Source: Elephas maximus indicus
Lineage: Eukaryota > Chordata > Mammalia > Proboscidea > Elephantidae
Length of the DNA: 64,000 nucleotides
Assembly (NCBI RefSeq): GCF_024166365.1
Contig: NC_064822.1
Location: 103,474,823-103,538,822 of the forward strand
Reading direction: 5' to 3'
Shown here: in pieces, positions 1 through 64,000 of the stretch
Position numbering within the stretch: position 1 is the stretch's first letter
Layout of the letters: each line of letters starts with the position of its first letter
Made by a program: the position numbers and the translations under genes
Notes under the pieces: generated by a model
Told to the model about the DNA's origin: nothing
The model's input: the letters and a program-made list of their open reading frames with translations, nothing else
Databases searched by the model: none

Positions 1-823
1 CGGGGCATCAGGATTGGAGGAAGACTCATTAACAACCTGCGTCATGCAGATGACACAACCTTGCTTGCTGAAAGTGAAGAGGATTTGAAGCACTTACTAA
101 AGAAGATCAAAGACCACAGCCTTCAGTATGGATTGTTCCTCAACATAAAGAAAACAAAAATCCTCACAACTGGACCAATGGGCAACATCATGATAAACGG
201 AAAAAAGATTGAAGTTGTCAAGGATTTCATTTTACTTGGATCTACAATCAACAGCCATGGAAGCAGCAGTCAAGAAATCAAAAGATGCATTGCATTGGGC
301 AAATCTGCTGCAAAGGACCTCTTCAAAGTGTTGAAGAGCAAAGATGTCACCCTGAAGACTAAGGTATGCCGGACCCAAGCCGAGGTATTTTCAATCGCAT
401 CATATGCATGTGAAAGCTGGACAATGAATAAGGAAGACTGAATAAGAGTTGACGCCTTTGAATTGTGGTGTTGGTGAAGAATATTGAATATACCATGGAC
501 TGCCAAAAGAATGAACAAATCTGTCTTGGAAGAAGTGCAGCCAGAATGCTCCATAGAGGCAAGGATGGCGAGACTGCATCTTACATACTTTGGACATGTT
601 GTCAGGAGGGATGAGTCCCTGCAGAAGGACATCACGCTTGGCAGAGTACAGGGTCAGCGGAAAAGAGGAAGACCCTCAAGGAGGTGGATTGACACAGTGG
701 CTGCAACAATAAGCTCAAGCATAGCGATTGTAAGGATGGCGCAGGACCGGGCAGTGCTTCGTTCCTTTGTGCATAGGGTCGCTATGAATCGGAACTGAAT
801 CAACGGCACCTAACAACAACAAA
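1..823 (+). mobile_element. RTE-clade LINE (RTE1_LA/BovB-like), 3' part, cut by window start
   Basis: The sequence matches the 3' third of the better-preserved RTE at 33310-36738: the end of the reverse transcriptase (INNLR-x-ADDTTLL, catalytic YADD here read as HADD), then the RTE C-terminal domain (ESWTMNKED, IPWTAKRMN, YFGHVVRR), ending in the diagnostic tail caacggcacctaacaacaac. The reading frame is broken: a stop follows NKED at 441 and the rest is in another frame. It begins before the window. It lies upstream of the first visible C12orf54 exon, so probably in an intron of that gene. Confidence 0.93.
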
Positions 824-1385
824 TCTGTCTTAAAGTTCTCATCTTTTCCCCAAAGTAATGCAACACAGATTTTTACCAGTCATTGTATCCATTTATGGCT
901 GGGTCATATTTACTGTTAATAAAAAACTACCAGACCTTCCAAAGTGATCATACTATTTTACACTCCCTCCAGCAATATTTGACAGTTCCAGTTGCTCCAT
1001 ATTCTCACCAAAATATGGTGGTGTCCTCCTGTGTATTATAATCTAAATACAAATATATGTTGATTTTAACAGCTATACTTAGCTTCAGAAAAGAACCAAT
1101 TATACAGACAAAATATAATAATGGATTTCATTATACGCTCCTTTTACTAACTTTTCCTGTATTTTATGCATTTACGATATGCAGAAATGGTGGCCTAGAA
1201 ATATATGTAGAGTAGAAGTCAACGAGATTTATTGCTGGAGGTAGAAAACCATAGTCTCTTGGCATTCACAGTCTGCAGTTTAGTGGCTGGGATGTTAGGT
1301 AACTCAATTCTACATATAAAATCCCTTTGGAAATTATAAAGTGATAGTACATAACGTTACATTTTCTATTTTTGTCTTCTATCAG
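824..1385. other. Probable C12orf54 intron sequence, no feature recognised
   Basis: AT-rich non-coding sequence between the RTE and the 1386 exon. No earlier C12orf54 exon could be found here, so the upstream exons should lie before the window. It ends in a pyrimidine-rich tract and ag acceptor (ttgtcttctatcag). Confidence 0.6.
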
Positions 1386-1418
1386 GTGCTGACAGCTTTT
1401 AAGGATATACAAAAGGAG
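1386..1418 (+). CDS. C12orf54: C12orf54 internal coding exon (11 codons)
   Basis: A 33 nt exon translating to VLTAFKDIQKE, bounded by an ag acceptor (ttctatcag) and a gtgaga donor, phase 0 at both ends. I recall the human C12orf54 protein carrying VLTVFKDIQKE at this point, one residue different. The next exons join in the correct phase, giving the same residue order as the human protein. C12orf54 is a short, poorly characterised, mainly testis-expressed protein of about 127 aa with no known domain. The N-terminal half of the protein must be encoded before the window. The identification is from memory and rests on the four exons together; a single 33 nt exon alone would not suffice. Confidence 0.85.
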
Positions 1419-2744
1419 GTGAGATTAAATTCCAATTCTCTGCATTCCATGGCATCACCACCTGCCCTTGCTCCCATCTTCCTAAATACCCTACTGAGAT
1501 GTTGACTCTGCTAAAAGTTTTAGCTTCATTTCTTTATCTAGTGATTTCCCCATTTAAAGGGTAGCATTGACTTGTCAAAAGAGGCAGTTAAGGTAAGAAG
1601 ATTCTTTTGTGGGAAATGTAATAACATAGAGAGAAAATTCTATCAGAACTTTTCTCAGCAAAAAATACTCTATGTGGTTATATGGAACATGGATAAGTGA
1701 CTAAGTTGGAGGGTCCTCAAGTTACATGTTAAATTGCCTTATTAGGAGAGAGTATGTCTATTAACCTCAGGAAGGTATAAATTAGAAAAAAAAATTTTTT
1801 TTATTTCTAAAGTTAGAGCTAAATGTCTTGGGTAAGTAGAAGCCCCCTGAATCTCTGCTCTTCATGCAGATTTCAGCCTCTTTTCTAAACATGGATCAAA
1901 TATTTAAATGATATAGTCAAATATGAACAATATCATTGGCCTATCCCAGGCACCAAGTTATTTAATTTGCTGATAGAACTGGCATGTCTCGGTCCTATCA
2001 AGCCCACAGCCCCATCTTATTGTCTTGCTGTCTGTTACAGTGTGAGCAACAGGCAGTCGCCACACAATTATTTATCAACAGACTATTTACAAAGGCTATA
2101 AACATAAGAATAGGTACAACTTAGGAAAAGCACAAGTCTTATAAAATCAGGGCAAATGGGAAACTTTATTGCAGTTTTCTTAATTTTTTTGTTTGAATAC
2201 AGACACAATAGTGCTAAAATTAGAATCTAAATGTAATATGAGCCTTCCTACTTGAGGAAGGGTGATGGCCAAAGGGATTGAGTAGGCTTTGAAAATAAAC
2301 TTCTATTTCACCATCTGGACCACTTTTGGCCTCTGAACTGAGCCCCTTTCTGTAGTCTTAGAGGCCATATCTGTGTGTCCTGCTATGTCTAGGCCTTACT
2401 CTAGAACAGGTTATAGCAGCCTTTGCCTCTACCTGGCTGGAAGTAAAAGGGGGCACTGTGTAGAGATCAGAGCCTGATATTTTCATTCAAGTTTTGCCTT
2501 TAGGATCAGGGTACCTCCACTCTACCCCAAATTTTAATCCGCTAAGGCCTGGGGCTCCTTCAGGCAGGACTTGGGCTAGTGGAAGGAGGAGGCTTACCTG
2601 TAAGTGGGACTTCTGCGTGTTGATTCCATCCTCCCAGGGCCTATATGTGAAGTTAACAGGCATGTCTGACACACCCTGTGCTGAAGCTTTCTTCTGGTGC
2701 CTCTTCATGGAGTCAGATGCAACCCCTGCCCTCATAGATCCCTC
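1419..2744. other. C12orf54 intron, non-coding
   Basis: Intron between the 1386 and 3653 exons, first part. It has unique AT-rich sequence with no convincing repeat or open frame. The AfroSINE at 2745 follows. Confidence 0.6.
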
Positions 2745-2908
2745 CAAAAACCAAACCCATTGCCGTCGCGTCAATTCTGACTCACAGCGACCCTATAAGA
2801 CAGAGTAGAACTGCACCATACAGTTTCCAAGGAGTGCCTGGTGGATTCAAACTGCTGACCTCTTGGTTAGCAGCCATAGCACTTAACCACTACGCCACCA
2901 GGGTTTCC
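2745..2908 (-). repeat. AfroSINE (tRNA-derived, short form)
   Basis: Read on the - strand it runs from a gaaaccctggtggcgtagtgg-like head with tRNA A/B box remnants to the ccgtcgcgtcaa...ccattgcc tail. It is flanked by an imperfect target-site duplication, atagatccctc against atagacccctc. It lacks the 40 bp gctgtaatctttatgg segment seen in the long form. It lies in the C12orf54 intron. Confidence 0.93.
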
Positions 2909-3652
2909 ATAGACCCCTCAGGCTGGTGCAAATAAAACAGACGCCTAGTCACAGACATATATGGGCCATTTTTGCACCTAAATACTAAGGGAAGATAGCC
3001 AAGCAAAGGACCAGTAGGGAGAGGTAGAATTAGAATTAATTCGAATGTACTTTCTTGCTGGTTAGGCAAATATAAGCAGCCCTAGAGCATTCTTACTCAG
3101 AAAGACCATCCCGCCTGTTCATATGAGCTCAGGGAGCCCAAAGTGTATAATCAGTAGCTATTTACTCTGGGATGAGTGAAAAAGATTCTTTTAAAGTTCC
3201 TTCATAACAACAGAGAACCTCTGGAGACTCAATTAGGAGTATGAAAGGGAGAGCAGAAAGGCAGATAAGAACAAAAGAGGAGAGGCCATAGTATCAGTAG
3301 TTATGATTATAAGTAATGAGTTGTGTCTTCCACCCCTAGAACTTATCCATTGCCTTCAAGTGGATTCCAACTCATGGTGACTCCATGTGCTTGCTTTTTA
3401 TTTATTCGTTACTCAACATTTATTGGTCATATGCTATATGCAGGACTTTATGTTAAGTAGTTTCGTGTGAGGATACAAAGACAACACTAATTCTACTTTT
3501 GGGGAAACTTAGAATTTAGTCTCATTCCCAAGAAACCCATCTTTCCCAAATAGACATCCCTTCATTTGACCAAACCTATAGCTGGTATAGTGCAGGTTCA
3601 GAGGAGAACAACCCCCTGAGTCTCTGACTCTCTGAATCTCATTATTTTTCAG
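2909..3652. repeat. C12orf54 intron with a probable old L2/MIR-type fragment (about 3395-3490)
   Basis: The tract around 3395-3490 (tttatttattcgttactcaac...ggatacaaagacaac) resembles the common L2 signature of attcaacaaatatttattg followed by gggatacaaagatgaa. Around 3345-3388, ccattgccttcaagtggattccaactcatggtga looks like an isolated AfroSINE 3' tail. The rest is unassigned. Confidence 0.45.
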
Positions 3653-3677
3653 CTGCGGGAAGATGCTCAGATTCGAG
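3653..3677 (+). CDS. C12orf54: C12orf54 internal coding exon (25 nt)
   Basis: The exon encodes LREDAQIR plus the first base of a glycine codon. It has a tttttcag acceptor and a gtaaaa donor; phase 0 in, phase 1 out. The human counterpart as I recall it is LQEDARIRG. The split glycine codon is completed by GT at the start of the 5303 exon. A 25 nt micro-exon with both splice sites and correct phase is hard to explain by chance next to the other three. Confidence 0.85.
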
Positions 3678-5302
3678 GTAAAACAGCAGTATTCTAAGGT
3701 TTGGATAAGCCAAAAGTGGTGGGAGGAAATAAGAAGGAGTTCACCCCAAAGTCTCTTCTTAGGATCTTCTATTCAACTTGGAACTAGAATCCAGGTCCTC
3801 TTTTCCTTTCCTCTTTCAGCCAAGATGGGCATTGGCTTTCTTTGAAGCCTCCATGAGCACATCTAGTCTCTACTCTGTCCAGCCCAGTTGCTTCGATAGG
3901 GATGCAAAAGCCTTTTCTCCCTTGGGATGGCTGTTGAGGGCCTGAGGACAGCCTCATCCCTCAGTCAGACATAGTTTTTTTCGTAGAGGTGAGACAACAA
4001 GCACAGAGGTGAGCAGCTTCCTAGTTCTGCTGTATGGGGATGGAGTGATAGGGAGGTCAGAGTGGAATGATTTTTCAGGGTGGTCAAGTTATAGTTCTCA
4101 GATGCCAGATGCAAATTCTAGTGTTTCATAAAAATACTCAAAATACCTAAGAGCCCAGGGTTATAGAATAAAATCTGTATTTGGAGCTCTTTCCTTCATC
4201 CACCCAAAAAGGAACTTAGTAATCAGAGCATTTCGAATTTTATGTGTATACAAGTCACCTGGGACCTTGTTAAAAAGTAGATTCTGAATTAGTAAGTCTA
4301 GGATGGGCCTCAAGATTCTGAAATTCTGTATGTCTAACAAGCTCCCATGTGATACTAATGCTGCTGGTTCATGGATCATATTTTGAGTATGAAGAATCTA
4401 AATGACTGAGTCCAAAGAAAGATCCTTTAATGTCAGAATGACATAAGCTTTAATTCAGAGACTTCCAAACCCCATTAAAAGTTGAGAAGACTTCAGATAT
4501 AGGTATACGAGGAAATCCCAAGGAGATTCTGTCTACTCTGGGAATTGGAATCACTCCATGCTTTTCTACTCCTTCCACAAAAAAAAAAAAAAAAGAGTCC
4601 ATAAGTGTCCTAACCTTCTTGGAGATCTTTAAATATAAAGTCAGTCCAGAGAAGGTCCTCTTTGATCTTTCTCCAAGCCTTGTCATTCACCTTCACTCCA
4701 GACCGATGAGGATTTATGGCCTTGCTGAGTCCATTGTGAGCTATAGATGAAAATTTCTTGGATGCTGATCCTTTGTGGTTGCTCTCCAAGAACCAAGGAA
4801 GCCAGATTTTCAAAGAAGTCACTGTAGAATCCTGTGAACATCCAGCCTGATGATACAGGCTGTAAAAATGTGGGTTGGGTTTAGAATCCTATCTGTTCCT
4901 GTTATTTATCTGCTTCCTGAGACTGTGAGGGGGTGGAATTCAGAGTAAGATGAGGAGAATTCAAGTCTCATTGAACTCATTTTCCATAGGGAAAACAGAA
5001 ACAAGAAGTAAGAAACCAGGGGCATGTTCCAGCAGCAGTACCCTAAAGCTGAAGTATTTGGGTCACTCCTGAATGCCCAGCACTGAACAGAGGTCAGATG
5101 GCCATGATTCACTATACTTCACAGATGGCCAAATGTCTGATGCCATATTCTGCAACTACTTGTCTGTCAGGCTTATAGAGCCACAAGTATGGCCCCTTCC
5201 ACTCTAACTGGCTATATTCCAAACCAGGGGTGTGTGGTTGGTTCTTAGCGAAACATTTCCAGATCCCTGTAACAGGATGACTCATTCTTGTGTCCACCTC
5301 AG
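3678..5302. repeat. C12orf54 intron containing a MER5A-like DNA transposon fossil (about 4205-4395)
   Basis: The 4205-4395 stretch (cacctgggaccttgttaaaa, gattctgaattagtaagtct, aacaagctcccatgtgat, atgctgctggttcatgg) follows the MER5A consensus of the hAT-Charlie group in order. A 15 bp poly-A tract lies near 4580. The remainder shows no gene. Confidence 0.75.
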
Positions 5303-5351
5303 GTATGAGCAATTGCTCCGTGATACCCATGTCATCTGCATCAAGGACTGG
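5303..5351 (+). CDS. C12orf54: C12orf54 internal coding exon (49 nt)
   Basis: After the split glycine codon it encodes MSNCSVIPMSSASRTG, against MSNCSMTPMTSAPRTG recalled for human. Acceptor tgtccacctcag, donor gtaagt (consensus), phase 1 in and phase 2 out. Longer open frames overlap it on both strands, but only this frame joins to the neighbouring exons. Confidence 0.88.
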
Positions 5352-6547
5352 GTAAGTGGGCTTCTTTTGATGGTCCCCAAGGGAGATGTCATCTACCTGG
5401 ACATAGGTTTGGTGGCCAACCATAGAGCTAGCTCTGAGCCTTGAGCCTTTTGAAGCCTGTACTTACCACACACAGCTCTTCACAAAGGGGAAGGAGGTGG
5501 CCCCCACTACTCTCAACTAATCATTAACTACAGAGCCAAAGTCCTGTCCTCAATCCACAGACCCCATCAGAAATCCGTGGAATCTCAGGACCAGTCTTGT
5601 ACCTCAATATATTAGGTATTGGGAGATTCTCTTCTTTCAAATTAGGGAATAGAGAACATAGGGAAAAAAAAAAGGAAATAAGAAAGGAATGCCATGAAGA
5701 AGTGGTATTTCAGGGACTTGTTAGTCTAAGAAAAGAAGGCTAAAAAAATGAGTAAAAGCTTGGGAGTCCAAATGCCCCAACATTGGTAGATGTTGATTTC
5801 TTCTCCATAAGAACAACACTAAGGGGAAAAGATGAGGCTACAACACAAGGGACTTAATTTAGATATTAAGAATTACTTTCCAGTAGTGACAGCTGAGAAA
5901 CAGAGAACTGGGTAGTCAAGAAAGAGGACAGCAGCATGCCCTGCAGAGGACTTTAAAATAGATATGAATTTTTTCATCAGTTTGACATCTTTCAGATATG
6001 GTCCTGCCTGAAATAGGAAATGGGAAGATGAACTCTACTTTCCTGTTTGAACAGAATTTGTCCCTAACAGTTGGTTTCATTTGGCCATAATAAAATTTAA
6101 AAAATGCCTCTTAGAGATAGATCTTTATGCTTTAACTTGCTCAGTGCTGAAAATGGGAGAGAAATAGCTCATTGGTGATCTCATATTTACCTAAATTTCA
6201 AACGTAATTATTTTAAACATTTACATATGAGGAGCACTTTCAATTGGTTAAAGTTCTTCTGGATTTATGATCTTGCTTAATTTTAACATTCCTCTGAGGA
6301 AAGCTGGAGGAATATTCCTGATGAAAAAATAAGCTCTGACAGGTTATACCACTTTGTCTCCTAGCACCCAGCAAGTGCTCTTTCCCATGGGCTGCATTAT
6401 CATCAAGGAATTTCAACTCTCAGAGTCAGTTATGCCCATTCCCTGGAGGATTAATGAAATCCCAAGAACAGCGGAGGCCAGGGATGGGGCTTAAGGGGTG
6501 GAACATCTCTCTCTCATACATCCACAACCTCTTCTTATTTGGTGCAG
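5352..6547. other. C12orf54 last intron, nothing else recognised
   Basis: Unique AT-rich sequence between the 5303 and 6548 exons. It ends in the acceptor ttcttatttggtgcag. No repeat was assigned with confidence. Confidence 0.6.
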
Positions 6548-6644
6548 ATGTATCAGGCCTCCAGTTTCCTGGATGACCCCGAAATTGAGTCCATCACTGT
6601 CCAGCAATGGAAAGCAGCCCTCAGGATGCTCTGCCCATGGCTAA
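6548..6644 (+). CDS. C12orf54: C12orf54 last coding exon, shortened C-terminus
   Basis: Joined to the GG left by the previous exon it reads GCIRPPVSWMTPKL, then SSNGKQPSGCSAHG and a TAA at 6642-6644. Human, as recalled, has GSIRPPDSLMTPKL and SSGEQPSGG, followed by about 19 further residues. Here the frame closes six residues after QPSG, although the downstream DNA (caccaatcgacttgctaacctgg) still resembles the part encoding the human tail. The four exons total 204 nt, exactly 68 codons with the stop. So the gene either ends early in this lineage or is decaying. The remaining splice sites and frame are intact. Confidence 0.82.
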
Positions 6645-7958
6645 GCACCTAACCCTCCAACCAATCGACTTGCTAACCTGGATCCTAACTCTATAATCAA
6701 GGAAGCAGTCCTCTTCAGCTTCTGCCAGGTGTCTCACCCAAGCGATATTTCTCCTGAGCTCCACCCTGCCCATCCCTGCTGTAGTTAGGAACCCAGGCCT
6801 CATGGGTCCTCATTCCAACGTGACCAACACTCCACCAAGCGTGTGTGGTTAAAACAAGGGGCAATGGGGTAAAAGGGTGGACGGGTGAAGGCAGAGCCAA
6901 CCCAGGCTCTCTTGGTCTTGTTATCAAGATAGAGCCAAACAGTGTATCAGATGTGGATAATTCTGTATAGGGAGGAGAGTTCAGCAATCAAGAAGAGACA
7001 ATTGTGGGATAAGGAGATGGAGAGGTGGAAAGTTTAAAATCACACTAAGGAATACAACCCCCAATATTCCCTCCTGGAAAGCTCTCTAGAAACTGATGTT
7101 CTCTTTGGGGTTTAATTCAGAATCAAGAATCAAACACAGTAGGCCCATAATGGACTCCATTGTCAGGGTTTTGGTTAATTAAAGTATTTGAGGGTTCTTC
7201 CCCAAAGGCACTGCTTAAGTCACAGGGCATTTCCTCAACTCTTTTAACCCTACTCCTTATACTCACCTGACATCTAATCCCCCATGGAGGGAAGACTGTC
7301 TCAGATGTTCACCCAGTGGCATAGCCTATGCTAGCCATACCATCTATATGACCCTGTCTAGGGCTCACTGGGAATTCCTTATAGGACAGAGTTTGAATGA
7401 CGGGTAGTGGAGAAAATTGGGTTCATCTACAGGTTTCTAAGTACAGTTACTCCATGCATTTTCTTGAAGAGTACCTTTTCAAATATTTTATCCTGTTTGT
7501 CCATAAATCATCAAAATACACAAAATATTCCAACATCTTGGCAACTATATCTTCCTGATTCCCTCATGAACCTGAAAAAAAAAAAAAAACACATACACTC
7601 ACAAAACCTCTGTCACTACTCAAAACCCAGTTTTGGCTCAGAAATTAAGGCAGTAAGCTTCCTTTCTCTTAAGTAAAACTTAGGCATCAAGTGGAGAATA
7701 GCAGACATCTGGAGTGGACAATACATAGAGTGAGAGAAGAAGTTCTACAACCAATGGATCTCCTCCTTTAGATGGTATTGGATATATTGTGGTGGGGGCA
7801 TAAGGGTAGATGCATCGCCATGAGGATGGCTTTTACATTTAGCACCTTCTGTCTAGTAAACTATCTAGCAGAGAGAAGAATAAAATTTCTTTTATTTCCA
7901 TACATGTTACTGTGACATCTTGGGTGTAGCTTCAGTTGCCTAAAAAAGAAGATATTAG
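6645..7958. other. Intergenic / C12orf54 3' UTR, nothing recognised
   Basis: No clear polyadenylation signal was placed just after the stop. There is a short poly-A run near 7576-7590. No coding feature or classified repeat seen. Confidence 0.5.
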
Positions 7959-9226
7959 AGGGGGTGGGGGCCAAGATGGCAGAGTAGTCAGATGCTTCCA
8001 GTGATCGCTCTTACAACAAAGCCCCCCCAAAACAAGTGAAATGATTGTATTTATGACAAGCTAGGAGCCCTGAACATCAAAGGCAAAGTTAGAAAATGGA
8101 CTTAGCTGCTGGTGAAGGTAGAGACGGTTCAGAAGTGGATAGCAGTTGCCAGACCTGAATTGCCAAGAACCCTCAGGCACCATTCTTGGGAACGACTCCG
8201 GTGGGCTGGTGGTAGTATTCAGCAGCAGTTTCCTCAGGGAGGAACAGCCAGCTGCACAGCCTACTCATACCTCCAAAACCAGAGAATAATGGTGCTTTTG
8301 GCAAAAGCTAAGAACTTGCATATATTTTACTGAGCCCCCTACCCCCAAGCCGGCTTCAGAGGTTATTTCTCTGGCCTGAGATAGGCCCTGCTGAGCACTC
8401 AGAGCCATTCTCCCAGCCTTGGAGAAGGAATAAATTCACAACAGGGGGAAAAAATAATCTTCCAGCTGCACTAACCTGGGGAGCTCAGGACAGAAGTGGC
8501 TCCTGTCCAGGCACAAACGGTCAGTGGACTTTGAATATCTTTCCCCCCTGCATGTACCCATGTGGGCCTAGTTCAGGAAAATAGGCACTTGTTGGCAGAC
8601 TGCAACTGTTTTAGCTGTGCAGTAGAGAGGTGGGTGTTTGATGTTTGACACCACTTTGCCTACTAAACAGGGTTCTCACCTAGCTACATCAAGGGCCTAA
8701 GGACTGGTGGGTCCACTCAGGTCACCCAGCCACCCACGACAGGGGTCCAAGGAAAACTGATACCTCCCAGCCTTACAACCAAAAGCATCGGGTGCCCATG
8801 GTCCATCTGCAGAACCTACCCACCTGTATGCTGTAGGGAAGAGGGATGCACTTTCCTCACAGACACTGGGAGGATGGCTGTCAGCCCCCTGCCTTGTTCA
8901 GAGCATGACCCCTGCTGCAACCAGACACCGGTACCTACCAATCACCCCTGCCCCTCTAAGACTGTAGGACAGAGCCTGTACCACACACTTGATGACCAAC
9001 TACCTAGACACAGGAGCTGAGTCCATACAAGAAAAGTGAGTGGACTTCTAGGCTGATATAACTGATGAAGCTCTAGCCACCTGGTGATAGGACGTTAGAG
9101 CTTCAAAGGTGAAAATAATCAAGGTGGCTCCCTCAAGCAACCCATTTGGGCATATAAAAACAAAACAAAGCAAGAAGCTAAGATACAGTAAGAAAACATA
9201 AAATAAACTAATATAATAACTTATAG

Positions 9227-10250
9227 ATGGCTCAGCTATAACAGTCAATATCAAATCACATAAAGAAGTAGACCATGATCGCTTCAACAAACTCTCAGAA
9301 CAAAGAATCAAGGGATCTTCTGGATGAAGGTGTCTTTCTGGAATCACTGTATGCAGAATACAAAAGATTAATACACAGAACTCTTCAAGACATCAAGAAT
9401 GAATTTAGGAAGGAGATCAGGCAATACACAAAACAAGCCAAGGAATACACAGATACAACAGCTGAAGAAATTAAAAAGGTAATTCAAGAACATAATGAAA
9501 AATTTAATAAGCTCCAAGAATCCATAGGGAGACAGCAATCAGAAATTCAGAAGATTAACAATAAAATTACAGAAGTAGACAACTCAATAGAAAGTCAGGA
9601 GCAGAACAGAGCAAGTGGAAGGCAAAATTTGTGAGCTTAAAGATAAAGCACTTTGCACCAATATATTTGTAGAAAAATCAGATAAAAGAATTAAAAAAAA
9701 AATGAAGAAACCTTAAGAATCATGTGGGACTCTATCAAGAGAAATAACCTATGAGTGATTGGAGTACCAGAACAGGGAGGGATAACAGAAAATACAGAGA
9801 GAATTGTTGAAGATTTGTTGGCTGAAAACTTCCCTGATATCCTAAAAGATGAGAAGATATCCAAGATGCTCATTGAACTCCACATGAGGTAGATCTTAAA
9901 AGAAAGTCACCAAGACATATTATAATCAAACTTGCCAAAACCAAAGATAAAGAGGGAATTTTAAGAGCAGCTACGGATAAATGAAAAGTCACCTACAAAG
10001 GAGAGTCAATAAGAATAAGCTCGGACTACTAGGCAGAAACTACATAGGCAAGAAGGCAATGGGATGACTTATATAAAACACTGAAGGAAAAATTTGCCAG
10101 CTAAAAATCATATATCCAGCAAAACTGTCTCTCAAGTATGAAGGTGAAATTAGGACATTTCTAGATAAACGGAGGTTTAGGGATTTCATAAAAACCAAAC
10201 CAAAACTACAAGAAATACTAAAGGGAGTTCTCTGGTTAGAAAATCAATAA
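9227..10250 (+). pseudogene. L1-A ORF1 (RNA-binding chaperone), broken
   Basis: Aligns with the intact ORF1 of the L1 at 56303-63678. The ATG at 9227 (MAQL) is followed at once by TAA; the next stretch is open from 9275 to 9634 and covers the coiled-coil part (KEYTDTTAEEIKKVIQEHN). After that the RRM-like part (IRNNL-VIGVPEQG) and the C-terminal domain (ending before 10250) continue in shifted frames. ORF1p normally trimerises and coats L1 RNA. This copy cannot make it. Confidence 0.88.
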
Positions 10251-10448
10251 TATCAGATATCAATCCAAGACTAGAACACTGGACAGAGCAATCAGGTGTC
10301 AACCCAGATACAGAAATCACAAAAATAAATCAAGATAAAAAAGATCAAAACAGAGAACAGCGATGTCATTATGTAAAAGAAGACAACACTAAAACAATAA
10401 ATAGGGAGTAAAAACGCAGTCACAGATTTTTCATATGGAGAGGAAGAT

Positions 10449-12272
10449 CTTGTTGTTGTTAGGTGCCGTCGAGTCAGTTCCGACTCATAGCGACCCTATG
10501 TACAACAGAAGGAAACACTGCCTGGTCCTGCGCCATCCTCAAAATTCTTGTTTGAGCTCATTGTTGCAGCCACTGTGTCAATCCACCTCCTTGAGGGTCT
10601 TCCTCTTTTCCACTCACCCTGTACTCTGCCAAGCATGATGTCCTTCTGCAGGGACTCATCCCTCCTGACAACATGTCCAAAGTATGTAAGACGCAGTTTC
10701 ACCCTCCTTGCCTCTAAGGAGAATTCTGGCCGCACTTCTTCCAAGACAGATTTGTTCATTCTTTTGGCAGTCCATGGTATATTCAATATTCTTAACCAAC
10801 ACCACAATTCAAAGGCGTCAACTCTTCTTCGGTCTTCCTTATTCATTGTCCAGCTTTCACATGCATATGATGCAATTGAAAATATCATAACTTGGTCAGG
10901 TGCACCTTAGTCTTCATGGTGACATCTTTGCTCTTCAACACTTTGAAGAGGTCCTTTGCAGCAGATTTGCCCAATGCAATGTGTCTTTTGATTTCTTGAC
11001 TGCTGCTTCCGTGGCTTTTGATTGTGGATCCAAGTAAAATGAAATCCTTGACAACTTCAATCTTTTCTCCATTTATCATGATGTTGCCCATTGGTCCAGT
11101 TGTGAGGATTTTTGTTTTCTTTATGTTGAGGAACAATCCATACTGAAGGCTGTGTCTTTGATTTTCATTAGTAAGTGCTTCAAGTCCTCTTCACTTTCAG
11201 CAAGCAAGGTTGAGTCATCTGCATAACGCAGGTTGTTAATGAGTCTTCCTCCAATCCTGATGCCCCGTTCTTCTTCATATAGTCCAGCTTCTCGTATTAT
11301 TTGTTCAGCATACAGATTAAATAAGTATGGTGAAGAACACAACCCTGACGCACACCTTTCCTGACTTTAAACCAATCAGTATCCCCTTGTTCTGTCCGAA
11401 CAACTGCCTCTTGATCTATATAAAGGTTCCTCATGAGCACAATTAAGTATTCTGGAATTTCCATTCTTCGTAGTGTTATCCATAGTTTGTTATGATCCAC
11501 ACAGTCAAATGCCTTTGCATAGTCAATAAAACACAGGTAAACATCCTTCTGGTATTCTCTGCTTTCAGCCAGGATGCACCTGACATCAGCAATGATATCC
11601 CTGGTTCCACGTCCTCTTCTGAAACTGCCCTGAATTTCTGGCAGTTCCCTGTCGATATACAGCTATAGCCATTTTTGAATGATCTTCAGCAGAATTTTGC
11701 TTGCGTGTGATATTAATGATATTGTTCTATAATTTCCACATTCAGTTGGATCACCTTTTTTGGGAATAGGTATACATATGGATCTCTTCTAGTCAGTTGG
11801 CCAGGAAGCTGTCTTCCATATTTCTTGGGATAGACGAGTGAGCACCTCCAGCAATGCACGTGTTTGTTGAAACATCTCAATAGATATTCCATCAATTCCT
11901 GGAGCCTTGTTTTTTGCCAGTGGCTTCAGAGCAGTTTGGACTTCTTCCTTCAGTACCATGGGTTCCTGATGATATGCCACCTCTTGAAATGGTTGAACAT
12001 CGACTAATTCTTTTTGGAATAATGACTCTGTGTATTCCTCCCATCTTCTTTTGATGCTTCCTGCATCATTTAATATTTTCCCCATGGAATCCTTCACTAT
12101 TGCAACTCAAGGCTTGAATTTTTTCTTCAGTTCTTTCAGCTTGAGAAATGCTGAGCGTGTTCTTCCCTTTTGGTTTTCCATCTCCAGCTCTTTGCACATG
12201 TCATTATAATACTTTACTTTGTCTTCTCGAGACGCCCTTTGAAATCTTCTGTTCAGTTCTTTTACTTCATCA
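10449..12272 (-). mobile_element. RTE-clade LINE, 5'-truncated, inserted in L1-A
   Basis: The - strand encodes RTE reverse transcriptase and C-terminal domain pieces (DGISIEMFQQT, YADDSTLLAESEED, YFGHVVRR). Its 3' tail lies at the left end (ttgttgttgttaggtgccg). It is bounded by a perfect 12 bp duplication ggagaggaagat at 10437-10448 and 12273-12284, which fixes both ends and proves it landed in the inter-ORF spacer of L1-A. Several frameshifts and stops break the coding region. The RTE at 33310 is about 3.2 kb without its insert, so about the first 1.4 kb is missing. Confidence 0.96.
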
Positions 12273-12526
12273 GGAGAGGAAGATAAGGTGATATAAAGAA
12301 ATAAAAGTTAGGTTTAAACTTAGAAACATAGGGCTAAATATTATGGTAACCATAAAGGAGACTAACAATCCTACTCATCAAAATAAAATACAAGAAAAAA
12401 TACTCAGCAAAAACAAAATCAACAACAAATAATAGGAAAAGACAGCATATAAAGACAAACTACTGAGCACAAAAAATTAAGTGGGAAAAAGAAACTGTCA
12501 ACAACACACAAAAAAAAGACATTGAA

Positions 12527-15500
12527 ATGACAGCACTAAACTCATATCTATCCATAATTATGCTTAATGTAAATGGACTAAATGCATCAATAAAGAGACA
12601 CAGAGTGGCAGAATGGATTTAAAAAACACGATCTGTCTTTATGCTGCCTACAGGAGACACACGTTAGACTTAGAGACATAAAAAAACTAAAACTCAAAGC
12701 ATAGGAAAATATTTATCAAGCTAACAACAATCAAAAAAGAGGAGGAGTGGCAATATTGATTTCTGACAATAAGGACTTTAAAGTTAAACCCACCACAAAG
12801 GATAAGGAAGAACACTATATAATGATTAAAGGAACAATATACTAGGAGGATATAACCGTATTAAATATTTATGCACCCAATGACAGGGCTACAAGATACA
12901 TAAAACAAACTCTACCAGCATTGAAAAGTGAGATAGACAGCTCCACAATTACAGTAGGAGACTTCAACACACCACTTTTGGTGATGGACAGAACATCCAG
13001 AAAGAAGCTCAGTAAAGGCACAGAAGATCTAAATGCCACAATCAACCAATTTGACCTCATAGACATATACAGAACTCTCCACCCAACTTCAGCCAAGTAT
13101 ACTTTCTTTTCTAGTGCACTTGGAACATTCTCTAGAATAGACCAAATATTAGGTCATAAAGCAAGACTTAGCAGAATCCAAAACATTGAAATATTACAAA
13201 GCATCTTCTCTGACCATAAGGCCATAAAAGTAGAAATCAATAACAGAAAAAGCAGGGAAAAGAAATCAAACACTTGGAAACTGAACAAGACCCTGCTCAA
13301 AAACGACTGAGTTGTAGATGATATTAAGGATGGAATTAAGAAATTCATAAAATCCAATGGGAATGAAAACACTTCTTATCAGAACCTTTGGGACACAGCT
13401 AAAGCAGTGCTCAGAGGTCAACTTACATCAATAAATGCACACATCCAAAAAGAAGAAAGGGCCAAAATCAAAGAATTATCCCTACAACTTGAACAAATAG
13501 AAAGAGCAACAAAAGAAAGCCTCAGGCACCAGAAGAAAGCAAATAATAAAAATTAGAGGAGAATTAAATGAAGTAGAGAACAGAAACACTGAGTTAAAAA
13601 GAACAAAAGGTGGCTCTTTCAAAAAATTAACACAATTGATAAACCGCTGGCCAAACTGACAAAAGAAAAACAGGGAGAGGAAACAAATAACCCAAATAAG
13701 AATTGAGATGGGCACTATCACAACAGAACCAACTGAAATTAAAAGAATCATATCAGCTTACTATAAAAAAGTGTACTCTAACAAATTTGAAAACCTAGAA
13801 GAAATGGATGCATTTCTAGAAACACACTACCTACCTAAACTAACACAAACAGATGTAGAACAACTAACTAAACCCATAACAAAAGAAGAGATTGAAAAGG
13901 TAATTTAAAAACTCCCAACAACAACAAAAAAGCACTGGCATGGACGGCTTCACTGCAGAGTTCTACCAGACTTTCAGAGAAGAGTTAACAATGCTACTAC
14001 TAAAGGTATTTCAGAGCATACAGAAGGACAGAATACTCCCAAACTCCTTCTATGAAGCCAGCATTCCCTGATACCTAAACCAGGTAAAAGCACCGCAAAA
14101 AAAAAAAAAGAAAAGAAAATTACAGACCTATATCCCTCGTGAACTTAGATGCAAAAATCCTCAACAAAATTCTAGCCAATAGAAGTCAACAACATATCAA
14201 AAAAATAATTAACCATGACCAAGTGGGATTCATACCAGGTATGCAGGGATGGGTCAACATTAGAAAAGAATTAATGTAATCCATCATGTAAATAAAACAA
14301 AAGACAAGAACCACAGGATTTTATCAACTGATGCAGAAGAGGCATTTGACAAAGTTCAACACCCATTCATGATAAAAACTCTCAGCAAAATAGGAATAGA
14401 AGAAAAATTCCTCAACATAAAGCATATTTATACAAAGCCAACAGCCAGCATCATCCTAAATGGGGAGGGTCTGAAAGCATTCCCCTTGAGATTGGGAACC
14501 AGACAAGGATGCCATTTATCACCACTCTTATTCAACATTGTGCTGGAGGTCCTAGCCAGAGCAATTAGGCTAAATAAAGAAATAAAGAGCATCCAGATTG
14601 ATAAGGAAGAAGTAAAAGTATCTCTATCTGCAGATGACATGGTCTTATACACAGAAAACCCTAAAGAATCCTCCAGAAAACTACTGAAACTAATAGAAGA
14701 GTTCAGCAGAGTATTGGGATACAAGATAAACTTACAAAAATCAGTTGGATTCCTCTACACCAACAAAGAAAACATCGAAATGGAAATCAAACCAATACCA
14801 TTTACGGTAACCCACAAGAAGATAAAATACTTAGGAATAAATCTTACCAGAGACATGAAAGACCTATACAAAGAAAACTACAAGACATTACTGCAAGAAA
14901 ACAAGAGACCTACATAAGTAGAAAAACATACCTTGCTCATGGATAGGAAGACTTAACATTATAAAAGTGTCTGTTCTATCAAAAGCCATCTATAGATACA
15001 ATGAAATTCTGATTCAAATTCCAATGACATTTTTTAATGAGATGGAGAAAGAAATCACCAACTTCATATGGAAGGGCAAGAGATCCCAGATAAGTAAACT
15101 ATTACTGAAAAAGAAGAACAAAGTGGGAGGCCTCGCTCTACCTGATTTTAGAACCTATTATACTGCCACAGTAGTCAAAACAGCCTGGTTCTGGTACAAC
15201 AACAGATGCATAGACCAATGGAACAGAATTGAGAAACTAGACATAAATCCATCCACAAATGAGCAGCTGATATTTGACAAAGGCCCCAAGTCTGTTAAAC
15301 GGGGTAAAGACAGTCTTTTTAACAAACGTGCTGGCATAACTGGATATCCATCTGCAAAAAAATGAAACAAGACCCATACCTCACACCTCACACCACGCAC
15401 AAAAACAAACTCAAAATGGATCAAAGACCTAAATATAAAATCTAAAATGATAAAGATCATGGAAGAAAAAATAGGGACAATGTTAGGAGCCCTAATACAT

Positions 15501-16288
15501 GGCATAAATGGTATACAGAACATTACTAACAATGCAGAAGATGAACTAAATAACGGAGCTCCTAAAAATCAAACACCTACGCTCATTCAAAGACTTCACC
15601 AAAAGAGTAAAAAGATTACCTACAGACTAGGAAAAAGTTTTTAGCTATGACATTTCTAATCAGTACCTGATATCTAAAATCTACATGATACTGCAAAAAC
15701 TCTACAAAAAGACAAATAACCCAGTTAAAAAATGGGCTAAATATATGAACAGACACTTCACTAAAGAAGACATTCAGGTAGCTAACACATACATGAGGAA
15801 ATGCTCACGATCATGAGCCATTAGGGAAATGCAAATCAAAACTACAATGAGATTCCATCTCACTCCAACAAGGCCGGCATTAATCCAAAAAAATGCAAAA
15901 TATGAAATGTTGAAAAGGTTGTAGAGAGACTGGAACACTTATACACTGCTGGTGGGAATGTAAAATGGTACAACCACTTTGGAAATCAATTTGGTGCTTC
16001 CTTAAAAAGGTAGAAATAGAACTGCCATATGACCCAGCAATCCCACTCCTTTTGGACTATATCCTAGAGAAATAAGAGCCTTTACTCAGACAGATATATG
16101 CACACCCATGTTCACTGCAGCACTGTTTACAATAGCAAAAAGAAGGAAGCAACAAGGTGCCCATCAATGGATGAATGGATATATAAATTATGGTATATTC
16201 ACAGAATGGAATACTACGCATTGATGAAGAACAATGATGAATCCATGACACATTTCATAATACGGAGAATCTGGAAGGCATTATGCTG
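12527..16288 (+). pseudogene. L1-A ORF2 (endonuclease-reverse transcriptase), broken
   Basis: Starts at ATGACAGCAC like the ORF2 at 61126 on the other strand. The endonuclease part carries VGDFNTPLL and SDHKAIKVEI. The reverse transcriptase part (14369-14917) carries [14 protein letters not shown] and [11 protein letters not shown], where the usual FADD is changed to SADD. The C-terminal part ends in FIIRRIWKALC. Open pieces lie at 12921-13310, 13708-13908, 14369-14917, 14967-15365, 15447-15644 and 16098-16289 in changing frames, so it is inactive. Confidence 0.92.
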
Positions 16289-17362
16289 AGTGAAATTAGT
16301 AAGTTGCAAAAGGACAAATATTTATAAGACCACTACTATAAGAACTTGAAAAAATAGTTTAAACAGGTAAGAAATATTCTTTGATGGTTATAAGAGGGGG
16401 GAGGAAGGGAGGGATGGAGAGGGATTTGCACTAATTAGATAGCAGACAAGAACTATTTTAAGTGAAAGGAAAGACAACACAAAATACAGGTGAGGTCAGC
16501 ACAATTGGACTAAGCCGAAAGCAAAGAAGTTTCCTGAATAAACTGAATGCTTTGAAGGCCCACGTAGCAGGGGTGGGGGTTTGGGGACCATGGCTTCAGG
16601 GGACATCTTAGTCAATTGGCATAATAAAATCTATTAAGATTACATTCTGCATCCCACTTTGCAGAATGGCGTCTGGGGTCTTAAACGCTAGCAAGCGGCC
16701 ATCTAAGATGCATCAGTTGGTCTCAACCCACCTGGATCAAAGGAGAATGAAGAACACCAAAGGCGCAAGGTACGTATGAGCCCAAGAGACAGAAAGGACC
16801 ACATAAACCAGAGACTACATCAGCCTGAGACCAGAAGAACTAGATGGTGCCCGACTACAACCGATGACTACCCTGACAGGAAACACAACAGAGAACCTCT
16901 GAGGAAGCAGAAGAGCAGCGGGATGCAGATCTCAAATTCTCGTAAAAGGACCAGACTTGATGGTCTGACTGAGACTAGAAGGACCCCAGATGTCATGGTC
17001 CCCAGACCTTCCATTAGCCCAAGGCAGGAGCCATTCCCGAAGCCAACTTTTCAGATGAGGATTGGACTGGACTATGGGATAGAAAATGATACTGGTGAAG
17101 AGTGAGCTTCTTGGATCAGGTAGGCACGGGAGACTATGCAAGTTGCTCCTGTCCGGATGGGAGACGAGAGGGGACAGGTGTTTAGAAGCTGGCCGAATGG
17201 ACGTGAAAATAGAGAGTGGAGGGAAGGAGTGTGCTGTCTCATTAGGGGGAGAACAACTAGGAGTATATAGCAAGGTGTATATAAATTTTTTATGAGAGAC
17301 TGACTTGATCTGTAAACTTTCACTTGAAGCACAATAAAAATTAAACACAAACAAAATATTAG

Positions 17363-18433
17363 GCAGACATCATTACTGAATCCAGAAAGGGCACTGGTGC
17401 CCATGGATGAAGATGCCAGGGTCTATGCTCACAACTGGGAAATTGGAGATGGGTGAAACCCAAGCACACCATGATTGCCTAGCAAAAAGACCATCAAACA
17501 TCTGATGAAATAAATGCATAGTAACATGCAAAACATTTGCCCTATTGGTTCTTACTGTGTTGTGGGACACAGTGACAGAACATGCAAGTATGCTGTTGCA
17601 TTTGGTTCAGAGGACAGCACTGTAGATTAGAAGAGCTGAAATATAAGGTAACAAATTCACACTGACCATGCCCAAGTTATTCTGCCTCGTGGGCCTCAGT
17701 TTCCTCTCCTGTAAAATAAGAAATCAGAACTGGAAAACGCTGAAGGTTCCTTTCAGTTCTAATAGCCTTTAATCTAGACGGTCTCATAGTTTACCACTCC
17801 AACATAGCTGTTCTGCAGCCTGTAAAAAGGCCACTTGGTTAAAATAATTTCCTACAAGAAAGGTGAGTACTTAGGAAATTTGTCAAAGACGCTGGCCTTT
17901 GCACATATAAATGCACATATTACTTGACAGGGAAGGTATATCCTTTCTAAACAAAATCTAACAAGCGAGCATAACATATTAAATATATTTAACCCCAGGC
18001 ATAAGAATTTATTACACCGGTAAAATCATAAACAATTCTAACAATAAAACTAAGTTTTAAAAAATCCTATTATTATCTTACTAGATACTGACTTGGCATT
18101 TGTTAAAACACAAACTTTTTTTATTAAGACTTCACAAGAGTAATAGAGAATTTTTTCACATGATAAAAAGGCAATTTAATTATTAGAGTCCCCTTGAAAA
18201 CAGAAACTAGACAAAGATACTCTGTATTTCATGTTAATTTAACAAGATTAGAAATGCTATTAGTGGTTTTCCACCTCCAAAAAACAGTTAAATATAGAAT
18301 TCCAGTGAGACATTCTATAGAATTTGACAAATGGGTAGCAAAATTCATCCAGAAGGCAAAACTTCCAAACAATCAAGGTTTCAATGAAGTTACCTTCAAA
18401 ATTTTATTTCTCAAAGTTGCCAAAAGTAAAACT
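17363..18433 (+). repeat. Intergenic, with a MIR SINE (about 17640-17770)
   Basis: The segment ccaagttattctgcctcgtg followed by ggcctcagtttcctctcctg and taaaata matches the MIR core and 3' region in + orientation. The remaining 600 bp is AT-rich and unassigned. Confidence 0.7.
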
Positions 18434-18646
18434 ATGTTGGTGGTGGTGTTGGATGTCATTGAGTCCATTCTGACTGATATTGACTTCGGGTGACAGACTA
18501 GAGCTACTTCTCTAAGATTTTCTTGGCTGTAATCTTTATGCAAGCAGATTGCCTGGTCTTTTCCCTGCAAAGCTGCTTGGGTGGGTTCAAACCACAAACC
18601 TTTTGATTAGCAGCCAAGTGCTTACCCATTGTGCCACCAGGACTCC
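18434..18646 (-). repeat. AfroSINE, long form with RTE-like tail
   Basis: The - strand runs from ggagtcctggtggcacaatgg through a B-box region (gtggtttgaacccacc) and the 40 bp cttgcataaagattacagcc segment to a tail reading aatgacatccaacaccaccacc. The tail resembles the RTE 3' end (ggcacctaacaacaac) and not the usual ccattgccg..ttggttt SINE tail. Confidence 0.88.
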
Positions 18647-18849
18647 TATATTTCATCACATTAAAAGCAAGAATCAACTGGTGGAATAGAAAATATAATA
18701 GAGTTCCAGGAAAAGTTTCGGCCTATGATTAACAAATGTATAATCAAGAATGATAAAGGAAGGGTTCACTTATCTGGTACATAGATTATCTTTTAGTATC
18801 TTTATTATATATAAATATTTTTCTCATATAATCGTACTGCTTTTATTAT

Positions 18850-20092
18850 GTTGTTGTTAGGTGCTGTTGAGTCGGTTCTGATTTGTAGCGACCCTATGTA
18901 CAACAGAATGAAACACCGCCAGGTCCTGTGCCATCCTCACAATTGTTGTTATGCTTGAGCCCATTGTTGCAGCCACTGTGTCCATCCATCTCGTTGAGGT
19001 TTTCCTCTTTTTTGCTGACCTTCTACCAAGCATGATGTCCTTCTCCAGGAACTGGTCCCTCCTGACAACATGTCCAAAGTATATGAGATGATGTCTTGCT
19101 ATTCTTGCTTTTAAGGAGCATTCTGGCTGTGCTTCTTCCAAGACAGATTTGTTCGTTCTTCTGGCAGTCCATGGTATATTCAATATTCTTCTCCAACAAA
19201 CCATAATTCAAAGGCATCAGTTCTTCAGTCTTTCTTAGTCATTGTCCAGCTTTCCCATGTACATGAGGCATTTGAAAACACCATGGCAGGGGTCAGGAGC
19301 ACCTTAGTCCTTAAAGTGACATCTTTGCTTTTTAATGCTTTAAAGAGGTCTCTTGTAGCAGATATGCCCAATGCAATGCATCCTTTGATTTCTTGACTGC
19401 TGCTTCCATGGGCATTGATTGTGGATCAAAGTAAAATTAAATCCTTTACAGCTTCAATATTTTCTCCATTTATCATGATGTTGCTTATTGGTCCAGTTGT
19501 GAGGATTTTTGTTTTACGTTGAGATGTAATCTATACTGGAGGCTGTGACCTTCTGTCTTCATCAGTGTTTCAGGTCCTCTTTGCTTTCAGCAAGCAAGGT
19601 TGTGTCATCTGCATAACGCAGGTTGTTAACGAGCCTTCCTCCAATCCTGATGCCCTGTTCTTCTTAATATACTCCAGCTTCTCAGATTATTTGCTCAGCA
19701 TACAGATTGAATAAGCATGGTGAAAGGATACTACCCGGTCGAACACCTTTCTTGACTTTAAACCACGCAGTATTCCCTTGTTCTGTTTGAACAACTGTCT
19801 CTTGGTCCAGGTACAGGTTCCTCATGAGCACAATTAAGTGTTCTGGAATTCCGATTCTTCACAATGTTATCCATAATTTGTTATGATCCACGCAGTTGAT
19901 TGCCTCTGCATAGTCAATAAAACACAGGTAAATATCTTTCTGCTATTCTCTGCTTTCAGCCAGAATCCATCTGTCATAAGCAATGATATCCCTTATTCCA
20001 CGTGCTCTTCTGAACCTGGCTTGAATTTCTGGAAGTTCCCTGTCACTGTACTGCCGCAACCACTTTTGAATTATCTTTAGCAAAATTTTATT
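18850..20092 (-). mobile_element. RTE-clade LINE, 5'-truncated
   Basis: The 3' tail ttgttgttaggtgctgttga is at the left end. The - strand retains degraded RT and C-terminal pieces (IPWTARRTNKSVLEEAQPEC, YFGHVVRR). A perfect 12 bp duplication tgcttttattat at 18838-18849 and 20093-20104 gives exact ends. There are many indels and stops. Confidence 0.95.
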
Positions 20093-20104
20093 TGCTTTTA
20101 TTAT

Positions 20105-20132
20105 AATATCTATTTTATATATATATATATAT
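20105..20132. repeat. (TA)n microsatellite
   Basis: Short tatatatata tract between the RTE target-site copy and an AfroSINE. Confidence 0.85.
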
Positions 20133-20323
20133 CAAAAACCAAACCCATTGCCATCGTGTCGATTCAGACTCATGGTGACCCTATAGAACGGAGTAGAACT
20201 GCCCCGCAGGGTTTCCAAGGCAGCAGACTGCTATATCTTTCTCTTAAGGAATGGCTGGTGGATTTGAACCACTGATATTTCAGTTAGCAGCCAAGTGCTT
20301 AACCACTGTACCACCAGGGCTCT
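20133..20323 (-). repeat. AfroSINE, long form
   Basis: Tail caaaaaccaaacccattgcc at the left and head complement accaccagggctc at the right. An internal ctgctatatctttctcttaa block marks the longer subfamily. Confidence 0.93.
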
Positions 20324-21332
20324 GGATCAGAGTCTATGTTTAAATTCTGTTTAGAAGAGACTTTTTAAGAGAATTGAATAAAATGTGTAAATTTAACATC
20401 TTAAATATGATTTTAAAAGTGATGCTATTCTACTCTAATGTCCATAAAAGTAGACATAGCTTCTGAAACCCTGTGATTGCTGTAATGGAACAGTTCAGTC
20501 ATTTCAAAGCATTCAACATCACCTGTAATTTCTTCGAATTCAATGTTTTTCGTAGATTTAGTTTGGGAAAGTTTTTGTATGTTATTAGAATCAATAGGGT
20601 AACACAGTACTGTAAAATGAGATTATTGGGTAAAATCACACCCAAGCGCATCTAAATAGTAGTTCTTGTTTCAGAGTGTAGGACTGAGTGGTACAGTTAT
20701 TGCCCTAATAAAATATAATTTTTTTTCCTAGTCAATATTTATAATGGAATTCAACTGAGCTCAGCATTCTTTGACTGGCTAGGCAGTAATAATACACATA
20801 TCTTCAGTAGAGAAAAGGAAAAATACTTTTTATTAATAAAAGGTGAGATTGGCAGTTTTTTCTTCCTTTCCCTCCTCCCCTCTTGATGATCTATAGAAAC
20901 TATCTTTATATTTCTGATCTGTGGAAATTTTCAAAATATGTAATGATTTGGAAAATGTGTTTAAAACCATAAATAGAAGTCCACTTTGCCCAGAATATGA
21001 AAATAACATCAGTGGTTTCCCTTGGGCGACACCTTGCAAAATAATCTTTCACTCTATGGGAGCAAATCATAGGACCAATTTTTTTAGCCAGAAATTAAAA
21101 ATGTTGGAAATATGTTATCAGTATTAGTAGAAAACATTTCATCCGAGCTGTCAGTTTAATTATTAATAATTATTTGATTATTAATTTTAGATAAATAATA
21201 ATTAGATAAATAACTGTTAATAATTATTTCTCTAAACAATAATTAGATAAATATTATCCTAAATTTGAAAAAGAAAAGATGCAGGATCTAAGCAGCCACT
21301 GTCATATGAACATATTTTGGCAGCAACTATTG
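20324..21332. other. Intergenic AT-rich DNA with repeated aataattagataaata blocks
   Basis: No gene or classified repeat. Around 21150-21260 short blocks such as aataattagataaata recur and the stretch is nearly all A/T. Confidence 0.5.
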
Positions 21333-21480
21333 GAGCTTGGCTGCTAACCAAAAGGTCAACAGATCAAATCCACCAGCCACTCCTTGGAAACCCTATGGGC
21401 AGTTCTACTCTGTCCTATAGGGTCACTATGAGTCAGAATCTGCTTGATGGCAACAAGCCTGTCTTTTTTTTTTTTTTTGG
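21333..21480 (+). repeat. AfroSINE, 5'-truncated, short form
   Basis: Runs from gagcttggctgctaaccaaa through ccagccactccttggaaacc and tcctatagggtcactatgag to a T-rich tail. The tRNA-like first 25 bases are missing. Confidence 0.9.
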
Positions 21481-21488
21481 TTTATATA

Positions 21489-21623
21489 AGCCCTGGTGGT
21501 GCAGTGGTTAAAGCACTTGGCCACTAACCAAAACGTTGGCAGTTTGAACCCACTATGTGCTCTGTGGGAGAAAGATGTGGCAGTCTGCTTCTGTAAAAAT
21601 CTACAGTCTTGGAAACCCTATGG
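21489..21623 (+). repeat. AfroSINE, 3'-truncated
   Basis: Complete head agccctggtggtgcagtgg, then the long-form segment ctgtgggagaaagatgtggc, stopping at ggaaaccctatgg where L1 sequence begins. Confidence 0.88.
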
Positions 21624-22838
21624 TGGGGAGGGAAGCAGACAGGGAATTCACTAATTAGATGGTAGACAAGAATTATCTTACCTGAAGAGAAGAACAGCAC
21701 ACAGTACACGGGAAGTCAGCACAACTGGACTAAACCAAAAGCTAAGAAGTTTCCTGAACACAACCAAACACTTTGAGGGACAGAGCAGCAGGTGCAAGGG
21801 TCTGGGGAACCATGGTTTCAGGGGACATCTAGGTCAATTGGCATAAGAAAGTTTAAGAAAATGTTCTGGAACCCACTTTGGTGATTGGTGTCTGGGGTCT
21901 TAAAAGCTTTAGCACCCCCAAAGAGCACATCAACCACAGCACATTTCTATGTCATCAAAGAAGCTTTTACTTCATTTACACTCACATTTGCGCTTTAACA
22001 GATACCAGCCTTGCAGGGAGTGCAGTGCTGACTGTGCTGGGCTCGGTAGCCATGAATGGCCTCCCAGGAGCCGCTGTGAGCCGGATGGGGAAGGAGAGAC
22101 TCAGCACACGGTTGCAGGGCTTGATGATTTGCAGAATCCTGAGTGCTCATTTCCACCTCTGCTCCTCACTGTCCTGGGTCTTGATGAACTCCACTTGATG
22201 TGATCAATTTGTCCCAACCCACCTGGAGCAAAGGAGAATGAAGAACACCAAAGACACAAGGAAAATATTAGCCCAAGAGACAAAAGGGCCACATAAACCA
22301 GAGACTCCAACACGTGAGACCAGAAGAACTAGATGGTGCCCGGCTACCATCAATGACCACCCTGGCAGAGAACACAACAGAGAGTCCCCGATGGAACAGG
22401 AGAAAAGTGTGGTACAGAACTCAAATTCACGTAAAAAGACCAGACTTAATGGTCTGACTGAGACTAGAGGAACCCCAGAAATCACGGCCCCCAGACTCTC
22501 TGTTAACCCAGCACTATTCCCAAAGCCAACTCTTCAGACAAAGATTAGGCTGCACTGTAAAAGATAAAATAATACTCGTGAGAAGGGTGCTTCTTAGTTC
22601 AAGTAGATTAAAAAAAAAAAAAAATGAGCACCTCCTGTCTAGTGGCATGATGAGAAGGCAGGAAGGGCTAAGAGCTGGTTGAATGGACAAGGGAAACGGG
22701 GGTAGAAAGGGGGAGTGTGCTGTCATAGAGATTTTAATGAGGGTCACATAACAATATGTGTATAAATTTTTGTGTGAGAAAGTAACTTGAGCTGTAAACT
22801 TTCACCTAAAGCACAATTTAAAAAAAGAAAAAAAAAAT
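21624..22838 (+). mobile_element. L1 LINE 3' end (L1-B), 5'-truncated, with embedded inverted GLUD1 segment
   Basis: Matches the L1-A 3' UTR from ttcactaattagatggtag to ctgtaaactttcacctaaag plus A tail. Normal L1 sequence is interrupted between the block gtctggggtctta (to about 21904) and caacccacctggagcaaagg (from about 22213). There, about 290 bp of reversed GLUD1 retrocopy sequence replaces roughly 20 bp of L1 (the agcaagcggccatctaagat part of L1-A). Confidence 0.92.
21905..22194 (-). pseudogene. GLUD1P-fragment: Inverted fragment of the GLUD1 retrocopy inside L1-B
   Basis: The reverse complement of 24021-24317, nearly base for base. By eye the differences are a 6 nt and a 2 nt deletion and about a dozen substitutions. 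It shares retrocopy-specific changes (for example the disturbed ggctcacagcggctcctggg stretch), so it was copied from the neighbouring retrocopy and not from the parent gene. Open frames on the + strand of this piece are antisense GLUD1 and not a gene. Confidence 0.93.
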
Positions 22839-23649
22839 TCAGTCTGAGACAAAAGACAATTGCTTTTAAACAGTGCAGCACAACCTTTAGACAGGTAACT
22901 GTGGACCCTGGCCTGAAATGCCAGTCATTCTCTACAGGGTAAGGATCCTGCAAAGTCTAGATGATATACCACAGCCAGTACATTATATAAATCATGCTCC
23001 AAATATCTGAGACTTCAGAATTCTTGGCCAAACAGCCTGAAGTCCATTTCCAGGTCTCACAGCCCTCGTTCCACAGGAATGTGCACAAAGGCCTTGAAGG
23101 GCTTTCACAGAGCTTGAGCACGTGCGCTGGATTATATAAGCACTCAAAGACTCCCTCAGTTCAGGGGAGACAACAAGGGTAGGAGAAAGAAAAGGCATGA
23201 AGTAGGATCATGGGCAGCCATTTATATTTTTAATCAGGGAAAAAAGGTCAAGGTAGGCCCGCCTTCAAAGGAGCAATCACTAGACTGAAAACTGATTTCT
23301 CACGAGAAATGATGGGAGCTTGAGACAATGGGTTGATATTTTGAAAATGCTGACAGAAAATAAATGCAAACTACAGCTCCACGCCCTTTAAGTACACTTC
23401 CAAAACGAAGGCTAAGCTCTTCTGTAGACATGCACTTTTACCACAGATGCAGCAGCCAGAGAGGCGGGGCTGAAGCGGAAGTGGAAGTGGAGGCAGACGT
23501 TTCACTTCTTCAGCGGCCTCCCCAGTGTCCAGTGCTCCGCTAGCCCTGCGGTTCGCAGGCGTCTTTGAGTAGCAACATTCATAGACAGAGAGTTCCTCCT
23601 GGTTAGGAGGCAAGCGCCAGGAGGGGCGAGTACAGCCAGGAAGGCAGGA
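22839..23649. other. Intergenic; GC-rich patch at about 23440-23650
   Basis: No gene recognised. The GC-rich stretch (aggcggggctgaagcggaag) directly precedes the GLUD1 retrocopy and may be part of its 5' leader, but I could not confirm this. Confidence 0.45.
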
Positions 23650-26090
23650 GGCTCAGGCTTAAAAAAGATAGCCTGGCCTTTCCTGCCTCAGTGCCAAGGG
23701 CCTCTGAACGCACTTTTCCCGGGACCCACACGCACCTCTCCCCTGTCGTGCCTTTGCCTCTGCAGCCATGTACCGCTGCCTGGGCAAAGGGCAGCTGCTG
23801 TCTAGGGCCAGGCCTGTTGCCTTGGCCTCTAAAGCGGCAAATTCAGCTGCGCTTCTGGGCCTGACCTGTGGGCAGGCCCCCACATCCAACAGTCAGGGTC
23901 CAGGCCACCTGCCCTGAGACACTACAGCGAGGCTGCTGGGAATTGTGAGGACAGTCCTGACCTTTCCAAGATAGCGGAGGGCTTCTTCGACCATGGCCTC
24001 AACATCATGGAAGACAATAATGGAATTCATCAAGACCCAGGACAGTGAGGAGCAGAAGCGGAAATGAGTGCTCGGGATTCTGTGAATCATCAAGCCCTGC
24101 AACCGTGTGCTGAGTCTCTCCTTCCCCATCCGGCTCACAGCGGCTCCTGGGAGGCCATTCATGGCTACCGAGCCCAGCACAGTCAGCACTGCACTCCCTG
24201 CAAGGCTGGTATCTGTTAAAGCGCAAATGTGTGAGTATAAATGAAGTAAAAGCTTTGGCTGCTTTGATGACATAGAAATGTGCTGTGGTTGATGTGCTCT
24301 TTGGGGGTGCTAAAGCTGGTGTTAAGATCAATCCCAAGAATTATACCCATAATGAATTTGAAAAGATCACAAGGAGGTTCACCATGGAATTAGCAAAGAA
24401 GGGCTTTATTGGTCCTAGCGTTGATGTGCTTGCCCCCAGGTATGGGCACTGGTGAGCGTGAGATGTCCTGGATTGCTGACACCTATGCCAGCACCATAGG
24501 ATACTATGATATTAATTCACATGCCTGTGTTACAGGTAAACCCATCAGTCAGGGTGGTATCCATGGACATATCTCTGCTACTGGCTCTGGTGTTTTCCTT
24601 GGTATTGAAAACTTTATCAGTGAAGCTTCTTACATGAACATTTTAGTGTTGACATCAAGAGTTCAAAATAAAACACTTGTTCAGGGATTTGGTAATATGG
24701 GCCATTATACTATAAGATATTTACGTCATTCTGGTGCTAAATGTGTTGGTGTTAGTGACTCTCACAGGGGCATATGGAATTCAGATGGTATTGATCCAAA
24801 GGAACTGGAGGACTTCAAATTGCAACGTGGATCAGTCATGGGTTTCACCAAGGCAAAACCCTATAAAGGAAGCATCTTGGAAGCTGACTGTGACATACAG
24901 ATTCCTGCCGCCAAGGAGAAGCAGTTGACCAAATTCAGTGCACAGAAAGTCAAAGCCAAGATCATTGCTGAAGGTGCCAATGAACAGACAACGCCAGAAG
25001 TTCATAAGATTTTCCTGGCGAAGAAGATTCTAGTAATCCTTGATCTCTGCTTGAATGCTGGAGGACTGACAGTATCTTACTTTGAGCGGCTGAAGAATAT
25101 AAGTCATGTCAGCTATGGCCATTTGACTTTCAAATATGAAAGGGATTCTACTACCATTTGCTCAGGTCTGCTTAAAAGAGTTTAGAAAGAACATTTGGAA
25201 GCTCAGTGGAACTCTTCCCATTTTACCCACAGCAGGATTCCAAGATAGACTATCAGGTGCATCTGAGAAAGACATCGTGCACTCTGGCTTAGCTTATACC
25301 ATGGAGTATCCTGCTAGGCAAACCATGAGCACAGCCAGGAAGTATAAACTGGGAATGGATGTGAGAATGGCTGCCTACGTCATTGCCATTGAGAAAATTG
25401 TCAGGGTGTACAATGAAGCTGGTTTGACCTTCAAGTAGATAGATCATAGATAACTTCTTCACTACCCTCTTCCTTGTAACTTCAGCAAACCTATGACAAG
25501 TTTACATGTAACCACAAGAATCTCTTTCTCTCCTGACTTACTATATAATGGACACCAGCCATTCTCAACAAGTCAGTTCAAACTACACTTTTAAAAGGAA
25601 TAAAATAAACGTTAGGAGATCATACACAAGCTGATGAGCTTGAAAGTTGAAATTGCCCTTGCCAAAAGGCCATTTAGGTATTTGGCCTTTTAATGAAAAG
25701 TCTGTTCCATCTGGCTATGTTGCTCCATGGCTGTTTCCCAGCATAGCACATCAGTTACCTGCTGTTTGTATTAAGCATTTGTTCTCCAAGAACAGTCACT
25801 TGGTTACATTCTTTTGCTCTGGCCAAGTCTGGAATATGCTGTAACTTTGACACATTTGAAAGTGGGTGTATGACATTTTCAGAAGGTGGAATGTTCTGAA
25901 AGTGAGTTATTGCTAATTTACGTTAGCAAATTTTACAATTTGCAAACAAAAATAAAAGCTGTTTCTCTTTATGCATTTCATTCTTTTAGAATGAAATAAG
26001 TGCATGCTACTATAATAAAATTTCTTTTAATCACTTAGCAAGCTAACCTTGACTCAAGCAGAGAATGCCTATAAACATAAGTTTTAAAAA
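23650..26090 (+). pseudogene. GLUD1P: Processed GLUD1 (glutamate dehydrogenase 1) retrocopy
   Basis: Intronless copy of the mitochondrial glutamate dehydrogenase mRNA. The ATG at 23768 opens a presequence-like start (MYRCLGKGQLLSRARP) that stops at TGA after about 49 codons. Homology then continues in broken frames to the TAG at 25436-25438, a coding span of 1671 nt, close to the 558-codon parent. The best-kept part is 24409-25185, with [38 protein letters not shown], the Rossmann segment [11 protein letters not shown] and [12 protein letters not shown]-like [16 protein letters not shown] 1 nt loss near 25155 shifts to the frame ending [21 protein letters not shown]. The 3' UTR follows, with aataaaagctgtttctc near 25952. 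The parent enzyme deaminates glutamate to 2-oxoglutarate. This copy is non-functional, and is independent of the hominoid GLUD2 retrogene. Confidence 0.95.
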
Positions 26091-26100
26091 AAGCTAGTAC

Positions 26101-27568
26101 TTTTTTTTGTTTGTTTTTATAGTGCTTTAGGTGAAAGTTACAGAGCAAGTTAGTTTCTCCTTAAACAGTTTATACAGAAATTGTTTTGTGACACTGGTTG
26201 CCAATCCTGTGATGTGTCAACACTCTCCCCTTCTCCTCCCCGGGTTCCCTGTTTCCATCCATCCAGTTTTCCTGCCTTCTCTTCTTTGCTTTTGGGCTGG
26301 CGCGCCCATTAGCCTCCCATGCATTATTGTCAGCCCTATGCCAAAAAAACAAAAACCTAACCCATTGCTGTTGAGTCAGTTCTAACACATAGCAACCCTA
26401 CAGGACAGAGCAGAACTGCCCCAGAGAGTTTCCAAGGAGTGCCTGGTGGATTTGAACTGCCGACCTTTTGGTTAGCAGCCGTAGCACTTAACCACTACAC
26501 TACCAGGGTTTCCTATGTTGGCCTTATTGACCTGTCTAATCTTTGGCTGAAGGGTGAACCTCAGGACTGACTTCTGTACAGAGCTAAAAGGGTGTCTGTG
26601 GGCCATACTCTCAGGGTTTCTGCAGTCTTTGTCAGACCAGCAAGCCTGGCCTTTTTGTTACTTTTTGTGAATTTAAATTTCGTTCTACGTTTTCTCCAGC
26701 TCTTTCTGGGACCCTCTATTGTGATCCCTACCAGAGCAGTTGGTGGCGGAACTGGGCACCATCTAGTTGTTCTGGGCTCAGTCTGGTGGAGGTTGTGGTA
26801 GTTGTGGTCAGTAAACCCTCCGGACTAATCTTTTCCTTGTATCTTTGGTTTTCTTCATTTTCCCTTGCTCTACCCGGGATGGGACCAGTAGTTGTATCTG
26901 AATGGCTGCTTGCAGGGTTTTAAGGCCCCAGATGCTACTCACCACAGTCAGATGTAGAATATTTTCTTTCCAGTGTTAGCCAGTTGAGCTAGATGTCCCC
27001 CAAGACCATGGTCCCCAGCCCTCAGCCCAGTTGCTAAGGACATTTGAATGTGTGTGTGAAGCTTCTGTGACTTCGCCCTGGTCAAGTTGTGCTGACTTCC
27101 TCAGTATTGTGTACTGTCTTACCCCTCACCAAAGTTACCACTTATCTACTAGTTAGTGTTTTTCCCTCTCCGCTCCTCCCCTCCTTGGTAACCATCGAAG
27201 ATTGTTTCTTTCTACGTGGAAACCTTTTCAGGTGTTTTTATAATAGTGCTCTCATAGAGTATTTGTCCTTTTGTGATTGACGTATTTCATTCAGCATAAT
27301 GCCCTCCAGATTTATCCATGTTGTGAGATGTTTCACAGATTCAGCATTGTTCTTCATCATTGTGTAGTAATTGTGTGTATGTATCATAGTTTGTTTATCC
27401 ATTCTTCTGTTGATGGACACTTAAGTTGTTTCCATCTTTTTGCTATTGTGAATAATGCTGCAATGAACATAGATGTACATACGTCTGTTTGTGTGATGGC
27501 TCTTACTTATCTAGCATATATACCTAGAAGTAGAATTGCTGGATCTTATTATATTTCTGTTTCTAGCT
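26101..27568 (-). mobile_element. L1 LINE 3' end (L1-C), 5'-truncated, with nested AfroSINE
   Basis: Antisense poly-T (ttttttttgtttgtttttat) then the complement of the L1 3' end (gtgctttaggtgaaagttac). It extends through the 3' UTR into the end of ORF2, where the antisense of the tail reads YYTMMKNNAESVKHLTTWIN. It stops at about 27568. It is older and more divergent than L1-A and L1-F. Confidence 0.92.
26342..26512 (-). repeat. AfroSINE, short form, nested in L1-C
   Basis: Tail caaaaacctaacccattgct at left and head complement taccagggtttc at right. A ctatg duplication (cagccctatg / tttcctatg) flanks it within L1-C. Confidence 0.93.
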
Positions 27569-28861
27569 AAATGTGTATTGCCCAGCAAAAATAAAAAGCC
27601 AGATATGAATTAAATTATCTTCATAACTGCAGATTATGGAGGCTATTTTTGTTAACTGTCAGAATTTGCTAAATATAACACATAGTGCAAAGGCTGCAAT
27701 AATCTTCTTATGCTAATTAACTTTTCTTTGAAGATCCATTGTGTTGACTGTTTGAACAATAACTCAAGTAGAGTAACCCAGTACAAAACTACTTGGTCTC
27801 CCTGCTGGGAGTTTAGCTGGCAGTTCTGAGCATTACCTATGGTTGTATTTTGTGTCCCTTTTCTTTCAGAAGTCTCACATTCTGCACACAAGGTTAACAA
27901 AATGGGACTTAAAACAACATTGAATTGTTTCATTTGGAAGCATTAAAAATAAAACTCAATGAAATTGAAACATAGGTTTATTCTGAGCAGTTATTTTATA
28001 TACATATAGGGAGACCATTTTGATTCCAGAAAAAGCAAATGGCTTGAAGAAGCTAGGTACAGTGAGACCAGATGAAGAGAAGAGGGAGAAAAATAGATTA
28101 ACCAATGGCTAATCTTGACATGATTGATTGAACCTGGCCCTACCACTTTTACTGAGATCAGCTGTTATCAGGTCATAAGATGGTCTCTAGTCCTCCACTT
28201 AATCATATTTTTTGAAATTCAAATTTATTAGCCTGGTTTTGAACAGGAAAGAAAAGGTTAGCAACTTTGGGTGAAAGAAAAACTGCTGGCAGAATTAATT
28301 TTCTTAAAGAATTTCTTTACAGTGAATATTTGGTTTCATGGGTAAGGAAAATCTTAAAAATCAAAGTAAAATATCTGTTATTAATTTTTTCTCTTTGACA
28401 GAAGTTGCTTGCCCGGAGCCTTTTGAAAATGAACATCTCAGTGAAGTACTAGCTATTTATATAATGAATAAGTTTTTTTTTTTTTAGCAGTAATACCCTT
28501 TCAGAAATTTCTAACTAATTCGTGACTATATGATTGAACCTAATGATAAAAGCAGTTATTAAAAGTCTACCTTTTAAAAAATAACAATAATGAAGGGGAA
28601 ATGTTTTCAGACAAAAAGCTGAGGGCATTTAACACCAGCACACTTGCCCAATAGAACTACTAAAAGGATTTCTTATAGAGGAAAAATGTTCCTAAATGGA
28701 AACATTGAAATATAGGAATGAGTTAAGAGCAACTGAGAGAACAGGTGGGTAAACTTAAATGAATATTGATCTCTGCAGTAACAATAATGTCTTGAGCAGA
28801 ACATATATATATATTGTTTGGTTATGTATATATGTACGTATAACACATATGTACATATATA
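27569..28861. other. Intergenic, no gene; AT dinucleotide tracts near the end
   Basis: No coding feature. Alternating ta/at tracts at 28803-28862 form a low-complexity run just before the next SINE. Confidence 0.55.
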
Positions 28862-29020
28862 TAAAACCAAACCCATTGTCATCAAGTCAATTCCGACTCA
28901 TACTGATCCTATAGGACAGAGTAGAACTGCCCCATAGGGTTTCCAAGGAGTGGCTATGGATTTGAATTGATGACCTCTGGTGAATAGCTGAGCTCTTAAC
29001 CACTGCACCACCAGGGCTCC
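28862..29020 (-). repeat. AfroSINE, short form
   Basis: aaaaccaaacccattgtcat at left and gcaccaccagggctcc at right. It sits inside tatata low-complexity DNA on both sides, suggesting insertion into that tract. Confidence 0.93.
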
Positions 29021-29062
29021 ATATATGTATATCAACATTTATATATATTATGTATTTATTTA

Positions 29063-29185
29063 TATCAGTTCCAGTGGTCCCAGGCCCAAGCCTACATTTG
29101 TGTTAAAGGGAACATTGTTGCTCAAAATACTGTATTCTTTTGAACTAGGCATTGTATATTCCTAAATCACCTTTGGGTTGAATAC
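29063..29185 (+). repeat. Left arm of a short inverted repeat
   Basis: Pairs with 29836-29966 read in reverse. Shared landmarks are caggcccaagcctacatttg, aacattgttgctcaaaatac and taaatcacctttggg. The arms differ by an 8-9 nt indel and about eight substitutions by eye. Confidence 0.92.
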
Positions 29186-29279
29186 ATATATAGATATATA
29201 TAAAAAAACCCATATAGATATATAAAATCATATATAAAATCAAAATATATGACAATAATAGCACGAAAAGTTGGGGAAA

Positions 29280-29680
29280 GGTAAAAGGTGGTAAAAATGC
29301 TGAGATCCTTACATTATCCAGGAAGTGGTAAAAGTATTACTTTAAAGGATGCGTGTGTTAATATCTAGGGTAACGACTAACAGAAGAGTAAAAAATTCCC
29401 TCCTAATAGGCAGGTAAAAGTCCCTCCTAATAGGCAAGAAAAGAGGGAAAAAAGAATATAGAGCTTGTGTGATAGAGAACAAATGATGAGATGGAAAATA
29501 TAAATCCAACTACAACAGTAATTATATTAAATGTAAATAGGCTAAATATTCTGACTAAAAGATAGATATTATCAACTAAATGCTGCTTAAGAGCCATACC
29601 TTAAATTCAGGTATGGAAAGATAAGACAGTAAAAGAATGAAAAATGCTACATTTTATTAAAAAAAAAAAAAGTTTAAAGA
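29280..29680 (+). repeat. Probable old L1 ORF2 fragment between the inverted arms
   Basis: attatattaaatgtaaatag followed by gctaaatattctgactaaaa resembles the start of L1 ORF2 (ttaaatgtaaatgggctaaatg). It also holds a small tandem duplication, tccctcctaataggca twice at 29398-29440, and a poly-A run near 29660. Confidence 0.5.
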
Positions 29681-29835
29681 AAGCTTGTAAGGCAACAAAA
29701 GGAACTTTGTCAGGGCCTCCCCTTTGTCCAGTCCCAGAAGAAGATGTTAGAGTTGGAGAGGTAAGTTATCATAAAATTATTGTAGTGGAGTGGCACTTAT
29801 AATCCGTTCTAGTTTGGCCACATGAGACAAAGTCA

Positions 29836-29966
29836 GTATTCAGCCCAAAGGTGATTTAGGAATACATAATCCCTAGTTCAAAAGAATACAGTATTTTGAG
29901 CAACAATGTTCCCTTTAGCTCAAACATGCAAATGTAGGCTTGGGCCTGGAACCATTGGAACTGATA
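29836..29966 (-). repeat. Right arm of a short inverted repeat
   Basis: Reverse-complement partner of 29063-29185 across a 650 bp spacer. It ends about 30 bp before the ERV-L-type LTR. Confidence 0.92.
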
Positions 29967-29996
29967 GAAAGAAAGAGAGATAAGGACAAAGGGGGA

Positions 29997-30536
29997 GTGT
30001 CTTAGGCTGGGTTCTCAAGAGAAGAAAAACTGGTAAAATGCATAAATATATATAGAGATATATATCAAGGATTGGGTCATGCAGTTGTAGAGGCTGGAAC
30101 GTCCCAAGTCCATGGGTCAGGACAGAGGCTTCTCCTGACTCACGTAGCTGCGGGGGCTGGTGAACCCAAATTCGGCAGATCAAAGAGCAGGGCTGTTGCT
30201 CACAGGCTGTGAAGATTGGTGAATCCCAAGATCAGCGGGCAGGACTCCAGGTAAGCTGGTAACTCAAGTCCCAAGAACTGGAGTCAGAGAAACAGGAGCC
30301 AGCTCCAGGATCCAGGGCTAGCAAAAGCCCACAAGCCTTGCCAGAATGTCTACTTAATTTGATGTAGGCCACACACCCTTTGAACTGACTGGCTGCTCAC
30401 AGCATATCCCATCATAGTGGTGATCACATTATATCAAGTCTCATCACGTAATGATCACAACATCATACAACTGCCAAACAACTGAGAATCATGGCCCAGC
30501 CAAGTTGACACACAACCTTAACCAACTCAGTCCACC
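29997..30536 (-). mobile_element. ERV-L/MLT2-type LTR, - orientation
   Basis: The complement of this stretch starts with ggttaaggttgtgtgtcaac and ttggctgggccatgattctc, the MLT2/ERV-L LTR opening, and ends with ttctcttgagaacccagcct and aagaca. It adjoins retroviral pol sequence of the same orientation at 30700-31800, so it is read as the 3' LTR of that provirus. The LTR subfamily was not determined. Confidence 0.75.
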
Positions 30537-31800
30537 CCTTGTCAACTTGGCACTTGTACACATCTCCTTAAACCATATATAATCTCTGAATAAAGACAAT
30601 TAGGAAGTCGTACTTGTGCCTAATGCGATACAATGAACACACAACCAAAAATGCACTAGCCCTGTTTACATCTTATATTTTATAAGTGAAGAAAACAAAA
30701 ATATTTGGTGCACACATACAAAGCAGAAATACTCATAGCAATTATAGTCCTCGATTCTGCAACTGGTCATGTGGTCATAACTGGTATTTAGAAATACCGT
30801 CTTCCAGCACCCATTCCATATTCCCTTTGTCCTCAGCAAGCACCTCAGCTAGTTGTAGTTGGATCATATGGCCCAAGGGACAGAGCAGGTTGCCTGGTAG
30901 TCTGAAACTGTTGCAGAGCCTTCTCTTGTTCTGGGCCCCATGCAAGGTAGCAGATTCTCCAGTCACTTGATAAAAAGGGCTCACCAGTCATTGTCCCTCC
31001 TTTTTAGTTCTGGGAGGAGCCAGATGCAATAACTTAATCCTTCACTTTAGAAGGAATATCTTTATGTGCCCCTCGCCACTGGACCCCTAGAAATTTCACT
31101 GAGGTGAAAGTCACCTGAATATTTGTTGGATTAATTTTCAACCCTCTAGCATGCAAATATTTTAACAGTAAGTCCAGAGTCATTGACACTTCTTCCTTAC
31201 TAGGTCCAATCAGCATAGTGTCATCCATGTAATGGACCAATGTGACGTCTTGTGGAAGGGAAAGGTGATCAAGGTCCCTTTGGACTAAAGTATGACTTAG
31301 GGTTGGAGAGTCGATGTAGCCCTAAGATAGGCAACTGAAGGTGTATTGCTGGCCTTCCCAGCTGAAGATAAACTGCTTCTAAAGGTCCTTCAAAATACGT
31401 ATGGAGAAAAAGGCATTAGCCAGATTGATAGCTGCATGCCAGATACCAGGATATGTATTAATTTGCTCAACCAATGCAACTACGTCTGGAACAGCAGCTG
31501 CAATTAGAGTCACCACTTGGTTAAGTTTCCGATAATCCACTGTCATTCTCCAAGATTCATCTGTTTTTTACACAGGCCAAATAGGTCAGTTGAATGGGGG
31601 TATGGTGGGAATCACCACCTCTGCATCCTTCAATTCCTTGATGGTGGCAGTAATCTATGTAATCCCTCCAGGAATGTGGTATTCCTTTCAGTTTTCTATT
31701 TTGCCATGTAGGGGCAGTTCTAATGGCTTCTGCTTGGCTTTTCCTACCAGAATAGTGCTTACTCCATTTGTCAGGGAGCCACTGTGGGGGTTCTGCCAGT
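30537..31800 (-). pseudogene. ERV-L-type pol: reverse transcriptase and connection, degraded
   Basis: The clearest piece is 31034-31240, reading HYMDDTMLIG (catalytic YMDD box) and then KFLGVQWRGA, characteristic of ERV-L reverse transcriptase. The upstream RT palm lies at 31300-31750 (antisense, broken frames). The thumb/connection lies at 30780-30990, where the - strand keeps GPYD-like remnants. RNase H and integrase expected next are absent: the LTR follows directly, so a deletion has removed them. This is an inactive endogenous retrovirus remnant. Confidence 0.82.
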
Positions 31801-31810
31801 TGCTGAGTAT

Positions 31811-31971
31811 GTTGTTGTTGTTATGTGCCACCAAGTCAGTTCTGACTTATAGTGACCCTATGGGACAGAGTAGAACTGTCCTATAGAGTTTCCAAGGAGT
31901 GGCTGGTGGATTTGAACTGTTGACCTTTTGGTTAGCAGCCAAGCTCTTAACCAGTACACCACCAGGGCTCC
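31811..31971 (-). repeat. AfroSINE with RTE-like tail, nested in ERV-L pol
   Basis: Perfect 11 bp duplication ttgctgagtat at 31800-31810 and 31972-31982. The left (3') end reads gttgttgttgttatgtgcca, like the RTE terminus, instead of ccaaacccattgcc. Confidence 0.95.
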
Positions 31972-31982
31972 TTGCTGAGTAT

Positions 31983-33309
31983 ATCTACCCCAGTTATTCA
32001 TTGCTGAACTGGGGAAATCACTACAGGATGTGTTTGGGGACCTAATGGACCTACTGTGAGACATGCATGGGCTAAAACTCAACCTGACCTCCAAGTACTT
32101 CCACTCTGGCTGGTGGGCCACAGTGACATTTTGGGTCTCCTGGAATTAAGTGTCAGTTCAGAGCCAGCATACAGTAATCACCAGAAATCTGATTATTTCC
32201 TTTCTCCCAATGAACAGTCACTCTCAGAAAAGGCTGTGGATCCCTTTGGGGAAGGCTGCAAGAAAGATTAACAGTAGAAGTTTTTGGCAGAGTCCTGGAG
32301 TCCTTCCCCGAGGAGACTCAGCCTCCCCTTCATTCAAGGGGTTGAGGGTCTTTAAACTTGCTCAAGTCTGGGAATCGATTGAGGGCCCATGACTGTCTAT
32401 TTTGGCAATTCGAGTTAGACTGCAGTTCACTTGACCTAGAATTTATCTACTTGTACAGATCAAGTAAATAGTAGATTTCCTGTCCACTCCTAGGAACACC
32501 ATGACTAAGTACCCAATGCCTTAAATCCATATGAGTAAGACTCTTCTGATTACTGCTTTGATACTGCTGTCTGTTATGGAGCCACACCTACCTTTTCTTT
32601 GTAGATTGATTGCTGACACTTGGCCCCTACCACCACAGGGTCCAATCGGTCCAATTGTAGCTAAGTGTCTTAATTCAGTTAGGGCAGTTCCCACTGTCAA
32701 ATCTGACTTACATAAAATAGCAATCACAGCAGTCTTCAAGGATGCGGGGGCTTCCCTCACAAATTTGTTGCTCACAGTTGCGGTAAAAGGTATGTCCTCT
32801 GGGCACCCTATGTGTGGGTCTGTGGGTCTAACCTGATAAATCCACTCTAGCATGCCAGTTACCCTAAGCTTTTGGATACCTTCCTCTACAATATACCAAG
32901 GCAGGCCTGGTACTTCAGCTTGATTTAATGTAGGCCACCGTGTAATCCATGCTTCAGCGACTCAACCAAATAGCCTATTAGATCCTTTCCTAACTTCTCC
33001 AGCTGAAACATTCAAGAATCTGTATGAGGGAAAGAGAAAGGGAGGGAGCAAAAAAGGAATGAGGAATGAAGAAAGAAGGAATGTGAGAAGGAAGGAGGGA
33101 AAACCTTGAGAGGTGGGAAAGACAGACAATTGTATCACAGAATTATTGCCTAACCCGTCTCTAACCTCCAATGTCCAGAAATATCTCTATAAGGATCTCA
33201 CCTGTACCACTCCTGATTTTCAGGCGAGGCACACATTCTCCCAGCTGAGCTAGGCATCCCTTCATAATCTTATCACATCTTTAATAAAAATGTTTCACTC
33301 TCCCATTCC
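31983..33309 (-). pseudogene. ERV-L-type gag/protease region, degraded
   Basis: Lies upstream of the RT on the - strand. The longest frame (32521-32853) contains KEAPASL-like REAPASLKTAVIAILC and GTALTELRHLATIG, which I associate with ERV-L gag, though less certainly than the RT. A purine-rich run on the + strand (about 33020-33110) is the antisense of a pyrimidine tract. No intact frame spans the region. The full-length RTE has inserted at 33310. Confidence 0.6.
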
Positions 33310-33506
33310 ACCCCCACGTGTCTGTCAGTTTGTCGTACTGTGGGGGCTTCTGTGTTGCGGTGATGCTGGAAGCTATGCCACCGGTGTTCAGATACCAGCA
33401 GGGTCACCCATGGAGGACAGGTTTCAGTTGAGCTTCCAGACTAAGACAGACTAGGAAGAAGGACCCGGCAGTCTACTTCTGAAAAGCATTAGCCAGTGAA
33501 AACCTT

Positions 33507-34873
33507 ATGAATAGCAGCGGGACATTGTCTGATATAGTACTGGAAGATGAGCCCCCCAGGTTGGAAGGCACTCAAAAGATGACTGGGGAAGAGCTGTCTC
33601 CTCAAAGTAGAGTCGACCTTAATGACGTGGATGGAGTAAAGCTTTCGGGGCCTTCATTTGCTGATGTGGTGCGACTCAAAATGAGAAGAAACAGCTGCAA
33701 ACATCCATTAATAATCAGAACCTGGAATGTATGAAGTATGAATCTAGGAAAATTGGAAATCATCAAAAATGAAATGGAACACGTAAAGATCGATATGCTA
33801 GGCATTAGTGAGCTGAAATGAACTGGTATTGGCCATTTTGAATCAGACAACCATATAGTCTACTATGCTGGGAATGAAAACTTGAAGAGGAATGGTGTTC
33901 CATTCATCGTCAAAAAGAACGTTTCAAGATCTATCCTGAAGTACAACGCTGTCAGTGATAAGACAATGTCCATACGCCTACAAGGAAGACCAGTTAATAC
34001 TACTATTATTCAAATTTACGCACCAACCACTAGGGCCAAAGATGAAGAATTAGAAGACTTTTATCAGTTGTTGCAGTCTGAAATTGATCAAACATGAATC
34101 AAGATGCATTGATAATTATTGGCGATTGGAATGCAGAAGTTGGAAACAAAGAAGGATCAGTAGTTGGAAAATATGGCCTTGGTGACAGAAACAATGCCGG
34201 AGATCGAATGATAGAATTTTGCAAGACCAATGACTTCTTCAATGCAAATACCTTCTTTCACCAACATGAACGGTGACTATACACATGGACCTTGCCAGAT
34301 GGAACACACAGAAATCAAATTGACTACATCTGTGGAAAGAGACAATGGAAAAGCTCAATATCATCTGTCAGAACAAGGCCAGGGGCCGACTGTGGAACAG
34401 ACCATCAATTGCTCATATGCAAGTTCAAGCTGAAACTGAAGAAAATCAGAGCAAGTCCACAAGAGCCAAAATATGACTTTGAGTATATCCCACCTGAATT
34501 TAGAGACCATCTCAAGAATAGATTTGACACATTGAACACTAGTGACCGAAGACCAGACGAGTTGTGGAATGACATCATCCATGAAGAAAGCAAGAGGTCA
34601 CTGAAAAGACAGGAAAGAAAGAAAAGACCAAGGTGGATGTCAGAGGAGACTCTGAAACTTTCTCTTGTGCGTCGAGCAGCTAAAGCAAAAGGAAGAATTC
34701 ATGATGTAAAAGAACTGAACAGAAGATCTCAAAGGGCCTCTCGAGAAGACAAAATAAAGTATTATAATGACATGTGCAAAGAGCTGGAGATGGAAAACCA
34801 AAAGGGAAGAACACGCTCGGCTTTTCTCAAGCTGAAAGAACTGAAGAAAAAATCCAAGCGTCGAGTTGCAATA
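33507..34873 (+). pseudogene. RTE-A endonuclease half of the polyprotein, broken
   Basis: Apurinic-type endonuclease domain in several frames: RTWNV then a TGA near 33733; ILGISELK-like MLGISELK followed by TGA (a tryptophan codon in intact copies); IIGDWNAEVGNKEG (34094-34276); RNQIDYICGKRQW and RPGADCGTDHQLLICKFKLK (34292-34894). The catalytic Asp-Asn (GDWN) and C-terminal Asp-His (TDHQ) pairs are still visible. At least two stops and two frame changes inactivate it. Confidence 0.88.
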
Positions 34874-34874
34874 G

Positions 34875-34993
34875 CTCAACTTTCTGTGAGATAGATTCCA
34901 TTATACAATCACTATCTTCCTACAAGGGTACAATCTAGTAAGATGAGATTTAGATATGCTCATTGTAAAAAAGTTTTCCATCTCTTGCTCTAG
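34875..34993. other. Transferred flank: ERV-L-side DNA inside RTE-A
   Basis: About 119 bp that is not RTE sequence and equals the reverse complement of about 41436-41554, the host flank, target-site copy (cattgtaaaaaagt) and inverted 5' tip of the separate RTE at 39693-41446. The left junction shares atag with RTE-A, a likely microhomology. Confidence 0.93.
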
Positions 34994-35073
34994 AAAACCA
35001 AAAGGGAAGAACATGCTCAGCACTTCTCAAGCTGAAAGAACTGAGGAAAAAATTCAAGCCTCGAGTTGCATTA

Positions 35074-36345
35074 GTGAAGGATTCCATGGGGAAAATATTA
35101 AATGACACAGGAAGCATCAAAAGAAAATGGAAGGAACACACAGAGTCATTACACCAAAAAGAATTAGTCAATATTCAACCATTTCAAGAGGTGGCATACG
35201 ATCAGGAACCGATGGTACTGAAGGAAGAAGTCCAAGCTGCTCTGAAGGCACTGGCAAAAAACAAGGCTCCAGGAATTGATGGAATATCAATTGAGATGTT
35301 TCAACAAACAGATGCATCACTGGAGGTGCTCACTGGTCTATGCCAAGAAATATGGAAGACAGCTTCCTGGCCAACTGACTGGAAGAGATCCATATTTCTG
35401 CCTATTCCCAAGAAAGGTGATCCAACCGAATGTGGAAATTATAGAACAATATCACTAATATCACACGCAAGCAAAATTCTGCTGAAGATCATCCAAAAAC
35501 GGCTACAGCAGTATATCGACAGGGAACTGACAAAAATTCAGGCTGGTTTCAGAAGAGGACGTGGAACCAGGGATATCATTGCTGATGTCAGGTGGATCCT
35601 GGCTGAAAGCAGAGAATACCAGAAGGATGTTTACCTGTGTTTTACTGATTATGCAAAGGCATTTGACTGTGTGGATCATAACAAACTACGGATAACACCG
35701 CGAAGAATGGGAATTCCAGAACACTCAATTGTGCTCATGAGGAACCTTTACATAGGTCAAGATGCAGTTGTTTGGACAGAACAAGGGGACACTGATTGGT
35801 TTAAAGTCAGGAAAGGTGTGAGTCAGGGCTGTATTCTTTCACCATACCTGTTTAATCTGTATGCTGAACAAATTATACGAGAAGCTGGACTTTACGAAGA
35901 AGAACGGAGCATCAGGATTGGAGGAAGACTCATTAACAACCTGCGTTATGCAGATGACACAACCTTGCTTACTGAAAGTGAAAAGGACTTGAAGCACTTA
36001 CTAATGAAAATCAAAGGCCACAGCCTTCAGTATGGATTACACCTCAACATGAAGAAAACAAAAATCCTCACAACTGGACCAATGAGCAACGTCATGATAA
36101 ATGGAGAAAAGATTGAAGTTGTCAAGGATTTCATTTTACTTGGATCCACAATCAACAGCCATGGAAGCAGCAGTCAAGAAATCAAAAGACGCATCGCATC
36201 GGGCAAATCTGCTGCAAAGAACCTCTTCAAAGCATTGAAGAGCAAAGATGTCACCCTGAAGACTAAGGTGTGCCTGACCCAAGCCATGGTATTTTCAATT
36301 GCATCATATACATGTGAAAGCTGGACAAGGAATAAGGAAGGCTGA
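35074..36345 (+). pseudogene. RTE-A reverse transcriptase, long open segment (423 codons)
   Basis: Open from MKDSMGKILND through the RT domain: NKAPGIDGISIEMFQQ at about 67-82, the palm motif FTDYAKAFDCVDH (catalytic Asp) at about 190, KGVSQGCILSPYLFN at about 249-263, LRYADDTTLL (catalytic YADD) at about 289-298, then KKTKILTTGP and GSTINSHGS. A TGA after RNKEG ends it. The C-terminal domain continues at 36367-36750 in another frame (IPWTAKRTN, YFGHVVRK). The serine in GVSQG is shared only with the RTE at 39693; other copies here have GVRQG. All RT catalytic residues are present, but the endonuclease half is dead, so the element is not autonomous. Confidence 0.9.
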
Positions 36346-37372
36346 AGAAAAGTTGACGCCTTTGAATTGTGGTGTTGGTTAAGAATATCGAATATACCGT
36401 GGACTGCCAAAAGAACGAACAAATCTGTCTTAGAAGAAGTACAACCAGAAAGCTCCTTAGAAGCAAGGATGGTGAGACTGCGCCTTACATACTTTGGACA
36501 TGTTGTCAGGAAGTATGAGTCCCCGGAGAAGGACATCATGCTTGGCAGAGTACAGGGTCAGCAGAAAAGAGGAAGACCCTCAAGGAGGTGGATTGACACA
36601 GTGGCTGCAACAATGAGCTCAAGCATAACAACGATTGTAAGAATGGCACGGGACTGGGCAGTGTTTCCTTCTGTTGTGCATAGGGTCGCTGAGTCGGAAC
36701 CGACTCGACGGCACCTAACAACAACAACAACAACAACATCCCATTCCTAATAATTTACTGCTCCATAGGCTTTAAGGAGTCCTTTTGATGCAACGGCCTT
36801 GTTAAAATATGTTCTTTGGTTCAATAAGATGCAGGTTATGGGTTCAAATTGGCATAAAATGCCTATTTCCAAGGCCCAAGGAGAAATGTGCCGATTTTTG
36901 TTGAAATCCTTTTGAATCCTCCAGAAAACATAGCAGTGACCCATCTGTCAGCTTTGCATCAGACTTTGTTCTTTAGGGATTCTCCCCAATGTCAATTTCA
37001 GACTCTTTTAATATTCAGGACAGTCTCCTGCCACATTCATGGCTTTGGTGGGTGACAGTGGAATATGTTGTTGTAACACTCAGTGTTGCGTTGCTTGGAC
37101 ACTACCATGCCTGCCCATCTTACGCATCCAAGTGGCTACCTCTAGAGGGCAGACCAAGGCATCCATCTTGGCATTCTAGTTCTTCTCTGAGCCAGTAATT
37201 TGTCTCTTTTGGTGGGCATCCACATGATCAACTTTTTTTTCCTGAATTGCCATAGGCCTTCCACAATTGCACTTTCCACATCACAGCAGTCTTTAATTGT
37301 CCATTCATTAAGCATTCATAAGCCAGACCATATGGCAATGCCATTGGCTGTGGCCTAGGAATCCGCGAATAT

Positions 37373-37552
37373 CAAAAACAAACAAACAAAAAAACCCGTT
37401 GCCGTTGAGTCGATTCTGACTCATAGCGACCCTATAAGACAGAGTAGAACTGCCTCATAGAGTTTCCAAGGAGCGCCTGGTGGATTTGAACTGCGAACTG
37501 CCACCCTTTTGGTTAGCAACTGCAGCTCTTAACCGCTATGCCACCAGTGTTT
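37373..37552 (-). repeat. AfroSINE nested in ERV-L pol
   Basis: caaaaacaaacaaacaaaaa then acccgttgccgttgagtcg at left; head complement gccaccagtgtttc at right. Interrupts the RNase H segment. Confidence 0.93.
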
Positions 37553-37929
37553 CTGTGAGTGTTCCAGACATCTTTAATATAGTATTTTATATCACTTAGA
37601 ACTTTGCCTGAAGAGAAAAATGAAGTTCTTTTTGTATTGTTATGTACACTGCTTTCAGTTCAGCCTATCGGGCGGATTTAACTTTGCCTTTTTCAACTAG
37701 GATTTTACTGTATGGTGGAAAAAAAGCAGCAGACTTCCACTTAAAATCTACAATACAGAAACTCCGATTGGTGAGGTGAATAGCCTGTTACACTTCAGTG
37801 GAAAGACAGTCATAAGGTTCAAACTATTCAACAACAGGAGAGGGTTGGTTGTTCCTTAGGGTGTTCTGTCATTAATCCTAGAGTTGGAAAGAGGCTACCT
37901 GCTCATAGATATGATGCACCCACTTCCAT

Positions 37930-38013
37930 TCCCATTGCTGTTGAGACGATTCCAACTCATAGCAACCCTATAGAACAGAGTAGAACTGCCCATTAGGGTT
38001 TCCAAGGCAGTAA
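37930..38013 (-). repeat. AfroSINE, 3' half, split by L1-D
   Basis: cccattgctgttgagacgat through agggtttccaaggcagtaa. Continues at 38823 after the L1 insertion. Confidence 0.92.
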
Positions 38014-38822
38014 TCCGTTTTTTTTTTTTTTTTTAAATTGTATTTTAGATGCAAGTTTACAGAACAAACTGGCTTCTCATTAAACAATTAGTACACACAC
38101 TGTTTTGTGACATTGGTTGCCAACACCACAACATGTCAACACTCTCCCTTTCTTGACTTTGGGTCTCCTCTTACCAGCTATCCTGTCCCCTTCTGCCTTC
38201 TCGCCCTTGTGCCTGGGCTGGTGTGCCCATTTAGTCTTGTTTTGTTTTATGGGTCTGTCTAATCTTTGGCTGAAGGGCAAACCTCAGGAGTGACTTTATT
38301 ACTGAGCTAAAAGGGTGTTGGGGGGCCATATTCTCAGGGTTTCTCCAGTCTCTGCCAGACCAGTAAGTCTGGTCCTTTTTTTTTTTTTTCTTTGGTGAGT
38401 TAGAATTTTGTTTTACATTTTTCTCCAGCTCTGTCTGGGACCCTCTTTTGTGATCCCTCTCAGGGCAGTTAGTGGTGGTAGCTGGGCGCCATCTAGTAGT
38501 GCTGGACTCAGTCTGGTAGAGGCTGTATTACTTGTGGTTCATTAGTCATTTGGACTAATCTTTCCCTTGTGTCTTTGATTTTCTCCGTTCTCCCTTGCTC
38601 CAGATGTAGTGAGACTAGTGGAGCATCTTAGATGGCCCTTTACAAGCTTTTAAGACCCCAGATGCTATTCATCAAAGAAGAATGTAGAACATTTTCTTTA
38701 TAAATTATGTTATGCCAGTTGAGCTAGGTATTCCCTAGGACCATGGTCCCCACAGCTCTCAGTACAGTAATATGGTGCCTCTGGGAGTTTGGATGTGTCT
38801 CTGGAGCTTCCATAACCTTGCC
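38014..38822 (-). mobile_element. L1 LINE 3' end (L1-D), inserted inside an AfroSINE
   Basis: Poly-T followed by the antisense L1 3' end (gatgcaagtttacagaacaa), 3' UTR only. It is flanked by tccaaggcagtaa (38001-38013) and tccaaggctgtaa (38823-38835), the duplicated SINE target, one mismatch. Confidence 0.94.
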
Positions 38823-38946
38823 TCCAAGGCTGTAACCATTATGGAGGCAGACTGCCACATCTTTCTCCTGAGGAGTGGCTGGTGGGTTTTAGCCATCGAC
38901 CTTTCAGTTTGCAGGAGAGGGCTTAACCACTGTGCCACCAGGGATC
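38823..38946 (-). repeat. AfroSINE, 5' half, split by L1-D
   Basis: aaggctgtaaccattatgga, cagactgccacatctttctc (long-form block) to gtgccaccagggatcc. Completes the SINE begun at 37930. Confidence 0.92.
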
Positions 38947-39692
38947 CTGCACCCACTCCACGTTAGCATATTCCTGAATTTAACATTTACACTTTATCAA
39001 AGAACTTTGTTGTACAGCTCCTTATTTGAATGCCTTTCTGACATTACTCATAATAAGATACATATCTTGGTAGAAAGATGTCCTTCAGCCATATGAGCTT
39101 TTTCCACCAGAGCTCAAGAGCATGCTAGTAAGTGTGTCTTGGATGGGTTGTACGTAGTCAAGCATGAGGGAGTTTTGCAATTCAAAATCCCAGGAGCTGC
39201 CATTGGGTGGCAGAATTAGACTTTTGCCAAGAACTCCAGTCTGCCTCGTTTTAGTAATAGGCACATCTAAAATCATTGGTCCATTAGGATTATATAGTCT
39301 CAGAGTACAGTTCATGCTATTACTCCTGGCATATATCTGAAAAGTTGCCTTTGTTCAAGATCCCATCCAAATTTAGTTCTTTTTTTCTAGGAACTGTACA
39401 TATTGGGGACAACAGGATGCCCAAATGCATTTACCAGAATCTATATAGCTCCAAAAGACTTTGTACCTTTTTATTAGTAGTACCCAGAAGGGATAGTAAT
39501 TTCTTTGTGAAATGTCCCTAGAGACCTCAATCTGGGATATTCCCAGCTATTTGACTGATTGCCCTTGGTCCTGAATCAGTCATAGGTGACTACCTCTGTG
39601 CGCTACAATTTTCAAGTGTTCTTGGCTTTCTCTTCCAAAGAGGAAATTATCATGATATCTTCAGTGTAATTAGTCAATTTACTTTTTACAAT

Positions 39693-41446
39693 GTTGTTGT
39701 TGCTGTTAGGTGCCGTCGAGTCGGTTCCGACACATAGCGACTCTATGTACAACAGAACGAAACACTGCCTGGTCCTGCGCCATCCTCAAAATCGTTGTTA
39801 TGCTTGAGCTCATTGTTGCAGCCACTGTGTCAATCCACCTCCTTGAGGGTCTTCCTCTTTTCTGCTGACCCTGTACTCTGCCAAGCATGATGTCCTTCTC
39901 CAGGGACTCATCCCTCCTGACAACATGTCCAAAGTATGTAAGGCGCAGTCTCACCATCCTTGCTTCTAAGGAGCATTTTGGCTGCACTTCTACCAAGACA
40001 GACTTGTTCGTTCTTTTGGCAGTCCATTGTATATTCAATATTGTTCACCAACACCACAATTCAAAGGTGTCAACTCTTCTTTGGTCTTCCTTATTCCTTG
40101 TCCAGGTTTCACATGCATATGATGTGATTGAAAGTACCATGGCTTGGGTCAGGCACACCTTAGTCTTCAGGGTGACATCTTTGCTCTTCAATGCTTTGAA
40201 GAGGTTCTTTGCAGCAGATTTGCCCGATGCGATGCGTCTTTTGATTTCTTGACTGCTGCTTCCATGGCTGTTGATTGTGGATCCAAGTAAAATGAAATCC
40301 TTGACAACTTCAATCTTTTCTCCACTTATCATGACGTTGCTCATTGGTCCAGTTGTGAGGATTTTTGTTTTCTTCATGTTGAGGTGCAATCCATACGGAG
40401 GCTGTGGCCTTTGATTTTCATTAGTAAGTGCTTCAAGTCCTCTTCACTTTCAGTAAGCAGGGTTGTGTCATCTGCATAACGCAGGTTGTTAATGAGTCTT
40501 CCTCCAATCCTGATGCCCCGTTCTTCTTCATAAAGTCCAGCTTCTCGTATAATTTGTTCAGCATACAGATTAAACAGGTATGGTGAAAGAATACAGCCCT
40601 GACTCACACCTTTCCTGACTTTAAACCAATCAGTGTCCCCTTGTTCTGTCCAAACAACTGCCTCTTGACCTATGTAAAGGTTCCTCATGAGCACAATTGA
40701 GTGTTCTGGAATTCCCATTCTTCGCGGTGTTATCCATAGGTTGTTATGATCCACACGGTCAAATGCCTTTGCATAATCAATAAAACACAGGTAAACATCC
40801 TTCTGGTATTCTCTGCTTTCAGCCAGGATCCACCTGACATCAGCAATGATATCCCTGGTTCCACGTCCTCTTCTGAAACCAGCCTGAATTTTTGTCAGTT
40901 CCCTGTCGATATACTGCTGTAGCCGTTTTTGGATGATCTTCAGCAGAATTTTGCTTGCGTGTGATATTAGTGATATTGTTCTATAATTTCCACATTCGGT
41001 TGGATCACCTTTCTTGGGAATAGGCAGAAATATGGATCTCTTCCAGTCAGTTGGCCAGGAAGCTGTCTTCCATATTTCTTGGCATAGACCAGTGAGCACC
41101 TCCAGTGATGCATCTGTTTGTTGAAACATCTCAATTGATATTCCATCAATTCCTGGAGCCTTGTTTTTTGCCAGTGCCTTCAGAGCAGCTTGGACTTCTT
41201 CCTTCAGTACCATCGGTTCCTGATCGTATGCCACCTCTTGAAATGGTTGAATATCGACTAATTCTTTTTGGTGTAATGACTCTGTGTGTTCCTTCCATTT
41301 TCTTTTGATGCTTCCTGTGTCATTTAATATTTTCCCCATGGAATCCTTCACTAATGCAACTCGAGGCTTGAATTTTTTCCTCAGTTCTTTCAGCTTGAGA
41401 AGTGCTGAGCATGTTCTTCCCTTTTGGTTTTCTAGAGCAAGAGATG
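39693..41446 (-). mobile_element. RTE-clade LINE (RTE-C), 5'-truncated
   Basis: The 3' tail (ttgttgttgctgttaggtgc) is at left. Target-site copies are actttttacaatg (39680-39692) and acttttttacaatg (about 41448-41461). The - strand has a 325-codon open frame 41351-40374 with NKAPGIDGISIEMFQQ, FIDYAKAFDRVDH, KGVSQGCILSP and YADDTT, then a frame change to 40389-40045 and 40038-39706. Its extreme 5' end (about 18 nt, agagcaagagatgg) is in reverse orientation to the rest. It is nearly identical to RTE-A over 34994 to about 36280, then more divergent. Confidence 0.95.
40374..41351 (-). pseudogene. RTE-C reverse transcriptase, open segment (325 codons)
   Basis: Same start (MKDSMGKILND) and RT order as in RTE-A. 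By eye about eight residues differ over 310 shared positions. The frame is lost near 40380 at KGHSL where a base is missing; the C-terminal domain lies at 40389-40045 and 40038-39706. Truncated at the 5' end, so it has no endonuclease. Confidence 0.9.
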
Positions 41447-42214
41447 GAAAACTTTTTTACAATGAGCATATCTAAATCTCATCTTACTAGATTGTACCCT
41501 TGTAGGAAGATAGTGATTGTATAATGGAATCTATCTCACAGAAAGTTGAGCTATGCTTGAACTTCTTTCCATGAACGGGATACCAAAGCCAGGTCACCTT
41601 TAGCAGTCACTGTTAACCTACTGAACTCTTAAAATGTTTTCCTCACATCTGGCATAGCAAAGACTATTGAGAGGGAAATTTTATTTAAAATTCAACTGTC
41701 AGCCTTTAAGAGCTATGCAATTTTTTTCATAAACCATGCAGGATTATACAGTTTTCTTAATGAGGGCTGAGATTACCACTGTCCTCTTGGATTTGGGTAC
41801 TGCTTCGTAATTACTATTGAGGAAGGTGTAGGCAATGCTAATGGATTCCATTTAGTACATAATTAGAACCCTTCAAAGGGTGAACTTACCCAGCATTTGG
41901 CTACAAGCTGGTAATGGCAAGGCCCTCAACTCATGACTCACCTCTTTTCCGTTTATACATTGGTGTCAATGCGATACCACCACTGGATATCTCTCACTTT
42001 CTCAGTTCTGTATCTGTACTTTTACTAAACTCTTGATACTATTTGCCACAGAATCAGCATACCATTCCAAGGTTTACTTTTAGTCCCTTAATATTGCCTT
42101 CTTAAATTTCCTGCACATATTGTAAACATTGTACACAAAATCTCTAGGGAAATTAATATGTTTTCAGTGTGAAACGCATGGAGATTATGATGTTCCTAAT
42201 TTGGGGATGACAGA
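41447..42214 (-). other. Flank of RTE-C, probably ERV-L internal sequence, unassigned
   Basis: The first 110 bp (to 41554) is the stretch copied into RTE-A. Beyond that, no open frame survives; the position upstream of the pol remnant suggests decayed gag or RT palm of the same provirus, but no motif proves it. Confidence 0.4.
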
Positions 42215-42360
42215 CCGGCTCCTAACCAAAAGGTCGGCAGTTCGAATCCACCAGCCGCTCCTTGGGAACCCTATGGGGCAGTTCTACTCTGTCCTATAGG
42301 GTCGTTATGAGTCAGAATAGACTCCACGGCAATGGGTTTGATCTTTTTTTTTTTTTTTTT
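42215..42360 (+). repeat. AfroSINE, 5'-truncated, short form
   Basis: ggctcctaaccaaaaggtcg, B-box gcagttcgaatccacc, tail ccacggcaatgggtttgatc and T tract. Confidence 0.93.
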
Positions 42361-42377
42361 GGTATGGACAAATCTAG

Positions 42378-42525
42378 AAACCCTGGTGGTGCAACAGTTA
42401 AGCGCTTGGCTGCTAACTGGGAGCTCTGTGGGAGAAAAACCTGGCAATCTGCTTTGATGAAGATTACAGCCTATAAAACCCTATGAGGCAACTCTGCTTT
42501 GTCACATAGGGCCACTAAACCAAAG
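42378..42525 (+). repeat. AfroSINE, long form, internal deletion
   Basis: aaaccctggtggtgcaacag then ctgctaactgggagctctgt, skipping the B-box part; ends with cacatagggccactaaac. Confidence 0.85.
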
Positions 42526-42624
42526 CAAACCCTCTAGAAGCAATGAGGAGTTTTGAATCTGGGTCATGAGGAAAACTGTCATCTTTTTGCAAACTATAGA
42601 AGTTAATTTTTTAGTAAACGAAAA

Positions 42625-42832
42625 CAACCAAACCAGTTGCCACGGAGTTGATTTCAACCCATGTTGACCCAATGTGTTGCAGAGTAGAACAGCACTCCAT
42701 AACGTTTTCAAGGCTGTGTTGTCTTGGAAGCAGATCGCCAGGCCTTTCTTCCATGGTGGCCCTGGGTGGATTCAAACTGCCAACCTTTTGGTTAGTAATC
42801 TAACACTTAACCATTTTCACCACCCAGGGACT
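42625..42832 (-). repeat. AfroSINE, long form, divergent
   Basis: aaccaaaccagttgccacgg at left to accacccagggac at right, with the ggaagcagatcgccaggcct block. Confidence 0.88.
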
Positions 42833-43036
42833 ACAAAATTGACTCTGGTTAGTTGAAGCAGAAATTTGATCTATTAGCATTTATTAGCTAGCTCACAGAA
42901 TCTGGTACTTGACTGGAGAAATCAGGTTAAAACAACAGCTTCCAAAACAACTCTGGTAGCCACACCATAATTGTACTCTAACCAGATAGTAGCCATCACC
43001 ACTGCCAACACCAGAACTATGCCTCTCGTGCTACTA

Positions 43037-43654
43037 CCTATATTAGTTTTCTATTGTCGTGTAGCAAATTACTACAAATTTAGAGGCTTAAAACAATACG
43101 TATTTATTACCTCACAGTCTGTTGGTGAAGAGTCAGATCACAACTTAGCTGGTCCTCCACTGAGGGTCTCACAAGGCTGCATTTGTGATGTTAGCCAGCT
43201 TGTGTTTTCATCTGGAGACTCAACTCAGGTTTTTGGCAGAATGCTTTTCTTTGCAGTTTTATGACTGAGGGCTCCAGCCTTTTAATGGCTGGTGGCCACC
43301 CTTAGCTCTGTGAAGTTGCCATCAGCTCACAGAGGCCACCAGCAATTAACATTGCCCCCTTTAAAGACAGTCACAATGTGGAAGTTTGCTTCTTCAAGAC
43401 CAGCAGGAGAGCATCTCTGTTCACAAAAAGACCCAGTCCCTCTTCTAAGGGCTGAATATGTCAGACCATCCCATGATAATCTCCCTCCTCATCAGCTCAA
43501 AACAACTAACTGGGAACCTTAATTGCCTCTGAAAAATCGCTTCATCTTTGTCATATGATGAAACCTAATCAAGGAACTGATGTCCATCATCTTTGTCTTA
43601 TTCCATATGTCACATGTTCTGCCCACAATCAAGGGGAAGAAATTATACAAGGGT
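43037..43654 (+). repeat. Ancient mammalian dispersed repeat (family not determined)
   Basis: The segments tgtcgtgtagcaaattacta, ggcttaaaacaatacgtatt, tcacaaggctgcatttgtga and gggaagaaattatacaaggg occur in this order in a common placental repeat (I recall it as LTR/MaLR-like but am unsure). Interrupted at its end by an RTE fragment. Confidence 0.6.
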
Positions 43655-43662
43655 ATAACTCA

Positions 43663-44014
43663 CTCCATATACCATGAACTGCCAAAAGAATGAACAAATC
43701 TGTCTTGGAAGAAGTACAACCAGAATGTTCCTTCGAAGCAAAGGATGGCGAGACTACATCTTACACACTTTGGACATGTTGTCAGGAGAGATCAGTCCCT
43801 GGAAAAGGACATCATGCTTGGTAAAGTAGAGGGTAGGCCAGAAAGAAGAAGACCCTCAAGGAGATGGATCAACACAGTGCCTGGATCAATGGGCTCAAGC
43901 ATAACAATTGTGGGCATGGTGCAGGACCGGGCAGTGTTTCGTTCTGTTGTACATAGGGTCGCTTTGAGTCAGAACCAACTCAATGGCACCTAAACGACAA
44001 CAACAACACACAAC
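43663..44014 (+). mobile_element. RTE-clade LINE, extreme 3' fragment
   Basis: C-terminal domain remnant (LHLTHFGHVVRRDQSLEKD, 43745-43993) and tail caatggcacctaaacgacaa. Flanked by ataactca at 43655-43662 and 44015-44022. Confidence 0.93.
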
Positions 44015-44028
44015 ATAACTCAATGAGG

Positions 44029-44228
44029 AGCCTTGGTGGTGCAATGGTTAAAAGCTCAGCAGCTAACTGAAAGGTCAGCATTTCGAACCCACCAGCCACT
44101 CTGTGGGAGAAAGATATGGCAGCCTACTTCTGCAAAGATTTACATTCTTGGAAACCCTGTGGGGTGGTTCTACTGTGTCCTGTGGAATCAATATAGGGTT
44201 TCTATGAGTCAAAATTGACTCAACAATG
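44029..44228 (+). repeat. AfroSINE, long form
   Basis: gagccttggtggtgcaatgg, gtcagcatttcgaacccacc, ctgtgggagaaagatatggc, ending gactcaacaatgtc. It immediately follows the RTE fragment. Confidence 0.9.
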
Positions 44229-44571
44229 TCTTAGAGCAAAACAGCAGAGTTTTGAAATTAAAAATAAAGAGCTTTTATTGAGAGACAGGGCAATTGTAAA
44301 TTGATAACCACAAGGTCCAGAGGGTTCCACACTAAGTGATCTGAGGAGGAGACAGTTCATGGAGTTTTTATAAGAAAATATAAAGAACTTCAGTAAAAAT
44401 TCAATGGTTGGTTAACATTTAGGTAATGGTTACAATGAACTTCAGTAAAAATTCAGTGATTGGTTGATATTTAAGTAAAGGTTACAAAATTCAGTGAGGG
44501 TACATCTGATTGGTAGAAGATTACATACATGTCTAAAATTTTTTTTTTTAAATTACAAGAAATAAAAAAAT
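44229..44571. repeat. Unassigned DNA with a 52 bp tandem duplication
   Basis: 44386-44437 and 44438-44489 are two tandem copies (aacttcagtaaaaattca at each start) with a few substitutions. Host sequence class unknown, possibly an LTR. Confidence 0.7.
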
Positions 44572-44730
44572 AAAAACCAAACCCATTGCCTTCAAGTCGA
44601 TTTTGACTCAGTAACCCTATAGGACAGAACAGAATGGCTCCATAGGGTTTCTCAGGAGCAGCTGGTGGTATGAAACTGCTGACCTTTTGGCTAGGAGCTG
44701 AGCTCTTAACCACAGCACCACCATGGCTCT
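44572..44730 (-). repeat. AfroSINE, short form
   Basis: aaaaaccaaacccattgcct at left to gcaccaccatggctc at right. Confidence 0.92.
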
Positions 44731-45480
44731 TAAAAGTTACAAAGAAATCATTAAACTGGGTATATGTGGCCTCAAAACAAACATGAGACCCTTCTTGTGG
44801 AACCACAGGGAAGACATGCGTTCTAAGGTTCTATCTTGAGTAAGCATCTGGTGTGAGAATTGTTTTGGATCCGGTTTCCTGAGCAGGTATATTCTTAAAC
44901 AAGTGAAACCCTTAAGCAAAGGAAATCACATTGTTCTCTAAAATTATTTACCAAGTAATTTTCTCAGGGTACAGTGGAGAGTTACAGAATTACAGACTGC
45001 ATTCTTGATGCAGAAGTATTTTCGATTCAAAATGGAGCTTTGGCCTAGGAACTTAACATAGCCACCATCTCATGTCGGGATCCCTAAGTTAATTTGAGGT
45101 GCTTTTACTCAATGGCAACAGGTTTTCTTTTTTTTGGGCTTGTGGCTCACTGGGGGTCACCTTAGGGTATTTCTGCCACACCACCATTGCTAGAAAAGGA
45201 GTTCCCTGCATTCAGTCTGTTTCCTCATCTTTATTTCTGGGTCAAAATATTGGGTTGCATTTGATGGTAGAATTTAAGTCTCATGCTTGCATTCTAGTTT
45301 CAATGGAAGTTAGATAATGTATTTTTTATATCATAATTTGGGAAAGCAGGACTTAAAATGTAGAAATTATCAAAATGTAGAGAATACTTCAAAATGATGA
45401 GCTGTCACTGATGACATATCTACCACAAAAGTAAATTATAATTGTCAAATGTATGAATAATATGCAATGTGTGATTTAAT
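44731..45480. other. Unassigned intergenic DNA, possibly continuing LTR-like sequence
   Basis: No coding frame recognised. The run near 45000-45085 (tggcctaggaacttaacata, catctcatgtcgggatccc) looks LTR-like but was not classified. Confidence 0.35.
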
Positions 45481-45920
45481 TGTGGCCGGAATGTTGCAAC
45501 TCTGTGCTTATTTCCAGCGATGCCAAAGGCCAAGATTGATCAATCTAAAAGGAGTATACTAACCTGTGATTTATGTATTTTTGTGCTACTTTTAAAACAA
45601 ACATATTGTAGGAAAACATGTGCCAGCTTATCGGCATCGTTTATAGAAAATGTACAGATTGATGGTTTGCACTTGATTTTTGTTATGTTATCTTGAGCAT
45701 GGTCATGCAGCCTGGTTTGAGCTGTGTGACCAAAAGGTATAAAAGACCATTTCTTGGATGAGGCTGTGACTTCTCTGAGGCCAATTTATCTTACCTATAT
45801 CTTTCTGGGTCGTGGTTTGACGATAAAGCCTGTCCTGTGTGGTTGAGAAAGGACTTTGGAAACCACGCCTGGAATTCTTGGACCACTCGGATGTTTAGCT
45901 GTCCTTTCTTTCTCCTGCTG
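45481..45920 (+). repeat. Possible solo retroviral LTR
   Basis: Starts tgtggccggaatg, has a TATA-like box (aaaggtataaaagacc, near 45736) and about 90 bp later gacgataaagcctgtc, which could serve as the R-region polyadenylation signal. This promoter-signal spacing fits an LTR. No flanking duplication was confirmed. Confidence 0.4.
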
Positions 45921-46041
45921 TGCTGTATTTTTTACCTTTATTGAAACATCGTATGCATGTACACTGTAGAGTTTTTTTTTTTTTTGCCCTTGCAGTAATC
46001 CAAGTAGGCATAATTAACAAAATTGGTATAATTAATACATA

Positions 46042-46249
46042 ACCAAAACCAAACCCACTGTCATCAAGTCAATTCCGACTCACAGCAATCCTGTAGGACA
46101 GAGTAGAACTCCTCCATAGGGTTTCCAAAGCTGTAATCTTTACGGAAGCAGACTGCCACATCTTTCTCCCAAAGAGCGACTGGTGGGTTCGAACTGCTGA
46201 CCTTTCAGTTAGCAGCTGAGTGCTTAACCACTGCACCACCAGGGCTCCT
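46042..46249 (-). repeat. AfroSINE, long form
   Basis: Complete element, accaaaaccaaacccactgt to gcaccaccagggctcct, with target copies aattaatacata (46030-46041) and aattaacacata (46250-46261). Confidence 0.95.
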
Positions 46250-46559
46250 AATTAACACATAAAGGGAATGTTAAACGCTATAAAAGAATCACTTCCATAA
46301 AAGGTTTTATAGCTAGATAGATCATATACTGGTGAGTTATTTAGAAATTTAAAGGAGATAGTGATTCCTATTTTATAAAACTAATTTCAGGATATATTAA
46401 GTATGAAATGAGATTCAAGACATTTTATGAAGCAAGCAAAAAACAAATAAGACTGACAGAAATACAAAAGTAAATTATAATAAAAATCATACAAATGTTA
46501 ATGAAAAATTCTTCATGTAATAGTTACAGCTAGATCTATCTACATTCAAATGACTTTAT

Positions 46560-48380
46560 CAAGTAAAGATTACTCCAGAGATGGAAGAGATGATTTGATA
46601 TTAAAAAATCAATTACTATAACATTACATTAATACCTTAAACAGAAAAAAATATAAACAATGGAGGAATAAAAATATTCATTAAAATTTGAAATCCATAT
46701 TTGGCACTAAGTATCTAGAATTAGAGGACTACCGTCTCAATGGGATAAATCATTTTATATTAAACTGAAAATCAACATCAGACCTAATGCCAAACAAAGA
46801 CCCTCCTATTAAGTTAAGAAACTTAAAAAGAATGCCAAGTATCCTCACTAATATTTAGAAATTCTGGATATTCTGGCTACTGCAAAAATCCACACACAAA
46901 AAGATACTATGTCTCTTGAAAAGTGAAGACAGGGTTATAATTATATTCATATATGACTCTCTACTTTTAAAATCCAATAGAATAAATGGTAGAATTCCTG
47001 GATTTAATGAGAATTTAGTAAAATGACTGGAGAGACATCATCGGAGAAGAGTCAGAGCAAGGCCTTCTTATCCACAGGGCCCAGGTAGGGGCTTCTCTTG
47101 CCCAGGTCTTTGGGGGAACTTCTCATTTGTCATCTTCACATTAAGGCCCATCCTCCCATCCTGACCCCTTTATTTAGATAGCAACTCTTCCTGAACTGCC
47201 CATCCTGCTGACCATGCATTATTTTTTTTTCTCCAAAGCACTCTTCATCTCCTAGTGTACTGTGGCATTTTTTGTGCATTATGCTTGCTTTCCGTCTTTG
47301 CCAACAGGAATGTAAATTTCATAAGAGCAGAGATTTCTGTGGGTTTTGTTGATACCCAAAAAACAGTGCCTAGCACATGGTAGACACGAAAAAAATTTGT
47401 TGAATGGATGTTTGATAAATGAATACAAGAGTGGAGAATATAAATAATGAATAAATGTAATGCAATTTAGTAAGAATTTAAATTGCTATTTACATTAAAT
47501 AGCAAAAGAACTATAAATATTTGAGTGACTATTGAGTGAATAAGAATGCATGCAGAAATTCAAAACAATAAAAGAATCAAAAGGACAAAATTACCATATT
47601 TGGTACCTAAAAATTAAATTCCTGCATGTGTCACTAGATATTATAAACATGATTAAAAAAAACCCTAAAGCTATTTGAAAATAACATAGCAATGATATGG
47701 GATAAAATGTTTAGAAATAAACACATAGACATACCAAAAGTATTCAAAGAACACAATCCTGTAACACACAGAAGAAAAATTACAAATGGTCAATAAAAAC
47801 ATGAAAAAAAATTTACAGTAAATGATAATGAAATTAAAATGCAATTTCAGATTTAAAAAAATTAAGCATATTCATAGTATTCAATGTTGGTCAAACTCCA
47901 GAGGTAGGTAAATTCATATGCTGAAGGCAAAGGTATAAATGGTTGGACATTTCTGGAACATAATATGGCAACATGTTTCCGGAGGTACAGCAAAGTTTAC
48001 ATTGTTTCCCCCAGTATTTCCAAATCTAAGGAAGTAATCAGAAATGACATCAAGTTTTATGTACAAGACTGCTTGTCATAGTACTATTCATAAAACACAA
48101 CAAAAATTAGAAATTAACTGTTCTGTATGAGTAATTCATGCATAATACACCCAAGCAATGGAATATTAAATTTCAGATTTAGATTCATATTTTTGATAGT
48201 TATTCAATAAAAATGAATATCTTAAAATGTTAAGGGAAAACAAATGCAATACTTTATACATAGTATAACATCAATTATGAGGAAAAAAATAGTTATATTG
48301 GAAGGAAATTTACCAAAATATAAGTAGTATTTTTCTCTCAAGGTTGGAAAATAATTTATTTTACTTTCTTATTTATATTT
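46560..48380 (+). repeat. Degraded old LINE-1 (L1M/HAL1-like) with an L2-type fragment (about 47290-47430)
   Basis: 46780-46920 resembles the L1 RT core (ctattaagttaagaaac ... tctggatattctggctactg) and 48050-48170 the ORF2 end (caagactgcttgtcatagta, cccaagcaatggaatatta). Between them, gaatgtaaatttcataagag to gttgaatggatg matches the L2 3' end. All heavily decayed. Confidence 0.6.
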
Positions 48381-48390
48381 CTGTATATCT

Positions 48391-48592
48391 GGGTGGCACA
48401 AATGATTAAGCACTTGATTATTGGCTGCAAGGGTGGCAGTTCAAACCCACCCAGAGGCACTCAGAAGATACGCCTGGTGATCTGCTTCTGAAAGGTCACT
48501 GCCTAGAAAACCCTATGGAGCGGTTCTACTCTGCACACATGAGGTTGCCATGAGTCAGAATAGACTTGACAGCAAATAGTAGCAACACGTTC
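48391..48592 (+). repeat. AfroSINE, long form, divergent
   Basis: gggtggcacaaatgattaag, gtggcagttcaaacccaccc, cctatggagcggttctactc, tgccatgagtcagaatagac. Confidence 0.88.
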
Positions 48593-48699
48593 TATTCAAT
48601 TATGTATTACTTTAATTTGAATTTTTTTTTAATAATAGACCAATGTATAAATAATAGAGGGAAAAGAAAAGATAATAAAAAGTATACCTAACACCATTT

Positions 48700-48865
48700 G
48701 AAGCCCTGGTGGCACAGAGGTTAAGAGCTCAGGCTGCTAATGAAAAGGTCGGCTGTTCGAATCCACCAACCGCTCCTTGGAAAACCTATATGGCAGTTCT
48801 ACTCTGTCCTACAGAGTTGCTAAGAGTCAGAATTGACTTGATGGCAATTGATTTGGTTTTGGTTT
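48700..48865 (+). repeat. AfroSINE, short form
   Basis: gaagccctggtggcacagag to ttgatggcaattgatttgg. Perfect 11 bp duplication taacaccattt at 48689-48699 and 48866-48876. Confidence 0.96.
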
Positions 48866-48884
48866 TAACACCATTTACTTACTG

Positions 48885-49600
48885 TGTAAAGATCAAAGGC
48901 TACAGCCTTCGGTATGGATTACACTGCAACATAAAGAAAACAAAAATCCTCAAAACTAGACCAATAAGCAACATCATGATAAACAGAGAAAAGACTGAAG
49001 TTGTCAAGGATTTCCTGTTACTTTGATCCACATTCATTGCCACTGGAAACAGCAGTCAAGAAATCAAACAACATACTTCTTTAGGCAAATCTGCTGCAAA
49101 AGACTTCTTTAAATTGTTGAAAAGCAAATATGTCACTTTGAGGACTAAGGTGTGCTTGACCCAAGCCATGATATTTTCAATTGCCTCATATGCATGCAAA
49201 AGCTGGGCAGTGAATAAGGAAAATTGAAGAAGAATTGATGCCTTTGAATTATGGCATTGCTGAAGAATATTGAATATACTGTGGACTGCCAGAAGAGGGA
49301 ACAAATCTGTCTTGGAAGAAGTACAGCCAGAATGTTCCTTAGAAGCAAGGATGGCAAGATTTCATCTCATGAACTTTGGACATGTTTTCAGGAGGGACCA
49401 GTTTCTGGAGAAGGACATCATGCTTGGTAGTGGGTAAGCAAAAGAGAGAAAGGCCCTCAACGAGATGGATTGACACGGTGGCTACAACAAAGGACTCAAG
49501 CATAACAATGATCATAAGGATGTCACAGAGTGGGACAGTGTTTCATTCTGTAGTACACAGGGTCACCATGAGTTGCAACCAACTAGATGGCACCTAACAG
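48885..49600 (+). mobile_element. RTE-clade LINE, 3' fragment
   Basis: From the end of RT (LRYGLHCNIKKTKILKT) through the C-terminal domain in broken frames to agatggcacctaacagcaac at 49600. Many substitutions, so an older copy. Confidence 0.92.
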
Positions 49601-49695
49601 CAACATCATTTGCCTGGAAATAATTAATATCTTACTCTGGGCTCCTCAAGAAGTGGACAGTGAGGCAAGGATTTTGGTTCAGGTAGTTGACTTGT

Positions 49696-49787
49696 GTGAT
49701 GGTTAATTTACCTGTTAACCTGGCTAGGCTATGGTTTCCAGCTGTTTGGTCAAACACTAGTTTAGATGCTATTATGAAATAGTTCAC
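49696..49787 (+). repeat. MLT2/ERV-L LTR fragment
   Basis: gtgatggttaatttacctgt, ctggctaggctatggtttcc, gtttggtcaaacactagttt follow the MLT2 LTR start. Cut off by the next SINE. Confidence 0.8.
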
Positions 49788-50009
49788 CGTAACCAAATCC
49801 ATTGCCACCAAGTGGAGCCATCGAGTGGGTTCCAACTCATGGTGACCCCATGTGTTACAGAGTAGAACTGCTCCATAGGGCTTTCTTGGCTGTATTCTTC
49901 ACGGAAGCAGATCTCCAGGCCTTTCTTTTGTGAAACCACTGGCTGAGTTATAACCACCAGCCATTAGATTAGCAGCTGTCAGCAAACTGCTAGCACCACC
50001 TAGGCTCCT
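49788..50009 (-). repeat. AfroSINE, long form
   Basis: accaaatccattgccaccaa at left to agcaccacctaggctcc at right, with a duplicated gtggagccatcgagtgggtt start region. Confidence 0.87.
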
Positions 50010-50023
50010 AAAAATATTATAAA

Positions 50024-50226
50024 CCCCAAACCCGTTGCCTTCAAGTCCGTTTCAACTTATAGCGCCCATATGCGACAGAGTAGAACTGCACAATAGGGTT
50101 TTTAAGGCTGTAATCTTTATCTAAGCACACCGCCATATCTTTCTTCCAAGGAGCAGCTGGTGGGTATGATAACCGACCTTTTGGTTAACAGCCAAATGCT
50201 TTAAGCACTGTGCCACCAAGGCTCCT
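50024..50226 (-). repeat. AfroSINE, long form
   Basis: accccaaacccgttgccttc to gtgccaccaaggctcct, directly after the previous SINE. Confidence 0.9.
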
Positions 50227-50307
50227 TAACAACACTACAGCACATCATAAATAAGTAAGTGGAAATTTTGGCTTATTATAGCAATCTACTGTGACTCAAG
50301 GAGGCCT

Positions 50308-50368
50308 GGCAGTCTGATTGGAAACCCTAAGCAGCAGTTCCACTCTGTCCTATAGGGTTGCTATTGGA
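50308..50368 (+). repeat. AfroSINE fragment (central part)
   Basis: gcctggcagtctgattggaa and cactctgtcctatagggttg are the central long-form SINE blocks; both ends are missing. Confidence 0.75.
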
Positions 50369-52744
50369 TTTGCTTTAAATTTGTTATTTTTATTCACTCG
50401 TTTGATCATAAACTCACACGTACACAGCAAATTAACCTGGGTAAAATAATCGTAGAGAGAAAACAAAACATTTAGTGTCGGCTAAAAAATATTTACTTCT
50501 TATAAAGAGAACAGTTAAATACCCATTGCTTTCTCTGTCTCCTATGAACTTTTTTATCAGGAGTTCACATTGGATTGTCCTAGTCTTGGCTTCAACCCAG
50601 AAGTTCCAAAGACAGCACTTATAGAGAACACTACTGGTATTTATAAAATTGCTTCATTCTTGACTACAGTGTCTGACTTCAAGTTGTGACTACAGGGAAT
50701 AACCAGCATTGCCTCAGCCATCCTCTGGGCCACCACTGGTGCCTATGAGTCCAACCACAAGCTTCCTAAGCACAGCTGCTCTGAGGGTTAGTTAGACCAT
50801 AGTATCCTATATATGGCAGGGACAAGAAAAGCAGAGGAACAAATGAAGAGATGCCAGAGTGATGGTGTTTGAAACCATATGAAAAAGAAAGAGCTCGCAT
50901 GTGGCCATTTCACTTAAATAGTGAAGAATCCAAGAAAACATTTCGTTATTACCAGAATTTTATAACGTCAGTCATAGCCAGGTATAGAAAATACATTCTC
51001 AACAAATTTTATTCTAGTAATTGAATCAAATACAAGACCATGCAGCCACATAGAGGAGTAGGTTGTCTTTTGGAGAAGATGTGCAGGTCTTATGTATTTG
51101 AGTTATGGGAAGGGAATAGGGATGTTTTGCTGCTTGAACAATTGAAAAGTAGGAACTCAAAGTTCCCCCTGGCTAGGTTTTGGGATTATTGTGAACAGGG
51201 CAGCAAAGGAATGGCCAGGACCAGGAAATGGACTTGGCTACCATGGTAAACCCTACGGGTGACCAAAAAGTACGATCTTGCACAACAGATCACAGCTGGA
51301 ACTGATGGTTAAACACGTAGTATTCAAAATGGCAGAGCATTTTATAAACCAGACCTGAAAGTTGGGGCAAAACCAAACTCAACAGATGCGGAAGAGTCCA
51401 GCCCTTGAATACTGAGAAAAGATTCTTGGGATGAAGGTCAGAGGGTGAATGCAAATATCTGCACAACTGAGATATATAGAACTGAATGTTCTATATCCAT
51501 CTATTTTACAAGGGCGTCTTAGATTCTGTAAAGAAAAATTATTCATTAAGAACCTCTTTCTGTAGGGGCAGGGAGCAGCAGCTTCTGATGATTCCATAAT
51601 AATTTAGGTGTCCTGGCAAGCTATCAAAGTTCTAGGAGCACGGGTTCCTGAAATTCTACTCCTTCTTTCCTTCTTTCCCATTCTTCTGGGTAAGTGGTCC
51701 ATCTCATGGTACTATCTCAAAGCCCCTCCTCCTTATTTGCCCCGGGGCTTGGCCCTTTACAAGGTACACTTTCTTTTCAGAAAGTGATTTCATGCCAGAC
51801 TTAGGGGGTCCATCTTCTCTTTCCCTTGTCCTCTCTTGAGACTGGCTGCCCTTTACTTCTCGGTGACATTACCCTCAGTATAACTTCAAGGTACTTAGTC
51901 CTAAAGGGAAGGCTCCATTTGGATACCAAATGCCAAACTGCCTTTCAGTTGGGGAGGAAGGAAAAGGAGAGGAGCGATTTCAAGTGCTTTATTGTACCCC
52001 TTTCCCTAGAAAGAAACAATAATGGCAAGAACAGCTTTAACTCTGGCAGAGGATTATCCTGCATGGGGATTTATGATATTTCTTAGGCTACAATTACAAT
52101 TTCAAATAATAATGATGACAATTTACAGTGAGCAATATTGTAGAGGTTTTTAAAATGTACTTTATATATGTTATCATATTTAATTCTCATAAAACCTAAC
52201 AGGGTGGTATATTATTCCAGTTTTCAGAATGTAAACAAAGATCCAAGAGCTTGCATCCTTAATCATTGCACCACATTGTCTACCCACACTTTGGGCTCCA
52301 GTTATTGAGAAATGCGCATGTTCTATCAAACATACCTCGGTATTTCTCAATCCGGATACTTTGAATAGGCTGCTACCTCAATATAAATGTGCTTCCATTG
52401 CCTGGCTCCTTTGAGATATCATACTCACCTTTAAAATTTTTGCTCAGCTACCTTCAGTGTGCTGCCATTACTGACTTGTTCTAAATCATACTTGGAGCTC
52501 CCATTACAGTTAATCACACTTTGATTTAATTGTTGTTTTTATTTTTGTGTTCTTCTTTGAACTATGATTTTTTTTTTAAGTATAGCTATTTTATCTTATC
52601 CATCTTTATGTTCCCAGTGACTGGCACAAAATCTGGCCCATATTTTCTGGATGATTGTAATTTTAAATGAGCATCAGTGTAGTATGAAAATTGGTTGGAG
52701 TACAATAGAAATTTCACTGCCATGTTTTTCTGCATCATTTTTAG
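50369..52744. other. Region upstream of the olfactory receptor; MIR at about 52130-52280
   Basis: No coding frame recognised over 2.4 kb. The antisense MIR signature is atatttaattctcataaaac followed by a gtaaacaaagatccaagagc block. Olfactory receptor promoters and 5' non-coding exons normally lie in such stretches, but none could be placed from sequence alone. Confidence 0.6.
52743..52744 (+). other. Probable splice acceptor of the olfactory receptor coding exon
   Basis: A T-rich tract (gtttttctgcatcattttt) ends in ag 16 nt before the start codon. Olfactory receptor genes usually have a 5' non-coding exon spliced just upstream of an intronless coding exon, and this fits. Inference only; other ag sites exist. 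Confidence 0.5.
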
Positions 52745-52760
52745 GGATAAAACTTTGTAA

Positions 52761-53696
52761 ATGGCCTTGACGAACCACAGCACCATCACTGAATTCATCC
52801 TTCTTGGGCTGTCTGCTGACCCCAAGATCCAGCCTCTACTCTTCGTGTTCTTCCTGGGGATTTACCTCCAGACCATCATGGGGAACCTGATGATGCTGCT
52901 GGTCATCAGGACTGATTCTCACCTCCACACACCCATGTACTTCTTCCTGAGTCACCTCTCTTTTATTGATCTCTGCTTCTCTACAGTCACCATGCCCAAA
53001 ATGCTGGAGAACCTTCTGTCTCAGAAGAAATCCATCTCAGTAAGGGGCTGCCTGGCTCAAATATTCTTTGTGTTTATTACTGGAGGGACTGAAATCTGTC
53101 TTCTCTCAGTGATGGCCTATGACCGCTATGCTGCCATCTGCCACCCTCTGCTCTATGGCCAGGTGATGAGTAAACAGCGGTGTATGCAGCTTGTATGTGG
53201 CTCATGGGGTCTAGGATTTCTGGACACACTAATCAATGTCCCTCTGGCGATGAAAATGGACTTCTGTGATACCTACATCATTCCACACTACAGCTGTGAG
53301 TTGCCCTCTATCTTCCTTCTGTCTTGCTCTGATGTCTCCACCAACCTCCTTATCATGCTCTGCTCTATTATCCCACATGCACTTATAACTTCCATTTTAA
53401 TATTTTTCTCTTACATCTGCATCATCTTCACCATCCTTAGTATCACCTCCACCTCCGGCAGAAGCAAGGCCTTCTCCACGTGCTCCTCCCACCTCACTGC
53501 AGTGATCTTTTTCTATGTGTCAGCTCTTCTCCGCTATTTCATGCCAACCTCAGGCTCGTCCCTTGAGTTGATCTTCTCTGTGCAGTATAGTGTGATCACA
53601 CCCATGCTGAACCCCCTCATCTATAGCCTAAAGAACAGGGAAGTGAAGGCAGCTGTGAGAAGAACACTGGCAAAGTGTTTACAACGTTTTCAGTGA
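52761..53696 (+). CDS. OR8S1: Olfactory receptor, family 8 (OR8S1-like), intact
   Basis: A 311-residue class II odorant receptor: a seven-helix, Golf-coupled receptor of olfactory cilia. Features in order: glycosylation site NHS at 5-7; GN of helix 1 at 41-42; LHTPMYFFLSHLSFIDLC at 55-72; Cys97 and Cys179 for the conserved disulfide; MAYDRYAAICHPL at 118-130 (DRY box); extracellular loop cysteines 169, 179, 189; SY at 217-218; KAFSTCSSH at 236-244; PMLNPLIYSLKN at 281-292. Length and all family motifs are normal and there is no stop or frameshift. The start MALTNHSTITEFILLGLS matches the OR8S1 start as I remember it, and the position downstream of C12orf54 matches human 12q13. Orthology was not tested by a tree. 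An aataaa occurs at 53700, four bases after the TGA. Confidence 0.95.
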   Translation: MALTNHSTITEFILLGLSADPKIQPLLFVFFLGIYLQTIMGNLMMLLVIRTDSHLHTPMYFFLSHLSFIDLCFSTVTMPKMLENLLSQKKSISVRGCLAQIFFVFITGGTEICLLSVMAYDRYAAICHPLLYGQVMSKQRCMQLVCGSWGLGFLDTLINVPLAMKMDFCDTYIIPHYSCELPSIFLLSCSDVSTNLLIMLCSIIPHALITSILIFFSYICIIFTILSITSTSGRSKAFSTCSSHLTAVIFFYVSALLRYFMPTSGSSLELIFSVQYSVITPMLNPLIYSLKNREVKAAVRRTLAKCLQRFQ

Positions 53697-53699
53697 TAG

Positions 53700-53705
53700 A
53701 ATAAA
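53700..53705 (+). promoter_or_regulatory. Polyadenylation-signal hexamer just after the receptor stop codon
   Basis: AATAAA immediately downstream of tgatag. A second aaataaatc lies near 53790. Which one is used cannot be told from sequence; use of the first would give an unusually short 3' UTR. Confidence 0.4.
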
Positions 53706-54612
53706 GGCCATGATGGGGAATTCAGAGAGAAATTCTTGTAGCAAGACACAGAGGAAAACATGCTGACTGTTCATTATATCAAATTTGGCAAAATAAATCA
53801 GAAATTCCTAAGAAAGCAACACAGACCTATTATAGAATTATCATTGAGTTCAAGCCCACTAGAGGCAAAAAAAATGTGCATGTTTGTTTTGTGTGCCTGT
53901 GTGTTTGCATATGTGTGTGTGTATGAAGTTTGGTTTGGTGTAAATTATCTGTTACTATTTGTAGTTAAGTTTGGGAAAAGCACTGAAAATTATAGTTTTT
54001 CTAAATAGAAAAGCACCTAAATCTTTTGAGGTGAAAGATTATAATGAGTTTATAGAGGCATAGGGTAATGTGATAAGGTTAGAGCCGCAGAAAGAGAAAT
54101 TAAAGAGTCAACCTAATAGGAATGAAACCCTCCCAGATGTTTGCTGTTACATAGAGCTTAATCTGGGAAGTAATGCCTTTGGAGAAAACCACTCCTAGCA
54201 TAACTGACCTCGCTGTACTCATTTGCCTGTCTTAGGTAGGCCCACAGCCTCAGGAAGAAGGAAGCTCGTAGGAAAACAGGACAGAAAGAACAGAAATACC
54301 AAGATAATGCAGAATCTGAGTGGCTCTCATGTAATCACTTGACCAATGACTGAGTCTTCAGCTGAAGGACTGAAGTTCTTTTCAGAAGTGTTAAATAAGG
54401 CTCAAAGATGGGACTTGGGATGAAAGGAATGTGTGGGAGTATTTCCAGATAAGCAGATACAGGTCAGATTCTCAGCAGATTTGCAAAATAGGACATGTTT
54501 GGTGGCCTCTGCCTTCTCTTTTTGAATCCTTCCCAGTCTTTGATGCTCCTGCTCCTATCTAAGTGCCCAGGAACACACTATGTCCTTGTAGGAGTCTTAC
54601 ATTTTCTAGGTG
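53706..54612. other. Downstream of the receptor; short GT-rich tract at about 53885-53930
   Basis: No gene recognised. The gtgtgcctgtgtgtttgcat and atgtgtgtgtgtatg run is simple sequence. Confidence 0.55.
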
Positions 54613-54833
54613 CCCAAACCAAAAAAACTAAAAACAAAAAACTAGCCCTTTGCCATGAAGTCAATTTTGACTCAGTGACACTATAGGACAGAGTAGAACT
54701 ACCGCATTGGGTTTCCAAGGCTGTAATCTTTATGGAAGCCAACTGCTACATCTTTCTCCCAAGGAGCACTTGGTGGATTCATACCTCTTTCAGTGCGCGG
54801 CTGAACACTTAACCAGTGGACTACCAGGGCTCT
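54613..54833 (-). repeat. AfroSINE, long form, divergent
   Basis: gtgcccaaaccaaaaaaact, ccctttgccatgaagtcaat, tgctacatctttctcccaag to gactaccagggctct. Confidence 0.9.
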
Positions 54834-55089
54834 TTTCTAAGTTGCCGCATTGTTCAATAGCAGTTTGTTGAAACTGTGAATTTTCTAAACATCCTTTATC
54901 CTAATTATACATTTCTTTATAGCAATACTTTTATCTAGACTGTATCATCAAAACTTTTCCAAATCTCATATAGGAGAGAATTAGTTTAGTATTTTGGGGT
55001 ATTTTTCTCTTCCTTTTGGGAGAATCTGAGAGATTATCAGTCAATTGATTCAAAGGCATTTCACCTTGAAATCGTGATTTTTATTATAT

Positions 55090-55486
55090 TATTTTAAAAT
55101 TTTTATTGTGTATTAGGTGAACGTTTAAAGAGCAAATGAGTTTCCTGTTCGGTAGTGTTTACAAAAAGTTTTCCCTGACATTGGTTTCATTCCCCGCAAT
55201 GGGTCAGCTCTTTCTCCATTTTGGTCCTAGATTCCCAGATTCCTTTCGTCTTGATTTCTACCCCTCCTTCCCTTCTCATCTTTGCTTTTGGGCAAATGTT
55301 GCCCTTTGGGTCTCGTATAATTGATTACTCTAAGGAGCATGTTCTTCTCAGCTGTTATTGTATATTTTATGGGTCTGTCTATGGTTTGGCAGAAAAGTTG
55401 GTCTCTGGGAATAGCTTCAGTTCCAGCTCAGAAGGGTGTCTTAGGGCCATAGTCTCAGAGGTTCCTCCAGTCTCTGTCAGAATAGT
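55090..55486 (-). mobile_element. L1 LINE 3' end (L1-E1), first part
   Basis: Antisense L1 3' end (tgtgtattaggtgaacgttt) and 3' UTR blocks (gtctgtctatggtttggcag, gggccatagtctcagaggtt). It continues at 56042 and 63694; two younger L1s interrupt it. Confidence 0.88.
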
Positions 55487-55501
55487 AAGTCTGATCTTTT
55501 T

Positions 55502-56026
55502 GTGTGTGTGTGTGCTTTAAGTGAAAGTTTACAAATCAAATCAGTGTCTCTTACAAAAAGTTACACACACCTTGCCGTGCCTGCTCTCCTCCTAATGACA
55601 CAGCACATTCCTCCTCTCCACCCTGTGTTCCCTGTGTCCATTCAACCAGCTCCTGTGCCCCTCTTCCTTCTCATCGTGCGTCCTGACAGAAGCTGTCCAC
55701 ATAGTCTCATGTGTCTGCTTGAGCCAAGAAGCTAACTTCTCACCAGTATCATTATCTATCTTATAGTCCAGTCCAATCCCTGCCTGGAGAGTTGGTTTCA
55801 GGAATGGTTCTAATCTTTGGGTTAACAAAGGGTCCAGGGACCATGACCTCCAGGGTCTCTCTAGTCTCAGTTAGACAATTAAGCCTGGTCTTTTTACGAG
55901 AATTTGAGATCTGTAGCCCACTGTTCTCCTGCCCCATCAGGGATTCTCTGTTGTGTTCTCTGTCAGGACAGTGACCGGTGGTAGCTGGGCCCCAGCTAGT
56001 TATTCTGGTCTCAGGCTAATGGAGTC
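55502..56026 (-). mobile_element. L1 LINE 3' end (L1-E2), nested in L1-E1
   Basis: Antisense 3' end (gtgctttaagtgaaagttta) and 3' UTR. Perfect 15 bp duplication aagtctgatcttttt at 55487-55501 and 56027-56041 fixes the ends. The short (tg)n at its left edge is the tail. Confidence 0.95.
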
Positions 56027-56041
56027 AAGTCTGATCTTTTT

Positions 56042-56287
56042 TATGAATTTGATTTTTTGTTCTACAATTTTTCTTCCACTCTGTCTAGGACCCTCTATTG
56101 TGATCCCAGTCAGAGCAGTTGGTAGTGGTAGTCAGGCACCATCTAGTTCTTCTGGTCTCCAGGTCATGTAGGGTGGGGCTCATGTAGTCCATTAGTCCTA
56201 TGGACTAATTACTCCTTTGTGTCTTTGGATTTCTTCATTCTCCTTTGCTCCAGATGGTAAGACACCATTAGCCGCATCTTACATGGC
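56042..56287 (-). mobile_element. L1-E1, second part
   Basis: Continues the 3' UTR (ccctctattgtgatcccagt, tagtcctatggactaattac) until the L1-F target site. Confidence 0.9.
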
Positions 56288-57227
56288 TGCTCTTAAGCTT
56301 TTTTTTTTTTTAATTAACTTTTATTAAGCTTCAAGTGAACGTTTACAAATCCAATCAGTCTGTCACATATAAGTTTACATACATCTTACTCCCTACTCCC
56401 ACTTGCTCTCCCCCTATTGAGTCAGCCCTTTCAGTCTCTCCTTTCGTGACAATTTTGCCAGCTTCCCTCTCTCTCTATCTTCCCATCCCCCCTCCAGACA
56501 AGAGTTGCCAACACACTCTCAAGTGTCCACGTGATTTAATTAGCTCACTCTTCATCAGCATCTCTCTCCCCCCCGCTGACCAGTCCCTTTCATGTCTGAT
56601 GAGTTGTCTTCGGGGATGGTTTCTGTCCTGTGCCAACAGAAGGTCTGGGGAGCATTGCCTTCGGGATTCCTCTAGTCTCAGTCAGACCATTAGGTATGGT
56701 CTTTTTATGAGAATTTGGGGTCTGGATCCCACTGATCTCCTGCTCCCTCAGGGGTTCTCTGTTGTGCTCCCTGTCAGGGCGGTCATCGATTGTGGCCGGG
56801 CACAAACTAGTTTTTCTGGTCTCAGGATGATGTAGGTCTCTGGTTCATGTGGCCCTTTCTGTCTCTTGGGCTCTTAGTTGTCGTGTGACCTTGGTGTTCT
56901 TCATTTTCTTTTGCTCCAGGTGGGTTGAGACCAATTGATGCATCTTAGATGGCCGCTTGTCAGCATTTAAGACCCCAGATGCCACATTTCAAAGTGGGAT
57001 GCAGAATGTTTTCATAATAGAATTATTTTGCCAATTGACTTAGAAGTCCCCTCAAACCATGGTCCCCAGACCCCCACCCCTGCTCCGCTGACCTTTGAAG
57101 CATTCATTTTATCCCAGAAACTTCTTTGCTTTTGGTCCAGTCCAATTGAGCTGATCTTCCATGTATTGAGTGTTGTCTTTCCCTTCACCCAAAGCAGTTC
57201 TTATCTACTGATTAATCCATAAAAAAC

Positions 57228-57253
57228 CCTCTCCCTCCCTCCCTCCCTCCCTG
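57228..57253 (+). repeat. (CCCT)n microsatellite in the L1-F 3' UTR
   Basis: Repeated ccct units; on the L1 strand a purine (aggg)n tract, as in the G-rich 3' UTR tracts of many L1s. Confidence 0.88.
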
Positions 57254-57307
57254 CTTCGTAACCACAAAAGTATGTGTTCTTCTCAGTTTTTACTATTTCT
57301 CAAGATC

Positions 57308-60300
57308 TTATAATAGTGGTCTTACACAATATTTGTCCTTTTGCCTCTGACTGATTTCGCTCAGCATAATGCCTTCCAGGTTTTTCCATGTTATGAAATG
57401 TTTCACAGATTCGTCACTGTTCTTTATCGATGCGTAGTATTCCATTGTGTGAATATACCACAATTTATTTACCCATTCATCCGTTGACGGACACCTTGGT
57501 TGCTTCCAGCTTTTTGCTATTGTAAATAGAGCTGCGATAAACGTGGGTGTGCATATCTCTGTTTGTGTAAAGGCTCTTGTATCTCTAGGGTATATTCCGA
57601 GGAGTGGGATTTCTGGGTTGTATGGTAGTTCTATTTCTAACTGTTTAAGATAACGCCAGATAGATTTCCAAAGTGGTTGTACCATTTTACATTCCCACCA
57701 GCAGTGTATAAGAGTTCCAATCTCTCCGCAGCCTCTCCAACATTTATTATTTTGTGTTTTTTGGATTAATGCCAGCCTTGTTGGAGTGAGATGGAATCTC
57801 ATCGTAGTTTTAATTTGCATTTCTCTAATGGCTAATGATCGAGAGCATTTTCTCATGTATCTGTTAGCTGCCTGAATATCTTCTTTAGTGAAATGTGTGT
57901 TCATATCCTTTGCCCACTTCTTGATTGGGTTGTTTGTCTTTTTGTGGTTGAGTTTTGACAGAATCACGTAGATTTTAGAGATCAGGCGCTGGTCTGAGAT
58001 GTCATAGCTGAAAATTCTTTCCCAGTCTGTAGGTGGTCTTTTTACTCTTTTGGTGAAGTCTTTAGATGAGCATAGGTGTTTGATTTTTAGGAGCTCCGAG
58101 TTATCTGGTTTCTCTTCATCATTTTTGGTAATGTTTTGTATTCTGTTTATGCCTTGTATTAGAGCTCCTAGGTTGTCCCTATTTTTTCTTCCATGATCTT
58201 TATCGTTTTAGTCTTTATGTTTAGGTCTTTGATCCACTTGGAGTTAGTTTTTGTGCATGGTGTGAGGTATGGGTCCTGTTTCATTCTTTTGCAAATGGAT
58301 ATCCAGTTATGCCAGCAGCATTTGTTAAAAAGACTATCTTTTCCCCAACTAACTGACACTGGTCCTTTGTCAAATATCAGCTGCTCATACGTGGATGGAT
58401 TTATATCTGGGTTCTCAATTCTATTCCATTGGTCTATGTGCCTGTTGTTGTACCAGTCCCAGGCTGTTTTGACTACTGTGGCTGTATAATAGGTTCTGAA
58501 ATCAGGTAGATTGAGGCCTCCCACTTTCTTCTTCTTTTTCGGTAATGCTTTGCTTATCTGGGGCTTCTTTCCCTTCCATATGAAATTGGTGATTTGTTTC
58601 TCTATTCCCTTAAAACAGGACATTGGAATTTGGATCGGAAGTGCGTTATATGTATAGATGGCTTTTGGTAGAATAGACATTTTTACTATGTTAAGTCTTC
58701 CTATCCATGAGCAAGGTATGTTTTTCCACTTAAGTATGTCCTTTTGAATTTCTTGTAGTAGAGCTTTGTAGTTTTCTTTGTATAGGTCTTTTACATCCTT
58801 GGTAAGATTTATTCCTAAGTATCTTATCTTCTTGGGGGCTACTGTGAATGGTATTGATTTGGTTATTTCCTCTTCGGTGTTCTTTTTGTTGATGTAGAGG
58901 AATCCAAGTGATTTTTGTATGTTTATTTTATAACCTGAGACTCTGCCAAACTCTTCTATTAGTTTCAGTAGTTTTCTGGAGGATTCCTTAGGGTTTTCTG
59001 TGTATAAGATCATGTCATCTGCAAATAGTGATAACTTTACTTCCTCCTTGCCAATCCGGATACCCTTCATTTCTTTGTCTAGCCTAATTGCCCTGGCTAG
59101 GACTTCAAGCACGATGTTGAATAAGAGTGGTGATAAAGGGCATCCTTGTCTGGTTCCCGTTCTCAAGGGAAATGCTTTCAGGTTCTCTCCATTTAGAGTG
59201 ATATTGGCTTTTGGCTTTGCATAGATGCCCTTTATTATGTTGAGGAATTTTCCTTCAATTCCTATTTTGGTAAGAGTTTTTGTCATAAATGGGTGTTGGA
59301 CTTTGTCAAATGCTTTTTCTGCATCAATTGATAAGATCATGTGGTTTTTATCTTTTGTTTTATTTATGTGATGGCTTACATTAATGTTTTTTCTGATATT
59401 AAACCAGCCTTGCATAAAAAAACTGGTATAAATCCCACTTGATCATGGTGAATTATTTTTTTGATGTGTTGTTGGATTCTATTGGCTAGAATTTTGTTGA
59501 GGATTTTTGCATCTATGTTCATGAGGGATATAGGTCTATAATTTTCTTTTTTTGTAATGTCTTTACCTGGTTTTGGTATCAGGGAGATGGTGGCTTCATA
59601 GAATGAGTTGGGTAGTGTTCCGTCATTTTCTATGCTTTGAAGTACCTTCAGTAGTAGTGGTGTTAACTCCTCTCTGAACGTTTGGTAGAACTCTGCAGTG
59701 AAGCCGTCCGGGCCAGGGTTTTTTTTATTGGAAGTTTTTTGATTACTGTTTCAATCTCTTTTTTTGTTATGGGCCTATTTAGTTGTTCTACTTCTGAATG
59801 TGTTAGTTTAGGTAGGTAGTGTTTTTCCAAGAATTCATCCATTTCTTCTAGGTTTTCAAATTTGTTAGAGTACAATTTTTCGTAGTAATCTGAAATGATT
59901 CTTTTAATTTCATTTGGTTCTGTTGTGATGTGGTCCTTCTCGTTTCTTATTCAGGTTATTTGTTTCCTTTCCTGTATTTCTTTAGTCAGTCTAGCCAATG
60001 GTTTATCAATTTTGTTAATTTTTTCAAAGAACCAGCTTTTGGCTTTGTTAATTCTTTCGATTGTTTTTCTGTTCTCTAATTCATTTAGTTCAGCTCGAAT
60101 TTTTATTATTTGTTTTCTTCTGGTGCCTGATGGGTTCTTTTGTTGCTCACTTTCTATTTGTTCAAGTTGTAGGGACAGTTCTCTGATTCTGGCTCTTTCT
60201 TCTTTTTGTATGTGTGCATTTATCGATATAAATTGGCCTCTGAGCACTGCTTTTGCTGTGTCCCAGAGGTTTTGATAGGAAGTATTTTCATTCTCGTTGC

Positions 60301-61126
60301 ATTCTATGAATTTCCTTATTCCTTCCTTGATGTCTTCTATAACCCAGTCTTTTTTCAGGAGGGTATTGTTCATTTTCCAAGTATTTGATTTCTTTTCCCT
60401 AGTTTTTCTATTATTGATTTCTAGTTTTATTGCCTTGTGGTCTGAGAAGATGCTTTGTAATATTTCGATGTTTTGGACTCTGCAAAGGTTTGTTTTATGA
60501 CCTAATATGTGGTCTATTCTAGAGAATGTTCCATGTGCGCTAGAAAAAAAAGTATACTTTGCAGCAGTTGGGTGGAGAGTTCTGTATAAGTCAATGAGGT
60601 CAAGTTGGTTGATTGTTGTAAGTAGGTCTTCCGTGTCTCTATTGAGCTTCTTACTGGATGTCCTGTCCTTCTCCGAAAGTGGTGTGTTGAAGTCTCCTAC
60701 TATAATTGTGGAGGTGTCTATCTCACTTTTCAATTCTGTTAAAATTTGATTCATGTATCTTGCAGCCCTGTCATTGGGTGCATAAATATTTAATATGGTT
60801 ATGTCTTCCTGATCAACTGTCCCTTTTATCATTATGTAGTGTCCTTCTTTATCCTTTGTGGTGGATTTAAGTCTAAAGTCTATTTTGTCAGAAATTAATA
60901 TTGCTACTCCTCTTCTTTTTTGCTTATTGTTTGCTTGATATATTTTTTTCCATCCTTTGAGTTGTAGTTTGTTTGTGTCTCTAAGTCTAAGGTGTGTCTC
61001 TTGTAGGCAGCATATAGATGGATCGTGTTTCTTTATCCAGTCCGTGACTCTCTGTCTCTTTATTGGTGCATTTAGTCCATTTACATTCAGGGTAATTATA
61101 GATAAGTAAGTTTTTAGTGCTGTCAT
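57308..61126 (-). pseudogene. L1-F ORF2 (endonuclease-reverse transcriptase), lightly broken
   Basis: Starts MTALKTYLSIITLNVNGLNA at 61126. Endonuclease motifs: LNVNGLN, LQETHLRLRD, VGDFNTPLSEKD, SDHKAIKLEI. The first open segment ends at 59951 with KQIT followed by TGA (glutamine in related copies). Open pieces then run 59875-59663, 59415-58168 ([40 protein letters not shown]) and 57967-57308 (C-terminal cysteine motif [18 protein letters not shown]). The frame changes near 59720, 59420 and 58165, so at least one stop and three frameshifts separate it from function. All catalytic boxes remain legible, so decay is recent. Confidence 0.93.
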
Positions 61127-61401
61127 TTTGATGCCTTTTCATGTGTGTTGTTGGCCATTTCATTTTTCCACATACTTTTTTGTGCTGAGACGTTTTTCTT
61201 AGTAAATTGTGAGATCCTCATTTTCATAGTGCTTGACTTTATGTTAGTTGAGTCGTTATGTTTTTCTTGGCTTTTATCTTGAGTTATGGAGTTGTTATAC
61301 CTCTTTGTGGTTACCTTATTATTTACCCCTATTTTTCTAAGTAAAAACCTAACTTGTAACGTTCTATATCGCCTTGTATCACTCTCCATCTGGCAGTTCA
61401 A
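61123..61401 (-). other. Short open frame (92 codons) in the L1-F inter-ORF spacer
   Basis: A basic, low-complexity open frame whose TGA overlaps the ORF2 start codon as ATGA. The matching frame in L1-A closes about 60 nt upstream of ORF2, so conservation is not supported. It may be a chance frame or a reinitiation device. Confidence 0.25.
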
Positions 61402-61591
61402 TGCCTCCTGTATTTAGTCCCTCTTTTTGATTATTGTGATCTTTTACCTATTGACTTCCATGATTCCCTGTTATGTGTATTTATTTATTTATTTTTAATT
61501 AATCTTAATTTGTTTGTTTTTGTGATTTCCATATTTGAGTTGATATCAGGACGTTCTGTTTTGTGACCTTGTATTGTGCTGGTACCTGATA

Positions 61592-62611
61592 TTATTGGTT
61601 TTCAGACCAAACAATATCCTTTAGTATTTCTTGTAGCTTTGGTTTGGTTTTTGCAAATTCTCTAAACTTGTGTTTATCTGTAAATATCTTAATTTTGCCT
61701 TCATATTTCAGAGAGAGTTTTGCTGGATATATGATCCTTGGCTGGCAGTTTTTCTCCTTCAGTGTTCTGTATATGTCGTCCCATTCCCTTCTTGTCTGCA
61801 TGGTTTCTGCTGAGTAGTCTGAACTTATTCTTATTGATTCTCCCTTGAAGGAAACCTTTCTTTTCTCCCTGGCTGCTTTTAAAATTTTCTGTTTATCTTT
61901 GGTTTTGGTGAGTTTGATGATAATATGTCTTGGTGTTTTTCTTTTTGGATCAATCTTAAATGGGGTTCGATGAGCATCTTGGATAGCTATCCTTTCGTCT
62001 TTCATGATGTCAGGGAAGTTTTGTGTCAGGAGTTCTTCAACTATTTTCTCTGTGTTTTCTGTCCCCCCTCCCTGTTCTTGGACTCCGATCACACGCAAGT
62101 TATCCTTCTTGATAGAATCCCACATGATTCTTAGGGTTTCTTCATTTTTTTTAATTCTTTTATCTGATTTTTTTTCAGCTATGTTGGTGTTGATTCCCTG
62201 GTCCTCCAGATGTCCCATTCTGCATTCTAATTGCTGGAGTCTGCTCCTCTGACTTCCTATTGCATTGTCTAATTCTGTAATTTTATTGTTAATCTTTTGG
62301 ATTTCTACATGCTGTCTCTCTATGGATTCTTGCAACTTATTAATTTTTCCACTATGTTCTTGAATAATCTTTTTGAGTTCTTCTACTGTTTTATCAGTGT
62401 GTTCCTTGGCTTTTTCTGCAGTTTGCCTTATTTTGTTTGTGATGTCTTGAAGCATTCTGTAAATTAGTTTTTTATATTCTGTATCTGATAATTCCAGGAT
62501 TGTATCTTCATTTGGGAAAGATTTTGATTCTTTTGTTTGGGGAGTTGTAGAAGCTGTCATGGTCTGCTTCTTTATGTGGTTTGATATGGACTGCTGTCTC
62601 TGAGCCATCAC
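61592..62611 (-). CDS. L1-F ORF1 protein, intact (339 codons)
   Basis: L1 RNA-binding protein and nucleic-acid chaperone that packages L1 RNA in cytoplasmic particles. The coiled coil spans about 60-165 (KTVEELKKIIQEH, LQESIERQHVEIQKINNKI, RLQQLECRMGHLED). The RRM-like domain begins at 171 (NLRVIGVQEQ) and includes RHIIIKLTKTKDKQKILKAA (228-247). The C-terminal domain has SAETMQTRREW (267-277) and ends before KDIVWSENQ. Length equals that of typical mammalian ORF1p and no break is seen. There are two adjacent Met codons; the second (MAQRQQ) aligns with the ATGGCTCAG start in L1-A. Expression would need the L1 promoter in the 5' UTR. Confidence 0.92.
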   Translation of the reverse strand: MMAQRQQSISNHIKKQTMTASTTPQTKESKSFPNEDTILELSDTEYKKLIYRMLQDITNKIRQTAEKAKEHTDKTVEELKKIIQEHSGKINKLQESIERQHVEIQKINNKITELDNAIGSQRSRLQQLECRMGHLEDQGINTNIAEKKSDKRIKKNEETLRIMWDSIKKDNLRVIGVQEQGGGTENTEKIVEELLTQNFPDIMKDERIAIQDAHRTPFKIDPKRKTPRHIIIKLTKTKDKQKILKAAREKRKVSFKGESIRISSDYSAETMQTRREWDDIYRTLKEKNCQPRIIYPAKLSLKYEGKIKIFTDKHKFREFAKTKPKLQEILKDIVWSENQ

Positions 62612-62699
62612 TGGGAAACTAGTTTTTCCAGAAAATCCGCTAAAAAAAATGCAGTCAGATCCCTATCAGAATTCTCCCTCTGGCTCAGGCTATTTGGAT

Positions 62700-63678
62700 G
62701 TTAATGAAGCCGCCTGGGGAGGGTGGGGGAGGGAATAGAGAGATAAGAGAGTAGCACCTCAGAATATAGCCAGAGTTGCTTGTCTTGCTTGGAATGACTA
62801 TTATATCTGAGATTTCCGCGGGGCACGTCGCCTATGTGTGCTGGCTGTGTGGAGATTGCCCCCGGGGGGTCTGGCCCACTGGAGTCACGGTCAGATCCTC
62901 CGCTGTCAGCCCCACGCCCAAGGTTAAGGTTCCCCTACTGGGACGGTGCACTCCCGACTCCAAAATCAGTCGCTGCCCCTCGGGGACTCCCCGTCCCGCC
63001 AGCCGCGTCACCGCGCCGCCTCCGCGAACCAGCTGGGCTCCCCCCTGGGTCGGCTCAGGAGAGCGGACCAGCTCCCCGCGCCTGAGCCGTGACCGCGCAT
63101 CCTGGCTGGGACTTCGCTCTTCCCGCTCCAAGACCAGTCACTGTCTCCCGGGGACTTCTCCCACCGGCTGCGCCACCACGCCACCTGCGCGAACCGGCTG
63201 GGCCCCCCCCGGGGTCAGTTCAGGGGGGTGGAGCAGCTCCCCGCACCCGCTCCCCTCCTAAATCCCGGCGGGACGGCTCCCCGTCTGGGTCGCTGCTCTC
63301 CCTGCTCCAAGACCAGTCACTGCCCCCCGGGGACTTCTCCCACCGGCTGCGCCGCCACGCCACCTGCGCGAACCGGCTGGGCCCCCTCCCGGAATGAGTT
63401 CGGGGGCTAGGGCTGGGCCCCTTGTCTGTGCCGTCTGCGCCCCTGGGCTCTGCCCCAAATCGGGCACTGAAGGTCACCTGACTGGTACGCTGGCTCCAGG
63501 CTCTGAAAACAATTGCTGCCTCCCCGTATTTGTTCGTTCTCCGTCTCTAAATCTTTGTTTTTTGTTCAGAGTTCGTAGATTGTTATGTATGTGATCGATT
63601 CACTTGTTTTTCCGAGTCTTTGTTGCAAGAGGGATCCGCAGTAGCATCCACCTAGTCCTCCATCTTGGCCCCGCCTCC
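62700..63678 (-). promoter_or_regulatory. L1-F 5' UTR/promoter with tandem GC-rich monomers
   Basis: A CpG-rich block of about 0.9 kb. Repeating units start at about 62956, 63125 and 63304 (gctccaagaccagtcactg and gcgaaccggctgggc in each), spacing 169 and 179 bp. A weaker fourth unit starts near 63493. Such 5' UTR monomers act as promoters in mouse L1; that role here is inferred. GC-rich open frames in it are not genes. Confidence 0.85.
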
Positions 63679-63693
63679 TGCTCTTAAGCTTTT

Positions 63694-63890
63694 AAAACAC
63701 GAGACACAACTCACCAAAGTAGGATGCAGAGCTTTGTCTTTATGAGATATGTTGGGGCAATTGAGACAGATGTCCACTGAGTCTATGGTCCTTCACCTCT
63801 GAGCCTAGGAACTTCCTCCAGCAAGGTGTGAAGTCATAACTTTTAAATGCTTATCAGTGTGCTATCTTTAATATAATATTCGTCAAGCGT
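63694..63890 (-). mobile_element. L1-E1, third part
   Basis: Resumes the older L1 3' UTR (aaacacgagacacaactcac, atctatggtccttcacctct) and fades out near 63890, where its 5' truncation probably lies. The last 110 bp of the window is unassigned AT-rich DNA. Confidence 0.8.
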
Positions 63891-64000
63891 ATATTTTTAA
63901 TAATGGTTGCTTCCCTTTTTGCTACTTCTACTCATATTTGTATACATTTTACCACATTAAAAATTATGGGTCATTTTGGCACCTGCTCAGTATTCAATTT

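Follow-up and report, generated by a model that had tools for sequence, protein, structure and literature searches.

The window, a 64,000-nucleotide stretch of Elephas maximus indicus DNA, contains an interrupted LINE of the RTE type (RTE-A), a second and inverted RTE element (RTE-C), and an uninterrupted relative (RTE-D). The relevant features are as follows.

10450–12270, minus strand: RTE-D, uninterrupted relative with normal sequence across the junction
33301–33309 and 36739–36747: target-site copies of RTE-A, TCCCATTCC
33310–36738, plus strand: RTE-A, recipient, with an RVT_1 domain in 34993–36291
34793–34874, plus strand: first copy of an 82-bp RTE stretch, in the version native to RTE-A; its right end is the ATAG junction
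34871–34874, plus strand: ATAG common to the left end of RTE-A and the RTE-C flank, a non-homologous join
34875–34992, plus strand: captured block in RTE-A, composed of RTE-C host flank (34875–34960), target-site copy (34961–34974), and 18-base inverted 5′ tip (34975–34992)
34993–35644, plus strand: copied RTE stretch with a single difference from RTE-C (35170), opening with a second copy of 34793–34874
35645–36101, plus strand: mixed stretch with 13 differences from RTE-C, in which rare changes of RTE-C persist
36102–36291, plus strand: copied stretch with zero differences from RTE-C; the main tract has its right edge at about 36234–36292
36292–36738, plus strand: RTE-A's own 3′ end, as a whole not copied from RTE-C
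39681–39693: partner of the RTE-C 5′ target-site copy, with one T fewer
39692–41432, minus strand: RTE-C, 5′-truncated donor, inverted relative to RTE-A
41433–41450, minus strand: folded-back 5′ tip of RTE-C, 18 bases
41451–41464, minus strand: 5′ target-site copy of RTE-C
41465–41554, minus strand: host flank of RTE-C, copied into RTE-A; its last four minus-strand bases are ATAG

A first-pass annotation of this DNA had assigned RTE-A and RTE-C a target-site duplication each. Both pairs are found, and both elements retain matching copies, the pair of RTE-C differing by the one T. The tip of RTE-C matches inverted RTE sequence, as represented by RTE-A at 34781–34796, at 14 of 16 bases (counted by eye).

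The interior of RTE-A is interrupted by DNA of the RTE-C locus. All 122 bases of 34871–34992 agree with the reverse complement of 41433–41554, and identity is unbroken as far as 35169. The exact flank, target-site copy, and inverted tip that the annotation had recognized inside RTE-A are thus all present, but the block measures 118 bp, not 119 bp. The RTE stretch that ends at 34874 was likewise expected to recur after the block, and it does so at 34993–35074 with 90% identity. The centers of the captured block and its counterpart at RTE-C lie 6562 bp apart. Within the limits of the genome search, the 118-bp block is located at two places, RTE-A and RTE-C, in accordance with the expectation that other RTE copies lack it; the idea that the block is a common repeat is thereby rejected. 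The outer flank of RTE-C has one full-length match in the genome search, which is itself, and one partial match at 69%. A plasmid collection was also searched and gave no match.

The uninterrupted RTE-D defines the left junction. RTE-D reads GTTGCAATAG followed by TGAAGG, RTE-A reads GTTGCAATAG followed by CTCAAC, and the RTE-C flank reads AAGCATAG followed by CTCAAC. Comparison of the three readings identifies ATAG as the shared junction bases, as had been proposed, and no base is added at the join. When the two sequences are joined at random, four or more bases are shared in 2.2% of cases; the ATAG is therefore only suggestive.

To the right of the block, RTE-A and RTE-C are almost identical up to an edge. 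The two differ at 14 of 1421 positions in 34871–36291 versus 38 of 429 in 36292–36720 (Fisher p 1.3e-14), which places the drop near 36291; near-identity to about 36280 and several-fold more divergence beyond it had been noticed by eye. Identity is therefore non-uniform over the shared length, uniform identity having been named beforehand as the pattern that would speak against a transfer. Identity is 98.9% in 34993–36291 and 91.2% in 36292–36720. Among the 378 pairs formed by 28 other copies, identity in 34993–36291 reaches at most 95.4%, so chance similarity is rejected; a shared RTE subfamily is rejected as the cause because the similarity ends at about 36291. The 28 relatives are the best matches to the RTE-A tract and are hence biased towards it, a bias that works against finding RTE-A and RTE-C unusually close. 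The longest run with at most one difference is 657 columns for RTE-A and RTE-C and 213 for the next of the 435 pairs. When the tract of RTE-A is used as query, RTE-C comes first after RTE-A itself, at 99%, and the 38 other scored copies reach at most 94%; when the right part is used, RTE-C is 37th of 40 scored matches, RTE-A itself included. The ratio of shared to unshared rare changes (those present in at most 2 of the 28 copies) is 31:11 within the tract and falls to 4:25 on its right (p 6.5e-7). One shared change, already pointed out in the annotation, is GVSQG, read around 35821; the A at 35821 is present in 1 of the 28 relatives.

Towards its right side the tract becomes patchy. There is one difference in the first 774 bp, then 13 in 457 bp, then none in 190 bp (p 0.004, one-change-point test). 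With 35888–36101 as query, RTE-C is 4th of 40 scored matches, RTE-A itself included, and two other copies score slightly higher; in the 100-column windows from 35888 and 35938, 194 and 193 of the 435 pairs, respectively, are at least as close as RTE-A and RTE-C. The genome-wide comparisons bear out the proposed conversion or switch tract of about 1.4 kb, but not as one even copy. Beyond the edge, the 112 bp of 36525–36636 contain no difference between RTE-A and RTE-C. There the two are the closest of the 435 pairs, and RTE-C is nearer to RTE-A than 60 of 60 other copies are; by length of exact run, however, two other pairs come ahead, and RTE-A and RTE-C are third of 435. The idea of another converted patch at this place led nowhere.

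The tract also appears to be younger than the insertion of RTE-A. No relative of the left part exceeds 94% among 40 scored, and the nearest relative of the right part, also among 40 scored matches, is at 93%. For counts of each copy's own changes we used the 20 of the 28 relatives that cover all three segments and dropped the other 8. RTE-A has unshared changes at 28 of 1375 positions on the left, 3 of 1299 in the tract, and 6 of 429 on the right; their frequency in the tract is about one-ninth of that on the left (p 5e-6) and one-sixth of that on the right (p 0.009). The tract-to-flank ratio is 0.12 for RTE-A versus 0.49–1.06 for the 20 other copies. This count is biased, since RTE-C, the source of the tract, is among the compared copies and sources of the other parts of RTE-A may be absent from them; when RTE-C is left out, the tract has 19 own changes in 1299. 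RTE-C, with RTE-A left aside, has 20 private changes in 1298, and the other copies have 15–24. All ages are relative and are expressed as ratios. The distant relatives on both sides, together with the few unshared changes inside, argue that the tract postdates the rest of RTE-A, so a chimera formed at the birth of RTE-A is unlikely.

The direction of transfer can be read from the block. The block belongs to the RTE-C locus, where it is accompanied by the target-site pair and its own flank; RTE-C is therefore assigned as the donor and RTE-A as the recipient on sequence grounds. The comparison shows that, after both insertions, the 5′ flank of RTE-C, its 5′ junction, and the first 1.3 kb of its RTE sequence were copied into RTE-A. 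RTE-C and both target-site pairs are left in place, and the product is a non-crossover; crossover or inversion through the repeats is rejected because the pairs are retained.

The probable explanation is ectopic gene conversion into RTE-A with non-canonical termination, in which the break and the enzymes are deduced from the product. A double-strand break or broken fork would have arisen inside RTE-A near 34874–35644. The right break end, which consists of RTE sequence, would have invaded the inverted neighbor RTE-C by homology and been extended leftward along it, and synthesis would have run beyond the 5′ end of RTE-C and some 90 bp into the host flank. Lacking homology there, the strand then released would have been joined to the left end of RTE-A at ATAG by microhomology end joining. 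Positions 34871–35644 may then represent new synthesis, and the patchy 35645–36291 may represent heteroduplex that was corrected in part, or else an earlier conversion. It is possible, though doubtful, that a whole germline repair event is recorded here, comprising a second end at 34874, new synthesis over about 0.77 kb (34871–35644), a patchy heteroduplex of at least 0.6 kb on the invading side (35645–36291, perhaps to 36636), and an exit by microhomology where homology was lacking.

The uneven differences in the tract leave room for more than one event. A tentative reading is that an older RTE-to-RTE conversion reached 36291 and a recent one covered 34871–35644, either of which may have brought the flank. 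The contrast of 1 difference in 774 bp with 13 in 457 bp is consistent with this, as is the continuation of rare shared changes through the mixed stretch; however, the absence of differences in 36102–36291 is poorly explained by an evenly aging older tract, and a single event with patchy mismatch correction suffices. The sites that differ between RTE-A and RTE-C fit heteroduplex and a second event alike. The two-event reading is compatible with break repair for the event that carried the flank, and confidence in the one overlaps confidence in the other.

Replication-based template switching, of the type named MMBIR or FoSTeS, is a somewhat unlikely alternative. A nascent RTE-A strand at ATAG would jump by microhomology to the RTE-C flank, copy inward, and return by homology near 36291; the outcome would equal that of break repair, down to one edge with microhomology and one with homology. 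Heteroduplex accounts better than a clean return jump for the patchy sequence near the homologous edge, but this is a weak distinction, and the sequence otherwise suits both. PMC5104497 describes template switching as well as end joining.

Misplacement of RTE-C reads inside RTE-A during assembly is very improbable. The single difference in the leftmost 774 bp is in line with such an error. However, of the 14 differences in the tract, RTE-A alone departs from the majority at 7 and RTE-C alone at 7, the mosaic has an exact 4-base join with target-site copies in place, and the assembly comprises 64 contigs totalling 3.40 Gb.

Least probable, and to be given hardly any weight, is a chimera made at the birth of RTE-A from a read-through RTE-C transcript joined to other RTE RNAs by reverse-transcriptase jumps: double template jumps by LINE reverse transcriptases are described in PMC2104539, and RTE-A has an ordinary target-site duplication, but the scarcity of own changes in the tract relative to both sides speaks against it (with a weight made uncertain by the comparison bias), a recent insertion predicts near-identical relatives of the left and right parts where none is found among those scored, and the 6.5-kb distance to RTE-C would be a coincidence. 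The earlier statement that retrotransposition alone cannot place host flank inside another element was too strong, as a read-through transcript combined with template jumps offers, in principle, a way; the route is unlikely because the tract seems younger than the rest of RTE-A, not because it is impossible.

The process itself is a known one, conversion overrunning its homology having been described from reporter cells in PMC5104497, and RTE-A looks like an unusually legible natural example of it. Repeats with private junctions and target-site copies serve as natural reporters: here the sequence reveals donor, recipient, and direction, as well as relative age and the sides of entry and exit. 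The comparison of nearest-relative rank and own-change load inside and outside a tract could be extended to inverted LINE pairs throughout a genome. The case also warns that dating a LINE copy by divergence fails where part of it has been overwritten. If one fully recorded event is the true reading, inverted LINE pairs that lie close together would regularly give rise to homology-primed capture of host flank, and fossils across the genome could measure how germline recombination ends when it runs past its template.

Ectopic (interlocus) gene conversion is a one-way transfer between dispersed homologous copies in which the donor is not lost. The present tract resembles it in the unidirectional transfer from RTE-C to RTE-A with the donor retained, and shows raised identity with an edge, a direction, unexchanged flanks, and an apparent age below that of the recipient. 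Ordinary conversion is confined to shared homology, whereas the RTE-A tract includes non-homologous host flank. The LINE template-jump chimeras of PMC2104539 are, like RTE-A, LINE-flanked composites with a target-site duplication. Unlike RTE-A, whose tract looks younger than its insertion, they form from RNAs at insertion; the tract-to-flank ratio, in a comparison biased by including RTE-C, and the lack of near-identical sources of the other parts among the scored matches indicate that the parts of RTE-A were not inserted at one time. PMC2671141 describes repair-mediated duplications in which proximal DNA is captured in interrupted transposable elements. RTE-A agrees in being interrupted by at least 50 bp (here 118 bp of RTE-C junction and flank, at two genome places) found once elsewhere on the same chromosome, with microhomology at the breakpoint. 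It differs in that the donor lies 6.56 kb away, outside the ad hoc "proximal" group within 5 kb, and in that one edge is a homologous conversion tract and not a junction, so entry was apparently by long homology. The edges of the RTE-A tract also match the mouse ES cell products of PMC5104497, which have one homologous edge and microhomology or added bases at the other. There, the break is induced and the reporter is a sister-chromatid one; here, the fossil is natural and of germline origin, its ectopic donor lies inverted 6.5 kb away, and the tract spans about 1.4 kb. The two share homologous entry, copying past homology into DNA unrelated to the second break end, and the joining of that end by microhomology or added bases, in RTE-A the ATAG.

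RTE-A, the recipient, RTE-C, a 5'-truncated element inverted relative to it, and RTE-D, a relative at 10450-12270, are elements that we take to belong to the RTE family. The features are as follows.

33310-36738, plus strand: RTE-A, a LINE with target-site copies at both ends
33301-33309 and 36739-36747: target-site copies of RTE-A, TCCCATTCC
41432 down to 39692, minus strand: RTE-C
41433-41450: folded-back 5' tip of RTE-C, 18 bases
41451-41464 and 39681-39693: target-site copies of RTE-C, the second one T shorter

Residues 34871-34992 of RTE-A are the reverse complement of 41433-41554 (122 of 122 bases), and the perfect match from 34871 extends to 35169. The 82 bases ending at the left join recur after the captured block (34875-34992) as the version of RTE-C, 90% identical. 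In RTE-D, the sequence continues directly past GTTGCAATAG without interruption. The fold-back of RTE-C is inverted RTE sequence of the type seen just upstream in other copies, presumably resembling the 5' inversions of LINEs. Beyond the block, a reverse-transcriptase domain (PF00078, E 1e-36) is encoded in 34993-36291 of RTE-A. When the block is used as a query against the whole genome (3.40 Gb, 64 contigs; a miss in this search is not proof of absence), two places are found, RTE-A and RTE-C. The first-pass annotation, which had placed the flank, target-site copy, and tip of RTE-C inside RTE-A, is confirmed. For the host DNA of RTE-C past the copied portion, the one full-length match is the query itself, and a single partial match elsewhere reaches 69%. 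Within the sensitivity of the search, the block is native to the insertion site of RTE-C. Because the block holds the target-site copy and tip of RTE-C, and RTE-C retains the partner copy on its other side, RTE-C is the donor.

Between RTE-A and RTE-C there is 1 difference among the 774 sites of 34871-35644, against 13 among the 457 of 35645-36101, none among the 190 of 36102-36291, and 38 among the 429 of 36292-36720; identity thus drops near 36291, much as the earlier claim of divergence beyond about 36280 has it. We compared RTE-A with RTE-C and with the other copies at hand (47-60 per segment). RTE-C is nearest, with no other copy as close, in five segments: 34993-35644 (0 of 47), 35645-35894 (0 of 49), 35895-36101 (0 of 53, narrowly), 36102-36291 (0 of 59), and a short one, 36525-36636 (0 of 60). 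It is not nearest in 36292-36524, where 39 of 60 other copies are as close, nor in 36637-36720, where 52 of 59 are. In the genome, the best 40 of 19384 candidates for 35075-36291 are RTE-A itself, RTE-C at 99%, and 38 other copies at 93-94%. Among the best 40 of 6421 for 36292-36720, RTE-C ranks 37th including RTE-A itself, at 91%, with 35 others ahead at 91-93%. Contrary to the narrow result for 35895-36101, two other copies slightly outscore RTE-C for 35888-36101 (best 40 of 3057 candidates). Around this stretch, RTE-A–RTE-C identity in 100-column windows is middling, 194 and 193 of the 435 pairs among RTE-A, RTE-C, and 28 related copies being at least as close.

The distribution of the differences supports one change point (p 0.004), and still does so with sites weighted by variability. 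The rare changes of RTE-C persist through the mixed stretch (35645-36101), so at least part of it was copied from RTE-C. This leaves two readings: a single event, with heteroduplex partly corrected on the invading side, or two events, the more recent of which overwrote part of an older conversion. The zero differences in 36102-36291 slightly favor patches. Separately, 36525-36636 comprises 112 bp without a difference inside a stretch otherwise about 9% diverged. RTE-A and RTE-C are the closest of the 435 pairs there, yet third of 435 by run length in that segment; it is possibly a small converted patch.

Unshared changes of RTE-A number 28 of 1375 sites in its left part and 6 of 429 in its right part. 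In the tract they number 3 of 1299 with RTE-C among the compared copies and 19 of 1299 without it; the gap is the mutational load of RTE-C itself, now carried by RTE-A. With RTE-A ignored, RTE-C has private changes at 20 of 1298 tract sites (other copies, 15-24). The tract-to-flank ratio of unshared changes is 0.12 for RTE-A and 0.49-1.06 for 20 other copies, a count biased in that the source of the tract is among the compared copies and the sources of the other parts of RTE-A may be absent. Independently of these counts, the left part (33700-34874) has no relative above 94% (best 40 of 13399 candidates) and the right part (36292-36720) none above 93% (best 40 of 6421), in contrast to the 99% partner of the tract. 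Therefore, both parts are old, and this check agrees with the counts on relative age.

At its homologous edge, near 36234-36292, the tract ends diffusely. At the opposite, non-homologous edge, four bases (ATAG) are common to both sides; of random joins between these two sequences, 2.2% share at least four. Because each element retains its own target-site pair, the flanks were not exchanged. If a break end in RTE-A invaded RTE-C, was extended beyond its 5' end, and was then joined to the other break end via microhomology, this structure would be the expected product. The initial reading, a template switch or gene-conversion tract between inverted repeats, is supported, with refinements. In a study of non-canonical termination in mouse ES cells, microhomology or added bases occur at 9 of 9 cloned joins (PMC5104497). 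Replication template switching would give the same product as break repair and is kept as a rival. A read-through transcript of RTE-C could also have been stitched into RTE-A at its birth by reverse-transcriptase jumps, an established process for LINEs (PMC2104539), but this is unlikely because the other parts of RTE-A are old while the tract has a 99% partner, and the left-part genome search supports these low odds.

A second capture lies in the same window. A segment of 289 bp at 21905-22193 splits an element that is akin to 16407-17357 and that we take to be L1-like. The segment is a copy, inverted and 94% identical, of the DNA at 24021-24317, which lies 2.1 kb from it; the genome search finds this sequence at two places only. 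By eye, AGCTT is apparently common to both sides of the left breakpoint. The donor adjoins degraded glutamate-dehydrogenase-like sequence (about 24020-25200), with PF00208 in one stop-free piece and with stops and frame changes, which is probably a retropseudogene. Elsewhere, 9226-17356 and 56302-62609 are long inverted similar elements, presumably L1 (82.6% over 5.1 kb and 77% over 1.1 kb), one of them split by RTE-D, and 62938-63406 is an overlapping direct repeat (spacing about 168 bp, 76% identical).

Among the titles and abstract openings listed for open-access papers on repair, conversion, and RTE elements in elephants and relatives, we found no natural inverted-LINE conversion carrying donor flank, which does not show that none has been published. 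Capture of proximal DNA in interrupted transposable elements is described for 824 probable human cases with donors within 5 kb (PMC2671141). The second capture directly matches these repair-mediated duplications and suggests that events of this kind are not unusual here. The RTE-A–RTE-C case is no new kind of system; it is an example of a known repair outcome, unusually legible, and useful as a natural reporter.
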